IMG/VR virus record: IMGVR_UViG_3300033153_012477
Span: 119,437 to 183,436 of that record
Length of the DNA stretch: 64,000 bases
From: a virus
Reading direction: 5' to 3' (one strand)
Notes under the pieces: generated by a model
Databases searched by the model: none
Seen by the model: only the letters and a program-made list of their open reading frames with translations
Told to the model about the DNA's origin: nothing
Position numbers and translations under genes: made by a program
In this document: positions 1 through 64,000 of the stretch, piece after piece
Numbering within the stretch: position 1 is the first letter of the stretch
Layout of the letters: every line of letters starts with the position of its first letter

Positions 1-345
1 GACGAGGCTCTTGCAGATAGACCCTCTCGTTTTGACAAGCGGTACAGAATAGGTCTTCCTAGTAAAAAAGCTAGAGCTAAATTTTTAATAAAGTTTTTTC
101 CTGAATTAAAAAAAGAAAAGAAAAGATTAGAGGAGCTAGTAGGGTCTACTAAGGACTTTAGTGGAGCTTACTTTAAAGAACTCTTTATCATGGTTGGGAT
201 ACAAAGAACCACTTTAGAAGAAGCTGTGAAAACTCTTAGTAAACAGATAAAAAATTTCAAGGATAAAAAGTTTGATCCTAAGAGCAGTAGAGGTATCGGT
301 TTAGGTAATGACCTGATGGAAGAATGCGGTGAGGAGTATTACTAA
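1..345 (+). CDS. AAA+ ATPase, C-terminal part (5' end outside window)
   Basis: The reading frame is open from base 1 and stops at 343-345, leaving the last 114 residues of a longer protein. Near its start is RPSRFDKRYRIGLPSKKAR, which resembles the sensor-2 'RPGRFD' segment of classical AAA+ ATPases (FtsH/Cdc48/BCS1/Rubisco-activase type), followed by a helical lid region. Walker A and B would lie upstream and are not visible. The stop codon overlaps the next start by one base (TAATG), so the genes are probably co-translated. Its position just before a clamp-loader-delta-like gene may suggest a replication or remodelling role, but the sensor-2 sequence looks more like a remodelling AAA than DnaX. 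Substrate unknown. Confidence 0.65.
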   Translation, partial: DEALADRPSRFDKRYRIGLPSKKARAKFLIKFFPELKKEKKRLEELVGSTKDFSGAYFKELFIMVGIQRTTLEEAVKTLSKQIKNFKDKKFDPKSSRGIGLGNDLMEECGEEYY

Positions 346-551
346 TGATAAATGAATTTGTACAAGTAACAGATAACAATTCAGAAGAAAAATATCTTAT
401 TAACCTGAGTGATATTTCATTTATTCGTGAGAAATCCGATGATGATACCTCGGTAGTGAGGCTTAAGAGTAGAGAGAAACTTTTTTTTCATGTAAAAGAA
501 TCTTTTGAATCTTTTGAAGAGTTTTTTGAAGAGTTGAAAGAAGATGAGTAA
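345..551 (+). CDS. Small FlbD-like hypothetical protein
   Basis: A 68-residue acidic protein starting inside the previous stop codon and overlapping the next start (544) by 8 bases, so it sits in a coupled gene string. The pattern 'YLINLSDISFIRE ... SVVRLKSREKLFFHVKESFE' (about residues 17-55) resembles the short beta-rich FlbD-type family, in which a conserved small fold carries a 'V-K-E-S' segment. That similarity is weak and from memory. The C-terminus is Phe/Glu-rich and probably helical. No catalytic residues are visible. Function unknown; context suggests an accessory replication or regulatory protein. Confidence 0.6.
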   Translation: MINEFVQVTDNNSEEKYLINLSDISFIREKSDDDTSVVRLKSREKLFFHVKESFESFEEFFEELKEDE

Positions 552-1557
552 CTCAGTAAATAAGACTATAGGAAAAATATTAAATTTTAAAGAGGGTGCC
601 TCTAAAGTGAGTCAGCATCATAATCTTTATGTGGCTGTAGGTAATGAACCTTTTTATCGAGATCAAATCTTTAATAGATTAAAGTACACCTATACCCAGG
701 TTCTAAAAGAAGAGGTGGAGATAATTAAGATTGATTGTGCAGAGTCTTCTGAACCAGAGATATTTAGTAAGATGTTAGCTAGAGATCTTTTCACAAAGAA
801 AAGATTGATACATCTCAAAAATTTCACAAAAATAAAAAAATTAGAATTCTTTACCGAGAGAACCTTTAAGGATTCCATTGTTTTTGAGACAGAAAAAGCG
901 GGTAGGTCAAAAGCTTACAAGGAACTGTTAAAAAAGACTATAACTATTGACTGTGGAAAACCTAAACCTTGGTTAGAGGAGAGTGATGCTCAAGGTAAAA
1001 TTATAGGATACTTGAAAGGTAAGGGATACTCAATAACACAAGATACAGCTAGATACATGTATGAGCAGATTGGATACAACCTCTATAAGCTAATGAGTGA
1101 GTTAGATAAAATCGTTATGTATAAAGGGGATTTAAAGTTAATAGGTCCTGAGATTACCGTTGAGGATATTGATAGTATTTGTGTAAAAGGGATGCACTAT
1201 AATGTGTTTGACCTAATCGATAAAATCCTTACTGGTAAAAAGAAGGATGCTCTTTTTCTGCTAGAAAAAATATTTAAGCATGAAAGTAGTCCTGGTATTC
1301 TACTAATTAGCCTTTGGTATACCCACTTTGAGAACATTTTGTACCTGAAGTGTACCAGCAAAAAGGATTCAGATTTAGCGACATATATAAAGATGCCACC
1401 GATGGTAATTCAGAGAAAACTAATTCCTCAATCTAAAAAGATACCCACGGATAAGATTGTAGAAAGCATGAATTACCTAACTGAGGTTGATCACAACCTG
1501 AGAAAGGGTAGCTTTGACTTAAAGTACTACTTAGAAAAGTTCATATTAGATTATTGA
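544..1557 (+). CDS. DNA polymerase III delta (clamp loader) subunit-like protein
   Basis: A 337-residue protein, close to the usual 330-345 of bacterial HolA. The N-terminal 'LYVAVGNEPFYRDQIFNRLK' (about 28-47) matches the delta opening pattern of beta strand, G-N/D-P, then helix. 'ARDLFTKKRLIHLKNF' (about 79-94) matches the 'slfs.rrlv.l.n' strand. The middle helical region 'YEQIGYNLYKLMSELDKI' and 'FDLIDKILTGKKKDALFLLEKI' resemble delta domains II and III. In bacteria delta opens the sliding clamp and has no ATPase of its own, which fits the absence of a Walker motif here. T4-type phages use gp44/62, so a bacterial-type delta in a phage is notable. No clamp or DnaX gene is visible in this window. 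Identification rests on fold-level patterns only. Confidence 0.6.
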   Translation: MSNSVNKTIGKILNFKEGASKVSQHHNLYVAVGNEPFYRDQIFNRLKYTYTQVLKEEVEIIKIDCAESSEPEIFSKMLARDLFTKKRLIHLKNFTKIKKLEFFTERTFKDSIVFETEKAGRSKAYKELLKKTITIDCGKPKPWLEESDAQGKIIGYLKGKGYSITQDTARYMYEQIGYNLYKLMSELDKIVMYKGDLKLIGPEITVEDIDSICVKGMHYNVFDLIDKILTGKKKDALFLLEKIFKHESSPGILLISLWYTHFENILYLKCTSKKDSDLATYIKMPPMVIQRKLIPQSKKIPTDKIVESMNYLTEVDHNLRKGSFDLKYYLEKFILDY

Positions 1558-1569
1558 CAGGAGAAAATT

Positions 1570-1908
1570 ATGAAAAATGGAAATCAGCCCTTCAACCCTT
1601 TTCTTAACAAGCTAAAGGATTTACCAGCAGCACCTCAAAGACCCCCCTCACTAGATGAATTAGATCCAGTGATTTGCCCAAAATGCGGTAACAGTATCTT
1701 TGATCGTTATTTCAAAATGTTTAAGATGAGTGCTCTTAAAACAGCTAGTGGAAAAGAACAGGTTTTTAATGTTCCTGTTTATGTTTGTGCCTCTTGTGCT
1801 GAGATTTTAGACATGAGTAATGCAGATAATTCTACGGAAGAAACTACTAAAGAAACAGAGAAAGAAAAAGACGATAAAGCGGAAAATCCCATTGACAAAG
1901 AAAAGTAG
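1570..1908 (+). CDS. Zinc-ribbon hypothetical protein
   Basis: A 112-residue protein with CPKC (about residues 36-39) and CASC (about 76-79), a four-cysteine zinc ribbon with a ~37-residue insertion. Proline-rich N-terminus (PAAPQRPPS) and a highly charged Glu/Lys tail that is probably disordered. A good ribosome site (AGGAG) lies before the ATG and the gene follows holA-like by 12 bases. It may bind nucleic acid or serve as a protein adaptor in the replication cluster. I recognise no named family. Confidence 0.65.
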   Translation: MKNGNQPFNPFLNKLKDLPAAPQRPPSLDELDPVICPKCGNSIFDRYFKMFKMSALKTASGKEQVFNVPVYVCASCAEILDMSNADNSTEETTKETEKEKDDKAENPIDKEK

Positions 1909-1945
1909 AGTTGTCAAAATTTTATAAACTTAAAAAGAAGTGATT

Positions 1946-2533
1946 ATGGAAGATTTTGAATTACAATTTGTGAAAGACCTACCCAAGGATAACAATAACT
2001 ATTCTGTTATTTTCGGAGATAAGAAATATAATGGTTGGTTTAAGTACACCCTAGAGTCAGAAGAATTCACGGACCTGATTGTTCGATTTAGACTGCCTAA
2101 AACATTACACTTATATGGTGATGTAGCTAGGCAATTTCTACCTGAAGAAAGACTTGTCGGAATACACAGGATGCTCTTAGGTAAAGACTTACAGGAAGAG
2201 ACTAAAGACCTACTTAACATTGATTCAATCAATGACTATGTAGCAACTCTAGAAGAGGATAAGGTTACTGAACTTTTAGGAAGGATGAAAAATATCATCA
2301 CTTTTAACTGTAACAAAATACCTTATCTACATATTAGAATCAGAAAAAGTTTAGGTCTTACTGAATCAGATTATGTAGAAATTATTAAAAAAAATATTGA
2401 AGAACACCCAAATTACATCAACATATTTTATGATGTGTTAAACGAAAACATCAACATAACTGAAGCAACCGAAAAATCTAATGGAATGATTTACAGCGAG
2501 TACTTTGAGTTAGCCAACAATAATGGAGTATAA
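1946..2533 (+). CDS. Hypothetical protein preceding ribonucleotide reductase
   Basis: A 195-residue acidic, mixed alpha/beta protein of no family I recognise. I chose the ATG at 1946 because a purine-rich ribosome site (AAAAAGAAG) sits 5 bases upstream; an in-frame GTG at 1940 would lie inside that site. No cysteine clusters, membrane segments or nucleotide-binding loops are visible. It ends within bases of the nrdJ start, so the two are likely translated together. A role linked to dNTP metabolism is a guess from position only. Confidence 0.6.
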   Translation: MEDFELQFVKDLPKDNNNYSVIFGDKKYNGWFKYTLESEEFTDLIVRFRLPKTLHLYGDVARQFLPEERLVGIHRMLLGKDLQEETKDLLNIDSINDYVATLEEDKVTELLGRMKNIITFNCNKIPYLHIRIRKSLGLTESDYVEIIKKNIEEHPNYINIFYDVLNENINITEATEKSNGMIYSEYFELANNNGV

Positions 2534-2537
2534 TAGC

Positions 2538-5045
2538 ATGGATGCAAGTCAAACTTTTAAGCAAAAATTACCTAAAGAAGTGTGGGAACAAACATACAAG
2601 TGGGAAACCGATAATACTATAGCGGATACATTTCACAGAGAAGCGGGAGCTTTTGCATCTAATGAAAAAAAGTCTGATTTGTGGGAACCTAAATACTTTG
2701 ATATTTTATCAAATATGAGATATGTCCCAGGAGGACGAATCATAAGTAATGCTGGAACTAACCTTACAGGCACTAGTTGGATCAACTGTTTTGTTAGCGG
2801 CTTTAAAGGAAAAGATAGAGATAGCATTAAAGGTATCTATGCTGAATTAACTAGGCAAGCACGTATCTTAAAGAGTGAGGGAGGTTACGGTTTTTGTGTA
2901 AACACGCTAAGACCTTATGGAGCTTACATTAAAGGTATAGGATCAGAAAGTCCTGGTGCTGTCTCCATGCTTGACCTGTGGGACACTTCCTCTGCTGTTA
3001 TTACATCGGGTACTTCTGCAAAGAAGAACAAAGGTAAAGGGAAGAACAAAATTCGTAAAGGTGCTATGATGGTCACGATGTCTGTTTGGCATCCTGATAT
3101 TGAAGAATATATCGTGTCTAAACAACGCCCTGGTAAATTAACAAAATTTAATATGTCTGTGCTTGTCCATGACTCTTTCATGGAAGCTGTAGAGAAACAT
3201 CTTCCTTGGACTTTAGAATTTCCTATCACTGACTTTGAAAAATATGAAGAAGAGTGGGAAGGTAATATTTATACTTGGAAAGAAAAAGGTTACCCTACAA
3301 AAGTTTATAAAACCTATGAAGATGCAAATGAGTTGTGGGAGCTAATAACAAGCAGCACCTACCATAGAAATGAGCCTGGAATTATTTTTATTGATAGAGT
3401 AAACAAGCTTAATAATCTTTACTATTGTGAAGAGATCAGTGCTACAAACCCGTGCGGGGAACAACCGCTACCTCCAGATGCTTCTTGTAACTTAGGGTCG
3501 ATCAACCTAACCCAGTATGTACTTAAAGATAGATCAGGATTTGATTTTGAAAAATTAGAAAAAGATATTCCAAGCATTCTTAGAATGCAGGACTCAGTTA
3601 ATGAGCTGACAAATTTCCCATTAGAGGAGCAAAAAGAACAAGCTCTTTTAAAGAGAAGAGTTGGTGTAGGATATATGGGTTATGGTTCTGCTCTATATCT
3701 CTTAAGGCTAGGTTATGGTTCTAATAAAGCACTTAAAGTTACAGAAGAACTATGTTCCTTTGTCACAAATAAACTATACCAAGCTTCAGCTCTACTAGCT
3801 AAAGAGAAAGGCAGCTCTTTCCCAGCTTTTGACAAGGAAAAATTCCTAAAGTCAAATTTTGTTTTACAAGCATTAACTCCTGAAACCATAGAGATGATTG
3901 CTAAGTATGGTCTATGGAACTCTCATATCACCACTGTGGCTCCTACAGGTAACACTGGTATCTTTGCTAACCTTGTTTCTGGAGGACTTGAGCCTGTTAT
4001 CTCACACCTGTACACCAGAACATTAATGGTTCCAGAAATTCCAGAAGGATTAAACACTCCTATCAACATTAACTGGGACATTGATTCTTGTGATGAGAAA
4101 GGAAACTGGAAATGGATAAAAGAAGGGGATGAGTCTATTCTTAGGACTGAGTTCAACGGTACCATTTATAAGTTCGATAGAAATAGAGGACTTACAAAAG
4201 AAGAAGAAGTTTATGACTATGCTGTTTTAGAGCTTGGTGAAACTTTTTGGAAAGAAAAAGAAAAAGCAGAAAAAGCTGACAAAGATTTTTATGGTAAAAC
4301 TATATTTGACCTTAAAGTAGAAGACCATCTAACTACTATGGCAGTTTTTGCTAAATACGTAGACAGTGCTATTTCAAAAACAATAAATGTTCCTGAGGAC
4401 TATCCTTATGAGGACTTTAAAGAGGTATACACTAAAGCATTTAAGACAGGGACTATCAAAGGTATCACAACTTATCGTTGGGGAACAATGGCAAGTGTTA
4501 TCAGTGTTAAAGATGATAAAAAAGATACTGATACTGAGGGAAGACCTAAACATGTGGTAATTAATCACGCTCCTAAGAGACCTGAAGTTTTACCTTGTGA
4601 TATCCACCCAACACAGATCAAAGGTAAGAAGTATCAAGTGGTAGTGGGTATGTTAGAAGGTTACCCTTTTGAAATCTTTGCTGGAGAATATGTCGGTAAA
4701 CTTCCTGATAAAGGTCTTATAAGAAAAGCAGGATCTAAAAAATATATTTTAGAATGTGAAGGGCAAGAACCTATAAACTTACTTGATACTTTTGGTGAGC
4801 ATGGTTCTTATGGTTACTCTAAAATGTTACAGCATGGTGTCCCGCTGTGGTCTATCATAGACATGTGTGACAAGATGCTTGAAAATGTACTCGGCTTTAA
4901 CAAAGCTATGGGAAGAATAATTAAAAAGTACATTGAAAAAAAGGATATTAAATTTTTAAAGTGTGGAGAGTGTGGTTCAACAGAGATGTTTTTTCAAGAA
5001 GGATGTATTCTCTGCAGAAGTTGCGGCTACTCTAAGTGTTCCTAG
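2538..5045 (+). CDS. nrdJ: Adenosylcobalamin-dependent (class II) ribonucleoside reductase
   Basis: Reduces ribonucleotides to deoxyribonucleotides using a B12 radical. Counting from the alternative ATG at 2523 (840 residues), the radical site is N309-P-C311-G-E313 and the redox pair is C89 and C322; the 11-residue gap between C311 and C322 is what I recall for Thermotoga NrdJ. 'APTGNTG' is the phosphate-binding loop. The C-terminal four-cysteine ribbon (CGEC...CILC..CGYSKC) is the hallmark of class II enzymes and passes electrons from thioredoxin, which is encoded just downstream. No separate radical-generating subunit (nrdB, nrdG) is seen, as expected. I prefer ATG 2538, which has GGAG nine bases upstream; ATG 2523 overlaps the preceding stop and lacks a clear site. 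Confidence 0.93.
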   Translation: MDASQTFKQKLPKEVWEQTYKWETDNTIADTFHREAGAFASNEKKSDLWEPKYFDILSNMRYVPGGRIISNAGTNLTGTSWINCFVSGFKGKDRDSIKGIYAELTRQARILKSEGGYGFCVNTLRPYGAYIKGIGSESPGAVSMLDLWDTSSAVITSGTSAKKNKGKGKNKIRKGAMMVTMSVWHPDIEEYIVSKQRPGKLTKFNMSVLVHDSFMEAVEKHLPWTLEFPITDFEKYEEEWEGNIYTWKEKGYPTKVYKTYEDANELWELITSSTYHRNEPGIIFIDRVNKLNNLYYCEEISATNPCGEQPLPPDASCNLGSINLTQYVLKDRSGFDFEKLEKDIPSILRMQDSVNELTNFPLEEQKEQALLKRRVGVGYMGYGSALYLLRLGYGSNKALKVTEELCSFVTNKLYQASALLAKEKGSSFPAFDKEKFLKSNFVLQALTPETIEMIAKYGLWNSHITTVAPTGNTGIFANLVSGGLEPVISHLYTRTLMVPEIPEGLNTPININWDIDSCDEKGNWKWIKEGDESILRTEFNGTIYKFDRNRGLTKEEEVYDYAVLELGETFWKEKEKAEKADKDFYGKTIFDLKVEDHLTTMAVFAKYVDSAISKTINVPEDYPYEDFKEVYTKAFKTGTIKGITTYRWGTMASVISVKDDKKDTDTEGRPKHVVINHAPKRPEVLPCDIHPTQIKGKKYQVVVGMLEGYPFEIFAGEYVGKLPDKGLIRKAGSKKYILECEGQEPINLLDTFGEHGSYGYSKMLQHGVPLWSIIDMCDKMLENVLGFNKAMGRIIKKYIEKKDIKFLKCGECGSTEMFFQEGCILCRSCGYSKCS

Positions 5046-5049
5046 TTTA

Positions 5050-5121
5050 GGGTGTATCACCCCTGTTCTTGGTAAATTTATAAACCAAGAACAGCCCCTG
5101 TAATAAAGGGTTTAGGTGATA
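5050..5121 (+). ncRNA. Candidate structured RNA: three-way junction between nrdJ and thioredoxin
   Basis: Seen by hand pairing. P1 pairs 5055-5061 with 5115-5121 (7 bp). P2 pairs 5063-5073 with 5084-5094 (11 bp, perfect, 10-nt loop). P3 pairs 5096-5099 with 5107-5110 (4 bp). Junction linkers are only 1, 1 and 4 nt. The 5' strand of P1 can instead pair with 5050-5054 (GGGTG/CACCC, 3-nt loop), giving two exclusive folds, as in switches. No T-tract follows, so it is not a standard rho-independent terminator. It begins immediately after the nrdJ stop and ends 85 nt before the thioredoxin start. It could be a leader element, an RNA end protector or a small RNA. No known family is recognised. Confidence 0.4.
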
Positions 5122-5155
5122 ATAGAAGTGATGCTTATATTAGCTTATAACAACC

Positions 5156-5178
5156 TAATATTTTCACTATAGGGAAGA
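5156..5178 (+). promoter_or_regulatory. T7-promoter-like motif upstream of thioredoxin
   Basis: TAATA at 5156-5160, four T, then CACTATAGGGA at 5165-5175. This matches the T7 RNA polymerase consensus over its two conserved blocks but is one base shorter between them. It is intergenic and points toward the thioredoxin gene. No phage RNA polymerase gene is visible in this window, and the TATAG could also serve as a -10 element, so the assignment is tentative. Confidence 0.25.
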
Positions 5179-5206
5179 ATAAATTTTGGTTAAAGGAGAT
5201 AACCCG

Positions 5207-5482
5207 ATGAGTATAAGTACCCAAACTGTCTTGCTCGATTTTTACAGCGACATGTGTAACCCTTGTAAACTTTTAATGAATGATCTTGAATCTTTAACCC
5301 CTGAGTTAAATGGAATTGAGGTCAAGAAGTTAAATATAATGGAAAACTACGACCTAACTGAAAAATATAATATCAGATCTGTTCCAACTCTTATCGTTTT
5401 AAAAGGCGAAGAGAGCCATGCTTGCTACACAGGATATAGAGGAAAAGACGACTTAAAGAAATTTTTAGAAGAATCCTTGTAG
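5207..5482 (+). CDS. Thioredoxin-like protein (CNPC active site)
   Basis: A 91-residue single-domain thioredoxin, slightly shorter than the usual ~105. The sequence 'LLDFYSDMCNPCKLL' (about residues 9-23) contains the redox CxxC with Met in place of the usual Trp and Asn for Gly. 'YNIRSVPTLIVLKGEE' carries the cis-proline (VPT). It is the likely electron donor to the C-terminal cysteines of the neighbouring class II reductase. I chose ATG 5207, with AAAGGAG ending 8-9 bases upstream, over an upstream in-frame TTG that would place the ribosome site inside the gene. Confidence 0.9.
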   Translation: MSISTQTVLLDFYSDMCNPCKLLMNDLESLTPELNGIEVKKLNIMENYDLTEKYNIRSVPTLIVLKGEESHACYTGYRGKDDLKKFLEESL

Positions 5483-5523
5483 ATACACTTTAGTTTTTTT
5501 ACTGCCAGTTGTATTATTAACTG

Positions 5524-5697
5524 ATGAGTACTAAAGACGAATTACAAGAAAAAATTAAATTTTTGCAAAAACAAATTGATGAGTGTGACAACGACGCTCA
5601 AGCAATTCTATTGCAGAAAAGTCTAATAGACTTGTTAAGTGAAGCATTTAAAAATAAAGACTTCTTATCTGAACTAATGAGTAAGAAAAAAGAATAG
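5524..5697 (+). CDS. Small helical hypothetical protein
   Basis: A 57-residue reading frame from ATG 5524 to TAG 5697. The protein begins MSTKDELQEKIKFLQKQID and is almost entirely predicted helix, with heptad-like Leu/Ile spacing that suggests a short coiled coil and dimer. It ends in Lys-rich MSKKKE. No strong ribosome site is seen before the ATG, which lowers confidence, but the composition is protein-like and it fills the gap after thioredoxin. Function unknown. Confidence 0.5.
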   Translation: MSTKDELQEKIKFLQKQIDECDNDAQAILLQKSLIDLLSEAFKNKDFLSELMSKKKE

Positions 5698-5708
5698 TTT
5701 ACTAATAT

Positions 5709-5760
5709 ATGAGATATTTTGTCTCATTGACACGTTATTCACTCTATTGAGCTTATTAAC
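5709..5760 (+). promoter_or_regulatory. Possible promoter/hairpin before the 5796 gene
   Basis: ATGAGA at 5709-5714 pairs with TCTCAT at 5722-5727 (7-nt loop), immediately followed by a consensus -35 TTGACA at 5727-5732. The -10 candidates 18-20 bases on (GCTTAT, CTTATT) are poor. This could be a promoter with an overlapping operator-like hairpin for the probable virion gene at 5796. Confidence 0.25.
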
Positions 5761-5795
5761 ACTGTGGTCTGCTCAAGCCACCTATAAAGGAGAAT

Positions 5796-6683
5796 ATGAT
5801 GATGGGTTATTCTAATGGTTTCGTTGCGTCAATTATTTTAAAAAACAAACCCCTGAGAGAGTTTAAGTACGGCGGTAAAAGGACAGTTAAAATTCCTTTT
5901 GGATCTGAGTACATTATTCGCCTCAAGAACAAGTCTAAAGAACCAGCCTTAGTTGAGGTATCTATTGATGGTACTGACGTTCTAAACGGGGCAGAACTTG
6001 TCTTAAAAGCAGGGGAAACTATGGACCTAGAGAGGTTTGTAGATGACAATTCTAAAGGCAATAAGTTCAAGTACATTTCTCTAGAAGAAGGAGCATCTAC
6101 TGGTGAAATTGATGATCCTTACAGAGAAGAGAATGGTCTTATTAGAGTTAAGTTTCACAAAGCTTATCACATTCCTACTAACTACACTTTAACATCAACC
6201 CCAGCTTACCCTTTTTGTGGAGCCGTGATTAATCATGACTATTTCATTAAGGGAGGTCCCACACATCAAGTTAATGACATTAAGTTTGGGTCTAGTGTTA
6301 ACTTAACAGGCGTGGCTGACGTGGGTGTTGCTAGAGGGATGGTTTCTGATGGTGCAACTCAGGACTGTTACTTTTCTTCTGCAGTAACTAACAGCGACTC
6401 AAGTGATCTACCTCAAGATAAAGGTGCTACCGTTGAAGGGTCAGAATCAAGCCAGTCCTTCTCAACTACTTCTGAATATTTTAAATTAGGAGGAAGTCCT
6501 ACTGTTGTAGATATTTTCATGGTTGGACCAGATTACAAGGAAGAGACTCTAGTTATAGAATGGGGAGTCTTTGTAGGGACCGCTAAAGAACCTATCGCTA
6601 CTTTCAAAGATCAAAAACACGCACACCTTTTTGCAGGTAATGCTGATTTTGGAAAATCTTCTGTCACAATTAAAGAAGCCTAA
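5796..6683 (+). CDS. Probable virion protein of unknown role
   Basis: 295 residues. The N-terminal ~100 residues ('GYSNGFVASIILKNKPLREF', then 'IPFGSEYIIRLKNKS' and 'VEVSIDGTDVLNG', then 'ERFVDD..KGNKFKYISLEE') form a beta-rich domain that I have seen at the start of many phage structural or capsid-associated proteins, though I cannot name the family. The C-terminal part is Ser/Thr/Gly-rich and beta-like. Three consecutive ATGs (5796, 5799, 5802) lie behind AAAGGAG (5786-5792); spacing slightly favours the second or third. It stands alone between a possible promoter and a strong terminator, which suggests a separately regulated transcript. Confidence 0.6.
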   Translation: MMMGYSNGFVASIILKNKPLREFKYGGKRTVKIPFGSEYIIRLKNKSKEPALVEVSIDGTDVLNGAELVLKAGETMDLERFVDDNSKGNKFKYISLEEGASTGEIDDPYREENGLIRVKFHKAYHIPTNYTLTSTPAYPFCGAVINHDYFIKGGPTHQVNDIKFGSSVNLTGVADVGVARGMVSDGATQDCYFSSAVTNSDSSDLPQDKGATVEGSESSQSFSTTSEYFKLGGSPTVVDIFMVGPDYKEETLVIEWGVFVGTAKEPIATFKDQKHAHLFAGNADFGKSSVTIKEA

Positions 6684-6688
6684 ACTAA

Positions 6689-6716
6689 AAAACCCCCAAT
6701 TAAAACTGGGGGTTTT
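6689..6716. terminator. Bidirectional rho-independent terminator
   Basis: AAAACCCCCA (6689-6698) pairs perfectly with TGGGGGTTTT (6707-6716) around an 8-nt loop. With A and T runs on both sides it can act on both strands. It lies between the converging 5796 gene and the minus-strand fibre block ending at 6760. Confidence 0.9.
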
Positions 6717-6759
6717 CATTTAACACTTGTTTCAACTTTAAAGAGAAGGAGGGTTCCCT

Positions 6760-7722
6760 TTAGGAAATTTTCTCACATAGGGCATCAATATATTTTGTAA
6801 TATTAGCAATTTTTTTACTATTCTTTTTAACAGGAGCAGCAAACAAACTTTCTAATCTCGCTACAACACTCTCAAGAGTTTCTTCAGCACTGCTCTTCTT
6901 TTTAACACTTTTAAATCTTTCCATCATCTTTTCAAGACCTTCTTGTAACTTACCAAGATCCTCTTTCATTGAAAAACTATGGAGAAGTTCACGAATATCA
7001 TCGAATATTCGGCTGATCATTGGCTCGCCTAACTTTAGTTTTTCTGCTATTTCTTTTTGATCTAAATCTTTTTTCAATCTTAGTAAAAATACTTTGTTCT
7101 GATCATCGGAACCGTTTTGCTTTACATATTTAGTAGCTTTATCAGCTAAATCCTTATACTGCACTTCCTCTACAATATCTACTGCACCAGGAAGTCTGTC
7201 TAAGTCATTCTCTAAACCACCCTCATCAACATCTTTGATTAGAACTCGGTCCTCTTCTTTCTGCTGTGTCCTTCTGTAATTATTTAGGTGATTTTTTGTC
7301 ATAGTTTTTACTAGGTTGACAAATTGACCTTCTTTTCCTTCTAATTTTTCTCCATCTTCTTTCATATACTGAAAAATGTCTTTAAGGACTCTTTTTCCTT
7401 TAGACAAGTCGACACCTTCTTCTTCTTTTACTCTATCTTCCGCTCTAGGGTAGAATATCTTAATCTTAACCCAAGTAGAGACATCTTCTATTTGATCAGC
7501 AGCTAAGTCGTCCCCCAATTCTTTCTGTACAGCACTCTCGATAAGTTTATCAACATTTAAACCTGGCTTTAACTTCAAACCATGACTTCTAGCGGTGTCC
7601 TTTATATAGGAATCCCATTTAGCAGTAGCTGTTAAATAACGTGCGAAAGATACAGGATCAAAACTACTTTTAATAACATTAAATATGTAGTCAAGTTCTG
7701 CTACAACAGATTTCCTATTCAT
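6760..7722 (-). CDS. Sigma-70-family-like transcription factor (putative)
   Basis: 320 residues, Lys/Glu-rich. 'FVNLVKTMTKNHLNNYRR' (about 134-151) resembles sigma region 2 of ECF factors (the '.T.arN...d..R' helix). 'NKVFLLRLKKDLDQKEIAEKL' onward (about 209-250) reads like a region-4 helix-turn-helix: a helix, 'QKEIAEKLKL', then a second helix '..ISRIFDDI'. The N-terminal 120 residues and the 70-residue C-terminal tail match nothing I know. It is the last gene of the minus-strand fibre block, just before the terminator. A phage late sigma factor, analogous in role to T4 gp55, is the best guess. A plain HTH protein is the alternative. Confidence 0.5.
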   Translation of the reverse strand: MNRKSVVAELDYIFNVIKSSFDPVSFARYLTATAKWDSYIKDTARSHGLKLKPGLNVDKLIESAVQKELGDDLAADQIEDVSTWVKIKIFYPRAEDRVKEEEGVDLSKGKRVLKDIFQYMKEDGEKLEGKEGQFVNLVKTMTKNHLNNYRRTQQKEEDRVLIKDVDEGGLENDLDRLPGAVDIVEEVQYKDLADKATKYVKQNGSDDQNKVFLLRLKKDLDQKEIAEKLKLGEPMISRIFDDIRELLHSFSMKEDLGKLQEGLEKMMERFKSVKKKSSAEETLESVVARLESLFAAPVKKNSKKIANITKYIDALCEKIS

Positions 7723-7736
7723 TATTAGTCCCCTAA

Positions 7737-10646
7737 TTATTTACTGTGTTTTTTAATTAAAGGTCTGCCTTTAATTTTAAACATATCAAAACTATTATTA
7801 ACTTCAGTACTATCAAAGTTTGTTATTCTGTTTGTACCAGTGTTAACCAAATAGTTAGTTTCTACTTTAAGAGCTACTTCTCCAGTTTGGAAGTTTCCAG
7901 TTCCGTCTTGCTGAACCATTTCAATCATAGGAGACACAACTAATTTGTGTATACCCATCTCTCCGTCTTCAGCAACAGAAGTGAATCGACCGCCTTTGAA
8001 TGTACCTCTTTTTTGAATAACTCCCTCATTAGTCATGCCATTTAGTTGACCCGCTTTATAAGGAGTTGTGTGTACTGAATCAATTGTATAACTACCTCCG
8101 AGAATAGGTTTCTCAGTGTGAACTGTTCCAGTAAACTCACCATCTATACCATCCTTTAAAGGAAGAAGTGGTATTGAATTTTCATATTTTCTAGGAAGAA
8201 GTTCAGCAGTGTTTGCAGCACCTGTTCCGTTTGTCATTATTCTCAACTTATTATCATGATGTAAAATCTTACTGTCGATAAAGGAACCTGCAGAGGCACC
8301 AAAGTTAGTCCTTCCAGTTATTCCTTTGTACTCTTTGTAGTTGTAGTAGATATCAATGTTATCACCAGCTATTATAGTTTTTTTAGACAGAAGAGCTATT
8401 CTAATAACAGATGCAGAAGAAACTGGACCAAGTGGAAATGTAAGTGAGATCAAGCTTGTTTCAGGATCTATAAATACATTTACGAATTGTCGGTAGTTAT
8501 CAACATAACACGTAGTTTGGTAACTTCCAGAGAAAAATTCTCTTTGAGCACCAAGTATTAGCTCATCAGGATCTTTGTTGAAAAGACAATCCTTTAAAAC
8601 AACCGTAGTATCCCCATTACCGTTTATCTCATACCAGTCAACTTTACCGAGGTCTTCAATAGTTTGAGTTCTTTCATCATATTCAAGAATACCACCAGAT
8701 ACAACCACATCAAATCTAATCGCTCTTCCTGCAGATATTGTGTAAGGTAGAGTAACATCAACACTGTAGTTGCTATTGTTACGAACAACACTTACAAAAT
8801 CCATAAACGTAGGAGTAAGGTTATCCACATCATAAGCAGCTAGTACATACTCTGCATCTTGTGGGTTTATTAATGATCCAGGAATAGTGTAATCTTGTGT
8901 TCCGTTCCCTTCCATAAAGTATGAAATTAAAGTTCCAACTCCGTAGTAGTTTCTTCCACTTTGAATACTATAAGTGAAACCATAATCTTCATTTCCTAAA
9001 GTTTCTCTAATAGGAACCCTAACTTCTCTTCTATATGGGAAAACAGGAGAATTGATAAAGTCATTATCATTCACACTCAGCATTCCCCAATCTTTATTAT
9101 TATCTACATCGTGTACTCTTAGAATATCTGTAACTGGTTTTGTAAGCTTATTCCCTTTCTGTGGGTAGTCTACTTCAAAAGTCACATAGATGTTTTCGTT
9201 AGTTAGGTCAACAGAAGAGTTATCACCTAGAGTGTATGTTTCAGCTCCAGTTCCTCCACCAGAAAAAGTTCCAGTAACTGTTCTAATTGTTTCTACAGTC
9301 CCTGCTACATGCTTAAATCTCACTATAGTGGAAGCGGTACCGATTAGTGTACCTGTTGGGGATGGGCTTTGTACTTCTAATCCAATAACATCTGATGAAG
9401 TCCAATCGCTTCCAGCAGCTCCAACTACTTTATCATCAATTGTGTATTTTTGAGATACTTTTTTACTTGCAGCAACATCACTATAATATCTTTGCTGACC
9501 ATTAGGTTGAGTTAGTAAGTTTGTACCCGCTCCTGTGGAATCAGAAATCTTATTTACATAAAAACCAAGGTTAGTTCTCTTTAAGTTGTTCTCTAATTCT
9601 GATCTCTGTAAAGTTGTTTTCAACTCTCCTGATAACAATTCATCAAAAGAAGATTCTAGCAACGCCTTGTAATTGAATTTATCAAAACTGACAGCGTGTC
9701 TCAAATCTTCTAAATCTAATTGATGTACTTGGTCATAAAATAAACCATCAGGACGATCCGAAGCAACATCATCTATTAATGCAAATTCAGCACCGTTTTG
9801 ATTAATTATACTGAAAGCAGTTTTATTACGTCTCTGCACTCTCATCATAGGAATAGCATAAACATAACCGTCTACTGTTTTAAGAATACTTTTTGAAGAC
9901 TCTGAACCGTCTCCAGCAATATAGAGTCCACTGTCGTCTAACATTTCTCCAGCATTAACAAAGTTATATTCGGATACGTCTTCAGTTCCGCCTATAGCGA
10001 AAACATTATTTAAATCACTAACACCTTCTGGGTGTCCCTCAAAGTCCACACTATCTACGACTCTGATTCTATATTGAATTTGTGTTCTTGTGGTAGTTTC
10101 AAAACCAACGGAACCATTTACGATTTCGTCTTCCAGGTTTGTTCCACCATACACAGTGTTTCCAAATTTCCAAACTTTATCAACGTCAGGCTTGCCTTCC
10201 ATTGTATTTGAAGAAACCGCTGCTTTCCAAACTTCTAGAAAGACTAAGTCTTCCCTATTGTTCACAGCAGGGTTTAAAACAATTTTATTAGCAAAGTCTT
10301 CTCCATCTAGAGCCGTTCCTCCGATTTGGAGAATCCATCCATTTACCACAGCTAAAGTAGGGGTATTTTTTCTGCTGTAGAGATAGAATGTATCTGATTC
10401 CAGTGTTGTATTTATACCATAAGATTCATAAGCTTCATCAAAACCTATCTCAAAATCGGCATCTAACCAACCTGAAGGAACTTTGCTTCTTATAGCGTCT
10501 TGCAGCCTAGCAGAATTAAGATCTGCTCCTAAATTTAGTTCTGAGTCTAACACTGGTTTAGTGGGATGGAAGATAACACCATCAAGGCTTCTGTTCTCTA
10601 CGCCCAAAGTCTCTGATGTGTTAACATGTTTGCTATTCTTTGACAT
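7737..10646 (-). CDS. Large tail fibre / baseplate-anchored adhesin, paralog A
   Basis: 969 residues. The first ~330 are clearly related to the next upstream gene (10780-13863): 'VIFHPTKPVLDSELNL' near residue 24, then 'REDLVFLEVW', 'YRIRVVD', 'AGDGSES', 'VDGYVYAIP..RVQRRN' and 'RPDGLFYDQVHQLDLEDLRH' in the same order. The shared part probably anchors the protein to the baseplate. The remaining ~640 residues are beta-rich, low in cysteine and divergent, as expected of a receptor-binding shaft and tip. No enzyme motif is visible. A 133-nt gap upstream, the longest within the fibre block, may hold a promoter. Confidence 0.75.
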   Translation of the reverse strand: MSKNSKHVNTSETLGVENRSLDGVIFHPTKPVLDSELNLGADLNSARLQDAIRSKVPSGWLDADFEIGFDEAYESYGINTTLESDTFYLYSRKNTPTLAVVNGWILQIGGTALDGEDFANKIVLNPAVNNREDLVFLEVWKAAVSSNTMEGKPDVDKVWKFGNTVYGGTNLEDEIVNGSVGFETTTRTQIQYRIRVVDSVDFEGHPEGVSDLNNVFAIGGTEDVSEYNFVNAGEMLDDSGLYIAGDGSESSKSILKTVDGYVYAIPMMRVQRRNKTAFSIINQNGAEFALIDDVASDRPDGLFYDQVHQLDLEDLRHAVSFDKFNYKALLESSFDELLSGELKTTLQRSELENNLKRTNLGFYVNKISDSTGAGTNLLTQPNGQQRYYSDVAASKKVSQKYTIDDKVVGAAGSDWTSSDVIGLEVQSPSPTGTLIGTASTIVRFKHVAGTVETIRTVTGTFSGGGTGAETYTLGDNSSVDLTNENIYVTFEVDYPQKGNKLTKPVTDILRVHDVDNNKDWGMLSVNDNDFINSPVFPYRREVRVPIRETLGNEDYGFTYSIQSGRNYYGVGTLISYFMEGNGTQDYTIPGSLINPQDAEYVLAAYDVDNLTPTFMDFVSVVRNNSNYSVDVTLPYTISAGRAIRFDVVVSGGILEYDERTQTIEDLGKVDWYEINGNGDTTVVLKDCLFNKDPDELILGAQREFFSGSYQTTCYVDNYRQFVNVFIDPETSLISLTFPLGPVSSASVIRIALLSKKTIIAGDNIDIYYNYKEYKGITGRTNFGASAGSFIDSKILHHDNKLRIMTNGTGAANTAELLPRKYENSIPLLPLKDGIDGEFTGTVHTEKPILGGSYTIDSVHTTPYKAGQLNGMTNEGVIQKRGTFKGGRFTSVAEDGEMGIHKLVVSPMIEMVQQDGTGNFQTGEVALKVETNYLVNTGTNRITNFDSTEVNNSFDMFKIKGRPLIKKHSK

Positions 10647-10779
10647 CTCTAGCCCCTATCATAATTATGTATTCTTTAAAATTTACAAGCTTCATATTCA
10701 TCTAATATTAATAGAAAATTCTAAAATACTATCTAGATATATCTACTTTTTTCAATGGTTTATAAGTAATCAAGGACAC

Positions 10780-13700
10780 CTAAGACCCTTGCTCATCAGA
10801 CTCACTAGCATTTATTAAAGGTCTGTACTTTAAAGGAAACAGGTCTACAGCACCGTAGATCTTCCCTCCTAACTGCTGAGTTAATTGAATGCTACTCAGA
10901 TTGTTATTCAGCTCTATCTCTTTACCTAGACCTAAAGCATCTTCTACGTAGATACCTTTTTGCTCTAAATACTCATCCTCAGGAGACTCTGTTTCATTGT
11001 ATTTTGTTGAAGTTGTTGTGATAATCATTAAAAATAGCTCACCTTTTAACTCACCCATACCCTCTACAACTGCTGTCCACTGGTTTAAATGGTTAAAAGC
11101 TTCTTCAAAATCAACACCTCTTTCAGAGATTTTAGGAGAATCTAGGATAACTCCTCTAAGCATATTAGTCTCATCGTCCTCATTTCCTAAAACCAGATCA
11201 AGTACTTGACCTTCTCTTAAATATGTCTCCCCTGCAACGGTGGAAACTAGGTCCCTTCCTGGAATCCTTCTAAAGCTTGATTCTCCTCCAGCAAGAGGAC
11301 TTTTCACATTCTCCCCAAAGAAGTTATACTCTAGAATTTTATTATTTATTGGCAAAGTCTCAATCATACCTAGTAATTCCTGAGGAACTATTTGACTCTC
11401 AGAGCCAGTACCTGCAGTACAGACCATTACCTTATCATCCATTTTTAATATTTTAACTTTTTGAACTTCATCTTCACCCAAACGCACTTGAGCAATACCC
11501 GAATAAGGGATATACTGGTATTGGAAGTAAAACTGATCAGAAGTTTCAGGGTTATAATATCCTAAAAGTGGTATTACAATTTGACCTGAAACTGCGGAAG
11601 GTTCTGATAAAGTATACTTTATTAAAGCCGACCCCAATCCTTCAATGGTGTCAATAAAAACCATTTTACTATTCACAAAAGCTATATGCTTATACTGAGA
11701 ACCGTCAAAAAATCCCGCTGTTGCTAAAGATCCATCACATAGAACATTTTTAGCTTTAAGATTCATAATGCCTTCAGTATCTCCCAACTGAATTGAATCA
11801 GAGAAGTTATAAACTTTTGCTACATTTTCAATACCTCTGTTATGAGGAATATAATCAAATGTGTAGCCACCACAAAGAACTGTGTATTCTAGGATATCCC
11901 CAGTATTGACCGTAAGTCCTGTAACTCTGTAACCATTACTTTGCTTTTCTATAGAAGGAGTTAGATACTGAAACGAAGTAGCGTTATAAACGCTTAAAAT
12001 TCCAAAAACACTTCTTTCGTACAGAGTGGATTCAATAAAATCTTCAGTGTCACCCGTACTCAAGACATAATACTTAAGCTCTAAGGTAGCACCTTTATAT
12101 ATTTCTTTGAAAGTATTTGCAGGGTTTGTTGCAGATTCAAAACGACTTATAGATCTAGCTATAGCGTTATCTTTAAAACTTCCAACAACTCTAGGTCCTC
12201 TTGTTGAGGCACTTTGAGAACTAAAGAAAGGTTCCAAGGGAACGTTTCTTTCGTTGTCTGTGTAAAGGTTAAAATCTAAAGGTTTACCGTCTTTGTCATT
12301 GTATCCTATTAACATATTTTGTATATTAAATGTGAAACCACCCTTACTTCCTGTAAGACCGCCACCTTCTCTAGCAACAAAAATAAATTCAAAAACAACT
12401 TTTTTGTTCTCTATTAGAGTAATATCTGTGGGAGTGTAAGTGATCTTATTTTTATTACCTGTGAGATAGTTCCAAGTTCTTTTTTCTCCGAGACCTTCCC
12501 AAGTCCCTCCAGAAATAGTGGAAATAGTATTAGTTGCCTCATCAAAAACCTTAACAACAGGCTCTATTTCAGAGATATAAAAAATATCTTCATCCCACAA
12601 CTCATACTCACATCCAGTGCTATATCCATAAGGTACAAACCAAACTCTACCGCCACTCATCTGCGGGCTACTCTTATAAAAAGAGTGTAGCTGAGTATCT
12701 TCCGCTTCAGAAAAGACCCTTTTCACTCCATCGGGGTTTCTACCCTCATCATCAATGCCAGGTCTATCTGTTACAGAAATTCCATCAATTTGAATTAAAA
12801 CATTACCAGATAGATTTTCGTCTAAAGGGCTATACTTTAATTCACTGTCTAAAGTTCTATTCCAAACATTATAGATATTTTCTTCAAGAAGTTGATTGTA
12901 ATCAAACCCGTTCAAACTTACTTTATGTCGGAGGTCTTCTACATCATTACTAGATATTTCATCATAATAAAAACCATCTGGTCTTTCACTTATCTCTCCA
13001 GAAAGAAGAGATTTACTAGCACCATTTTGATTTTGTAGAGTATATTCCTCTCTATTTCTTCGGTGTATTCTAGCTATAGGTACTGCATAAACAAACCCAT
13101 CGACTGTTTCTAAATCTAATTGAGATTGATAGCTTCCATCCCCAGCTACCCATAAGCCAGGATCGGTGTCATGAGGTCTAAAAGAGTAAGCTGTGTTTTC
13201 CTCACCTAAAGCTCCTTTAACAAAACAAGCTGGATGCCCTAAACCATTTCTGTAACTTACAAAGTCAACACCTTTGACCCATCTAATTCTATATTTAAGT
13301 TGAACTCTTTTTGACGTTTCAATTTCTATGTTAGGATCAATTAAGTCATTCTCATTATTTTCAAGAGCACTTTGAACAAAACCGTACTGAGGAACAACGT
13401 CATCAGTCTCTACTAGTTTTTGCCATACTTCTAAAAATACTAAATCTTCTCGATATCCAACGTGTGGAGAGGATTCACCAATTATTGCAATTTCTTCTTC
13501 AATACCTGATAATTCTTCCCATATATTTTTCTGAGCATTAGGTTGAAACTGATTAGTTCCACCTCTAATACACATGTACCACCCATTAATTATAGCACAA
13601 GGGTTATTGATAATAAAAGTATCTACCCAACTAGAAGTCAATTCTTCTCTATCCGCAGGAGCAGTTTTTATATCATTAAGTTTTAAAAAACCTGAGGGGG

Positions 13701-13863
13701 TAGTCTTTTTTAAAGCTTGAGAGTGTTTAAAATTGTGTATTTCTTGAACTAGATTCCACTCACTATCTAAGGGTGGTCTTTTTTGTTGAAAAACCACACT
13801 TGAAAAGTTTCTTTTTTCTTGTTCTAATACTCTTGATACGTAAGGTCCTAGATTCTTAGCCAT
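10780..13863 (-). CDS. Large tail fibre / baseplate-anchored adhesin, paralog B
   Basis: 1027 residues. It opens with 'FSSVVFQQKRPPLDSEWNLV' (about 19-38), the anchor motif shared with the genes at 7737 and 22971. Shared landmarks over the first ~340 residues are 'REDLVFLEVWQ', 'QLKYRIRWV', 'WVAGDGSY', 'VDGFVYAVPIARIHRRN' and 'RPDGFYYDEI..NDVEDLRHK'. The rest is beta-rich with no catalytic motif. The ribosome site is GAGGAAG. It probably forms trimers attached at the baseplate rim; that is inferred from fibre biology. Confidence 0.75.
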   Translation of the reverse strand: MAKNLGPYVSRVLEQEKRNFSSVVFQQKRPPLDSEWNLVQEIHNFKHSQALKKTTPSGFLKLNDIKTAPADREELTSSWVDTFIINNPCAIINGWYMCIRGGTNQFQPNAQKNIWEELSGIEEEIAIIGESSPHVGYREDLVFLEVWQKLVETDDVVPQYGFVQSALENNENDLIDPNIEIETSKRVQLKYRIRWVKGVDFVSYRNGLGHPACFVKGALGEENTAYSFRPHDTDPGLWVAGDGSYQSQLDLETVDGFVYAVPIARIHRRNREEYTLQNQNGASKSLLSGEISERPDGFYYDEISSNDVEDLRHKVSLNGFDYNQLLEENIYNVWNRTLDSELKYSPLDENLSGNVLIQIDGISVTDRPGIDDEGRNPDGVKRVFSEAEDTQLHSFYKSSPQMSGGRVWFVPYGYSTGCEYELWDEDIFYISEIEPVVKVFDEATNTISTISGGTWEGLGEKRTWNYLTGNKNKITYTPTDITLIENKKVVFEFIFVAREGGGLTGSKGGFTFNIQNMLIGYNDKDGKPLDFNLYTDNERNVPLEPFFSSQSASTRGPRVVGSFKDNAIARSISRFESATNPANTFKEIYKGATLELKYYVLSTGDTEDFIESTLYERSVFGILSVYNATSFQYLTPSIEKQSNGYRVTGLTVNTGDILEYTVLCGGYTFDYIPHNRGIENVAKVYNFSDSIQLGDTEGIMNLKAKNVLCDGSLATAGFFDGSQYKHIAFVNSKMVFIDTIEGLGSALIKYTLSEPSAVSGQIVIPLLGYYNPETSDQFYFQYQYIPYSGIAQVRLGEDEVQKVKILKMDDKVMVCTAGTGSESQIVPQELLGMIETLPINNKILEYNFFGENVKSPLAGGESSFRRIPGRDLVSTVAGETYLREGQVLDLVLGNEDDETNMLRGVILDSPKISERGVDFEEAFNHLNQWTAVVEGMGELKGELFLMIITTTSTKYNETESPEDEYLEQKGIYVEDALGLGKEIELNNNLSSIQLTQQLGGKIYGAVDLFPLKYRPLINASESDEQGS

Positions 13864-13934
13864 TATATAACTTCCTCATCTCATGTTTCTATTGAAATAC
13901 ACCAATGACTTAATATAAATAGTTTATTACTACT

Positions 13935-16769
13935 CTACAGCTCATAAGCAATTAGCTTAACATTGCTGATATCTAATAAACCATTCACGCTAGAAGCTTC
14001 AGCATAGATATTATAGTTATAGACACCTGCTGCTGCATTATCTAGAAATTCAATACAACTTGGAGAAAACGTAAGCCCTTTACTAGCGTCATTGACATAT
14101 TTTTGTTCTAACTCAAACACAGCTATTTCAGTAGCATCTCTATGAACATAGATTTTACCAGTAATGTAAAAGTCAGCACCAGTTTGACTCAATTCTAGTT
14201 TTCCTGGAGTTCCTATTCCACCTGATGATCCAGGTAGTAGTTGTAATCTCACAGGTCTTCCTGTAGTCGTTAAGTCTACATCTAAGTTTGTTATTGCTAC
14301 TTTAGAAGTCACAGATTGAGAGACGGCTGCACTAACTGCAATATCTCCTGGTCCTGCTACAGAAGAAGACATATCCTTGTCATCTTTTGCTCCCATGTCA
14401 CCAATATGAATCATTGCTGGGTTAGTCGCCCATGTTCCTGCAGTTACTTGAGTAGACTCAAAGTAACCTACGCTTACAATAGCTACGTTAGCTCTCGCAC
14501 TCTCACTATAAACGGTTTCAACATTTCCTGCTGCAGCACTTAGAGCGGTTGTAGATACTATAGTATCATCTTTATGATATTTTTGAGATACGGCTAATTC
14601 TAAATTTCCGCCGTAATCTACCAAGTAAACATATATTCTACTCTTCAACCCACTTGAAGTTCCGAGAGTAGCTCCAACATCTACAGTAAGTAATTGAGCT
14701 GCACTTGCTCTACGGAAATACCAGTTACCATTTGTAAGGGTTGGGTTTCTATAAGCAACTCTAACAGGAGAACCGCTTGTAGGATCACTTCCAGATTGAT
14801 CTTTTAATCTAACTTCGATAGTGTTTAAATTAGCAAAAGCAGTAAAACCTACATTTTCTATTAGATGTCTATTTTTATTTTCACCTAAAACATTCCAATC
14901 TGCTCCATTAGACATTTCTAAGTGTTTAAAGGTGCTGTTCCAGAACCCTCTGCCTTCTTGTCCAATTGCTGACGGTTCGGAACCGTCAGAGTAAGTTTCA
15001 TATTTAAAACTTAACTGAGCAAGAGCTGTTGCAAGAGTTCCCTCAGCAGTACCGTCGTCGCCTTCCACTGCTTGTAGTACATAATCAGCACCTCTGTGAA
15101 ATTTTACATTTTGAGAGTCAGTAGCATCAGTTCCGACATGCAAACTTTTAACATTTAGCTGAGTCTTATTTGCAGAAGGAGTTCCTTCTGCGGTAGTGTC
15201 ATTACCTGCAACCACTTCAAGAATACCGTTCCCTCCTCTATGGAGCTTGGCATTTTGAGATGAGATAGCACTTTGACCTACTGATAATCCTTTAACATTA
15301 ATATTTCTTCTTCCTGAAGAAGACATAGCTCCGTCAGCCACTCCATCATCAGCAGCGACAACCTCCAGCTCTACTTCATCAGTAGCATATCCTGTGTTTA
15401 AATATCTGTGTAACTTTGAGTTTTCACCAAGGTCAGTATCCTTACCAACAACTAAACTTTCTACATTTACTTTAGCTCTGCTTGTGGGATAAGATGTTCC
15501 ATCAGAAGTAGCTACATTAGAGCTTCCTGTTAGGAATTCAACTTCCTCATTTCCATTTCTGTGAATTTTAACATTATTAGCAAGCGTAGTTCCGTCAGAT
15601 CCGATCATTACATCTTTAGCATTCAATTGAGCCTTGTTAGGGGATCTAATTGCGTCTGCTGTAGCATCGTCGGCTTCTACAACTTCCATTTCGTGGTTAT
15701 TCCCACGATGTAATTTAACATTGTTAGCGTGAGTAGCATCTCCGTCGCTACCTACTGAGAGTTTTTTAACATTAAGCTGTGCTTTGCTAGATGAACGTGT
15801 TCCGTCCGTTTCTGCACTAGAGCCGCTTCCGTCCACAACTTCTAATTCCTTAGAAGCCCCTCTGTGAAATTTTGCATTGTTTGCTAAAGTTGCGTTTGAG
15901 CCAACCATAACACTATTTACATTTACTTGAGCCTTATTTGCTGACCTGCTATCTTCCGTAGTGGTGTCGTCACCTTTAACTACTTCGAGTTCATTTGTTT
16001 GCCCTCGGTGTAGTCTTAAGTTGTTGGATTCTGTACCACTAGCTCCTATCAAAGCACTCTTACAGTTTATTTGAGAACGGTAAAGAGGATTTCTAACACC
16101 GTCGGTAGTAGCACTGTCTTCAGAACTAAATTCTAATTCCTGAGAACCACTTCTAAAAATCTTTCCACCAGTCCCATTAGCTCCAGAACCGACAGATACG
16201 CTTTTTGCAAAGATACCTGCTTTAACACCTACAGCTTCAGACCCGTCTGCGGTAATGTTATCTCCTTCTACAAATTCCAACATTCCAGCAGCACCTCGGT
16301 GAAGCTTGACATTTTCAGAAGATGTTGTTGAAGCTCCTACTGTGGCACTTCCTAATTTGACATCAGTTCTTCTAGAAAATGATTCAACACCTTCCGAGGA
16401 ACCTTCATCAGCGGTGACTATTTCTAGATCACCTGGACCGCCTCTTCTCAACTTTATATTATTTGAAGTTGTGGCACTTGTTCCTATAATTGATTCAGAA
16501 GCAGTTACCTCATTAACGGCAATACCTTTCATTCCAAGGTTAGCTAGATTAGCTGGAGGAACAGGTGTTCCCTCTGCGGTAGTATCACTTCCTATTACTA
16601 TTTCTAATTTATCAGTAGCGGCTCTGTGTAGTTTAACGTTGTCAGCATCACTGTTGTTAGAACCTATAATGATTCCTCCGTGATTGGATACCTTTGCTCG
16701 TTTAGTACCAGAAGGTGCTAACTCAATATCTGAATTTAAATCAGGACTTTCTATTCTTCTGTTACTCAT
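13935..16769 (-). CDS. Repeat-containing tail fibre (11 LHRG repeats)
   Basis: 944 residues. Residues ~25-590 hold eleven copies of a ~50-residue unit built around 'NVKLHRG', then 'ELEVV', 'DDTTAEG' and 'NKAQLNVKS'. The His/Arg landmarks lie 48-60 residues apart. The C-terminal ~350 residues are a different beta-rich region ('GFWNSTFKHLEMSNGADWNVLGEN' lies at the border). The repeats probably make a long trimeric beta shaft, with the C-terminal part as tip. The same unit occurs in the genes at 17678 and 18641. The ribosome site is AGGAGAG. Function as a fibre is inferred from composition and context. Confidence 0.75.
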   Translation of the reverse strand: MSNRRIESPDLNSDIELAPSGTKRAKVSNHGGIIIGSNNSDADNVKLHRAATDKLEIVIGSDTTAEGTPVPPANLANLGMKGIAVNEVTASESIIGTSATTSNNIKLRRGGPGDLEIVTADEGSSEGVESFSRRTDVKLGSATVGASTTSSENVKLHRGAAGMLEFVEGDNITADGSEAVGVKAGIFAKSVSVGSGANGTGGKIFRSGSQELEFSSEDSATTDGVRNPLYRSQINCKSALIGASGTESNNLRLHRGQTNELEVVKGDDTTTEDSRSANKAQVNVNSVMVGSNATLANNAKFHRGASKELEVVDGSGSSAETDGTRSSSKAQLNVKKLSVGSDGDATHANNVKLHRGNNHEMEVVEADDATADAIRSPNKAQLNAKDVMIGSDGTTLANNVKIHRNGNEEVEFLTGSSNVATSDGTSYPTSRAKVNVESLVVGKDTDLGENSKLHRYLNTGYATDEVELEVVAADDGVADGAMSSSGRRNINVKGLSVGQSAISSQNAKLHRGGNGILEVVAGNDTTAEGTPSANKTQLNVKSLHVGTDATDSQNVKFHRGADYVLQAVEGDDGTAEGTLATALAQLSFKYETYSDGSEPSAIGQEGRGFWNSTFKHLEMSNGADWNVLGENKNRHLIENVGFTAFANLNTIEVRLKDQSGSDPTSGSPVRVAYRNPTLTNGNWYFRRASAAQLLTVDVGATLGTSSGLKSRIYVYLVDYGGNLELAVSQKYHKDDTIVSTTALSAAAGNVETVYSESARANVAIVSVGYFESTQVTAGTWATNPAMIHIGDMGAKDDKDMSSSVAGPGDIAVSAAVSQSVTSKVAITNLDVDLTTTGRPVRLQLLPGSSGGIGTPGKLELSQTGADFYITGKIYVHRDATEIAVFELEQKYVNDASKGLTFSPSCIEFLDNAAAGVYNYNIYAEASSVNGLLDISNVKLIAYEL
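15000..16697 (-). repeat. Array of 11 divergent ~150-bp coding repeats (LHRG units)
   Basis: Within the 944-residue fibre, LHR/FHR/IHR landmarks fall near residues 48, 108, 157, 205, 254, 302, 353, 403, 454, 510 and 558. Units differ at many positions, so they are old duplicates rather than recent copies. Recombination between units, or with related units in neighbouring genes, could change fibre length. Confidence 0.8.
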
Positions 16770-16786
16770 TTAATCTCTCCTATATA

Positions 16787-17662
16787 TTAAGCGTAATCAG
16801 CCACAGTTGAAAAATTTGCGGTAAATACATTAAACCCACTGACATAAACCTTGTCGCCAGTTGTTCCAGAATAACTTGAAATCTGAATATATGGTTTAAC
16901 AAACCTTGTTCCAATAGCTAGATTATCCGAGGACCCGCCTTCATTCTTTGCTCTTCCTTGGCTTAAAGCCCAAGAAGTAGTGACTGCCCCACTTGCTTCT
17001 ATAAAAGGCTTGTTCGTTGTCAAGTCGTTTTTATTAGCATCAAAACAATAAGCTCCAGCATTTATTGTTGCGGTTCCTAAAGCTTTTTTATACCTAACAA
17101 AACCACCTACTCCTGTATAAGGCATTACAGGTAAAAAATCTTTCAAGCGATATACGCAATCGCCGTCAAAAGCAAATCTACCATAACCCATGCCTGTGTC
17201 CGCAGACGCTTCATAAGTCATATTTCCAGTTCCAGACAGTCTTTCCCATCTAGATAAAAAGTAACCTATATCTGAAGGATCCATCATAAAAAAATCATTT
17301 ATCTGTCTATATCCCAAATCTGTTCTTACTCTATCTGAGATAACAGAGGCTAAAATGTATGTTCCTAAATTTACAAATTTAAAAACAGTGCTTTGAGAAC
17401 CACCTACTTCATTCAGAGCTTCTCCTTTTTCCCACCTCAAATTTAATCCCGAAGGAGCAAAGTCTGCAGTAATAACACCTGAAATAACGTTATCTAAAAC
17501 AACTATAATTTCTTGACCAATACTTTCATTAGCAAAAGTGAAGGACATATTTGCTCCAACACTTCTATTAAATATAGGACCCCCCAGCCAATCTATCGCT
17601 GTAGTAGCACTTATATCAGTGATTGGTTGTTGTGTTCTTGATGATGTCCCTAAAATAGGCAT
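16787..17662 (-). CDS. Tail fibre / putative receptor-binding protein
   Basis: 291 residues, beta-rich, with almost no charged clusters. It lacks the LHRG unit. The opening 'MPILGTSSRTQQPITDIS' followed by 'FTFANESIGQEIIVVLDN' and 'LRWEKGE' is like the small distal fibre or hydrolase-free tip proteins of phages. A strong AGGAGAAG ribosome site precedes the ATG. It sits between two LHRG-containing genes, so it may form the tip of a multi-protein fibre. The exact function cannot be told from sequence. Confidence 0.6.
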   Translation of the reverse strand: MPILGTSSRTQQPITDISATTAIDWLGGPIFNRSVGANMSFTFANESIGQEIIVVLDNVISGVITADFAPSGLNLRWEKGEALNEVGGSQSTVFKFVNLGTYILASVISDRVRTDLGYRQINDFFMMDPSDIGYFLSRWERLSGTGNMTYEASADTGMGYGRFAFDGDCVYRLKDFLPVMPYTGVGGFVRYKKALGTATINAGAYCFDANKNDLTTNKPFIEASGAVTTSWALSQGRAKNEGGSSDNLAIGTRFVKPYIQISSYSGTTGDKVYVSGFNVFTANFSTVADYA

Positions 17663-17677
17663 ATTCTTCTCCTAACC

Positions 17678-18331
17678 TTAAACTTCTTGTAGTATTGTAA
17701 TCAAGTTGTTAGTTCCACTATCTGTAAAAACACTAGTGGAGTCAGCCCAACAGTCTGTTACAATAACGTTGTTACAACTGGCTTGAACTGTTATATCTTG
17801 ACCAAATTTTAAATTTTTTATTAAACTTTTACTTGCCGTTGAAGCCATTACAAAGTTATCTGATATTTCAGAACCGTTTCCTTTGCCAATTATTGTGACT
17901 CTTTTATTAAGAGTTATTGTAGATCCTTCTGTTATAGGAGAATCAAGTTCTAATACATAGATCATGTTTCCTTCATAAGCATCTGCTATTGCTGCAGACA
18001 AAGTCGTGTGAGTAGCAGTGCCTGCAGAAACTTGAGTAGCTGATCCAACAATTAATTCTCCAGAAGCAATCATAGTGACAAAAGCTAAGTCAGCATAAGG
18101 AGCACTACTTCCGTCTGGTGAATTGTCGGTTTCTTTTACAAATTGTAATCCAGAAGCACCTCGATGAAGTTTAATATTTTCATCAAGAGATCCTACAGAA
18201 CCTTTTCCTGCAGCACCTACTACAAAACCCGATTCGGGTGTAAAAGCTCCTGAACGTCTAACTTCTCCCGCAGAGTTTTTAGCGTAGACTTCAACATTTT
18301 TATTCTTTTTTGTTTCTGTTAATCCAGCCAT
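17678..18331 (-). CDS. Short fibre with one LHRG unit and a beta-helix-like tip
   Basis: 217 residues. Residues ~45-75 hold one LHRG unit ('NIKLHRGASGLQFVKE..NSPDG'). From ~107, 'LSAAIADAYEGNMIYVLE' followed by 'SPITEGSTITLNKRVTIIGKG' and 'SLIKNLKF' and 'CNNVIVTDCW' has the look of a right-handed parallel beta-helix (pectin-lyase-like, as in tailspikes), but only about four to five rungs long. No catalytic acid pair can be assigned. It could bind or cleave surface polysaccharide, or be a truncated spike. Confidence 0.6.
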   Translation of the reverse strand: MAGLTETKKNKNVEVYAKNSAGEVRRSGAFTPESGFVVGAAGKGSVGSLDENIKLHRGASGLQFVKETDNSPDGSSAPYADLAFVTMIASGELIVGSATQVSAGTATHTTLSAAIADAYEGNMIYVLELDSPITEGSTITLNKRVTIIGKGNGSEISDNFVMASTASKSLIKNLKFGQDITVQASCNNVIVTDCWADSTSVFTDSGTNNLITILQEV

Positions 18332-18377
18332 TTATATATCCCTATCTAATTAAATAAGTCCTAGTATAAGTAAGTTA

Positions 18378-18617
18378 TCAGTTCGTTTTTATATCCTGAT
18401 TAGCTTCTTTCTCCATATTTTGCTTTATCAATAAAAAGCGTTCATTAGAAAACTTAAACAAAGTTCCTGTAATTGGAATCTCTATCCTAGTCTCATCTTC
18501 AAGAATAAAGAACCTTGTAGGCACAGGAGTATCGGGCATTATCCCGTCTCCTTTTACTTTCTTAACTGTTTTCCAAAACCAATCTTTCTCTGTCTTAAAT
18601 TTCACTGTGTAAGTCAT
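18378..18617 (-). CDS. Small hypothetical protein in the fibre block
   Basis: 79 residues with good AGGAG ribosome site. Sequence features: 'KDWFWKTVKKVKGDG', a Pro-rich turn 'MPDTPVPTRFFILED' and a beta-strand pair 'RIEIPITGTLFKFSNERFLLIKQNME'. It resembles a compact beta domain. It might be a fibre chaperone or an adaptor, but nothing in the sequence decides this. Confidence 0.6.
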   Translation of the reverse strand: MTYTVKFKTEKDWFWKTVKKVKGDGIMPDTPVPTRFFILEDETRIEIPITGTLFKFSNERFLLIKQNMEKEANQDIKTN

Positions 18618-18640
18618 ATCAATCTCCTAAAATCGCTATA

Positions 18641-19798
18641 TTAAAAGACCCTCACTATATAGAAGGTTCCTAAGTATTTTGGTCTATTTTCTGTTGCTGA
18701 CGCTGCTCCAGAAGTCACAGCGTTGTTTGTTACACTTGCTGCAACAGTTGAAGATGCCCAAGCGACAGACGCTGTGTCAGATGTTCCTGAAACTAATGTT
18801 TTATAAGTTCTGATGGCTGTACCTGCCCCAACTGAGGTTACCACCGCCAAGTGTGATTCTGTAAATGATCCAATACTATTAGATATCTCCATAGATATAT
18901 TATTTGTGTAAGGCATAATATGAGCACCCAAACTTCCTGCTCCGTGACTGTGTGCCGTTTGATCTGTATTTAACTCAGTCTTATTAAAACTTGCAGAAAC
19001 ATTAGACGTGACACTGTGAGTGTGGCTAGAATCATTAGATCCACCAGCTCCACCTGCTAAAATACTTCCCATTAAAAATCTATCATCAGTTAAATTAGGC
19101 AAGTGTCTACCTGCTGCATTCCAAATCAAAGATCCTGTTATTCCAGGAGTTGATCCGTCTGCCACATAATATCCTCTAGTGTTAAGATATGAGTTTGCAC
19201 CAGCTACTGTGTTTAAAGGTAAAAAATCTGCATTAACAAAAGTTCCATTAACTCCGTCTAAATAATACCCTGGATTCCAAGCTACTACCGATCCAACGGG
19301 GACACTTCCCAAAACATCTGCATAATTAGGAGAAAAGGCACCATCTGCATAGGTATCATCTCCTAAAACAAATTGAACTAAACCGTTACCCGCTCTTCTC
19401 ATTTTCACATTAAAAGATTGGTTAGGGCTGTCTCCTAAAACTATACATTTTGCTTGCACCAAAGCGTGGTTATTAGATCGACTTCCTTCCACTTCTGCAT
19501 CATCGGCAAGAACAAAACCTAGCTCTCCATTTCCACCTCGGTGTAATTTAACATTATTAGTTAAAGTAGAGTTGGTTCCTATGGAGGCGTTTTTAACATT
19601 AATTTGAGCTTTATTAACTGATCTTACGCCCTCAGCAGTAGTATCATCACCTCTGACAACTTCAAGTTCCCCTGAAGCTCCCCGATGTAGCATTGGGTTA
19701 ACATTAGGATTTCCATCAGTACCTATAGTAACATTCTGGACGCTGACATTATCTACATCCATTTCTTTAGTATTTAATTGCGGCGTTGATTGAGCCAT
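18641..19798 (-). CDS. Tail fibre with three LHRG units and a tail-collar domain
   Basis: 385 residues. The first ~145 hold three LHRG units ('PMLHRGASGELEVV', 'VKLHRGGNGELGFV', 'VKMRRAGNGLVQFV'). Next comes 'VPVGSVVAWNPGYYLDG' and, further on, 'YYVADGST' and 'RHLPNLTDDRFLMGS', which match the phage tail collar family pattern (G-x-I/V-x-x-W, D-G-S, L-P-x-L-x-x-R-F). The last ~130 residues contain 'HTHSV', typical of collar-type fibre tips. The ribosome site is GGGAG. The collar domain supports identification as a short tail fibre. Confidence 0.8.
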   Translation of the reverse strand: MAQSTPQLNTKEMDVDNVSVQNVTIGTDGNPNVNPMLHRGASGELEVVRGDDTTAEGVRSVNKAQINVKNASIGTNSTLTNNVKLHRGGNGELGFVLADDAEVEGSRSNNHALVQAKCIVLGDSPNQSFNVKMRRAGNGLVQFVLGDDTYADGAFSPNYADVLGSVPVGSVVAWNPGYYLDGVNGTFVNADFLPLNTVAGANSYLNTRGYYVADGSTPGITGSLIWNAAGRHLPNLTDDRFLMGSILAGGAGGSNDSSHTHSVTSNVSASFNKTELNTDQTAHSHGAGSLGAHIMPYTNNISMEISNSIGSFTESHLAVVTSVGAGTAIRTYKTLVSGTSDTASVAWASSTVAASVTNNAVTSGAASATENRPKYLGTFYIVRVF

Positions 19799-19813
19799 GT
19801 ATTTCTCCCAAAC

Positions 19814-22800
19814 TTATGAAATAGTGATTTCTGAATTTCCATCCACATCAGTTATTTTAGTTGTTATCGTTCCATCTAATGCTTTTGATCTTCCGAACAC
19901 TGTTGCTATATTTCCTGTAGTAACAACTAAAGCAGAATCCATTGCTTTTCCTGAAGCATCTTGTTTAATTAAAGCATTTTTAACAATCCCATCAGCATTA
20001 AGAGTCAATCCGCTAATCACGTCTTCTTGTGAAAGCAGTCTGATATTCTCAACCTCATAATCATCTCCTGAAAACTTAACTAAAGAACTTAAACTTCCTG
20101 TCGTCGAGCTGATGTATGTTCCAGGTAGCATGCTAAAGGATATTCCTTGAGCTGTTATTTCTTGTTCCGAAGTAATAACTATACTTTCAGTAACAAGAAC
20201 AGTTAGGTTAGAACCCATACTGTTAATTGTTGTTGCAAAACTTGTATCTGCTGAAGTTAAAATTAAATCAGGAGACATAACCTTAGAGCTATCTCCTGTG
20301 ATAGAAACAGTTCCTCGCTCGTCTTTACTTGCTTCAAAAGCTCCTGCACTAACCTTACTAACATTAAAATGAATTCTCATCTTAAAGGTAGAACTTAAGT
20401 TAATTGGGATAGAAGCAAAAGAAGTCCAATCAAAAGTTACTTCCGTATCTGCGATACCTCCTGTATTTTTATCAACATACTGTAAGCCATCTTCAACAAA
20501 GTAAATTGGAGTTCCAGAAAGATCTACAAACTCTAATGAGATGTTTTGAGGTCGGGTGGACATAGGATGTGTTACTGTTGACGGAGGTGTTGTAGAATAC
20601 CAATCAGTAGCGTAGTCTGTTTTAGGACTAGCAAAACCACCCTCACTTGTATAAGCATACTTAATAGCTTCAACTAAGAAGTAATCACCAGAATCCCAAG
20701 TAATAAAAGGATGGCTGGAGTTATCTGGTACGTTATAAAGTACCACGTCATTAGTGCGGTATTGTTCTAAATCCGAACTAAATAAGTTTAAAAATTTATC
20801 AGCACTATTATCCCAATACTTGAAAGTTACCAAGTCAGGAGTTTGTCCAAAGTTGTGAGCTAAGGTTACTCCATTCGCCGAAGCATACTGTCTGTCTGAT
20901 TTTTTCCAAATATTAGGAATACCATTCATCCAAGTAGTGTGCTCTCTTATTGAATAACCTTCGTGAGTATCCTTATCGACCACAAGAGTTCCATCTACCC
21001 AGTACTGTCCAATAGTCACATACTTTGGATTAGATAAAGCAGTGTAAGGAGGTATCTGAGACATAACAATATAATCAGCATGTGCTGCTTGTGTTACCTC
21101 TCCAGCATCTTGATCTGTGTCGACGCTGATATACCAAGTACCTGACGCACTCATATCATAGGTTACATTTAACTCTTCATTAGTGTGGTAATATTTATTA
21201 TTAAAATTAACTTTCTTCCCAACAGTAGATCTGATGGAGAAAGATGTAGCATCAAAGTATAGTGGGACAAAGTCCCCAGAGCTTCCTGCAGCTCCTGCTC
21301 CTGCAACGGAGTATGGGATAAACTTAGAGTAGTCTATTGTTGTTAAATCAGACTCAACAAAGTATTCTCCAATCGCTACAAAGTCAGGGTCAAAAGAAGG
21401 TCCTGCTGGATCTTCTAATGTAAATTTAATGTGGCTTGTAGAAAGTTGACCTGGTCCTGCTGAATCAGCAGTGTCTACTATGATGTACCAAATACCTGAA
21501 GCACTTTTGTCAAAAGATTCTACTATATTAGTTTCACTGTAAAAATAGTTTGAAAGAAGTTTAACCTTTCTTCCGAAGGTGTGGTTAACTACAAAAGTAT
21601 CGTTATCAAGGTAACTCGGTACAAAATCACCTTGCAATGTATACATGTCTCTGTCAGATACGGACATGAAAGAAGAAAGAGCCATTCCCGACGCAGCTAC
21701 TTCGCATTTAGCTAAAGGAGCATAGTGTTGTGGAAAAGCTATCTCATTAGGATTAAGTTGAGTTTCTACTAAGTGTGACGTGGTTATCTCTTCCCCATCG
21801 CCAGAAGTATCTAAGCAGATAAACCAAGTTCCTACAGCTCCTGTAGATCCTGGGTCAAAAGCTTTAACTAGATCGTTGTTCTCATTTAGATAAAAATATT
21901 TATGATTAGCTCGTACTAATCTTCCTCTTGAACTTTGTAATCTGTAAGAAACACTAGATTCATAACTTGCTGTTAAGTCTCCTACAAAAGTATCAATTGA
22001 TCTTGGAGAAAAAGTTCCTAAGTTTTGTTGAGAAACACTGCCACTGACTACTTCATAATATCCAATAACTACTAAGTTCTGTGGGAAAGAAGGAGAGTTA
22101 GGTTCTAAGTCTGACTCTACTATATAGTCATCTTTGTTGGTGATATTAATAATGCCTGGAGCTTTATCTGTATCAATGCAGATATACCAAAGCTTATCCG
22201 TTCCTAAGTTATATGTGAAATCAAGATCACCGTCTATTGAGTAGAATTGCTCATTAAATCGAGTTGATCTTCCTTGAGTATCTTGTAGTCTATATTCTGA
22301 TGAAGACTTATAAATAGGAACAAAATCATTTGCTCCTGCTCCGCCCGATCCTCCGCCCGATCCTTTAAATACAACTATATCTGTGGCGGTTATAGAAACA
22401 AAAGTTCCCCAATTAGGTGATGCTGATCCAGCACCTGCTAACAACTGCACTAAGCATATAGCTGTGCCTGTAAAAGTTGGGTATGTTGCGGTCCCTAGAA
22501 CGGGATCGGGGTTACCCCAAACCAATCCAATTTCACCATTTGATGTTGCTTCAAACCCTAACCAAATATAATCACCTGTGGCAAGGGAGGGGCAAGTTAA
22601 AGAAACTCCTGTAGCAAAGTCTCCTGTATCATCGCCATTTACTAAATCTATTGTAGATTCTACTAATTTTTTGTACTGTCCATTTATTGGAGCAGTTGCG
22701 TATTTGAAACTATCCTCGGTCCCACCCCATTCAGAACCGTCAGATTTGAAAGTCTGAAGTTCAGATTCATGAACGGTTAAAACTGTTCCTTCTAATGATA

Positions 22801-22936
22801 TTCTAAATGGGAAATTTGTCTTGGAATTTAAAACATCCAAAAGGTTATCAAGGGACTCTCGATTACCAGTCTCAAGAACTTCCAAAGAATTTTCATTAAC
22901 TATTTCCCAAGTTTGTGGTCTAGTTGTATCGCTCAT
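19814..22936 (-). CDS. Large tail fibre with four ~115-residue repeats
   Basis: 1040 residues. After an N-terminal head (1-200) ending in a Gly/Ser linker, residues ~203-655 hold four repeats, each with 'DFVPxY' or equivalent, '(F/Y)RLQ..GR..R', 'YFY', 'GTWYI.VDT' and 'FP...V.IG.Y.V'. After that come further beta-rich segments and a C-terminal ~150 residues with 'GTYISSTTG' and 'DDYEVENIRLL', which read like a short beta-helix. No cysteine pairs or enzyme motifs are seen. It probably forms a long side fibre. Confidence 0.75.
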   Translation of the reverse strand: MSDTTRPQTWEIVNENSLEVLETGNRESLDNLLDVLNSKTNFPFRISLEGTVLTVHESELQTFKSDGSEWGGTEDSFKYATAPINGQYKKLVESTIDLVNGDDTGDFATGVSLTCPSLATGDYIWLGFEATSNGEIGLVWGNPDPVLGTATYPTFTGTAICLVQLLAGAGSASPNWGTFVSITATDIVVFKGSGGGSGGAGANDFVPIYKSSSEYRLQDTQGRSTRFNEQFYSIDGDLDFTYNLGTDKLWYICIDTDKAPGIINITNKDDYIVESDLEPNSPSFPQNLVVIGYYEVVSGSVSQQNLGTFSPRSIDTFVGDLTASYESSVSYRLQSSRGRLVRANHKYFYLNENNDLVKAFDPGSTGAVGTWFICLDTSGDGEEITTSHLVETQLNPNEIAFPQHYAPLAKCEVAASGMALSSFMSVSDRDMYTLQGDFVPSYLDNDTFVVNHTFGRKVKLLSNYFYSETNIVESFDKSASGIWYIIVDTADSAGPGQLSTSHIKFTLEDPAGPSFDPDFVAIGEYFVESDLTTIDYSKFIPYSVAGAGAAGSSGDFVPLYFDATSFSIRSTVGKKVNFNNKYYHTNEELNVTYDMSASGTWYISVDTDQDAGEVTQAAHADYIVMSQIPPYTALSNPKYVTIGQYWVDGTLVVDKDTHEGYSIREHTTWMNGIPNIWKKSDRQYASANGVTLAHNFGQTPDLVTFKYWDNSADKFLNLFSSDLEQYRTNDVVLYNVPDNSSHPFITWDSGDYFLVEAIKYAYTSEGGFASPKTDYATDWYSTTPPSTVTHPMSTRPQNISLEFVDLSGTPIYFVEDGLQYVDKNTGGIADTEVTFDWTSFASIPINLSSTFKMRIHFNVSKVSAGAFEASKDERGTVSITGDSSKVMSPDLILTSADTSFATTINSMGSNLTVLVTESIVITSEQEITAQGISFSMLPGTYISSTTGSLSSLVKFSGDDYEVENIRLLSQEDVISGLTLNADGIVKNALIKQDASGKAMDSALVVTTGNIATVFGRSKALDGTITTKITDVDGNSEITIS
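20972..22330 (-). repeat. Four tandem coding repeats of ~340 bp
   Basis: Corresponds to residues ~203-316, 318-434, 436-545 and 554-655 of the 1040-residue fibre. Shared landmarks are a VDT/IDT/LDT triad after a Trp-Tyr/Phe-Ile strand, and an 'IG-Y' motif near the end of each unit. Divergence between units is high. Confidence 0.75.
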
Positions 22937-22970
22937 ATCTTCTTATCCTATCCTTAATTGACAGTTGCTC

Positions 22971-25655
22971 TTATACTTTTCTAACTTTTATCTTTGCACC
23001 TTTCTTTACTGTATAGCCAAAACTAACTAAATTTGGAGCTACTTTAGCGTAGTCCTCATTTTCATAAGTTTGCCTTCCATTTATTTTAATGTCTAAAAAG
23101 TCAGTACTCAAAAATGTAAAGTTACTTAATGTAAAATCGGAGTCTCCTGCCACACTTAAGTTAAAAGTTTCTTCATGGGTATAAGGGGTATCTCTATATT
23201 GCCAAAACTTACTCTTGTAAGCTTTAAAACTACTTCTTATAATGTCACTCGAACCGTTAACACCATATTCTCCTAGAGGAACATATCTTCTTCTATCTAC
23301 CTGAGAAGGTGTTGATAGCATGGTTGTGAAACTTCCAGCAGATACTGAACCTGTAGCACTTAAAAGATCCATATACATGTAGTAAGTAGAACCCGTAGCT
23401 GCTGTTGTTGCAGTGATCAGAATATTACTGACTGATTCTACATAACTATTGTTAAACCAACCCTCTCCCTTCTGAACAAGAAAGTCTTGAGTGTTTCTGT
23501 AAACTGGTTTGAAAGCAGTGTTATCTAAACTACCCAGACTTAACCAGTTTCTTTTATCATCTATGTGATCCTGAGAAATAAACTTAACCGTTCCCGCTGT
23601 TGCCGAACCATCATCTTGGAAAATCACCATAGACAGTGGAAGCTCGTTATCAGGAATTTCTGGATCTTCAACAGAAGAAGAAGCACTTTGCTCCAAACTT
23701 TCGTACATCTTAACTGATCCAGTTTCATCTAGAGTGAAAAAGGCTTTGTTAAAATAGTCAGCAGTGAGTGGAGATGTTTGATATACTCCAGAACCTAAGT
23801 TTATAGTCTCGCCAGAATACTCATAGTATTCTGTATCATTAATAAAATATCTTCCAGGGTAAATATCAAAAGATTTATCCGTAGGATTCTGAGCAACACT
23901 AGCTAAAAAGCTAAGTTTATCAGGATTAAATTTGTCAGCTTCAGTTGCTTCTTCAATTAAACCACTTGGTCTTTTTACTAAAAAATTAGTATCAAAAGGT
24001 GGTGGTGGATTATTCTTAATGAAGAGTCCTCCAGCATCTACAAAAAGAAGATCTGAAGAAATAGCTGTACCTATTCTTTGTACAAAGGTTCCCTGTAATG
24101 TTGGAGGGGTTTGTGTGATTTGCCCTACAGCAATGTCAATATAAACAGGAAGACCTATAAAGGTGAAATTCCAAGAAGTGTTCCTGATTTCTCCAAAAGT
24201 AATTATGTTATCTCTTTGACCTAAAGGCATATCCTGTCCAGCAATACCTATCACTGGAAGTTTAGTTGGGTTAGGATATAAGTCTACCGCAGACGCTCTC
24301 AACACATGTTGATCGCTTCCAGGTAAAATGGTCACTGCTGAAAAAGCAGGGATATTAGTTTCTGCTGAGATATATTGGTGTGTTATGGTTGGAAAACCAG
24401 TTTCCCCATCACCACCGCTGCCTGCATACTTGTTTTTCCAAGCAAATGGTACAAATTTTCTTCTATCAAGAATAGAATGAACAACACCACCTATAGTGTA
24501 AACTTCAGCAAGAAGAGCATGATAATCTAAAGGCTCTTGTTGCCTACACTCAAAGTGTCCTGCTTTGTTTATAAAAACAAAGTTAATAGTGTTGTCAAGA
24601 AGTTGACCAAAAACTGGAGGAGTGCCTGTAACTGGCGGGTGAGCACTAAAATCTAAATGCTCTGTTCCTTCCTCAATAAAATGCTCAACGTCACCAACTA
24701 ACAATCTACCGCTATTAACTTTGACAGATTGTGAAGTAACCTGCTCGATACCACAGCCTTCTACAACAAAGTTATAAGCAGTCTTATCTCTAACGTCTAG
24801 GACCATACTCTCTGTTACGGAAGCATCCCCCATAATCCTGTTCAGATTAGCAATATTGAAAAAGTTCCTTCTGTTTGCTATCCAACTTTTTGAGCTGTTG
24901 CTATCATAAAAAGTAAGTTTAGCTACAGTGTTATAAGGAGGAGTATCATTTAAAGCTTCATTTACAACCAAAGTTTTTTTATTAAGGAGTGGTGAACTAG
25001 AGTTGGTTGTAAAAGGACCAGGATTCTGGGGGTCGCTTGTGGTGAAGATTACCCCCGCTGGAAAGTTATGTAACAGCCAATCAGGGAAAACATTTCCACT
25101 TAAAGAATCAAGTGAAATAGTTTTATTAGCATTGTTATATGTGATTGTTTCGGTTATTGGATCAGCATTTATGTCAAAGGATATGCCAGGATCAGTTGTA
25201 TTGGGATCAGCAGCGTTTTCTCTAACTTTGATTTCTAAGATAATTCTTTCTTGAACAGTTGTTTCAAATCCAAGATTACTATCAACTATGCTCGGGTCAT
25301 CTGCCCCGTCCACTTCGTCTATATACCACTCTGCGTAGATAACATCTAATCTGTTAGCTACTGGAGTGGAGAGAGTGTTAATTCTAACATCCTCAGTTAA
25401 TTCAATAGGATAGCCTTTATGATAGAAAATACCTTTCTTGATGAATATTTCATTATTCAGTGCAGAAGGATAAATCGTAAAACCCTCACCAACATAATTA
25501 TCACCCAAACCATAATTAGAAATGTCTATAGATTTCTCATTGAGAATATCTTGGACTAGGTTGAGTTCATAATTTAGGAGAGGTTTTTTCTCTTGGAAAA
25601 CAATTTTGCTTTGTTTTTTACTTCTATCAAACGTGTCTCTTGATATATCTGCCAT
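22971..25655 (-). CDS. Large tail fibre / baseplate-anchored protein, paralog C
   Basis: 894 residues, first gene of the minus-strand fibre block. It opens 'RDTFDRSKKQSKIVFQEKKP' and then 'LLNYELNLVQDI', the same anchor motif as the proteins at 7737 and 10780. 'RDTFDPxKxxxxVxxQQGxxxLDADWNE' openings are known in bacterial and phage injection-system proteins of unknown function (DUF-type), and this looks like a relative. Continuation 'IFIKKGIFYHKGYPIEL' is common in phage baseplate-to-fibre connectors. The remainder is beta-rich. The ribosome site is GGGGAT. A role as connector between baseplate and the later fibres is inferred. Confidence 0.72.
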   Translation of the reverse strand: MADISRDTFDRSKKQSKIVFQEKKPLLNYELNLVQDILNEKSIDISNYGLGDNYVGEGFTIYPSALNNEIFIKKGIFYHKGYPIELTEDVRINTLSTPVANRLDVIYAEWYIDEVDGADDPSIVDSNLGFETTVQERIILEIKVRENAADPNTTDPGISFDINADPITETITYNNANKTISLDSLSGNVFPDWLLHNFPAGVIFTTSDPQNPGPFTTNSSSPLLNKKTLVVNEALNDTPPYNTVAKLTFYDSNSSKSWIANRRNFFNIANLNRIMGDASVTESMVLDVRDKTAYNFVVEGCGIEQVTSQSVKVNSGRLLVGDVEHFIEEGTEHLDFSAHPPVTGTPPVFGQLLDNTINFVFINKAGHFECRQQEPLDYHALLAEVYTIGGVVHSILDRRKFVPFAWKNKYAGSGGDGETGFPTITHQYISAETNIPAFSAVTILPGSDQHVLRASAVDLYPNPTKLPVIGIAGQDMPLGQRDNIITFGEIRNTSWNFTFIGLPVYIDIAVGQITQTPPTLQGTFVQRIGTAISSDLLFVDAGGLFIKNNPPPPFDTNFLVKRPSGLIEEATEADKFNPDKLSFLASVAQNPTDKSFDIYPGRYFINDTEYYEYSGETINLGSGVYQTSPLTADYFNKAFFTLDETGSVKMYESLEQSASSSVEDPEIPDNELPLSMVIFQDDGSATAGTVKFISQDHIDDKRNWLSLGSLDNTAFKPVYRNTQDFLVQKGEGWFNNSYVESVSNILITATTAATGSTYYMYMDLLSATGSVSAGSFTTMLSTPSQVDRRRYVPLGEYGVNGSSDIIRSSFKAYKSKFWQYRDTPYTHEETFNLSVAGDSDFTLSNFTFLSTDFLDIKINGRQTYENEDYAKVAPNLVSFGYTVKKGAKIKVRKV

Positions 25656-25678
25656 TTACAAATCCCCATGATCTTTAA

Positions 25679-25697
25679 TATCTTGATTTTCAAGATA
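25679..25697. promoter_or_regulatory. Hairpin in the divergent control region
   Basis: TATCTTG (25679-25685), loop ATTTT, CAAGATA (25691-25697). This 7-bp perfect inverted repeat lies just upstream of the minus-strand fibre block start and could be an operator for a dimeric regulator or a leader hairpin. Confidence 0.35.
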
Positions 25698-25799
25698 TGA
25701 GATATATTAATTGAATATCTGTCGCTAGGTTCACCACAACCTAAAAATAGATGGATATTAATGAATTAGGATATCCTGCTGATTATTAAGCAAATTTAT

Positions 25800-25827
25800 T
25801 TGAAATTAGGTTTTATTTTGGTATAAT
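25800..25827 (+). promoter_or_regulatory. Sigma-70-type promoter for the 25835 operon
   Basis: TTGAAA (25800-25805), a 16-base spacer, then consensus TATAAT (25822-25827), preceded by TGG so close to an extended -10. The first gene starts only 8 bases after the -10, so its mRNA would be leaderless or nearly so from this promoter; no ribosome site is seen before ATG 25835. This is the clearest host-type promoter in the window. Confidence 0.55.
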
Positions 25828-25834
25828 TTGACAT

Positions 25835-26041
25835 ATGAAAATAGACTTATGTAAGCTATATAGATGTGAAACACACCCAAAATATAATGGGAGAAAAAAG
25901 CCTAAGAACGGTTGTGTGGGGTGCCTTAACTTTTATCTTTCTTTGCATAAAAGTCCTAGAGCACCTATTAGACCTACAGAGATTATAAAGGATAAGTCAA
26001 AATACACAAGGAAGAGAAAACATAAAACCAAGGAAGAGTAA
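25835..26041 (+). CDS. Small cysteine-rich basic protein
   Basis: 68 residues with 'CKLYRCETHPKYNGRKKPKNGC' spacing: Cys at about 5, 10, 27 and 30 and His at 13, consistent with one zinc site, followed by a Lys/Arg-rich tail. Small proteins with a 'C-x-T/E-H-P-K-Y-x-G-x-R-K-P' core occur in many phages but have no assigned role that I know. It may bind nucleic acid. It overlaps the exonuclease gene by one base (TAATG). Translation may start without a leader (see the promoter). Confidence 0.6.
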   Translation: MKIDLCKLYRCETHPKYNGRKKPKNGCVGCLNFYLSLHKSPRAPIRPTEIIKDKSKYTRKRKHKTKEE

Positions 26042-26643
26042 TGAAATACATTAGCATTGACCTAGAGACTACGGGATTAGATCCTGTAAATAACAATATA
26101 ATTGAATTTGGGGCAGTTTTAGATAATCTTAAAGAAATGAAACCTCTGTCTGAACTTCCTAGATTCCATGCTTATATATGTATGGATGAATATAAAGGAC
26201 AACCCTATGCTTTATCGATGCATCCCACAATTTTCAGAAGAATTGCTAAAAAAGAAGAAGGTTATAATTATTTATACCCCAACACCTTAGGTAAAGCTTT
26301 TCTAAACTTTCTACTAGAACATGGATATGAGCTAGAAGTGAGAAAAGGAAAAAAAATCCCAAGAACTGTTGTAAACGTGGCAGGGAAAAATTTTGGGACT
26401 TTCGATCTTCCTTTTTTAAATCACCAGACTAACTTTTCAAGCAGTGTGAAAATAAGAAGCCGTATTCTAGACCCTGGTATTTTATGCTTAGAGTCAGAGG
26501 ACGAGGTAATCCCAGGACTAATGGAGTGCTTGAAAAGAGTTGGGGTAGAGAAAGAAATAGCTCACACCACTATAGAGGACTCTCTAGACGTGATTGAAGT
26601 GATTAGAGCCAAGCTAGGTCATATATTTAGCAAAGAATCATGA
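26041..26643 (+). CDS. DEDDh-family 3'-5' exonuclease (DnaQ/RNase T-like)
   Basis: 200 residues, a stand-alone exonuclease domain. D7 and E9 in 'YISIDLETTGLDP' (motif I), D122 in 'NFGTFDLPFL' (motif II) and H175 with D180 in 'HTTIEDSLDV' (motif III) are all present, giving a complete two-metal DEDDh site. It could act as a proofreading, RNA-trimming or DNA-end-processing exonuclease. It is translationally coupled to small Cys proteins on both sides and shares an operon with a DNA ligase, which favours a DNA repair or recombination role. Confidence 0.88.
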   Translation: MKYISIDLETTGLDPVNNNIIEFGAVLDNLKEMKPLSELPRFHAYICMDEYKGQPYALSMHPTIFRRIAKKEEGYNYLYPNTLGKAFLNFLLEHGYELEVRKGKKIPRTVVNVAGKNFGTFDLPFLNHQTNFSSSVKIRSRILDPGILCLESEDEVIPGLMECLKRVGVEKEIAHTTIEDSLDVIEVIRAKLGHIFSKES

Positions 26644-26993
26644 GAAAAGAACAAAAACAACTTACGGGAAGAAGCCTTTTAGAAAAGGTTCAAGATGAAA
26701 CATACTGGCGGAAAAAATCCACATCAGATAGAATAGAAAGAGCTAAAAAAGCCGAAGAAGATTCTGATAGAAAAAATAGATTAAAAAACCATATGTGTAA
26801 ATATTGCTATTATTTGCGAGGGGAAGTCATAGCAGGAGCAGCATTTACATCGACAAGCTGCACAATTTGTGCTAAAGATATGATGTTTAGTTCAACTCAC
26901 ACGGATGGAATCTGTACAGACTGTGCAAAAAAACATAAGCTGTGTATAGAATGCTTATCAGATATAGACTTTAAGACAAGAAGGAAAATATGA
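26640..26993 (+). CDS. Zinc-finger hypothetical protein
   Basis: 117 residues; starts in the previous stop (ATGA). The N-terminal 55 residues are charged and helical. Then 'CKYC' (about 58-61), 'CTIC' (about 79-82), 'CTDC' (about 97-100) and 'CIEC' (about 108-111): four CxxC pairs that can bind two zinc ions. No known family is recognised. It may be a nucleic-acid or protein adaptor for the adjacent exonuclease, HD hydrolase or ligase. Confidence 0.65.
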   Translation: MRKEQKQLTGRSLLEKVQDETYWRKKSTSDRIERAKKAEEDSDRKNRLKNHMCKYCYYLRGEVIAGAAFTSTSCTICAKDMMFSSTHTDGICTDCAKKHKLCIECLSDIDFKTRRKI

Positions 26994-27604
26994 ATACAAA
27001 AGAAGGTATCCTTTCAATTTTAAATTCCATCGAAAGACCAGGAAAAGAAAAGATTATTGAATATTTAGAAGGTTCTACTTTTTTCACAGATCCTGCAAGT
27101 TGTTCAGAGCATAATCCCTATGAGGGAGGACTTGCTGATCACAGCTTAAATGTTTATCAAATACTAGATAAGCATAGCTCACTCTACCCCGAACTAGCTA
27201 AGGTAAAAGACAGTATAAAAATTATTGGTTTACTGCATGACGTTTGTCATATTGGAACTTTTCAAAAAGTTTCTAAAAATTCAACAGTACGTGGTAAAGA
27301 TGGTAAAAATAAACTAAAAGAAAATGGAAAACTTCTTTTTGTAGAAAAAGAAGGTTATGATCCTCTTCCAGAAGCTCAGTTACCTTACCCTCGTGGAACA
27401 CTTTCTACTATGATGATTAGACAACGTATGCATTTAAGCAAGCTAGAAGATCTAGCAATTCAATGGCATGCTGGAGTATATGACCAACCTCAACATCTTT
27501 GGGGTACTTTGAAACGTGCTCAAAAAACACATAAGCTCATTTTTATGCTCTTTGCTGCTAAAAGAGAAGCTGTCTTATATAATGACTATAAAGTAGAGGA
27601 ATAA
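26990..27604 (+). CDS. HD-domain phosphohydrolase
   Basis: 204 residues. 'YEGGLADHSLNVYQIL' (H51) and 'IIGLLHDVCHIG' (H83, D84) give the metal-binding H...HD signature. A later His (about 155) and D in 'IQWHAGVYDQP' would complete the site. Phage proteins of this size and pattern are common and usually annotated only as HD hydrolases; they may act on nucleotides (for example dNTP or cyclic nucleotides). It is coupled by ATGA to the gene before and lies just before ligA, so a nucleotide-pool or DNA-repair role is possible. Substrate unproven. Confidence 0.8.
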   Translation: MNTKEGILSILNSIERPGKEKIIEYLEGSTFFTDPASCSEHNPYEGGLADHSLNVYQILDKHSSLYPELAKVKDSIKIIGLLHDVCHIGTFQKVSKNSTVRGKDGKNKLKENGKLLFVEKEGYDPLPEAQLPYPRGTLSTMMIRQRMHLSKLEDLAIQWHAGVYDQPQHLWGTLKRAQKTHKLIFMLFAAKREAVLYNDYKVEE

Positions 27605-27605
27605 C

Positions 27606-29537
27606 ATGGATTTACATGATAGAGTTGTTTACAAAAAATTATTAGATAGTGAAGAAGTAAATAAAGAAGAGTTGAGGGACTTCTTGGTTAAAGCTGCAGA
27701 CACATACTATACCAAAAACCCTTTTATTACCGACGATGAGTTTGACCTTTTTAAAAATAATTATAAAAAGACATTTAACGAAGAGTTACCTATAGGTACT
27801 AAAGAAACCCTGAAAGGCTTCTCCAAAGCAGCTCACGGGATCCCTATGGGGTCTCTCACTGAGTTTGATACAACTGTTGATATTGTAAAAGATATAGAGA
27901 AATGGAGTGCCAAGAACGCTAAGAAAGATGATTTTTGCACCAGTGAGAAATTGGACGGCTTAAGTGTTTCTGTTAAATGGGAAAAAGGAAAACTTGTTCA
28001 AGCTCTTACTCGTGGAGACGGTTTTGAGGGTGATGACATCACTGCTAATGTTCTCAAAATGGATAGAGTTCCTAATGAACTGCCTGTCCCTTTTAGTGGG
28101 TACACAAGAGGAGAGATAGCTCTGTTGAAATCAGTTAAACAGAAATATTTTTCTGAAATGGCTAATGAAAGAAACGCAGCAGTAGGTATTACCAAAAGAA
28201 AGAATGGAGAAGGATGTGAACACTTAGATATCTTTTTCTATAAAATTTATGTCGATAAAGATTTTAAAGTAGACTTCAAAACTGAAACGGAGATTTTGGA
28301 TTATCTAAAAAATGATCTAGGTTTATTGACCCCAAGATATTATACAACAGGTTTGACAACTCTTCTTGCTCTTCATAAAAAATATGAGGAAGGAGTAAGA
28401 GATAAGCTAGACTACCTACTAGATGGTCTCGTGGTTAATGTCAACGATGTCGCACAACAGGTTTTGATAACAGATAATGAGCTTCTACCAGAATATGCTA
28501 GAAAATTTAAATTTGAAGCTGAAAAAGCAGAGACTGAACTATTACAAGTAATTTCTCAGGTGGGAAGAACTGGAGCTATCACACCTTTAGCTATTCTTGA
28601 TCCCGTCGTTTGCGGTGGAACTCTAATATCTAAAGCTACTCTTCATAACTATGACGAGATAGATCGTTTAGGTATTGAGGCTGGTGATGTGATTCAGGTG
28701 ATTAGGAGTAAGGATGTTATTCCTAAAATCACTGGTGTGCTTAGAAAGAATGAATATAGCACTCCAATAAAAAGACCTAAAGAGTGCCCCGTGTGTGCCT
28801 CCGATTTAGAAAAAGAGGACACTATCTACTACTGCCGAAATGAATATTGTGGAGCTAGAGTAGCTAAAGCTTTATTGCATTGGTTAAATATATTAGGCTT
28901 AAAAAATATGGGGGAGAAAATAGTTGAGGCTCTCATAGACACAGGTAAATTAAAAGCTATCCCTGATTTCTATAAACTAGAAATAGAAGATATTGCTGAT
29001 CTAGATAGGCAGGGTGTGAAAAATGCTACAAAAATTTTAAAAGAAATTAATAGTAAAACAGTAATAACTGTCTCAGAACTACTTTCAGGGCTTAACATTA
29101 GGTCACTCTCAGTAAAAAGAGCAGAGATCCTTGAAGATAACTTTGGAGATTTAGAACATATCTTGGCTTTAAAAACAAGAGATATCATTGGTATAGAAGG
29201 TTTCGAGATAAAATTAGCGACCTTCATTGTCACAGGTCTAAAAGCAAAGGCTCCTTTAATTAAAGAAATTCTTAAGCACGTAAACTTAAAGAAAAAAGTA
29301 GAAGGTGCTTTGACAGGTAAAAGTTTTTGTTTTTCAGGTTTTAGAGATCCTGACCTAGAGACAAAGTTGAAAGCTAAAGGAGGCAGAATTGCTTCAGGTG
29401 TGAATAAGAAACTTGATTACTTAGTAGTTAGAAACAAAAATGGTACAACTTCAAAGATAAAAAAAGCTAAAGACTACGGTATTATTATTCTTGACCCTGA
29501 TGATTTGCACGGAATTATCTACAACACCTTATTTTAA
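27606..29537 (+). CDS. ligA: NAD-dependent DNA ligase
   Basis: 643 residues, near the usual ~670. Seals nicks using NAD+. Domains in order: Ia-like NAD-binding start ('YYTKNPFITDDEFDLFKNNY', about 34-53), nucleotidyltransferase with K115 in 'SEKLDGLSV' (KxDG), the 'HGIPMGSL' motif just before it, OB region ('QVGRTGAITPLAIL'), a four-cysteine zinc finger ('CPVC' ... 'CRNEYCGA', about 390-412), helix-hairpin-helix repeats, and a C-terminal BRCT ('GKSFCFSGFRDPDLETKLKA', about 567-586). Full domain set, so probably active. Last gene of the operon; terminator follows. Confidence 0.95.
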   Translation: MDLHDRVVYKKLLDSEEVNKEELRDFLVKAADTYYTKNPFITDDEFDLFKNNYKKTFNEELPIGTKETLKGFSKAAHGIPMGSLTEFDTTVDIVKDIEKWSAKNAKKDDFCTSEKLDGLSVSVKWEKGKLVQALTRGDGFEGDDITANVLKMDRVPNELPVPFSGYTRGEIALLKSVKQKYFSEMANERNAAVGITKRKNGEGCEHLDIFFYKIYVDKDFKVDFKTETEILDYLKNDLGLLTPRYYTTGLTTLLALHKKYEEGVRDKLDYLLDGLVVNVNDVAQQVLITDNELLPEYARKFKFEAEKAETELLQVISQVGRTGAITPLAILDPVVCGGTLISKATLHNYDEIDRLGIEAGDVIQVIRSKDVIPKITGVLRKNEYSTPIKRPKECPVCASDLEKEDTIYYCRNEYCGARVAKALLHWLNILGLKNMGEKIVEALIDTGKLKAIPDFYKLEIEDIADLDRQGVKNATKILKEINSKTVITVSELLSGLNIRSLSVKRAEILEDNFGDLEHILALKTRDIIGIEGFEIKLATFIVTGLKAKAPLIKEILKHVNLKKKVEGALTGKSFCFSGFRDPDLETKLKAKGGRIASGVNKKLDYLVVRNKNGTTSKIKKAKDYGIIILDPDDLHGIIYNTLF

Positions 29538-29568
29538 CCAATATTCCAGTATTTGCCACCATCTTTAT

Positions 29569-29602
29569 AAGATACTTCTAAAATAGAAGTATCTTCTTTT
29601 TA
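29569..29602 (+). terminator. Rho-independent terminator after ligA
   Basis: AAGATACTTCTA (29569-29580) pairs perfectly with TAGAAGTATCTT (29584-29595) around a 3-nt loop, followed by CTTTTTATTTT. Ends the 25835-29537 operon and separates it from the J-like baseplate gene at 29703. Confidence 0.88.
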
Positions 29603-29702
29603 TTTTACTAATTTAAAGATTCTTATGAACTACAGATGTGTGTAGATATTTAATTAATTTTACATATTTATCATGGGATAAGGGATAGATAAGGAGACTT
29701 CC

Positions 29703-32700
29703 GTGGCTATTATACCAATAATTACCTTTCCAACAGACTCTCCAGGATACTCAACCAACATAGCTAATCAAACTATTAAAGGGTGGGCTGATGAGACAAC
29801 TAGTGAGATACTAGTTAATGGGAGCATTGAAGGTGTGACCTATGCTTCAGGATCTGCAGACTGGACGTTTGTGACTATGCTGACCAAAGGTGAGAATCTG
29901 TTTGAGGTTGTGGCAGTGGATGGAGACAATATCCAAAGTGCCTCTGATTCCTTAGTAGTTTCATATATCACAGACGAAAATCTAAACTTAATTGTAAGTG
30001 CTCCAACAGGTATTACTTTAGAAAGAAGTAGAAATGCTGTTAAAATATCTGTTATTGAAAATAGTGAGCCTGAAGTTATCGGTTATAACTTTTACGGAAG
30101 CGAAGAACCTGGTGGGGGCACAAACGGTTTTGCCTTACTAAATAACACTTTCATTACGGCTCATGACTTTTTTAAAGAAAACACGATTGTTTTAAGTGAA
30201 ACCGTTGATACCTCTGGGGATATAAGAACCACCAACACTATTGAAAAAGTAGTGCGAGATTATTACTACTCTTATGAGCACAACAGGGTAGATCAGCCTT
30301 TGGGAACTATCCCGCTATCTGAGGCTAATCACTATGTTGTTACGGCAATTGCTTTTGATACCACTTTACAGAAACAGGTAGAATCCATATATAGTGCTGA
30401 ATTGGGAGCGGAACCTCTTTTATTAGACACCGCTATTAGAGATTTACCTGCCCGAAATACAGTAGATATTCAAGAAAGTTACATAAATCAAGTTTTGCAA
30501 ATTAATCCCGAAGTTGATGTAAAACCAGGGACCATAACTAGAGACATACACATCAACCCCCCCTCTGATGAATTTGAGAGACTCTATATTATTCAAGATT
30601 TCATGCACAGATCTCAATCTTTTTTAACATTAATCGAGTTTGATGATCCAGACGGTAATGGTGTTTCCGATCCAGTTCTTACCTCTACAGGTAAACTCAG
30701 ATTAAAGGAAGCTTTGCTAATCTCAGATGAGAACGCCGATCAAGTGCAAATTTTAGTTGACGAGGCTTTCACAAAATTAGCAGGTAACGTAAACTACCGA
30801 AGAAAAGAAGCTCAAAACGCTATTGGGCAAGCTTTGTTTTATACTTTAAAGACACCTACAAGAGACTCCGTCATAAATGCTGGCGGTATCATTGAAACTA
30901 TATCAGACGAAACCACAGAGCCAGTTCAATTTGAAGTTTTAACTGACTTCATATTAGCTGTGGACGATTTAGATAACTACTTTAACCCAACTACAGATAG
31001 GTACGAGGTTAAACTAGATGTTCGAGCTATTGAATCAGGAGATGACGGTAATGTGGATGCTAGTAAGATAAGACTAGTGGTTAGTGGTATTGATTCAGTT
31101 TTTGGAGTAACTAACCCTAACCCGACAGAATTTGGGCAAGACATCGAATCTAACAATGATCTAGCAGAAAGAGCCATACTTGCTTTTGTCAGCGTAGATG
31201 CTGGTACAGAGGCTGGTTATCTTGCCACTACTCTAGGAACTCCGAATGTGCAAAGAACTAAAATAATAAGTGCTGGCGAAGAACTTATGCAGAGAGATAT
31301 TGATCCTCTCAGATTGGTGCATACCTTTGGTAAGGTTGACATCTATACTCAAGGAAGTCTAGCAACAAACTATTCAGAAAATTTTGGATTTACATACAAC
31401 ACTATAAAGGATGAGCAAGCTCTTATTCAGAGTGTTCAGTTTTATCATTTCAGAATATACAACTCAAGTATAACACACTTGAAACCTGTTTACCAAGTTA
31501 TCCAAGTTAAGAACGTTACTAAGCAAGCCCTTTATGACGTAACCGATGCTGTGATTTTAGGAGACGGTCAAGTTATAGACTTAGATGAGACTCTTCAAGC
31601 TAATCAGGCAATCGGTCTTGAACCTACCGATGTAATATATGTTTCTTATCGTTACCGAGATTCTGATCCTTATGTTTTTTCTAATCAACCAGTTGATAGC
31701 ATTGTTTCCTGTGTTGGTGAAAACTCAGGATCACTTACGTCAGAAAATATTATACTTCAGAAATTAGAGGATCCTCTCAAATTTGGTAACTCTACCTCAG
31801 CTCAAGATCAGATGACCTTACAGTATGCAAATGGTGTTCCTAACGGAAGTATCAAAGAAGTCGTTGACGAATCTCATCTAATGTTTGGAGAGAATGAAGT
31901 AGAGCTAGAAAGATATGGTATCGACACTGATACTTTAGTTGTCTCTGATGAAACAAACACCACAACATATCAAAGAGCAATTGATTACATAGTGAAGGCG
32001 GGGGATATGAAAACCCTCACCACTATAAAAAGAACAACAACAAGCTCTATACCAAATGGATCAAGGGTACTGGTTGACTACGAAGCTGGTGAGAATTTCA
32101 CAGTTACTTATGCGGTGAACACCCTTCTTCATGACGTTCAAGCAAGAATAGATAAAATGAGACACCTTACTGCAGATGTGGTCGTTAAGGCAGCTTTAAA
32201 ATCATATATAGATTTTGATATTAAAGTTATGCTGAAGGAAGGTAGTGATCAAACTAGCATAGATAGGCAGATAAGAACTGCAGTTGCAAAGCTTCTTTCA
32301 GAGAAATTAATTGGACAGTCGGTGTATCAATCAGACGTGATTCACGTTATTGAAAGTATTAACGGCGTTGATTATATCGTGGTTCCTTTTACAAAGATGG
32401 TTAAATCAAACGGAAGTATGGTTATTAAAGAAGAATACTCAGATGACTGGGAAGAGTATCAGACAGTGAATGTCACTACTTTTAAAAGTATTGGTGTTCT
32501 CCAGTGGGAAACTATCGAAGGCGGTGGTCCCGATACAGCTTTCCGAGGAGTGTTTGAAAACGATATTGAATTAGCTCTAGTTAGCGATCTATCTAAAGTG
32601 TCAGAAGCGGCAGGACGTGCTTACATAGCTTCCGACGGGCATCTTTTTGTATCTCCGAAATTAGGTAATATAGATGAAGCTTTGGTATCTACTACCTACC

Positions 32701-32813
32701 TTGTAGAATCAGCTACAGGTGCTAGAGATATAAACTTCAGCGACATAGAATATGGAGCTGTTGGAGATTTAATTATAACTTATGACTTTAGTAAAGCATT
32801 TACAGGATTCTAA
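29703..32813 (+). CDS. Baseplate J-like (T4 gp6-type) wedge protein
   Basis: 1036 residues from a GTG start behind AAGGAG. Residues ~5-90 are an Ig-like domain ('GENLFEVVAVDGDNIQ'), ~95-235 look like an FN3 domain. Residues ~245-520 are the J-like core: 'VDVKPGTITRDIHINPPSDEF', then 'ESGDDGNVDASKIRLVVSGI' and 'SNNDLAERAI', matching the family pattern of 'G-x-x-G-N-V', '(V/I)-x-x-V-x-N-P' and 'E-S-(D/N)-x-x-L-x-x-R'. The C-terminal half is beta-rich. In contractile tails this protein cross-links wedges around the hub. The long N-terminal Ig/FN3 extension is unusual for J. Confidence 0.85.
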   Translation: MAIIPIITFPTDSPGYSTNIANQTIKGWADETTSEILVNGSIEGVTYASGSADWTFVTMLTKGENLFEVVAVDGDNIQSASDSLVVSYITDENLNLIVSAPTGITLERSRNAVKISVIENSEPEVIGYNFYGSEEPGGGTNGFALLNNTFITAHDFFKENTIVLSETVDTSGDIRTTNTIEKVVRDYYYSYEHNRVDQPLGTIPLSEANHYVVTAIAFDTTLQKQVESIYSAELGAEPLLLDTAIRDLPARNTVDIQESYINQVLQINPEVDVKPGTITRDIHINPPSDEFERLYIIQDFMHRSQSFLTLIEFDDPDGNGVSDPVLTSTGKLRLKEALLISDENADQVQILVDEAFTKLAGNVNYRRKEAQNAIGQALFYTLKTPTRDSVINAGGIIETISDETTEPVQFEVLTDFILAVDDLDNYFNPTTDRYEVKLDVRAIESGDDGNVDASKIRLVVSGIDSVFGVTNPNPTEFGQDIESNNDLAERAILAFVSVDAGTEAGYLATTLGTPNVQRTKIISAGEELMQRDIDPLRLVHTFGKVDIYTQGSLATNYSENFGFTYNTIKDEQALIQSVQFYHFRIYNSSITHLKPVYQVIQVKNVTKQALYDVTDAVILGDGQVIDLDETLQANQAIGLEPTDVIYVSYRYRDSDPYVFSNQPVDSIVSCVGENSGSLTSENIILQKLEDPLKFGNSTSAQDQMTLQYANGVPNGSIKEVVDESHLMFGENEVELERYGIDTDTLVVSDETNTTTYQRAIDYIVKAGDMKTLTTIKRTTTSSIPNGSRVLVDYEAGENFTVTYAVNTLLHDVQARIDKMRHLTADVVVKAALKSYIDFDIKVMLKEGSDQTSIDRQIRTAVAKLLSEKLIGQSVYQSDVIHVIESINGVDYIVVPFTKMVKSNGSMVIKEEYSDDWEEYQTVNVTTFKSIGVLQWETIEGGGPDTAFRGVFENDIELALVSDLSKVSEAAGRAYIASDGHLFVSPKLGNIDEALVSTTYLVESATGARDINFSDIEYGAVGDLIITYDFSKAFTGF

Positions 32814-32816
32814 TAT

Positions 32817-35800
32817 ATGTCTTTTGGTGGAAACAAAAACGGATTTTTAGATACTAAGCAGTTCAGGCGATGTGTTCTTGAAAAGTCTAATGAACGGTTA
32901 GGTCTGATAGTTAAATCACTGTCTAACGGCGAAAATGGTACTTATGTGCCAAAGGATAGAGGTTTATTAGGGTTACTTGACTCAAGTTATAAATCTGATG
33001 TTCCTAGTACAAATTATGCAATGCACTTAAAGTCTATTGCTTTTGAATCTGCTAGGTTTCTTTGCACCACTAAACAAGTTACTGACGATATAATATTCGA
33101 TACTACTCGGGGAGAATACCTTTCTCAAAATATAGCTGCCTTTCTTTTTCCTGGACAAAGATTTTCTTCTACAGGATCGACAGATGAGAAAGTTAGAAAC
33201 TTCTACCTATCAATTATTGAAGCTTACTTTGGAGGAAGTACTAGAGAGAATATTCAGAACTCTCTTTTAAGTTTCCTCGACGTACCTGTTGGGATTATTG
33301 AAAACTTTATTCTCTCCAGAGAGGATGCTTCTCTTGACTCTATTATCAATAAATTTACATTTGATATTGTTATTCAAGTAGATGATCCAAGAATAAAGGA
33401 TGTAAACCAACTTCAAAAAGATATTGAATTTTTACTTGATATCATTAAACCTGCCCACACTACCTACTCTACTAAGTTTATTTTTTCTGAACTATTTGAT
33501 ATTTTCAGAAAGGGTTGTCTTCTAGTTAAAGATGAGAATGGGGATCCTCTTATAACCCACGATGGCTTTGAGACAAAGATTAAACAAGCTAACACAGCTA
33601 TATGTGAGGTTTTGCACTTTGATAACCATGACTATTACTATGAGGACTTTAGAAAAAGATGTGCAGGAGAAAGTTATTTAAAAGTTGAAGATGAGATAAT
33701 TCAAGAAGTTAATCCTGAAGGAGACTTACGACAAGCTTCCCCAAGGTGGGCTAAATCTACTATTGGTGGAACTTGGGATAATGCAGATCCCGCTACATTT
33801 CACACACGCTTTGGTCCTTTTGGTAAAGAAGATGGCTCTATAGCTGACTCTGTGTCAGATATCCAAGTGTATATTGATGGTGTTCGTGCAGAGATTGAGG
33901 AGATTTACCCTCTATCGGCTTCTTTTAAGTTAAGAGTAGTCCCACCTGATACTGCAACTATCACAGTTACATACTACTACCTAAGAAAATATTCTGGGGC
34001 ATTGATTACTAATACTTTTGATTCAGTTATCAATAACTGGAAAAATCAAGCCACTGAGTTAAATTATACAACAGTTTTATTTCCAGCAGATTATTCTATA
34101 GAAAAGAAAGTACCTCTTGAGAATAGTTACCGTTACAAAGGATTTAACCTTTTTAATTCTTCTGTTCTTAATGATGCCTTAACTCTAAATATGAATGAGT
34201 TAAGTTTAAGAAATAGAATGAATGATTATGATGTCTTTAAGTCTCACGGTTATGATGAGGATATCTACTCAACAGTACTAAGAGATGGTCAAGAACTTGT
34301 ACCAAGATCTCTTGAGAAACAAGATGTTTGGAGAAGACTCCCTTTTCAAGAATTTAGATTAAACAACAATGAATTCATAATGAATAACCGTGAAGATAGA
34401 ATGTACGGTGAACTACATTATGATTCCTACCACCCTTTTTATAGTGCTCTTGAATATGACATACTAGATAATGGCGGAGAACCAAATCTAGTACAATCTA
34501 TTTGTGAAGATGCTAAAAATGGAATGGTTATTGATTTCAGAAGATTGATAGAAGAAGACTTCACTCAAGGTGGGATAGACACAACAATTAGAAGAGATCA
34601 TTCTTGTCAATTCTTTACTTACCCTATTATCCCAGCTTTATACTCTGGATCAGGTTATGTTGAAGCAACCTTTACAGTATTAAATGATCTAAACTGCACT
34701 CTTCAGGGAGGAAACGGTACTTGGGATCTAGAGCATCCTTTACCTGAAATACCTGAATACCATTTAGGTGGAACACACACCACTGTGCGTATGGTGCTTG
34801 ATGATATTAAAGAAGAAGAATATGATGGAATTGATGAGCTTTGGGAATCTCTCTGGAATAGAGATCCTTCTGAAAACCCAATCTATAGCACAGCCACACT
34901 TGCGGGACAGGGAAATTCTTCTGATAGAGGATATCTACTTCACACTTTCACAGATGGTTCTGCTTATGTGAACCAAGGTTTAGACCCAGTAATGCCAATG
35001 CATCTAGATGATGTAGTTAGAGAGTATTATAAAGAAGAAAGTTGGTTGATAGCTAACACAGGTACAACTAATAATTTAGACAATATATTATCAGGAACTA
35101 AAATAAAAGATTCAGATGTCAGCACGTCTTATGTTAAGCTGACTGAATATGTTCCTTTTATGCTGAACTCTTTTAGTGCCTCTGATTTAACAGGTATGGA
35201 TCCGTCTGTTAATTCTTATGGTGTAAAAGTAACCTCTATAAATCAAAACCCACCACACTCCTCTCCTCTCCTCTTTCTAGCTCCTAGAAAGATTTTAGAC
35301 GGTAGAGTGACTAGTGCCTATAATGAAACAAGAGATTTCTTTTATGATCTTACGGGTATGAATATTATAAATAATCAAGTTATTGACATAGACGAGTCTT
35401 TTAATCCTCAGGGATTGAATAATGGAGATGTCATAAGAGTAGATTATGTTGCTGTAGACTACACCAACGAGTATGACCAACTAATATCGGTTAATGACCC
35501 TGATAATTTTGTACTTTTTTCTCCCATCGAAACTACAGATGTATATAAGATTTTTAATTTTACAAAAGGATATGAATACGACCTTGGTGGTAATTCTTTC
35601 TTAGAAGGAGATACCTTAATACACTTAGATCCTGCTGCTGGAGTAAACAGCACTATAGGTTTAGATCAAGGTGACCTAATTTTTGCTACATTTGTATCAC
35701 TTCATGATTCTCAAAATGCAGCACCAAGATTGACAAAAAATAATGATAACTTTGTGACAACAGCAATTGAGGTTTCTCCAGAAGATCCATATGATGATTA

Positions 35801-36017
35801 TGAGTATATTTCTGTGAGGGATTCCTCTAATTTTGTATTGTTTAGTCCAAAAGATATAAGCAATCTAGTTAATATTTGGAATTTCACTAAAGGTTTTGAA
35901 TATAACTTAGGAGGAAGCTTCTACATAGATCAAGATCAAGTAATCTATTTGGACTCTTCCTTAAACAACACTATTGGTCTAGATCATGGGGACTTAATCC
36001 TAGGTAAATTTCAATAG
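32817..36017 (+). CDS. Large J-adjacent baseplate wedge protein (putative)
   Basis: 1066 residues, four bases after the J-like gene. 'LSIIEAYFGGSTRENIQNSLLS' (split near residue 131-152) and 'LLDIIKPAHTTYSTKFIF' (about 206-223) are the features I associate with wedge or network proteins that follow J in phage tails (the 'KPAHT' strand-turn). Internal beta-rich regions follow. The C-terminus holds repeated ~75-80-residue units (about 879-958 and 992-1066, plus a partial one before) sharing '(F/Y)VLFSP', 'FTKG(Y/F)EY(D/N)LGG', 'IHLD/IYLD' and 'IGLD(Q/H)GDLI'. Exact T4 counterpart not determined. Confidence 0.65.
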   Translation: MSFGGNKNGFLDTKQFRRCVLEKSNERLGLIVKSLSNGENGTYVPKDRGLLGLLDSSYKSDVPSTNYAMHLKSIAFESARFLCTTKQVTDDIIFDTTRGEYLSQNIAAFLFPGQRFSSTGSTDEKVRNFYLSIIEAYFGGSTRENIQNSLLSFLDVPVGIIENFILSREDASLDSIINKFTFDIVIQVDDPRIKDVNQLQKDIEFLLDIIKPAHTTYSTKFIFSELFDIFRKGCLLVKDENGDPLITHDGFETKIKQANTAICEVLHFDNHDYYYEDFRKRCAGESYLKVEDEIIQEVNPEGDLRQASPRWAKSTIGGTWDNADPATFHTRFGPFGKEDGSIADSVSDIQVYIDGVRAEIEEIYPLSASFKLRVVPPDTATITVTYYYLRKYSGALITNTFDSVINNWKNQATELNYTTVLFPADYSIEKKVPLENSYRYKGFNLFNSSVLNDALTLNMNELSLRNRMNDYDVFKSHGYDEDIYSTVLRDGQELVPRSLEKQDVWRRLPFQEFRLNNNEFIMNNREDRMYGELHYDSYHPFYSALEYDILDNGGEPNLVQSICEDAKNGMVIDFRRLIEEDFTQGGIDTTIRRDHSCQFFTYPIIPALYSGSGYVEATFTVLNDLNCTLQGGNGTWDLEHPLPEIPEYHLGGTHTTVRMVLDDIKEEEYDGIDELWESLWNRDPSENPIYSTATLAGQGNSSDRGYLLHTFTDGSAYVNQGLDPVMPMHLDDVVREYYKEESWLIANTGTTNNLDNILSGTKIKDSDVSTSYVKLTEYVPFMLNSFSASDLTGMDPSVNSYGVKVTSINQNPPHSSPLLFLAPRKILDGRVTSAYNETRDFFYDLTGMNIINNQVIDIDESFNPQGLNNGDVIRVDYVAVDYTNEYDQLISVNDPDNFVLFSPIETTDVYKIFNFTKGYEYDLGGNSFLEGDTLIHLDPAAGVNSTIGLDQGDLIFATFVSLHDSQNAAPRLTKNNDNFVTTAIEVSPEDPYDDYEYISVRDSSNFVLFSPKDISNLVNIWNFTKGFEYNLGGSFYIDQDQVIYLDSSLNNTIGLDHGDLILGKFQ

Positions 36018-36038
36018 CGGTAAGCATACCAGTATAAT
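36010..36038 (+). promoter_or_regulatory. Possible promoter before the 36095 gene
   Basis: Consensus -10 TATAAT at 36033-36038 with a weak -35 (TTCAAT, 36010-36015) 17 bases upstream, within the 77-nt AT-rich gap before a gene with a strong GGAGG ribosome site. Confidence 0.3.
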
Positions 36039-36094
36039 GAATTAATATAATTAATTAAATGCAATAAAATAAAGAATTTTGGAGGAATAGAGAC

Positions 36095-36703
36095 ATGGCT
36101 AATATCAATAAAGAGGTTCTCAAAAAGACAGCGGAAACTAGTGGACGTTTAGGATTTGGTGTTAAACTTGAGGATAGAATAGATCGTGGGATGAAAGGCG
36201 AGTTCTTCATCACTTTAAATCATAAAGATGGAACAGTTGAAAAACATTATAGAAATGTTATTGTTGATTCAGCTTCTCTTCTTATTGCAAGGCTGTTGGC
36301 TGATGGTCAAACAACTCTAGATCCTTCAGGACCTGCTCATGGGATATGGGTGTTAGCGTTAGGAACAGGAGACTCCTCTTGGGATTCTTCAAACCCTCCT
36401 GCTGCAACAGCAACTCAAGTTCAGTTAGAATCTGAATTGGCAAGAAAAAGATTTGCAAATGTAAATTTTGTCAAAACAGATGGATCGGGACTACCTGCCA
36501 GTACCATTACAAACATAGTAGATTTCCAAACCGTTTTTAATGAATCAGAAGCTGTTGGTCCTATTATGGAGTTGGGTATGTTTGGTGGTGATGCCTCCGA
36601 AACTACTGCAAACTCAGGTACTATGGTTAACTATAGAACAATTGCTGTAATCAATAAACCTAATACAGCGACCATGTCTATTATTTTCCGTATTACAACT
36701 TAA
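36095..36703 (+). CDS. Probable virion / fibre-associated protein
   Basis: 202 residues. 'HYRNVIVDSASLLIARLLADG' region, then 'IWVLALGTGDSSWDSSNPPAA', 'RKRFANVNFV' and 'TNIVDFQTVFNESEAVGPIME' with a terminal 'YRTIAVINKP' form a pattern I have seen in phage structural proteins encoded near short fibres, where it may form a beta-sandwich head. No enzyme motif. It follows the baseplate genes and precedes the collagen fibre. Its last codons take part in an inverted repeat (see 36690). Confidence 0.6.
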   Translation: MANINKEVLKKTAETSGRLGFGVKLEDRIDRGMKGEFFITLNHKDGTVEKHYRNVIVDSASLLIARLLADGQTTLDPSGPAHGIWVLALGTGDSSWDSSNPPAATATQVQLESELARKRFANVNFVKTDGSGLPASTITNIVDFQTVFNESEAVGPIMELGMFGGDASETTANSGTMVNYRTIAVINKPNTATMSIIFRITT

Positions 36704-36749
36704 GTTTTGTAATACACTTTTTTGTATTACATATCACGTTCTGTAATAC
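36690..36749 (+). repeat. Four alternating inverted GTATTACA arms
   Basis: Arms: GTATTACAA (36690-36698, inside the gene end), TTGTAATAC (36707-36715), TGTATTACA (36723-36731) and TGTAATAC (36742-36749). Arm 1 can pair with arm 2, arm 3 with arm 2 or arm 4, giving mutually exclusive hairpins; the arm 2-arm 3 hairpin has a T6-containing loop. It could be a weak terminator, an attenuator, or an mRNA processing or stability element between the 36095 and 36764 genes. Confidence 0.5.
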
Positions 36750-36763
36750 GACCGAGGTAACTA

Positions 36764-37192
36764 ATGGATAGATCTAAAATCATATCAAAAACTATGTGTA
36801 AACTTGGAATGAAATCAATAGATTTCATTACTGAGACAGATAAGCCAGAAAAAATAAAAACAAAAGAAAAGAAAAAAATTAATGAAGCTTTTAGAAAAGC
36901 AGGTCTAGACGGTAATGGTCGTTTTAAAAAAATAGATCACGGTATCAGTAAGATCCATGAGATCTTAGCTGATAACGATTTTGAATTAGACGAAGTTACC
37001 AGCTCAGATAGATTCAGAGAAGACAAGGGAAGACAAGAGTTTCGTATAGCTAGAAAAAAGCATAAGGATCCACATTCTCCAACTCCAATAAAAAATAGTT
37101 TAGTAGCTTTTTCATGGCACTTGATGAGTGAGAAGAAAGTTACTGATGTTGTAAAAGATAAAACTTTTGAGATTTTAGCTTATTTAAGCTAA
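36764..37192 (+). CDS. Hypothetical basic protein
   Basis: 142 residues, very Lys-rich and probably mostly helical ('KIKTKEKKKINEAFRKAGLDG'-like stretch near residues 30-50). A C-terminal segment 'SLVAFSWHLMSEKKVTDVVKDK' contains no known motif. It sits between a virion protein and the collagen fibre; the ribosome site is weak (GAGG 8-9 bases upstream of ATG). Could be a small structural or DNA-binding protein. Function unknown. Confidence 0.6.
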   Translation: MDRSKIISKTMCKLGMKSIDFITETDKPEKIKTKEKKKINEAFRKAGLDGNGRFKKIDHGISKIHEILADNDFELDEVTSSDRFREDKGRQEFRIARKKHKDPHSPTPIKNSLVAFSWHLMSEKKVTDVVKDKTFEILAYLS

Positions 37193-37216
37193 TTATAAAT
37201 AATAAGGAATAATTCT

Positions 37217-38907
<1,691 letters not shown>

Positions 38908-38908
<1 letters not shown>

Positions 38909-40506
38909 TGGCTAAACACAGGGAATATGTAGTTACTCTTAAGGACATGTCTGATACAACGGTGTTCTATGATGACCTGGAAAAACCAGGCAGAGGTGTT
39001 GGTAGGGGGAAAGTTCCCGAAAGAGCAGTCAAATGTGCTAAACGTAGACCTATTAGTAGGAATACCCACTATCATTTAACTGATGATGAAGCCGCCGCAC
39101 TTAAAGAAGACGATAGAGTCTTAGAAGTTGCTTTAACAAGAGAGGAACGAGGTATTGAGCCGAGAAGTCACTATGAGCAGACTTCTTCTCTTTGGGACAA
39201 GTCTGATACTATCAATAGCGATCACAAAAATTGGGGATTGCTAAGATGTTATGAAGGACTACAGCGATCTAACTGGGGAAGTGACGGAACTGCTCAACAA
39301 TATGGGACTTTGAAGGTTACGAGTAGTGGAATCAATGTTGATGTAGTTATTGTTGATGGAGGTCATTTTCATATCAACCATCCAGAATATGCAGTGAACT
39401 CTGATGGTACAGGCGGCAGTAGAGTCATTGAGTATAACTGGTTTCAACATAATATGGAAGTTCTTGGAACAGCTAATGGAACCTATAGTTACTCAGCATT
39501 AGTTAATCATAGTGCTCACGTAGCTGGAACTGTGGCGGGAAATACCCAAGGTTGGGCTAGAGGTGCAAATATCTATAGCATCTCTTTCAATACTGCATCA
39601 GTCTTTGATTTTGTAAGAGCTTTTCATAATGCTAAACCTGTAAACCCAGAGACAGGTAGGAAGAACCCAACGATAATGAATAATAGCTGGGGATATAACT
39701 ATAACTATGCAGGCATCGCTCCAATAACAGAACTTAACCACCAAGGGACAGCATACCCTAACCCAGACGATGCCACACAGAGGTCTTTAGGTTATATAAC
39801 AGATTCCGCTATAAATGGGTTACCTGCAAGGTCTGCCGCAGATGATGTAGACATGGTAGATTGTATGTCTGTTGGAGTTATATCCGTAGGGTCAGCAGGT
39901 AATTCTGATATGAAAATAGATATCTCAGGCGGTTTAGATTATAATAATTATTGGGACAACGGAACCTATGCCGATTATTACCATAGGGGGTCTTCTCCTT
40001 GTTCCGCTGATGGGAACATATGTGTTGGTTCAGTAGGTTATTTGTTAAGTGAATACAAATCTGATTTCAGTAGTTGTGGTCCGAGGGTAGATATTTTTTC
40101 ACCTGGACACAGTATTGTAAGCTCAGTTAATGATATGGCTTACACCATAGATACAACTGATCCCAGAGATCCTAGTTATTACATAGCAAAAATTAGTGGA
40201 ACTTCAATGGCTTCTCCTCAAGTTTGTGGGATATTAGCCTGTGTTCTAGAGCAATACCCAAACATGGCTCAAGCAGAAGCACTAGAGTATATAACTCATT
40301 ATTCAAAGTTATCTCAAATGGGAGAAACCAGTGGTGGTTACACAGATGACTCAGACTTAAAGGGTGCTCCTAATAAATATGCTTACTATAACAAAGAACG
40401 ATTTGACGAAGGAGTAATCTTTCCAAAACAAAATAAAGAAATAAGACCTAGCTCGGGAGTATGCTACCCCAGAACTAAGATAAGAGTGACTAAAACAGGA
40501 GTCTAA
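38908..40506 (+). CDS. Subtilisin-family (S8) serine protease, probably virion-associated
   Basis: 532 residues. Catalytic Asp150 ('VVIVDGG'), His201 ('NHSAHVAGT', with Ser replacing the usual Gly), oxyanion Asn332 ('GSAGNSD') and nucleophile Ser433 ('GTSMASP') are all present, so it should be active. The first ~120 residues look like a propeptide or connector ('KHREYVVTLKDMSD'). No signal peptide is seen. It overlaps the collagen gene by one base, so the two are made together; it may mature fibre proteins or help the phage cut host surface protein. S8 proteases are found in virions of some aquatic myoviruses (memory). Confidence 0.92.
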
Positions 40507-40971
40507 ATGATTTTTAATGTTCGTTATTTAGATATTACAAAATGGACCTTTGGAAGAACCGAGGAGTTTTGGTGTCCTAGCGTACACTTAGAAAAAGATC
40601 AGTATTCTTTCAAAAAAAAACAAATAAACAGCGTGTTCTCAGTTGTAGGAGGCGGTCTACCGAGAGTTGAGGACGCTACTTATATCACTAGAAAAAAAGC
40701 TAATATTAATGTCAGAAAACTTATGGAGCATCACTGGGAGTCGTGGGGTTATACTGCTAAGGATACCTCAACATATGCTGAAGAACTAGCGACTCTGATA
40801 AAAGAAAAAATAGAAAGTGACTCTTGGAATCCTTGGGGACACATACCTCCGAAATTAAACTTAGTAATAATAAGACGCATGGTAGGGGAAGATGTACTTT
40901 GGTTAACTAATGTCTTTTATCTGGGGTCTGATCCAGAATCTTTTATAAGTGGAGATATTATTAATATATAG
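40507..40971 (+). CDS. Hypothetical protein downstream of the S8 protease
   Basis: 154 residues, starting directly after the protease stop (TAAATG). Trp-rich C-terminal half ('HHWESWGYTAKD', 'SDSWNPWGHIPPKLNLVIIRRM'). No signal peptide, Cys motif or known domain. Tight coupling to the protease suggests a partner such as an inhibitor, chaperone or structural companion, but that is inference. Confidence 0.6.
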   Translation: MIFNVRYLDITKWTFGRTEEFWCPSVHLEKDQYSFKKKQINSVFSVVGGGLPRVEDATYITRKKANINVRKLMEHHWESWGYTAKDTSTYAEELATLIKEKIESDSWNPWGHIPPKLNLVIIRRMVGEDVLWLTNVFYLGSDPESFISGDIINI

Positions 40972-40979
40972 GGTGATTT

Positions 40980-41543
40980 ATGAATAAAGAAATAATTATT
41001 AGAAAAGTTAAAGCTAAAATTAATCTTAAGAAAAAAATTAAAGATCTTAAGAAAAAATTTATCAAAACAAAATATAAAACTCTTAATGAAGAAAATGCAA
41101 TAGAATTCGCTAAAGATTTAGGGGATACACATTATTGGAAGTTTGATGTTAAAGATGATGCTGAGGCAACTAAACGAACCTATCAAGGTATAACTGTATT
41201 TGATGTTCCTGTTGAGGGTAAAGACAGTGTAGATAACAAAGTAACTGTGTGGTATGACCCTACCATAAAAGAATTAGTTGGGGATTATAGAACTCATTAT
41301 GAAAGTCATGCTAAGTATACTCCTAAATTTCAATTCAGACCTTTAACCGAAGAAAGTGCTTTAGAATACGCTGCTTATGTAGGTGGGGATGGTTTCAAAG
41401 TTAATAAAAAAGTAAAACCTAAAAAAGTAAAAGAAGATGGAATCCCCATGATATCCGTACCCATAGTCACTGATGCCAAACATGATTATGAATTTTTAGT
41501 ATGGTATGATCCAGGAAGAATGGGTCTTTACGGAGAGTATTAG
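40980..41543 (+). CDS. Hypothetical protein with internal duplication
   Basis: 187 residues. A Lys-rich helical start (1-40) is followed by two related ~70-residue halves: 'LNEENAIEFAKDLGDTHYWKF' ... 'VTVWYDP' and 'LTEESALEYAAYVGGDGFKV' ... 'FLVWYDPG'. Each ends in an identical VWYDP strand. Fold unknown, possibly a small alpha/beta repeat that binds a ligand between halves. Its stop overlaps the stop of the converging epimerase gene by four bases. Confidence 0.6.
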   Translation: MNKEIIIRKVKAKINLKKKIKDLKKKFIKTKYKTLNEENAIEFAKDLGDTHYWKFDVKDDAEATKRTYQGITVFDVPVEGKDSVDNKVTVWYDPTIKELVGDYRTHYESHAKYTPKFQFRPLTEESALEYAAYVGGDGFKVNKKVKPKKVKEDGIPMISVPIVTDAKHDYEFLVWYDPGRMGLYGEY

Positions 41544-42094
41544 TATCCTTGATCTCTTAAATACCTATATAATGTTGGAGCTTTTTGATCTTTCTCTGAA
41601 AGAAGAGGTTTCTCTATTCCCCAACCAATATTAATTTCATGATCATTCCAAGCAATCCCGCTATCTAAACTAGCGTCATATTCGGCAGTACACTGATATT
41701 GAATAGTAGCCATAGTGCTTAAAGTTAAAAAACCGTGCCCAAATCCAGGAGGAATATAAAGCATTTGCCAATTTTTATCGGAAAGCTTAACACCTACCCA
41801 TTTCTTAAAGGTTGTTGATGTGGGACGTAGATCTACTGCGACATCAAATATTTCTCCCCAAATACATCGGACTAACTTACCTTGCGGTTTTGGGTGATTT
41901 TGAAAGTGAATTCCACGTAAAGTATCCTTCATAGAAAGAGATTGATTACTCTGAGTGAAAGTATCTTTAATACCTCCTTCAAAGAAATCACTGAACTTAT
42001 ATGTTTCTAAAAAATAACCTCGATCATCACTAAACTTTTGAGGAGTAACTAATGTAACTCCTTCTAGGTCTAACTTTTCAAAAGTAAAAGGCAT
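41540..42094 (-). CDS. rfbC: dTDP-4-dehydrorhamnose 3,5-epimerase (RmlC-like)
   Basis: 184 residues, the full length for the family. Cupin beta barrel with 'FSDDRGYFLETYK' (substrate-binding loop), H63 in 'LRGIHFQ' (catalytic base), K73 in 'PQGKLVRC', 'EIFDVAVDLR' and 'YIPPGFGHGFLTLS', all standard landmarks. It inverts C3 and C5 of the 4-keto sugar in dTDP-L-rhamnose synthesis. No rmlA, B or D gene is nearby, so it probably works on the host's dTDP-sugar pool, or serves a sugar modification of virion, DNA or host envelope. The ribosome site is AGGAG. Confidence 0.92.
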   Translation of the reverse strand: MPFTFEKLDLEGVTLVTPQKFSDDRGYFLETYKFSDFFEGGIKDTFTQSNQSLSMKDTLRGIHFQNHPKPQGKLVRCIWGEIFDVAVDLRPTSTTFKKWVGVKLSDKNWQMLYIPPGFGHGFLTLSTMATIQYQCTAEYDASLDSGIAWNDHEINIGWGIEKPLLSEKDQKAPTLYRYLRDQGY

Positions 42095-42203
42095 CCTTGT
42101 CTCCTATTTTAAAAATCCATTTATTGTTATTTCCATATGAAAACCATATAAAAATAAGTAAATACTGAATGCCGCAAGAGACACCCAGTATATTATATCT
42201 ATC

Positions 42204-42629
42204 TTAGACACCAGTGGACCCAAATCCGCCAGCACCTCTTACTGTTTCTGATAATTCTTCTTTGATTTCGGGTTCCCATAACTCAACTTGATTAACTACC
42301 ATTTGAGCAATACGATCCCCTTTTTTAATTTCAAAAGGGACTTTACCTTCATTATAAAGAATAACCTTAACTTCCCCACGGTAGTGACAGTCCACTGTTC
42401 CAGGAGAATTTAGCACCATAATTTTCTTTTTAAAAGCTAGACCTGATCTTGGTCTAATCTGAATTTCATAACCCATAGGTACTGCCATCTTCCAACCTGT
42501 TGGAACAAGCTTACACTCCTCAGGGTGTATAACCATATCTTCAACACTAGTTAGGTCTAAACCAGCGTCGCCTGCAGTTGATCTTTTTGGGGGTATTGCG
42601 TCATCGTGAATTCTTTGAATCTCAAGCAT
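42204..42629 (-). CDS. dut: dUTP diphosphatase (dUTPase)
   Basis: 141 residues, trimeric-type dUTPase. Five motifs in order: 'STAGDAGLDL' (I), 'IRPRSGLA' (II), 'PGTVDCHYRGEVKV' (III), 'KGDRIAQMV' (IV) and 'RGAGGFGSTGV' (V, the C-terminal arm). All key residues are visible, so it should be active. It hydrolyses dUTP to dUMP, preventing uracil incorporation and feeding dTTP synthesis. It fits with the class II reductase in block 1. The ribosome site is AGGAG. Confidence 0.95.
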   Translation of the reverse strand: MLEIQRIHDDAIPPKRSTAGDAGLDLTSVEDMVIHPEECKLVPTGWKMAVPMGYEIQIRPRSGLAFKKKIMVLNSPGTVDCHYRGEVKVILYNEGKVPFEIKKGDRIAQMVVNQVELWEPEIKEELSETVRGAGGFGSTGV

Positions 42630-42707
42630 CCTTACTCTCCTGTATAGGTTATATTACAAATTAATTTACAAATGTTATAGCCTGTATAGGGAAAGATCAA
42701 GAATTAA

Positions 42708-43481
42708 TTATATGATGTTAGGCTGTTGGGGACCATATAGAATATTAGCTGGACCAGGAACTTCTACTTTTCTTTCATAGAGAAGATCTGATCCTGTTCT
42801 GTTACTGAAGATTACAGAGAGTACCCAGTAGGATGGGTCAATATCATCTTGCGGTTCTGCTTCGATGGTAAGGATTTGACCAAAAGCTTCCCGAGCCGTA
42901 ACCTCTTGGTAACCGCCTTGTTGGAGCTGCACATCGATATACTTTTCTAAATATTTGGATACTTCTTCTACCACCCTAGCTTTGATTAAATCAATATTGT
43001 ATAGTTTAGTTCCTATTAGGGTGTGTATTTGTGTACCTACCCACAGGTGAAAAGGGTTTGATCCTAAAAATGTAGCTAGACCTTTTTTTACTTCTTGTAA
43101 AAGTTTTTCCTCATTTTTAACAATAGTTACCTTTCCAAGCTTAGAGTAAGACTCGTCATAATGTACTCTCAATCCTTGACACTTTGGGCAATACTGGGGT
43201 TGAGCTAAATAGGTCACTACATAGAAGTCATCGTTTGATTTTCTTTGTTTTTTGAATACTAGTTTAGATCTTTTTGTAAAGATGGCATCTTCATCATTCT
43301 GTATTGACCAACCAAAAATTTCGTTGTCTGGTTTAATATCAAAACCGTTTACTCTTAAAGAAACATCAATAGACCCAAGAGATCTTGGGATTCTTAATGT
43401 TTTCAGATCATCATCTATTTCTAGTTGTTCCTCATTAATTTGATGATCACAAATGCTTTCAATTTTTGAATCTATTGACAT
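42708..43481 (-). CDS. Baseplate wedge protein, gp25-like (putative)
   Basis: 257 residues. A CPKC-G pair ('QYCPKCQGLRVHYD', about 96-109) is followed by 'EKLLQEVKKGLATFLGSNPF' and 'HLWVGTQIHTLIGTKL', a combination I recall from phage gp25-like proteins ('GSNPFHxWYG'). Then comes a long helix, and 'ILTIEAEPQDD ... YWVLSVIFSNR', the gp25-type beta sheet. T4 gp25 starts sheath assembly and is part of the wedge. The N-terminal ~90 residues are an extra beta domain. Position after the giant virion genes fits. Lysozyme activity is not suggested. Confidence 0.55.
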   Translation of the reverse strand: MSIDSKIESICDHQINEEQLEIDDDLKTLRIPRSLGSIDVSLRVNGFDIKPDNEIFGWSIQNDEDAIFTKRSKLVFKKQRKSNDDFYVVTYLAQPQYCPKCQGLRVHYDESYSKLGKVTIVKNEEKLLQEVKKGLATFLGSNPFHLWVGTQIHTLIGTKLYNIDLIKARVVEEVSKYLEKYIDVQLQQGGYQEVTAREAFGQILTIEAEPQDDIDPSYWVLSVIFSNRTGSDLLYERKVEVPGPANILYGPQQPNII

Positions 43482-43537
43482 AAATAAAATACCTTCTTAA
43501 CACTAGTTCTTATAGACATAAAGATTAACTTATTATT

Positions 43538-44323
43538 CTAAGAATCTATTTCTACCATTGTTTTTGAGTTACTTTCTTCTATCAGAGGCTCTACCACTAC
43601 AACAGATCTATCAGATCTTATGCTAAGTACTGTTTTAGTCCCATTATTATCCCCGTTAGACAGAGTAATCTTATCCCCTTCTTTAATAGGTGGGTTTTGA
43701 CCATCAAAAGCAATAGTCCCAAACATAGGGTTGATACTTGTTACTAAATAGTATTTCTTACCATCTTTTTCAATTATACCTTTATCTACAGGAACTGCTG
43801 TCATACCTTCTTGTATCTCAGCTTGATCTTGCTCCTTGTTCCTCTGATTTTCAGGAAAAGAATCTAAATCAAATCTAGCTCTAATTTTATCAAGATAGCC
43901 ACTATATGTTTCTTTCATCTCTTCTAAAAAAGTTATTTCATCACTTATCTGATTTGCCAGGTCTCTAAGCCTTCTTATCTTAAATTCATTTCTCTCACGC
44001 TTGAATTTAATTGTATCTAAAAAAGTTTTCTTTAAGATATCAACATCAACGGCGTTAGCAGAGTCAATTGTCTCTACTCTAGTGACGGGTCTTGCTCTAG
44101 GTTTTGTGAGCCACAACCTGTCAGGTCTATACGATTTTTTATATTCTGATCTAAGTTGTAAATCTGCTTGCATAAACTTATCTAAAAGCTCTAGGTGTCT
44201 CTTTCTTTCAGAAGTTAAATGCTCCACCCTACTTTCAATATTTTCTGATTCAATTTGAACAAACTCTTCAAGTTCTTCAAAATGTTCAAAAGATGGTATT
44301 GTTCCTAAAAAATCAAAAGCCAT
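43538..44323 (-). CDS. Coiled-coil virion protein (putative)
   Basis: 261 residues. Residues ~15-75 and ~110-165 are strong coiled coils (EE-L-E, 'RRLRDLANQISDEITFLEEM'). The last ~80 residues are a small beta domain with 'DGKKYYLVTSINPMFGTIAF' and 'KITLSNGDNNGTKTVLSI', similar to SH3-like folds. It lies between gp25-like and a 1488-residue virion gene, with 8 bases to the latter, so it is probably a baseplate or fibre connector. Name unknown. Confidence 0.6.
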   Translation of the reverse strand: MAFDFLGTIPSFEHFEELEEFVQIESENIESRVEHLTSERKRHLELLDKFMQADLQLRSEYKKSYRPDRLWLTKPRARPVTRVETIDSANAVDVDILKKTFLDTIKFKRERNEFKIRRLRDLANQISDEITFLEEMKETYSGYLDKIRARFDLDSFPENQRNKEQDQAEIQEGMTAVPVDKGIIEKDGKKYYLVTSINPMFGTIAFDGQNPPIKEGDKITLSNGDNNGTKTVLSIRSDRSVVVVEPLIEESNSKTMVEIDS

Positions 44324-44331
44324 AATAATCC

Positions 44332-47300
44332 TTAACTAAGAGAACTTACAATCCAATCAAGAGCTATAGCTGTCCCACCATCGGTGTATAAAAATACAAT
44401 ACCTCCAGCATATTCAGCGTCTTCGGGGTAACCTATAGATGTTCTCACAGCGTTGTTAAAATATTCGGCTCCTCCTGAGTTAGAAGGCACCATCAAACAG
44501 TAAAAACCACCCTGGATAGTTAAACCTTCAGCCATTCTCTTTAAAAGATCTTGAGCCTCTTTCAACATGTCAGAAAGTGCGTCTATCTTAGTTTGCAATA
44601 AGTCTATAAAATCTACCAAAGAGTTAGTCGCTGAAGTTAAACCTTTAGCAAGTTGATCAAAGGTACTGTTGATATATCTAATTAAATCATTTACTTCAGG
44701 AAATAAATCTGAAATTCTTAAAGCCTTCCAATCTGGAGGAGTTCCTCCTAAGGGTCCTGCAGTAGATATGGTGTGTGTTAGGTCATCAGAAGCAATACCA
44801 TAGGATCCTTTATCTGACTCAGTAGCAAAACCTAAAATAGGATTACTTACTTTTATCTCTAACTGAGATCCACGATAAATATCAGGGTTTTGATCTTCCT
44901 CCAAAACTATTCTATTTTGTCTATCTACGATAACTTTTATTCCTGCAGTTTGAGATCTTATCACACCAGCAATATCTTCTGCTGACATTGTTACAGTGCT
45001 TTCATCTTCTTTAAATCTTGTAAAAGTTATATTCTGAGTTCGAGTTATAGGATCGCCTCCATACACTTGAGTGATTGTTGAACCTAGACCTACTTGAACG
45101 CCTAATACATTTTTCTCTTCAGTAAATGTGTAAGGTCCAGGATTTAAACTAACAACTGAAGCCCTTGTTGTTTTTTGTAATTTTTTACCCCAGTATATAA
45201 CTTCTAGTGTTTGCTGCGGAGGTCTTGTGAGAAGAATTAGTCCTCTTTCTGCATTTATACTTGCAGGAACCGCTTGAGCACCGTCTACAAGAACTTTTAA
45301 ATCATTAACATCATCAGCAAATAAAGCAGAGTCCTTATCGTAGATACTTCCGCTTACCCGATACCAACCCGCTTTAGTTTTTTTGATTTGATCATATAGG
45401 TATTCAGTTCTTTCTTCTAGTTGTGGAAAAGATGCAGTTGCTTTAACTTCAGGACTTTGACCTTGAACATCAGTTCCTTGAGCCTGAGGTATAACTTTAT
45501 AGTGCCAAGTCTCTCCGTTATTTAGAGGTACTTCCGTACTTCCAGTTCTTACGAGAACAAATTCTCTAGCAGCATCGAAAAATTCAGTAGCTCCGCTTAC
45601 AAATTTATCAATGCCTTCTTCGTTAGACTTTTCTGACTGAGTAGACTTACCATCAATGAATTTATATTCTTTCATCACTCTGTAATTAGTTATCTTACCA
45701 ATCTCTTCATAGTTTCCTACAACTCTTCCAGTGGTAGGATCATAGAGATCTTCTTCGTAATACTGGTTGCCTTTTCCTTCAGAAGAAAGCTGAGTCTTAA
45801 CTTGAGTTTGTATCACATCCCCCCCTGAAACTTTAGATCTTAAAATAAGATAATCATAAGGGAAAATATTAGATCCACCGTCAGGAGAAGTCCAAGTCAA
45901 AACATTTCTTTGATTCTGTCCTTCCGCTTTTAAATTATTCACAGTCCCTAAACCATAGTCCATCTTTTGTTTATTATAAAGCTCTAACAAAGATTTACTA
46001 GCCTGTATAAAATCAGAAACTCCTGCTCCATCACCTATAGCGAGAATCATCCCCCCAACCGTAGCGTCTGTGCTAAGTTGAGGTCTGTTAGAATCAAGAG
46101 GATCGTAAAAGCTAGAATTTATCTTTCTAAAAAAATCAGGAAAGCTTCCTTTAATATGATCAAAGAAACTCTCTAAATTCATTCCTGCTTTCATATCAGA
46201 TATTTCAGGAAGAGTAGATAACGTGTATAGTCCTGCCCCATTTACTAATCTATCTAGTAGCTCGGATATATTATCTATCAGAGCCTGCACCGCTGATCTT
46301 AAAGCATTGATAGGTCCTAAAACATTATCAACGATAAAAGCTTTAGCAATGTCTAATAGCCCGCTAACAAAATCAAGAACACCTATAATTGGATCAAAGA
46401 TGGAATCAATAGTATCCGCTACTTTCTGAACATCATCTGGTCCAAACGAGGGAGTACTTACAGATTTCCAAGATAAAGGAATTGAATCGTCAGAGGATGG
46501 GAAACCTATATTTGCAGGATCTCTATAGGTGATAATAACTTCAGAAGCTTCTGATTCACGCCCAAACCTATCCGTAGCAGTAACACTAATAGTGTTGTCC
46601 CCTATAGCCAGGTCTTGTGCTTGGTGTATCCATTTACCGCTTGTAGCAAAATCAGAATCTAATCCATTTACCTTTACACCCAAACCACTCCTATTGAATG
46701 TACCGCCCAAATCTACAAAATCTTTACTAACTGGAGATGTTGCAGGGTTAATAACTGGAGGTTGTATTTTATATTCTACATTCAAAGATACGGGGGGAGA
46801 TAGTTCATAAAACTCACTCAGTCCATATATTTTAAAAGTATTAGAGGGTTGAACAATACCTAAATTTATATTCCAATCACCAGCACCTACACCAGCACTT
46901 CCACCGTATCCTGGAATTCCATCACCGTCTTCATCCCCGTCCCCAATAGATCCTGATCCACCAATACCGCTTTCAATACTTTCGGGATCTCTATTGATGT
47001 CAGTGCTTAAATTTAAACCGTTATTAAAGTTAGCATCACCACTGAGTTGTTCTTTTAAGTTAAGATCTTCTAAAGGATCTCCTACCCAAAGATTGGAGGC
47101 AGAGTTAAAAACAATATTAGGACCAATATTTGTAGCAACTTCTTTTCCTGCTAAAATATTAATCTTGTCAATTATATCTTCTTTAGTATATTCAGTGTTG
47201 GTACTAAAAGTAAATCTAACATTGACTCCGTCTAAGGTCATACAAAAGAGAAGACCACTATCAACTACATCGTCTGAACAATCCGCACCGCCTACAGAAC

Positions 47301-48798
47301 TGTTTTGAAAAGTAATTATATCAGGAACTTCGATTGCAAGATCAAAGTTTACCTCTCCTTCGACTAGACCTAAAGTTTCATTAGCTGTTCCAGAAAAGAT
47401 ATCGATATGTAATGCTTCAAAATAAAATCTTGCACCGTCTGAAAAAGCTACATCATAATCAAAAGTAGAACTAAAAGCATTGTTAACTTGATCAGCGATA
47501 TCTTGAGCAGATAATATTCCAGAAGTTAGAATTATAAATTCAAGTTTCCCATTTATATTAACAAGAATATTATTATTAGAAGTGTTAATTGAATAATTTT
47601 CTGTATTTTTAGCATAAGCTTTTACTGGTCCTAACTCTTCTGTGGTATACCTTACTTTAGCAATATTTTTATTACACTTACCTGAGATGTCTACCCTATC
47701 TTCATCTGTGTACATTGCGGGTCTGTCTTCTCTAGGGTATATCTTAATTTGGTCACCAGCTTCCCACACATAAGCAAAAGGATCAGTGACTATATACTTA
47801 TCTTCTACTTGCACAACCTCTCGGTATTCTCCAATATTTTTACCACTTGTAGCAAGAACCATATCACTTATAATGATACCGTCTTCTTTAAAGTCTCCCT
47901 CTAAAGTTAAAAAGTTTTGAGTAGTGCTTCCAGAAACAGCAGTATCGTCTGAGATAGCTTTAATACTTCCAGGAAGTAAAATAAGAGGAGACTCTACCCC
48001 ATAATTAATTTGTAGTTTTTGTTCTGCACTCTCTAATCCAAAGACATCAACCGTTTTTATGCTGAACTCTTCTGATTGTTTCATCAGGACAAATTTATAA
48101 GCCCACTCTGAATATCCACCAGAAGCGTCTTCAACTCTACCGCTAGTAAAACGTCCTCCGCTTGGACTATACACAAATCCTGTAACATCGTGATCGGCAC
48201 TACCTGCTACAGAGACAGTTCTTGAATCATATGGATCTGTTATTTCAGTAACTATAAGTGGATCATGCATTAAATAATTAAGAGTTACTAACTCAGGAAC
48301 ACTTGACCCTCCTCCTATATCTCTACCTATAAAGTAGAATGTTTGGGAAGGATTATAAAACCTAAAATTATTGTATGTGAAATCAGTAGTAAAGGTGTCA
48401 TGTGCAAATCCTGACGGAGAGTAACTCAAACCGTCTGAACTAGCTTCAAGCCTTAGTGTGATTTCATTAGTTCTTCCTTCGAGAGAAGGATTTAAAGAGT
48501 TATAATCAGGAGAAGTGTCTATAATTATAGGACTGTCTACATCAATATAAGCAGTTGATGAAGCTGTGTTGTTTAAAGAATCCTCAGAGACAATAACAAA
48601 GGTATTTGCGTATCCTGTTATATCTGTTTCATAACTCCACTCATTAGAGGTGGCGTTGTAGTATGCAGTTGCAGGAACACCGTTTTCAACAGCACTTACC
48701 GATACTGCAGAAGTATCTGCAGAACCAGACAGCGTTAAGGATGTGGTATCATCCCACTCTAACAAACTGTTGTAAGGATATATTACAGGATCATTCAT
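44332..48798 (-). CDS. Giant multidomain virion protein 1 (Ig/FN3 domains)
   Basis: 1488 residues. The N-terminal ~280 residues hold Ig-like repeats ('EDSLNNTASSTAYIDV', 'SAEQKLQINYG'); a further Ig-like one lies around 740-800 ('GDNTISVTATDRFGRESEA'). Between them are small domains with 'QDIADQVNNAF' and 'EDIIDKINILAG' shared with the gene at 49227. Around 1000-1050 there is an FN3-like unit ('QRNVLTWTSPDGGSNIFPY'). Two helical hairpins followed by beta segments (about 815-960 and 1370-1488) look like a duplication. Likely baseplate or whisker-like structure; no enzyme motif. Starts in the stop of the preceding small gene (ATGA). Confidence 0.7.
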   Translation of the reverse strand: MNDPVIYPYNSLLEWDDTTSLTLSGSADTSAVSVSAVENGVPATAYYNATSNEWSYETDITGYANTFVIVSEDSLNNTASSTAYIDVDSPIIIDTSPDYNSLNPSLEGRTNEITLRLEASSDGLSYSPSGFAHDTFTTDFTYNNFRFYNPSQTFYFIGRDIGGGSSVPELVTLNYLMHDPLIVTEITDPYDSRTVSVAGSADHDVTGFVYSPSGGRFTSGRVEDASGGYSEWAYKFVLMKQSEEFSIKTVDVFGLESAEQKLQINYGVESPLILLPGSIKAISDDTAVSGSTTQNFLTLEGDFKEDGIIISDMVLATSGKNIGEYREVVQVEDKYIVTDPFAYVWEAGDQIKIYPREDRPAMYTDEDRVDISGKCNKNIAKVRYTTEELGPVKAYAKNTENYSINTSNNNILVNINGKLEFIILTSGILSAQDIADQVNNAFSSTFDYDVAFSDGARFYFEALHIDIFSGTANETLGLVEGEVNFDLAIEVPDIITFQNSSVGGADCSDDVVDSGLLFCMTLDGVNVRFTFSTNTEYTKEDIIDKINILAGKEVATNIGPNIVFNSASNLWVGDPLEDLNLKEQLSGDANFNNGLNLSTDINRDPESIESGIGGSGSIGDGDEDGDGIPGYGGSAGVGAGDWNINLGIVQPSNTFKIYGLSEFYELSPPVSLNVEYKIQPPVINPATSPVSKDFVDLGGTFNRSGLGVKVNGLDSDFATSGKWIHQAQDLAIGDNTISVTATDRFGRESEASEVIITYRDPANIGFPSSDDSIPLSWKSVSTPSFGPDDVQKVADTIDSIFDPIIGVLDFVSGLLDIAKAFIVDNVLGPINALRSAVQALIDNISELLDRLVNGAGLYTLSTLPEISDMKAGMNLESFFDHIKGSFPDFFRKINSSFYDPLDSNRPQLSTDATVGGMILAIGDGAGVSDFIQASKSLLELYNKQKMDYGLGTVNNLKAEGQNQRNVLTWTSPDGGSNIFPYDYLILRSKVSGGDVIQTQVKTQLSSEGKGNQYYEEDLYDPTTGRVVGNYEEIGKITNYRVMKEYKFIDGKSTQSEKSNEEGIDKFVSGATEFFDAAREFVLVRTGSTEVPLNNGETWHYKVIPQAQGTDVQGQSPEVKATASFPQLEERTEYLYDQIKKTKAGWYRVSGSIYDKDSALFADDVNDLKVLVDGAQAVPASINAERGLILLTRPPQQTLEVIYWGKKLQKTTRASVVSLNPGPYTFTEEKNVLGVQVGLGSTITQVYGGDPITRTQNITFTRFKEDESTVTMSAEDIAGVIRSQTAGIKVIVDRQNRIVLEEDQNPDIYRGSQLEIKVSNPILGFATESDKGSYGIASDDLTHTISTAGPLGGTPPDWKALRISDLFPEVNDLIRYINSTFDQLAKGLTSATNSLVDFIDLLQTKIDALSDMLKEAQDLLKRMAEGLTIQGGFYCLMVPSNSGGAEYFNNAVRTSIGYPEDAEYAGGIVFLYTDGGTAIALDWIVSSLS

Positions 48799-49001
48799 CT
48801 ATTATTCTTTAGCCTCTCTAGAGTACTCTTAGTTTTTTTCATTTGTTCTAGTGTTCTTTTTTGCTCTTCTTCTATTAGTAAAACAAAATTACCAAGTATG
48901 GGTTGTAATAGCTCAAATATTCCTTTACTTGGTTTTTTCTTTTCCCATTTTAGATTTTTTTCATCAGGATTTTCTTTTTGAGGTTTCTTTTCTTGATTCA
49001 T
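48795..49001 (-). CDS. Small coiled-coil protein
   Basis: 68 residues, very Lys/Glu-rich. 'FELLQPILGNFVLLIEEEQK' is one amphipathic helix, followed by a basic coiled coil ('LEQMKKTKSTLERLKNNR'). A clear GGGAGAAA ribosome site and a 4-base overlap with the giant gene downstream support it. It might be a translational-coupling leader or a small virion adaptor. A plus-strand reading frame across it (48851-49138) is hydrophobic and looks like its shadow. Confidence 0.65.
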   Translation of the reverse strand: MNQEKKPQKENPDEKNLKWEKKKPSKGIFELLQPILGNFVLLIEEEQKRTLEQMKKTKSTLERLKNNR

Positions 49002-49013
49002 CTAATTTCTCCC

Positions 49014-49217
49014 TCACACCAATAGGCTTGTGTACACGCTTGCCTGTACATTGTCTTCTTCGTTTCCACATAGTGGTAACTCTGCTGTGCTTGCACTTCC
49101 TTCTATGCTTCTCCATAGTACGAAATCTCCTGCCTTAACATGGGATGCTAGAATACATCTCTTATCATAAGAGTCTATTAGTAGTTTAACACAGATGTTT
49201 AGAGTAGAAGTAAGCAT
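49014..49217 (-). CDS. Small hypothetical protein between the giant genes
   Basis: 67 residues. 'CILASHVKAGDFVLWRSIEG' resembles a short beta strand pair; four cysteines in total (about 9, 21, 50 plus none paired in a CxxC). AGGATA ribosome site 6-7 bases before ATG. Fits exactly between the stop of the 1495-residue gene and the next small gene. No known family. Could be a small virion component. Confidence 0.55.
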   Translation of the reverse strand: MLTSTLNICVKLLIDSYDKRCILASHVKAGDFVLWRSIEGSASTAELPLCGNEEDNVQASVYTSLLV

Positions 49218-49226
49218 ATAATTATC

Positions 49227-52200
49227 CTAACCAAAAGTTCCCATTGAGCCTAAAGCAGCAGCACTATTCTCTGCCTCTCTTATATTTTTATTATGTGTAT
49301 CTATTGCTCTTTTTCTATCAGCATAGTAACCATTATTTATATGTGTAAGAATAGTTAACCAAGAGTATCTTTGGTTAAATAAAGACTCACTTACAAGAGT
49401 AGCATCTACCTCAGAATATCTAGAATTAACATTAGCTATCCTAGCGTTGATGATAGGAATCCGTGCATTGATAACAGCTATTCTGTCATAGATAACAGCA
49501 GGATCATTAATAGAACTAAAAACTTGACCGTTTGCCACAGACTTCAAATTATTAAAAGTATTACTAACGGTTACATAGGGATCCGTTCCTGCTATCCACC
49601 CTTGAGCCTTATCTCTTTCTATTTTTGCGGGATTGAAAGCAGCATCCAAAGGAGGTAACCACTCTTCCATGATACCATTTAATTTTTGAATCTGTTCAGT
49701 GTGCTTACTATCATTACTTGATCTAATAGAGTTACCATTAGTAATATCTAAGTTTACAGAGTAACTTCCAGGCACAGTTATCGAGTAAGAGTAACCGCCT
49801 GTCCACCAAGGGCTTCTACTTCTAACAGATGCATCAGAATCATTTCCAAAACCAACACTTGGAGCATCGACTACTACATAAACACAGGGTACTGAAGTGT
49901 TAGAGTTAAGATAAACTGTTCCTCCAGAATAGGATGCTACTCCTAAACCTGTTTGAGAGTTTATAGCACTGGCAATCTCTTGGGCAGTGTTTGGTCGGTG
50001 TGTTGTGATAGGTCCTGCATCAAGAATACAACCACCACCTCCGCCAGGATCTTCATCAAATTTTTCTGTAAAAGTAATAGTGTAGTTAGTTTGAATCAAA
50101 CTACCCCCTGAGTTTCTCTCTATATATAGTTGCATTTGTTCTGAACCATATATGTCAAAGCCACCAGTACTTGCAGTAGACCCAGAGGTAGTGCTCTTTC
50201 CTAAGAGTTGATTTAACTTAGTTATCTCGTCATTAGATTTATTCAACTCATCATTTAATTTTTTCAGTATATGTTCAGTGTGCCACCCTTCTGCAAAACT
50301 TCCTGCATCATTTTTATTCTCGCCAAATAAACAAGGAAGTTTGGTAGGTTCTGCTCTTTCTTCCTCTGGTCTAGGATCTGGTAAAGGGAACAACCTTGTT
50401 GGTGGGACATTTGCTGAATCTTCAATCTGTGCTTGAGTTAGTCTTCCGTCCTCAGCACCTATTCTAAATCCTTTTAATAATCTTTTTTCTTCTTCAAAGT
50501 ATTCTATTCTATCATCAAAATAGTCATACCATATTTGTGTTAGTACAATCTTGTCATCAAGATCTCCTAGATCATATTCAAAAGAACCATTACCACTTTC
50601 AGCATTAGTCGTTACAGGAATCTTTCCTGAAGGAAAACCTGATGAACTAGAGTTTGCTGTTTGCTGTATTTTATCTGCAGCTTCTTGTTGAAAAGTATTC
50701 ATTAGTGTGGAAGCGTGAATTACATTCAAGTAGAAGTTATCTGGGTTGTCTGCTTGAAAACTTATTCTAATATTAGAACCTTCTCTTAGAAAATCAAAGT
50801 AAGTGTAATCCGCTATTACTGAAGTCCCAACCCCAATAAACCTCTTTCCAAAATAATTTATGTAAAAAGAATCTCCAATAACTACTCCAGCAGTGAGTTC
50901 AATATCACCCATGTCAGATATCTCATAATCTTCTTCAAAAGCTAGTAAGCTACCATTTTTATAAAGACTAAAAGGTTCAGAAAGAACAGGAAGTAGATTT
51001 GTTTTTAACCTATCGTCTCCTTCAGAAAGAATTGGATTTTCAGTATAAGCGATAACGGTGTCAAGAAAAATAGGTATATCAATTTTAGATGTTAATGTAA
51101 CCGTAGTTAGCCCGTCATCCTCATCGTAAAAAGAGCTTTTAACAGTATAGAAATATTTGTTGTCGAGCCTAATTACAATATTAGGTTGATATTTTGGAGA
51201 GACATCTCCTTCAAAAAAAACCTCATTAGTATTTTGAGGAACTTCTCTTTTTGAAGCTGGTTCGTCTAGGAAACCTACAGGGTCTATAGTCGTGTACATT
51301 ACTGGATTTACATAAATAGTCTTAAACAAACTTGTTGTGAATAAAAAAGTGTCAGGAGTATTTGTATCCTCTGCATTACTTCCATAACCTAAAGTCCTAT
51401 TAGAGTTTCCTTCACCTATTTTAACATAGGTTTCACCTAGTAATTGTATTCTTTTAATACCGTTCACAAACATAGATTTAGCTGCATTAGGATGCACTTG
51501 GTTTATTTGATCAACTAAGAGATCTACTGTTATTCCTTTTCCTGAACTAAACGTGACTGTTGTTTCTTCATTGTCGTCAATAGTAAACTTAAAAGTATTA
51601 TTAGACTTTTCAATTATAGTATATGGCTCAGAAACAGCGTTAATTAAATTAGCTCTGTTTTCTAAGTAAGTGTCTCTTACTTGATAGTAATCGCTTAGTA
51701 GTTTTATCATTGTGCCAGGAGAATATCTGGAGGTGATATCATTATTTTTTATTATAATAGTATCTCCACCTTCAGGAGCTGTAAAACCACCTATCTCCAT
51801 AGGGGTATGTGCTGTTTGTAAAGCTTGTTCCCCACCCTCTGCTCCAGAACCTGTGGCACTGTAAAAATCCTCAAAACCAACAATTGAATTAAAAGAACCA
51901 TCAAGAACAGAAAGAGATTTATCAGGACCATATTGTAAAGTTCTTAAAGATAAAACATTGTATTTGGATTGATAAGCTTCAAATCCTGTAGCAGTTTCAT
52001 TAACGGTATCTACAACGTCATCAATAACAATTCCATTTCCTGTAGGAAATAAGAACTCTTGAATAGCTCCATTATTGACAGAAACTTTAAAAGTAAATTG
52101 GTCTAAAGGAATAGAGTAGGGAGCTTTAACAGTTGAATCAACCTCAGCTCTTTCTCCTAAGAGAACTTCGCTTTCAATAAGTCCTTGTGTTTTGTGTTTA

Positions 52201-53714
52201 TAATCCGCAGTATAAACGTGTCCTGGGAAAGCTGAAGTCATGAGAGTTATCCAACCGCCTTGAGGATTTATTTTATAATCTACTCCAACTGTTAGTTTTA
52301 AACCATCGTCGTAGACATTAAAACTATCTGGAAATAGAGCATTGTCTTCTGTCAAAATACCACTAACAAGATCTTCTTGAGTTATCTCTTCTACCAGTTG
52401 GATACCCCCGCCTTCCGTGGCAAGAAAGTCTTTTCCTCTCTCTAACCAGACATCGTCTTCCTTAAGTTTAAAGTTATCTGGGTACACTCCTAAAAAAGGA
52501 TTGTCCGTAGCAGAAGCTATTGCACTAACAGCTAGGTTACTTGTTTTCTCTGTTGGAGAGATATCCTCGCTCTCTATGTGGGTCATAAATAATATTTTTC
52601 CGTTAGCTTCACCTTTAGCTGCAAGTTGATCAACATAACCAAGAACAGAATTAGCTGTACCGTTTTCTATTCTTATTTGATGATAGAAAGTACCTCTATC
52701 TGCCATTACAGAAAAATATTCTAAACGAGTGTCCTCATCTAAGTAGGAGTATGCTTTAAATCCTCTAGCTTCTTGATTTACAAAATCTACAAGTTCTTCC
52801 GCAGTGATCGTTCCTGTGGGTAGTACAAATTCTTGAATTGGTAAGCTGTTGTGTCTAATCCTAAATATATTATTGCTATTATCGAAAATGTAAGGTGAGG
52901 GGTTAATCGTTCTTAACTCTGCAGGCACACCATAGTCAACTATGTAATCTACATTCTCTTCTTGAACCTTTTGATTTATTTTTAATATAAGAGTACCGTC
53001 TCTTAAAATAGGAGCTGCTGAAAATGTTGTTTCAGATATAGGAGAATCTAAGGATTGTACCAACTCTTCTTCATCAAAGATAACGGTACTGTTTATATCA
53101 TTATCATCTACATTAATAGATGGAAAAAATTTAATTTGTACTCCTAAATTTCCAAGAGGAGCCAAACCAGTAGAAGCTAATGGTATATCAATAGCGTCAT
53201 AAATAAAACCCTCATCTATCATCCACTTACTGTTCTCTCCGCTATAAATAAAATCTTCTTCTTTGTAGGATATAGAGCAAGAACCAAGCTTACCTTCCTT
53301 AGCAGTTTCTATCATGTACTCCATTTCTCTATTGTAGTACACAGTGTGGGTAGTGTTGTTGATATTTGTTTGAGAAGTACCTTCAAGAAGACACAAGTCT
53401 TCTTCACTGTCAGTTAAAACAAGTGCCTCGTAGCTAGTGTTGTTATTAATTTCCTCAACCAGCTCTTGTATATTTCTACCGATAACATCAATAGTTAGAT
53501 TATCGGTATGCTCTATAGTTTCATCAATAATTGTTTGAAATTTTTTACCAGTGATAGATAATAAAGCTGAGTACGCCCCAACTCCTGTGTAAGACACGCT
53601 GTAACCTTGTTTCAAGGAAAAGGTTCCTTGAGACGAAGGGGGTCTTGTTGAGACAGCATTATACTGACTCACTCTCGGTTTTCTTATAAAGAAAAATCCC
53701 AAATCCATTGGCAT
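49227..53714 (-). CDS. Giant multidomain virion protein 2
   Basis: 1495 residues. At least four copies of a small domain of the form 'x-F-x-(F/V)-x-x-(N/D)-x-x-x-Q-x-F-x-x-P-x-G, then V-D-x-(V/I)-N' occur: '..RHNSLPIQEFVLPTG' with 'ELVDFVNQEA', '..SVNNGAIQEFLFPTG' with 'VVDTVNETA', '..DDNEETTVTFSSGK' with 'LVDQINQV', and 'AQEIASAINSQTG' near 1290. Between them lie segments with '(L/K)-x-(L/V)-x-x-G-x-D-Y' (for example 'YDDGLKLTVGVDYKI'). The last ~250 residues are helical. No enzyme motif. Probably a long baseplate or fibre protein; related in domains to the 1488-residue protein. Confidence 0.7.
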   Translation of the reverse strand: MPMDLGFFFIRKPRVSQYNAVSTRPPSSQGTFSLKQGYSVSYTGVGAYSALLSITGKKFQTIIDETIEHTDNLTIDVIGRNIQELVEEINNNTSYEALVLTDSEEDLCLLEGTSQTNINNTTHTVYYNREMEYMIETAKEGKLGSCSISYKEEDFIYSGENSKWMIDEGFIYDAIDIPLASTGLAPLGNLGVQIKFFPSINVDDNDINSTVIFDEEELVQSLDSPISETTFSAAPILRDGTLILKINQKVQEENVDYIVDYGVPAELRTINPSPYIFDNSNNIFRIRHNSLPIQEFVLPTGTITAEELVDFVNQEARGFKAYSYLDEDTRLEYFSVMADRGTFYHQIRIENGTANSVLGYVDQLAAKGEANGKILFMTHIESEDISPTEKTSNLAVSAIASATDNPFLGVYPDNFKLKEDDVWLERGKDFLATEGGGIQLVEEITQEDLVSGILTEDNALFPDSFNVYDDGLKLTVGVDYKINPQGGWITLMTSAFPGHVYTADYKHKTQGLIESEVLLGERAEVDSTVKAPYSIPLDQFTFKVSVNNGAIQEFLFPTGNGIVIDDVVDTVNETATGFEAYQSKYNVLSLRTLQYGPDKSLSVLDGSFNSIVGFEDFYSATGSGAEGGEQALQTAHTPMEIGGFTAPEGGDTIIIKNNDITSRYSPGTMIKLLSDYYQVRDTYLENRANLINAVSEPYTIIEKSNNTFKFTIDDNEETTVTFSSGKGITVDLLVDQINQVHPNAAKSMFVNGIKRIQLLGETYVKIGEGNSNRTLGYGSNAEDTNTPDTFLFTTSLFKTIYVNPVMYTTIDPVGFLDEPASKREVPQNTNEVFFEGDVSPKYQPNIVIRLDNKYFYTVKSSFYDEDDGLTTVTLTSKIDIPIFLDTVIAYTENPILSEGDDRLKTNLLPVLSEPFSLYKNGSLLAFEEDYEISDMGDIELTAGVVIGDSFYINYFGKRFIGVGTSVIADYTYFDFLREGSNIRISFQADNPDNFYLNVIHASTLMNTFQQEAADKIQQTANSSSSGFPSGKIPVTTNAESGNGSFEYDLGDLDDKIVLTQIWYDYFDDRIEYFEEEKRLLKGFRIGAEDGRLTQAQIEDSANVPPTRLFPLPDPRPEEERAEPTKLPCLFGENKNDAGSFAEGWHTEHILKKLNDELNKSNDEITKLNQLLGKSTTSGSTASTGGFDIYGSEQMQLYIERNSGGSLIQTNYTITFTEKFDEDPGGGGGCILDAGPITTHRPNTAQEIASAINSQTGLGVASYSGGTVYLNSNTSVPCVYVVVDAPSVGFGNDSDASVRSRSPWWTGGYSYSITVPGSYSVNLDITNGNSIRSSNDSKHTEQIQKLNGIMEEWLPPLDAAFNPAKIERDKAQGWIAGTDPYVTVSNTFNNLKSVANGQVFSSINDPAVIYDRIAVINARIPIINARIANVNSRYSEVDATLVSESLFNQRYSWLTILTHINNGYYADRKRAIDTHNKNIREAENSAAALGSMGTFG

Positions 53715-53726
53715 AATTATAATCCT

Positions 53727-54335
53727 TTACTTCACTTTACCTGTCCCAGATCCTGCTGATGGAACAGGAGCACCTAGTATTAGAGGAGCGGGGCTACCTG
53801 AAATAACTACAGCAACTATTGCAGTAGCCATTACGTTTGTGCAAAATCCAGTAGAGAAAGCATTAACTAAGGGTTTTAACATAGTCCCATTATAGTTTTG
53901 CCCCATCATCTTCTGCATAATCTTAGCTTCCATAGCACTCGGCGTTAAGCCTAACACTTTCCCTGTTCCTGAACCCAAAGCAACTGTACTGTGGGTTGTC
54001 TCTACTTCATTCATAGTATTGAAATGCATAGCTGCTGCAAAACAAACCCCTTCAGCTAAATCTTTCATCTTTGGACCCATGACTCCTTGAGCCATCATTA
54101 GAGGTATCACCATTCCAGCTAATGCGTTGGGAATTATTCCCGCCATTTTGCCTTTACCTGTACCTACGGTCATAACCCCAACATCAATGGTTTGGACTTG
54201 GTTCATCTCTACAAAAGACTCAACAATTCCTTCCCCCATAGCTGTGCTAAACTTATTCATCTCAGATCCTAGAATACCTCTAGAAGCACACTGAGCTAAA
54301 ATCAATTTTCCTAGTTGTCCACCGTTTAAAGCCAT
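53727..54335 (-). CDS. Glycine-rich duplicated protein next to the spike (putative virion component)
   Basis: 202 residues from ATG 54335; a TTG at 54356 would add seven residues but has no ribosome site. Two related halves contain 'TVGTGKGKMAGIIPNA' and 'LGSGTGKVLGLTPSAM', with a last 'SGTGKVK' at the C-terminus. 'G-x-G-x-G-K' here recurs three times and need not be a nucleotide-binding loop since the rest of a P-loop fold is absent. Hydrophobic helices lie between. It is encoded between the spike and a giant virion protein. Role unknown; spike-associated or a small pore-like element are guesses. Confidence 0.6.
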   Translation of the reverse strand: MALNGGQLGKLILAQCASRGILGSEMNKFSTAMGEGIVESFVEMNQVQTIDVGVMTVGTGKGKMAGIIPNALAGMVIPLMMAQGVMGPKMKDLAEGVCFAAAMHFNTMNEVETTHSTVALGSGTGKVLGLTPSAMEAKIMQKMMGQNYNGTMLKPLVNAFSTGFCTNVMATAIVAVVISGSPAPLILGAPVPSAGSGTGKVK

Positions 54336-54383
54336 ACTTATCTTACTGTTTTCCAATAGTTTATTTAATTATTACTTTATCAC

Positions 54384-56438
54384 CTATAGGTTATTACATG
54401 TGACCGTTTTAGATCCTAAGTGAGGTCCACCCGTGATGTAGCACTTATGTCCTGCAGGTCCATCATTAACAACTCCCCCTTGAGGCAGTCCTCCAATCTT
54501 AACTTGTGGAGCTTCGATATCTACTTTAACAGCACTCTTAACCTTAACCCCTAAAGTTCCACTTATGGTCACATTACCTGTGCTTGTTTTAACGTCAATA
54601 GATCCTAAAGTAGTTTTTATCTCAATGTTCCCAACACCAACCTTTACGGTGTAGTTTCCTATTTTTATATCTAGAGTCCTATTACCTGCAATCATTTTAG
54701 TATCGAAGTTACCTACTTTAATACTTTCTGTTTTATTTCCGAGAAGCATGTTATGCTCAACATCTCCCAGTAATACCTCAGTTTTTTCAGCTACAGTGCT
54801 TCCTGCTGCAATATCTGGAGCAGCAATTGTCTTTGATTGTCCTGAAGCTAAAGTTTGAGAGAAATGACCGACAGATGTTTCAGTGTATGCTCCCCCATAG
54901 TTAGTGGCTTTATCTTGTACAAAATTATCAACTTTCTTACCAAACACTCTATCTTCTAGAGTTCCGTGGACCAACCTGATATCATTTCCAGTCACAACCG
55001 TATATCTGGATCCTGTGATTTCATGTCTTACATCACCTTTGATTTTATTAAACAGTGCTAAGTTATTTTTATCTCCTGCCAGTATCTCCCAATAGACACC
55101 TTTTTTAAAAGTAGCTTCCCAAGATCTAAGCTTGTCAGACTCACTACCAAAAACAGTTTTCACACCCCCACTAGTCCCTAAGGTTAGTGATCTGTTAAAA
55201 CGCTTATTTGCTCCAAAATAAAGTTTAGCATGACCTGTTGTGTTTATTTCAGCAGACTCTCCTGAACCAGAGGGATCTACAGAAGTAGATGATGATATGT
55301 TTGCAAAATACTTTCCTTGCTTGTTGACATAGAAAGCAGTACCTGAGTTTGGAAATTTTAAGGTGTACGCTGCCGCTAAAGTGGTAGCTTCATTTATACC
55401 GTTGTCAGTGAGGCAAGCATCTTCCCTAGCTTCAGAACCTGTCAAAGTAACATTGTCTTTAAAAATAATAGGTTTTAAAACCTTACCGTATTTCTTTCTA
55501 CCAGGTTCCCCAATAGGATCATTTCCGACGAGTGTTCCTAAAACCTGAACAACTAGAGGCTGATTAGAGTTTACTCCATCAGATTTTAGCTTATAAAAGC
55601 TATCAATATCTACACCACTATTTGATTCTGTGATCCCCATGATAGGGTACTCTAACTCTTTAACTTCAGTTCGGTGTTCAATAAAACCCTGTAGGTCATC
55701 GTTGATGGTTTGTGTTCCATAGGGATTTGCTGAATTAACTGTGCTTGTGAAAGGAACAGTGTAATAAGGAACACCGTCTTCATTATAATATACAGGAAAT
55801 AAATTATTTCCAAGACTTTGAAATTCTGGATCATTTATAAGTGCATTTCGGTGTATTAGTCCCGATGCTGTTCTAGTTCCACAGAAATTTAAGTATGAGT
55901 TAAGTGCGTTTATATTGAAGGATTGATCTGCAGAACTTAATAATATTTCATTTAACTTACTATTAGATAAGCTTACACTTTTATCTAAATAGAACTCACT
56001 ACCATAGGTTGAACTTCCATACAGCTCACCCTCATAAAGTTTTTTCATTTTAAATCTTAATGGCTTTCTTATTCCTTGCTCTTCATGATACTCTGTTACT
56101 TTTATAACATCATTTGTTAGACCCTGCACGTACCCTCTAGGCATGTATTGTAAAATTATAGGATCTACAAAACCACCACTCTTTGAGAATCCTACAAGGA
56201 CCCAATCTCCGACCATAGGCATTGCACCCATAAAAGAACGATAACCTCCATAAGCTGCAGTTAAACCAACTTTAGGTTGTGCCCCAATGGAATCTAAATA
56301 AGACAGATCAACTGTCATTCGCTCATAGTCCACTCTATTTATAATTGCTAGACGTATGTATAGACCCTCATTGGCATTGGTGACCATTCTGTGAGATGGG
56401 TCTTTATGTCCTTTGTGGATTACATCTGTGTATGCCAT
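54384..56438 (-). CDS. Baseplate central spike (gp5/gpV-like) protein
   Basis: 684 residues. 'MVTNANEGLYIRLAIINRVD' and 'DWVLVGFSKSGGFVDPIILQY' (about 18-115) form an OB-fold domain as in gpV, gp5 and VgrG. From ~560 the sequence alternates short strands with V/I-x-x-G ('GNYTVKVGVGNIEIKTTLGS', 'VDVKTSTGNVTI', 'GVKVKSAVKVDIEAPQVKIGG'), the signature of the triple-stranded beta-helix needle. The end 'CYITGGPHLGSKTVTC' has a Cys pair (C666, C681) and may cap the tip. No lysozyme domain is visible. Upstream is the hub gene, the usual order. Confidence 0.85.
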   Translation of the reverse strand: MAYTDVIHKGHKDPSHRMVTNANEGLYIRLAIINRVDYERMTVDLSYLDSIGAQPKVGLTAAYGGYRSFMGAMPMVGDWVLVGFSKSGGFVDPIILQYMPRGYVQGLTNDVIKVTEYHEEQGIRKPLRFKMKKLYEGELYGSSTYGSEFYLDKSVSLSNSKLNEILLSSADQSFNINALNSYLNFCGTRTASGLIHRNALINDPEFQSLGNNLFPVYYNEDGVPYYTVPFTSTVNSANPYGTQTINDDLQGFIEHRTEVKELEYPIMGITESNSGVDIDSFYKLKSDGVNSNQPLVVQVLGTLVGNDPIGEPGRKKYGKVLKPIIFKDNVTLTGSEAREDACLTDNGINEATTLAAAYTLKFPNSGTAFYVNKQGKYFANISSSTSVDPSGSGESAEINTTGHAKLYFGANKRFNRSLTLGTSGGVKTVFGSESDKLRSWEATFKKGVYWEILAGDKNNLALFNKIKGDVRHEITGSRYTVVTGNDIRLVHGTLEDRVFGKKVDNFVQDKATNYGGAYTETSVGHFSQTLASGQSKTIAAPDIAAGSTVAEKTEVLLGDVEHNMLLGNKTESIKVGNFDTKMIAGNRTLDIKIGNYTVKVGVGNIEIKTTLGSIDVKTSTGNVTISGTLGVKVKSAVKVDIEAPQVKIGGLPQGGVVNDGPAGHKCYITGGPHLGSKTVTCNNL

Positions 56439-56449
56439 CTATATCTCCG

Positions 56450-58801
56450 TTACTTCTTACGATTTACTTTTGCTTTACTAATTACTCTCTGTTTACTTTG
56501 GACCCCTAATCTGTCTCTGGTGGATAACCCCGTTAAGTCTGAGGGAAGGCAAGAGCATCCTCTTGTTGAAGAGGTGTCATCTTTGGGTCTCAGCTCTCTC
56601 AGAGAGATGGCTTTATCTTTAAAATAATCTCGAACACCTTTATCGGTATTAGATCTTTTATCGACACCATCGTCGTCTTTAATGTGACTGTTGCTAGTTG
56701 GGTCTGTTTTTACTTTTATCTCAGTAAAACCTGGATCTATAAAGGTGTGGTTGCCTTTAGTAGCTTTGTCTAATTTGTTCTTTAATATTTGCGAGAAACT
56801 ACTTCCTCTTTTTTTAATTGTTCCTTTGGGATCTAGATAAAGAGATCTTCCGTTTTCGTAGATACCAATTAATTCATAACCGTCCTCGTCGGAAACGGGT
56901 ATAGCTTGCTCTAAGAAGTCTAAATAAGTGTCTCTGTTGTTAGTTGACTTAGCTATATCCAACTTTGCCAGAAGTTTTTGAGCGTTTGGATGGCTTAATT
57001 TTACTTCCTCATAAACTCCTGCACGATTTGTTTTCAGAGAACCTCCCTTTTTTACAAGAGTCGAGTCACTTGCCTTCTTTGTTTGTTCTGTTGCTTTTTT
57101 TGCAGCAGCACTTTCAATTTTTTTTGCTAGATCAGGATTATTCAATCTTACCCTGTCAATAAACTCAGTATCATCTTCCCCTTTATATAAAAGAATTGCG
57201 GGATCACCTTTGTAGTTATAAGCTCTATATGAATCATCAACCTTAGATAAATCGTGCCCATCAGACATGCTGTCTTCCCCAAGATATTTTTTACGTATAG
57301 CAGATAGCTGTAAGGATGTTGTGAAGGGTCCTCCAAATGTAAAGTTGTGATTAACATTTTCCACATAACCAAATATATCTCTACTTTCTATATATACGGG
57401 TAGCCCAAGTCTTATTTCAGGTCTTCCTACTATAGTTACCGAACCTTTATACTTATTAGCATTGATTCTATCCATTTCACTAATAGCGTGATAATAACAC
57501 ATATTGGGGGTGGTGAAGTACTTCATAGATATTTGTTCCGTTCTCATTCCAAAATGTCTAGCTAAATTATAATTAGTGAATATTCCTCTAGGAACTAAAT
57601 AAGAATCAATATTAACAGTCTGACTGTGTGCTCCTGTGACTTCTATTCTTGTTACAACACTTTCTTCGGAGTCCCTGAAGTCCCAATTTATAATATCCTC
57701 ATCCTTTATTCTAAATACTTCGTTCTCACTAGTATCTAAATTCCAAAAAGGAGGTTTAAAGATAATATCTCCTGTAGTGTCTAAGTAAAACTCAAACCCA
57801 GTGTAGACTTTAACCTCGCTGGCAATCTCTAAATTATTTTTATAACTATTACTTACTAAATCAATCTCTGTATTAGCTTCGTTAGGTTTTATGAAAGGTC
57901 TAAAATCCATTAAAGCTCTTGTATTATAATTAATCTGTATTGGAGAGTTTTTAGACGCACTTGCTGCCATTGCAGGATTAGTAGTTGTTTTTCTTTCTGC
58001 TTGATTACTGTCATTAATATCTATGAAAGACTCTTCCGTTGTACCAAACATCTTCAGAGACGACTTTATGCTTGCAAATTTATTTTCCCATTTTTTAAGC
58101 AAATCTAAATCTTTCGCTGCAGGAAAAGAACCTTTCCCAACTGCAACTCTTTTAGAAATTTTTTCGTTCCCTACATCAATAGTGAATTTTTCAGTATCTA
58201 AAACTGAAGGGATGACCATATTAAGCATGGTCACATTTACTAAAGAATAAATTATTTGATAGGGATTTTTATTAGCATAGGATTTTCCAGACCAGAATAG
58301 TGTTTTTAAATCTATCTTTTCTTTTGTATCTGCTAAAGCCATAATAGAGGGATGTTCATTAGTCTTCATTAATTGAAGCCACTTAAGCATAGATTCACAA
58401 TTTACTGCGATACCTTGCTCTCCCGATCCATAAGATTCACCAATATTAACAACTACACCCCAAAATACTTTATGATATTTATAGGTATTGTCACTACTTA
58501 AAAATCTAGCTTTCATGAAGATCTCTACTTCATCCATTAGATTTATCCCGTGTACTTTACCTCCACGAACCATGTATATCCCATTATCACCATGTCTAGG
58601 CATAGCTATGTTAAATTGAGCGTTACCTATAGTGGTGTTGTTTGCTAAACTAGTAGTTAGGCTAGTGACATACTTTGTGATATCAATCTTGGTGTTACAC
58701 GAAGGACATATCTCTACGCTCATCTCTCCGTTGATGCGTATCACTGCGTCGGGAGCTAGTTTTGTAACCTTTTTTTGTTTGTGTGTTCCTCTATATCCCA
58801 T
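56450..58801 (-). CDS. Baseplate hub (gp27 / late-control D-like) protein
   Basis: 783 residues. The opening 'DAVIRINGEMSVEICPSCNT' (Cys32 and Cys35) with 'KIDITKYVTSLTTSLANN' (about 38-55) and '..FNIAMPRHGD' is the pattern I recall for hub proteins of contractile tails. 'DEVEIFMKARFL ... FWGVVVNIGESYGSG' continues the tube-like beta core. 'FRDSEESVVTRIEV' lies mid-protein, as in the D/gp27 family. The C-terminal ~230 residues are charged, helical and specific to this phage. The next downstream gene is the spike. It attaches the tube to the spike. Confidence 0.8.
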   Translation of the reverse strand: MGYRGTHKQKKVTKLAPDAVIRINGEMSVEICPSCNTKIDITKYVTSLTTSLANNTTIGNAQFNIAMPRHGDNGIYMVRGGKVHGINLMDEVEIFMKARFLSSDNTYKYHKVFWGVVVNIGESYGSGEQGIAVNCESMLKWLQLMKTNEHPSIMALADTKEKIDLKTLFWSGKSYANKNPYQIIYSLVNVTMLNMVIPSVLDTEKFTIDVGNEKISKRVAVGKGSFPAAKDLDLLKKWENKFASIKSSLKMFGTTEESFIDINDSNQAERKTTTNPAMAASASKNSPIQINYNTRALMDFRPFIKPNEANTEIDLVSNSYKNNLEIASEVKVYTGFEFYLDTTGDIIFKPPFWNLDTSENEVFRIKDEDIINWDFRDSEESVVTRIEVTGAHSQTVNIDSYLVPRGIFTNYNLARHFGMRTEQISMKYFTTPNMCYYHAISEMDRINANKYKGSVTIVGRPEIRLGLPVYIESRDIFGYVENVNHNFTFGGPFTTSLQLSAIRKKYLGEDSMSDGHDLSKVDDSYRAYNYKGDPAILLYKGEDDTEFIDRVRLNNPDLAKKIESAAAKKATEQTKKASDSTLVKKGGSLKTNRAGVYEEVKLSHPNAQKLLAKLDIAKSTNNRDTYLDFLEQAIPVSDEDGYELIGIYENGRSLYLDPKGTIKKRGSSFSQILKNKLDKATKGNHTFIDPGFTEIKVKTDPTSNSHIKDDDGVDKRSNTDKGVRDYFKDKAISLRELRPKDDTSSTRGCSCLPSDLTGLSTRDRLGVQSKQRVISKAKVNRKK

Positions 58802-58807
58802 TACTCT

Positions 58808-60046
58808 TTATCCTTGAGAACTATTGTTACTACTATTGATGCCTAACATAGCAGACACATCCGTTCTAGGATTTGGCATATCCTTCAACATCTGTGTTGT
58901 TAAATTATTTGATTTAGCTCGTGCTGCCGCTTCTTTCATACTGGGATTAGCTCTCTTAACCATATCAAAAACTTTATCATTTAATTTGTCAGTAGCTCTA
59001 ACAGACAGGTCATACTGACTCTGTTGTCTATAATAGTCTATTTCAGTGATAACGTCTTTCATCTCGTCAGTATCTTGAGAAGTTACAGGAACAGCATTAT
59101 TCATCAGAAGTCCTTTTCCTCTAAGAGCTAGTTGGTTAGGACTCACGGATGATGCTTTATTTGGATAAACCACAGGAGTATCTACTGTAGAGTCTTCTAT
59201 ATCCGCAGTGTTTGCCTGTTCTTGTATTCTTGCAGCTTTCTGTACGTTAAGTACATTCTTAATAACTGTTTTTACCTGTTGTTTATTTTTTGCCACATCA
59301 GAATTTTCAAAAGCTGTTTGATTATAATAATCTATATCTCTATAATCTTTTGTAGTTGTTCTTTGTACTGTGAATTGAAAGCTGTACTCCAAAGTGTAAG
59401 GAGAGTTAGCGTCTTCCGTCATAGAGAAGTTATCGAAAGAACCTAAATAAGTTGTTAGATCATACTGTAGATAAACATCCCCAACTCTATCTATTCTATT
59501 CTTAACGTTCTCTAACACCTTGGGGATTCTTTTATTAATGTAAGGGTAACCTCTTGATTGAATAAGTCGGTTATCTTCTTCACCTCTTTCAGAATTTTGA
59601 AAGATGCACCCATTGTTTCTAAACATGTACAAAAGTTTGTATATATTTTTAAATGACAGAGATTTACTTCTGGAATACCTGTTTAACCCATTCATACTCT
59701 CAGGACCTGGGATACCTGCTCCTTTAGTTATAAAGTATCCTCCAATTTTACCACTACACTGAATAACATCTAGCTCCTCTCCCCACTCTTCAACAATAAA
59801 TCCATCTCTAGCAAATCTTGGGTTGACTTTTTTAGCGAAGGTTAATGACATGTTGTTTGGGTTAATCAGCAAGGTCAATGTTGGTGGGTTCTTAGAAGCC
59901 ATCCCAACTCTTGTGTAGTCGATTCTAAAAGACATAGGGATATGTGTTAAATTTTTATATTTTGGCAAATCTGTAGAAGTATCAATAATGACATATTGAT
60001 GTTCTGAAGGAAAAGTGATGTTTCTCATATTTGGATTGACAGCCAT
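58808..60046 (-). CDS. Hub-adjacent tail protein, longer paralog
   Basis: 412 residues. The N-terminal ~250 are clearly related to the neighbouring 170-residue protein: 'LINPNNMSLTFAKKVNPRFA', '..VEEWGEELDVIQCSG', 'YMFRNNG' and 'YLGSFDNFSMTEDANSPYTL' match 'HINPKNFKIDYAKKIHRYQT', 'VEEYWGEELDTITCAG', 'VYRNNG' and 'YFGYFENFTYSESAESPFKF' respectively. The last ~150 residues are a separate helical region. Such 'N-P-x-x-(F/L)-x-x-x-x-x-K' and 'GEELD' proteins lie beside the hub in many phage genomes. Probably a tube-end or wedge component. It overlaps the previous gene by one base (TAATG). Confidence 0.7.
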   Translation of the reverse strand: MAVNPNMRNITFPSEHQYVIIDTSTDLPKYKNLTHIPMSFRIDYTRVGMASKNPPTLTLLINPNNMSLTFAKKVNPRFARDGFIVEEWGEELDVIQCSGKIGGYFITKGAGIPGPESMNGLNRYSRSKSLSFKNIYKLLYMFRNNGCIFQNSERGEEDNRLIQSRGYPYINKRIPKVLENVKNRIDRVGDVYLQYDLTTYLGSFDNFSMTEDANSPYTLEYSFQFTVQRTTTKDYRDIDYYNQTAFENSDVAKNKQQVKTVIKNVLNVQKAARIQEQANTADIEDSTVDTPVVYPNKASSVSPNQLALRGKGLLMNNAVPVTSQDTDEMKDVITEIDYYRQQSQYDLSVRATDKLNDKVFDMVKRANPSMKEAAARAKSNNLTTQMLKDMPNPRTDVSAMLGINSSNNSSQG

Positions 60047-60558
60047 TATATCCCCGTATACGATTTTTGAACTTTGAACGTAAAATTAAAAACAAATTTA
60101 AAAGGACTCTCAGCACTTTCTGAGTATGTGAAGTTTTCAAAATATCCAAAATAAGTTCCTGGATCAAAAAACATCACAATTTTACCCTTTCGGAGCACCT
60201 GACCTTTATCATTATACACATTTCCATTATTTCTATAAACATCAAGAACATCTCTAAACTTAAAATATGGTTTTGATCTAGTTCTGGTTAATGTGTCTAG
60301 TCCTAGATCTTCTGTCATAAAAGCACCTGTAGATCCAGCACATGTAATGGTGTCTAGTTCTTCTCCCCAATACTCTTCCACATAAGCATTAAAGGTTTGA
60401 TACCTGTGTATTTTCTTTGCATAATCAATTTTAAAATTCTTAGGATTGATATGAAAATAAAGTGGGGGAAGAATAACTACAGGATCATAGAAATCTTCTA
60501 TAACATTTAATGCTAATCTTCTTGTTTCGTATTTTGGTGCTACAGGTATATTTGGCAT
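60046..60558 (-). CDS. Hub-adjacent tail protein, shorter paralog
   Basis: 170 residues, one domain. Landmarks 'HINPKNFKIDYAKKI' (about 37-51), 'YWGEELDTITCAG' (about 63-75) and 'GYFENFTYSESAESPFKF' (about 142-159) are shared with the 412-residue paralog directly downstream. Ribosome site GGAGAG. It directly follows the tape measure, where phages often encode the tube-closing or distal tail proteins. A tail assembly role is likely. Confidence 0.7.
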   Translation of the reverse strand: MPNIPVAPKYETRRLALNVIEDFYDPVVILPPLYFHINPKNFKIDYAKKIHRYQTFNAYVEEYWGEELDTITCAGSTGAFMTEDLGLDTLTRTRSKPYFKFRDVLDVYRNNGNVYNDKGQVLRKGKIVMFFDPGTYFGYFENFTYSESAESPFKFVFNFTFKVQKSYTGI

Positions 60559-60570
60559 CTAAGTCTCTCC

Positions 60571-63500
60571 TTAACTCGTTTGTCTCTCATGTCTCACTAG
60601 AGTATCTAATACAATCCTTTTCACTTCGTCAGGATTCCCTCCGTTGATGTGAAAGATGTTGGTGTTATTAACATTTCTACCACCTTCTGCAGAAGCTAGT
60701 GTTGGGGTAGTCTTTCCAAAAGCTCCAACGGCTCCTGCTCCTGCAGCAACTCCTGTTAGAGCTTCTCCTGGTTTTGGTATACCTCTTCCCGACATTCCAG
60801 CAGTAAGTGTTTTTGTTCCCGTAGAAGCAGTTGCTTTTGAGAGAGCATCATATCCACCTGCCGCATCCATTCCTATATCTGCAAAAGTTGCAGCGGTTCC
60901 CACAACAGGAACCATTGATAGAGCACTCATTCCTAGTCTTGCCATGTCTCCAGAAGAAACATTCTTACCAGAAATCATTTTCTCACCAATGTTCCAAACT
61001 TCTTTTGCTACAAATCCCGCACCAATTAAAGATCCAAGAATAGGTATAGCTCTTCCTAGCTTGAGCATTTTGGCTCCTGCCTTTAATGCTCGACCTGCTC
61101 CCGATACGGCTTTCACAGCTTTAGAACCTTTAATAGCTGTCTTTACCCCAGAACCTGCTTTAGCCATTCCTTCAGTTACTGAAGCTGCCTTACCGCTAAC
61201 AAATCCAGCGGCAGTGGTTGCCACATCTTTTCCTTTACCTGCAAGCTTGCTAATCATTCCTGGTTTTTTAACGGGCATACCTGTAGCATAGTTTATAGCT
61301 TGCCCACCTTTTCCTTTTGAGAAAAAACCTTTAGCCTTATCTAAAAATTTTCCTGAACCTCGTCCTCCCCCAGGTCCACCTTTTCCAAATATTTTTCCAA
61401 TACTTTTACTAAATAAAGCTCCTCCCGTAAGAGCAGCGAGTATCATCATCAAAGTTGTGACTACTGAACCAAATCCTAAAGTAAGTCTTGTCTGAACACC
61501 TTCTATTAATTTATTACGAGCATTTCCTACTTTTTGATCTATATTAAATGCTTTATCGTCTTGTGCTGCAGAATCTCCAGATATGCTTTCTTGGTTCTTA
61601 AGAGAATCTCCTAAACTCTCCCCCCTAGCTTGAGCAGCTCTTTGTAGCTCGCCAATACCCATAGCGTCGTACATTTTTTCTTTCTCGAAGATACCCATAC
61701 CTTTAGAAGCTTTATCTGCAAAATCTGCTAATCCTCCAACAACATTGGCTTGGAGATCGGCAGATGCGTATTTCAAAAGAGTACCTGCTTCAGTGATATT
61801 TTTACCGTCCAATGCCTCTTTCATAAGAAGAGCATTCTCTCTTTGAGCTTTTAATTTCTTTAATTCTTTTGGATCTGTTTCTTTTTCCATCTTAACAGTT
61901 ATGTCGTCTATAGATTTTTGAGCCATTTCTGCCATTTTTCCAAAAGCTTCAGGATCCGTTTGTTGTACTATTGCAAAAGCTTTAATAGCTTGATCAGTAT
62001 TTCTACCGAATTCTGTTACTGTCTTAGCAACTTTCGCTACCTCTGCGTCTGTTAGACCTGTGTTTTTTCCCAAATGGGCAACCATTTTAGCAGTAGCAGA
62101 TAGTTGTTCTTCATAAAAACTCAATCCTGCTGTTGCTGATTGAACTGTGGCGAAGAACCTGTTTGAAGACATACCTGACTGGTCCATTGCGGCTGTGAGG
62201 TCTACAAAGGTTTCATTCATTGTCCCCATAGTAGAGTCAAATTCAAATGCCATCTCTCCCATCATTCCAGCCACAACACCCTTACTTAAACCAAGGTTGT
62301 GTGAGAACTTAGTGACAACATTAGCAGCACCAAGAAACTCATTCCCAGCACCTTCCGCCGTTGTTTTAACGTTTTTCATCTGACCTTCAAGATTTCTAGA
62401 CGCTAGACCTGCCTGATCCAAAGATGATGCAACACCCATTATTTCTTTTCTCGAAAGAGCAAACTCTCTACCGCCTTTAGCGGCTTCGTATAGACCGCTG
62501 AGGTTAGTTGCTTTAATGTTCATAGCGTCCATAGCGTTGCCTACATCAGCAGAAGACTTTCCTATTAAAGCTCCAGTGTCTACGGCTTCCTGACTTAAAG
62601 CGGCGTATCTTGCTTCTAGTTGTAGTAAAAGTTTTCCTAAAGAAATAGCACCGCTTATAACAGCTACTGGGAAAGCTAACTTCCGTAAGGATCCTCCAAA
62701 TTTACCAGCTTTATCGCCGAGAAAGCTAAGACCTTTGCCTAACTTGCTTCCCTCTCCTGCATCAGCTCCCATTTTTTTCAAGGAACCGCTGATACCAAAT
62801 AATTTGTTACTAAGCCCATCTGCTTGTTTTTGACCAAAACCTGACTCAGAAGCTTCTCCTAAGTGCTTTGCGTAATCTGAAGATAATCTCTCCAAATCCT
62901 TCATGTGTTTAACTTGAGCTTTTATTGCCTTCGCACTTTCCTTTTGTTCTTTTTTTATTTCGTCTATAACTTCTTTTCTTTCTCCTTCTGAAGCAGATAG
63001 TTTGTCTTGTATTTTTCTATTTTTTTCATTTAACTCTGTTAACTTTCTAAGACCTTCTTGCATTTCTTTAGTTTTCATTAACTGTTCATCAGGAATGATA
63101 TTGTTAGCTTGAATGGCATACGCTTCCGCAGACATTTGTGCCATTACTCCTTCAAAAGTAGCTACAGCTTCATCGGTGAAAAAAGTAAGTTTGTAACCGT
63201 CTCTGAAGTTATCTGATAACTCTTCTTGACTCTTTTTTATATCTACCATTTGTTTTTCAAAAAAAGATGCCTTTGTTTCAAAACTATCGAAGTAATCAGA
63301 CATAGATGCTGAGAGCTTTCCATTCAAGTCGATCATGCTCTTTGAAACTTCTTCATAAGTCACGCCTGGCTTTGATAACAAACTTTCAAACTCTTCAATT
63401 TCTGTTTTATATTTTCCAGTTATTTTTGAGAAGGTAGTATCTTTACTAAGCTCTCCTAAACTGCTCAAAAAACCATTTATAAGATCATCTCCAGGAGATA

Positions 63501-63993
63501 GATCCGCTAACTTATTTAATTCAGCTCCAATATCACTAACTGCTTTCTTAGCAGCATCTTCACCACCAACATCAACTGGCTTAACTTTTATCTTACCTAA
63601 TTTTGTTTGAATCTTATCAACAAGACCGTCTACATTTTCACCTTTTCCTAATTTCTCCATCTTCCCTTGAATATCTTTAAAATCTACATCTGATATTTTA
63701 TTTTTTAAACCGTCCACCATTTCAGTCAGTTTCTCCATAGATGCTATCTTGATCTCAGGAGTATCTCGCATGGAGTCTTGTATTTCTTTTAGTTGTTTAG
63801 GTACTGCCACTAAAGAATCTTTAACAGAAGCTAACTTATTTGCTCTTGAAACTAGCATGTTCATTGCTTTTGAAACACCTGAAGATTTAGATTCTAAATC
63901 CCTCATAGTCTTATTAAAAGAAATACCCATAGTCTCGAACATATCTTTTGTTTTACCAACCTCTTTGGTGTAGTCCGCAAACGAAGATGTCAT
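60571..63993 (-). CDS. Tail tape measure protein (5' end uncertain)
   Basis: At least 1140 residues. Long coiled coils fill residues 1-450; residues ~590-690 contain Met/Gly-rich helical repeats; the region ~830-1060 is hydrophobic and Gly/Lys-rich ('TTLMMILAALTGGALFS'). The end '..NIFHINGGNPDEVKRIVL' and 'LVRHERQ' is the usual tape-measure C-terminus. It sets tail length and may help DNA pass the membrane. The ATG at 63993 has no visible ribosome site and the frame stays open to the window end, so the gene may start upstream. Confidence 0.88.
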   Translation of the reverse strand: MTSSFADYTKEVGKTKDMFETMGISFNKTMRDLESKSSGVSKAMNMLVSRANKLASVKDSLVAVPKQLKEIQDSMRDTPEIKIASMEKLTEMVDGLKNKISDVDFKDIQGKMEKLGKGENVDGLVDKIQTKLGKIKVKPVDVGGEDAAKKAVSDIGAELNKLADLSPGDDLINGFLSSLGELSKDTTFSKITGKYKTEIEEFESLLSKPGVTYEEVSKSMIDLNGKLSASMSDYFDSFETKASFFEKQMVDIKKSQEELSDNFRDGYKLTFFTDEAVATFEGVMAQMSAEAYAIQANNIIPDEQLMKTKEMQEGLRKLTELNEKNRKIQDKLSASEGERKEVIDEIKKEQKESAKAIKAQVKHMKDLERLSSDYAKHLGEASESGFGQKQADGLSNKLFGISGSLKKMGADAGEGSKLGKGLSFLGDKAGKFGGSLRKLAFPVAVISGAISLGKLLLQLEARYAALSQEAVDTGALIGKSSADVGNAMDAMNIKATNLSGLYEAAKGGREFALSRKEIMGVASSLDQAGLASRNLEGQMKNVKTTAEGAGNEFLGAANVVTKFSHNLGLSKGVVAGMMGEMAFEFDSTMGTMNETFVDLTAAMDQSGMSSNRFFATVQSATAGLSFYEEQLSATAKMVAHLGKNTGLTDAEVAKVAKTVTEFGRNTDQAIKAFAIVQQTDPEAFGKMAEMAQKSIDDITVKMEKETDPKELKKLKAQRENALLMKEALDGKNITEAGTLLKYASADLQANVVGGLADFADKASKGMGIFEKEKMYDAMGIGELQRAAQARGESLGDSLKNQESISGDSAAQDDKAFNIDQKVGNARNKLIEGVQTRLTLGFGSVVTTLMMILAALTGGALFSKSIGKIFGKGGPGGGRGSGKFLDKAKGFFSKGKGGQAINYATGMPVKKPGMISKLAGKGKDVATTAAGFVSGKAASVTEGMAKAGSGVKTAIKGSKAVKAVSGAGRALKAGAKMLKLGRAIPILGSLIGAGFVAKEVWNIGEKMISGKNVSSGDMARLGMSALSMVPVVGTAATFADIGMDAAGGYDALSKATASTGTKTLTAGMSGRGIPKPGEALTGVAAGAGAVGAFGKTTPTLASAEGGRNVNNTNIFHINGGNPDEVKRIVLDTLVRHERQTS

Positions 63994-64000
63994 TTTTGTG

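Follow-up and report, generated by a model that had tools for sequence, protein, structure and literature searches.

Of the parts that make up phage receptor-binding proteins, the fibre shaft is one of the less characterised, and the locus considered here raises the question of what the repeated unit carried by three of its genes is, and what part it might play in the fibres. The window, i.e. the whole stretch of 64,000 nucleotides analysed, runs from base 119437 to base 183436 of an IMG/VR record 192.7 kb in length, whose source phage is uncultured. It contains a fibre region on the minus strand (13935-22936) with five head-to-tail genes, coding for proteins of 944, 291, 217, 385 and 1040 residues, and the unit, referred to as LHRG, is found in the 944-, 217- and 385-aa proteins (Table 1). 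The original prediction spoke of three neighbouring genes; they do lie on the same strand and in the same cluster, but are not strictly adjacent, as two unit-free ORFs intervene. The 291-aa protein is probably a further fibre or accessory structural protein. Between the genes for the 385-aa and 217-aa proteins there is a small ORF of ~79 codons (about 18393-18620, minus strand), which starts MTYTVKFKTEKDWFWK... and has a ribosome-binding-like GGAG of its own. The 1040-aa protein (19814-22936, minus strand) has internally similar segments of its own, of roughly 100 residues (GDFVPxY...GTWYIxVDT); the DUF4815-like g7 is at 22971-25655 (minus strand).

Baseplate_J, a collagen-containing fibre protein and the DUF4815-like g7 indicate the neighbourhood of a contractile-tail phage, and a match to a baseplate-wedge/fibre-network component falls just under the cut-off. 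None of the unit-bearing proteins is placed in the virion by a family match and the record is an uncultured contig, so the three proteins could belong to head or neck fibres or to other decorations, but the presence of the DUF4815-like and baseplate genes in the neighbourhood makes this improbable, and baseplate or tail fibres are the reading preferred here.

The unit is 48-50 residues long, with the consensus xNVKxxxVGxxxxxxxNVKLHRGxxxELEVVxGDDTTAEGxxSxNKAQ. A motif scan and a self-built HMM give exactly 15 copies, in agreement, both in number and in position, with the fifteen copies of about 50 residues (11, 1 and 3) that had been predicted. In the 944-aa protein the units start at about residues 26, 86, 135, 184, 232, 280, 330, 380, 432, 488 and 536, in the 217-aa protein the one unit starts at about residue 34, and in the 385-aa protein the three start at about residues 16, 64 and 112; the spacing is 48-60 residues (mostly 48-52). 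All 15 were recovered by leave-one-out HMMs (24.8-72.8 bits), and the whole-sequence scores of the three real proteins were 59-693 bits, whereas the highest score among 1,500 copies of them with shuffled residues was 9.5 bits. No further copies were found elsewhere in the window (E <= 1), nor elsewhere in the 192.7-kb record with the 385-aa protein as query. The units share only about 36% identity, with no trend along the array or with distance, and a recent tandem duplication of units was rejected on these grounds.

Table 1 Features of the unit-bearing genes and of the 291-aa gene within the cluster (window coordinates).
Feature	Coordinates	Strand	Evidence
944-aa protein, ORF	13935-16769	-	
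944-aa protein, N-terminal head (MSNRRIESPDLNSDIELAPSGTK...), kept in relative L031	16697-16769	-	first 88 residues 61% identical to L031 597-aa protein
944-aa protein, array of 11 LHRG units, residues 26-587	15009-16694	-	self-built HMM, 11 domains of 56-82 bits; leave-one-out
944-aa protein, GRxxW linker behind last unit, about residues 588-640	14850-15008	-	39% identity to L029 298-aa protein over 88 aa, last unit included
944-aa protein, C-terminal tip	13938-14900	-	INPHARED tblastn; blastp
291-aa gene without LHRG unit	16787-17662	-	ORF; no family match
217-aa protein, ORF	17678-18331	-	
217-aa protein, single LHRG unit, about residues 34-83	18083-18232	-	HMM 58 bits; leave-one-out 29 bits
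217-aa protein, C-terminal module, beta-helix by eye only	17681-18076	-	sole match phrog_19864 (unknown function), E 1.5e-4
385-aa protein, ORF	18641-19798	-	
385-aa protein, three LHRG units, residues 16-163	19310-19753	-	HMM 71-80 bits each; AlphaFold2 hairpin per unit
385-aa protein, C-terminal module, tail-collar-like by eye (HTHS motif, final NRPKYLGTFYIVRVF)	18644-19309	-	sequence inspection

The C-terminal modules behind the units differ in how far they can be related to known proteins. Two stretches of the 944-aa protein's tip have counterparts in other phages: residues 624-858 are similar to gp15 of Pseudomonas phage AH02 and residues 797-944 to gp75 of Bdellovibrio phage phi1422 (tblastn against INPHARED, 2e-13 and 1e-4, respectively). 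With AH02 gp15, annotated as a "major tropism determinant", it is this middle C-terminal part that is common to both, while the LHRG unit was not found in the fetched AH02 region. The likeness to phi1422 gp75 covers the last about 150 residues (32-33% identity), gp75 itself being a short protein without the repeat. The Mtd-annotated match raised the possibility of a diversity-generating retroelement, which was rejected as there is no RVT_1 in the 192.7-kb record (which may be incomplete). The C-terminal module of the 217-aa protein has no beta-helix match in Pfam. That of the 385-aa protein has no match in Pfam (up to E = 10), PHROG or INPHARED, and the tail-collar label it was originally given is not borne out by any Pfam tail-collar match up to that threshold, the likeness being by eye only.

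None of the libraries searched describes the unit itself as a family, as had been suspected. No covering match was found in Pfam, NCBIfam or the PDB sequences, the PHROG matches on the units are marginal (E 0.006 or worse), and a two-unit consensus returned nothing from INPHARED (50,697 phage records, E up to 10). No LHRG unit was found in 398 genomes of one phylum, and the scans of GTDB genomes gave chance matches only. Among the candidates from IMG/VR, the one obtained with the whole 944-aa protein as query (L009) is a YadA-like protein matched by chance, and those from two exact LHRG patterns (L010-L013) and three from a spaced pattern (L026, L027 and L030) are chance matches as well; a six-unit alignment (A2) used as query recovered no relative.

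The nearest known thing is a "DTNLYRxxxxxLKTD" unit, carried by fibre or minor-tail proteins of the Streptomyces phages Attoomi, Hiyaa and BRock, the Herelleviridae phage f2b1 and the Thermus phage MN1. It raises the possibility that LHRG is a very divergent form of this existing, unnamed group, a question of descent that leaves room for a shaft role. The two are alike in their location in phage fibre/tail proteins and have an identical spacing, G-(10 or 11)-L[YH]R-x5-L, and hhalign places them in this very register (p = 0.02), but with a probability of only 2.4%, and the LHRG HMM scores about 2 bits on the LYR proteins. In addition, the LYR unit was found once per protein, in a W-G-x-G context and with no 48-residue array, and does not have the LE[VF]V/DD..EG half of LHRG. 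We consider common ancestry somewhat unlikely, though well worth keeping in mind, and treat the resemblance as a lead, not as membership.

AlphaFold2 predicts the same beta-hairpin in every modelled unit, with a strand over NVKLHR, a turn and a second strand over ELEVV, at pLDDT values of about 70-88 (mostly 75-85 for the 385-aa protein's three units, and reaching 88 within units 5-8 of the 944-aa array). These are single-chain predictions with input alignments made of the window and locus proteins only, and they give no confident packing between units (pTM 0.26-0.37). A Foldseek search against the PDB and BFVD returned nothing significant. The lack of any regular fold, which had been named beforehand as an outcome that would speak against the repeat, is not what is predicted at the level of the unit. 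LHRG is probably an undescribed beta-hairpin repeat from which a large contractile-tailed phage builds the shaft, or a short shaft/adaptor segment, of several of its host-recognition fibres. The units could also be repeated ligand-binding modules giving avidity (e.g. for surface sugars), with the C-terminal module trimerising the protein, instead of a passive shaft. Their low identity without a trend along the array means that binding could have diverged, and genes with one unit exist, but the conserved G, N, LHR, LE, DD and EG look structural and a relative, L031, has a separate lectin-fold tip, so that we find this reading hard to favour; a shaft or adaptor segment is preferred.

Relatives in IMG/VR were obtained with a g7 scan and a spaced degenerate pattern, G-x7-N[VIL]KLHR-x5-[LVI][EQ], which together led to L022/L028, L029 and L031. 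L022 and L031 are kin of the source phage, with identities of 71-74% for g7 and g5. For L031, a 68.8-kb contig, the identities are 71% for g7, 71% for g5 and 72% for g3; the contig retains the 217-aa gene, as an ortholog 72% identical over the whole protein, and an unrelated-looking 382-aa protein occupies the place of the 385-aa gene. A 597-aa protein of L031 has only its first 88 residues in common with the 944-aa protein, and carries one unit against 11, followed by a widespread fibre module and a lectin-like tip (Laminin_G_3, 9.8e-13). The comparison of copy number with related phages that had been proposed therefore gives 1 versus 11 units behind the same head, although the change rests on one clear comparison, because only three relatives were found and the fibre regions of two of them are cut by contig ends. 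The middle module of the 597-aa protein is also present in other phages, including in a tail fibre protein of Caulobacter phage S2B. Phage C72C1 was rejected as a unit carrier, since it has only an IDWDANLG-type module in common with L031 and the LHRG unit is absent. L031 also has a run of fibre-like genes (8483-9631, 12212-13132, 13143-14057 and 14065-14466) with a repeat in common, DNYVPLFNGTNNLD...SELNLL, and with signal-peptide-like N-termini, which are unusual in virion proteins.

An ortholog of the 385-aa protein, 54% identical over 115 aa and with at least two units before the contig ends, is present in L022. The 1040-aa protein and g7 are more conserved in L022/L031 (71-74%) than this LHRG part. 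L029 appears to be an unrelated phage, with no other similarity within the stretch compared, and yet its 298-aa protein has one unit and a GRxxW linker like that behind unit 11 of the 944-aa protein, with a different tip. As judged from the comparisons with L031, L022 and L029, both the tips and the copy number change around the LHRG unit.

One position of the second strand distinguishes the last unit of an array from the others. It is Q in all six last units before a tip (LQAV, LQFV, VQFV, IQFV, LQFV and MQLV) and in none of the 13 inner units, where it is E and once G. Fisher's test gives p = 4e-5 (1e-4 if the orthologous pair is left out, and 0.002 in the window alone), for a pattern that was noticed before testing and units that are related by descent. 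The single unit of L031 is best matched in its first half by unit 1 of the window array (score 99, next 43) and in its second half by the third and last unit in the 385-aa protein (89, next 75). It looks like a hybrid of first-type and last-type halves, which fits loss or gain of units through recombination between first and last units.

If LHRG is a shaft repeat, the proteins would be built from an attachment head, one or more units as spacer, and a host-contacting tip; by analogy with established phage fibres, the fibre would be trimeric, with the tips touching the host. Units stacked end to end would set the length of the fibre by their number, the E may contact the following unit, and recombination between units near the LHR core could alter copy number and swap tips. 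A bolder proposal, which we offer only tentatively and regard as unlikely as it stands, is that LHRG represents a new class of fibre-shaft repeat with a stop signal, in which the inner E docks the next unit and the Q of the last unit gives a standard joint for any tip, with recombination at the LHR core changing length or tip while the fold stays intact.

Tail fibres are known to be modular and mosaic (PMC10684548), and the features shared with the modular phage receptor-binding proteins described there are a conserved head, shaft modules and swapped tips. Two marks of a modular fibre were found here: a conserved N-terminal part with differing C-terminal modules (the 944-aa protein and the 597-aa protein of L031), and a repeated unit with a regular predicted hairpin. 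What sets the LHRG shaft unit apart is the lack of any match to it in Pfam, NCBIfam, PDB or INPHARED sequences, with only marginal ones in PHROGs. The original idea of a build-your-own-fibre system is supported as far as a common unit with exchanged C-terminal modules in relatives is concerned, but "system" is too strong a word for ordinary fibre modularity. Such modularity is well known, and what is new is the unit itself, a new part in a familiar kind of machine. The LHRG unit would seed a new protein family entry and, occurring in 1 to 11 copies with a recognisable last form and varied tips, would show clearly, in a natural case, how fibre length and specificity change.

Other genes of the window were noted in passing. 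The 969-aa and 1027-aa proteins (7737-10646 and 10780-13863, minus strand) are paralogous, with 27% identity over 898 aa, and neither has a useful family match. A subtilase-family protein (38908-40506, plus strand; Peptidase_S8, 6.8e-24) is encoded directly 3' of a collagen-repeat fibre gene (37217-38908, plus strand), and a 320-aa protein (6760-7722, minus strand) has a weak match to a PHROG annotated as RNA polymerase sigma factor (E 1.1e-5).
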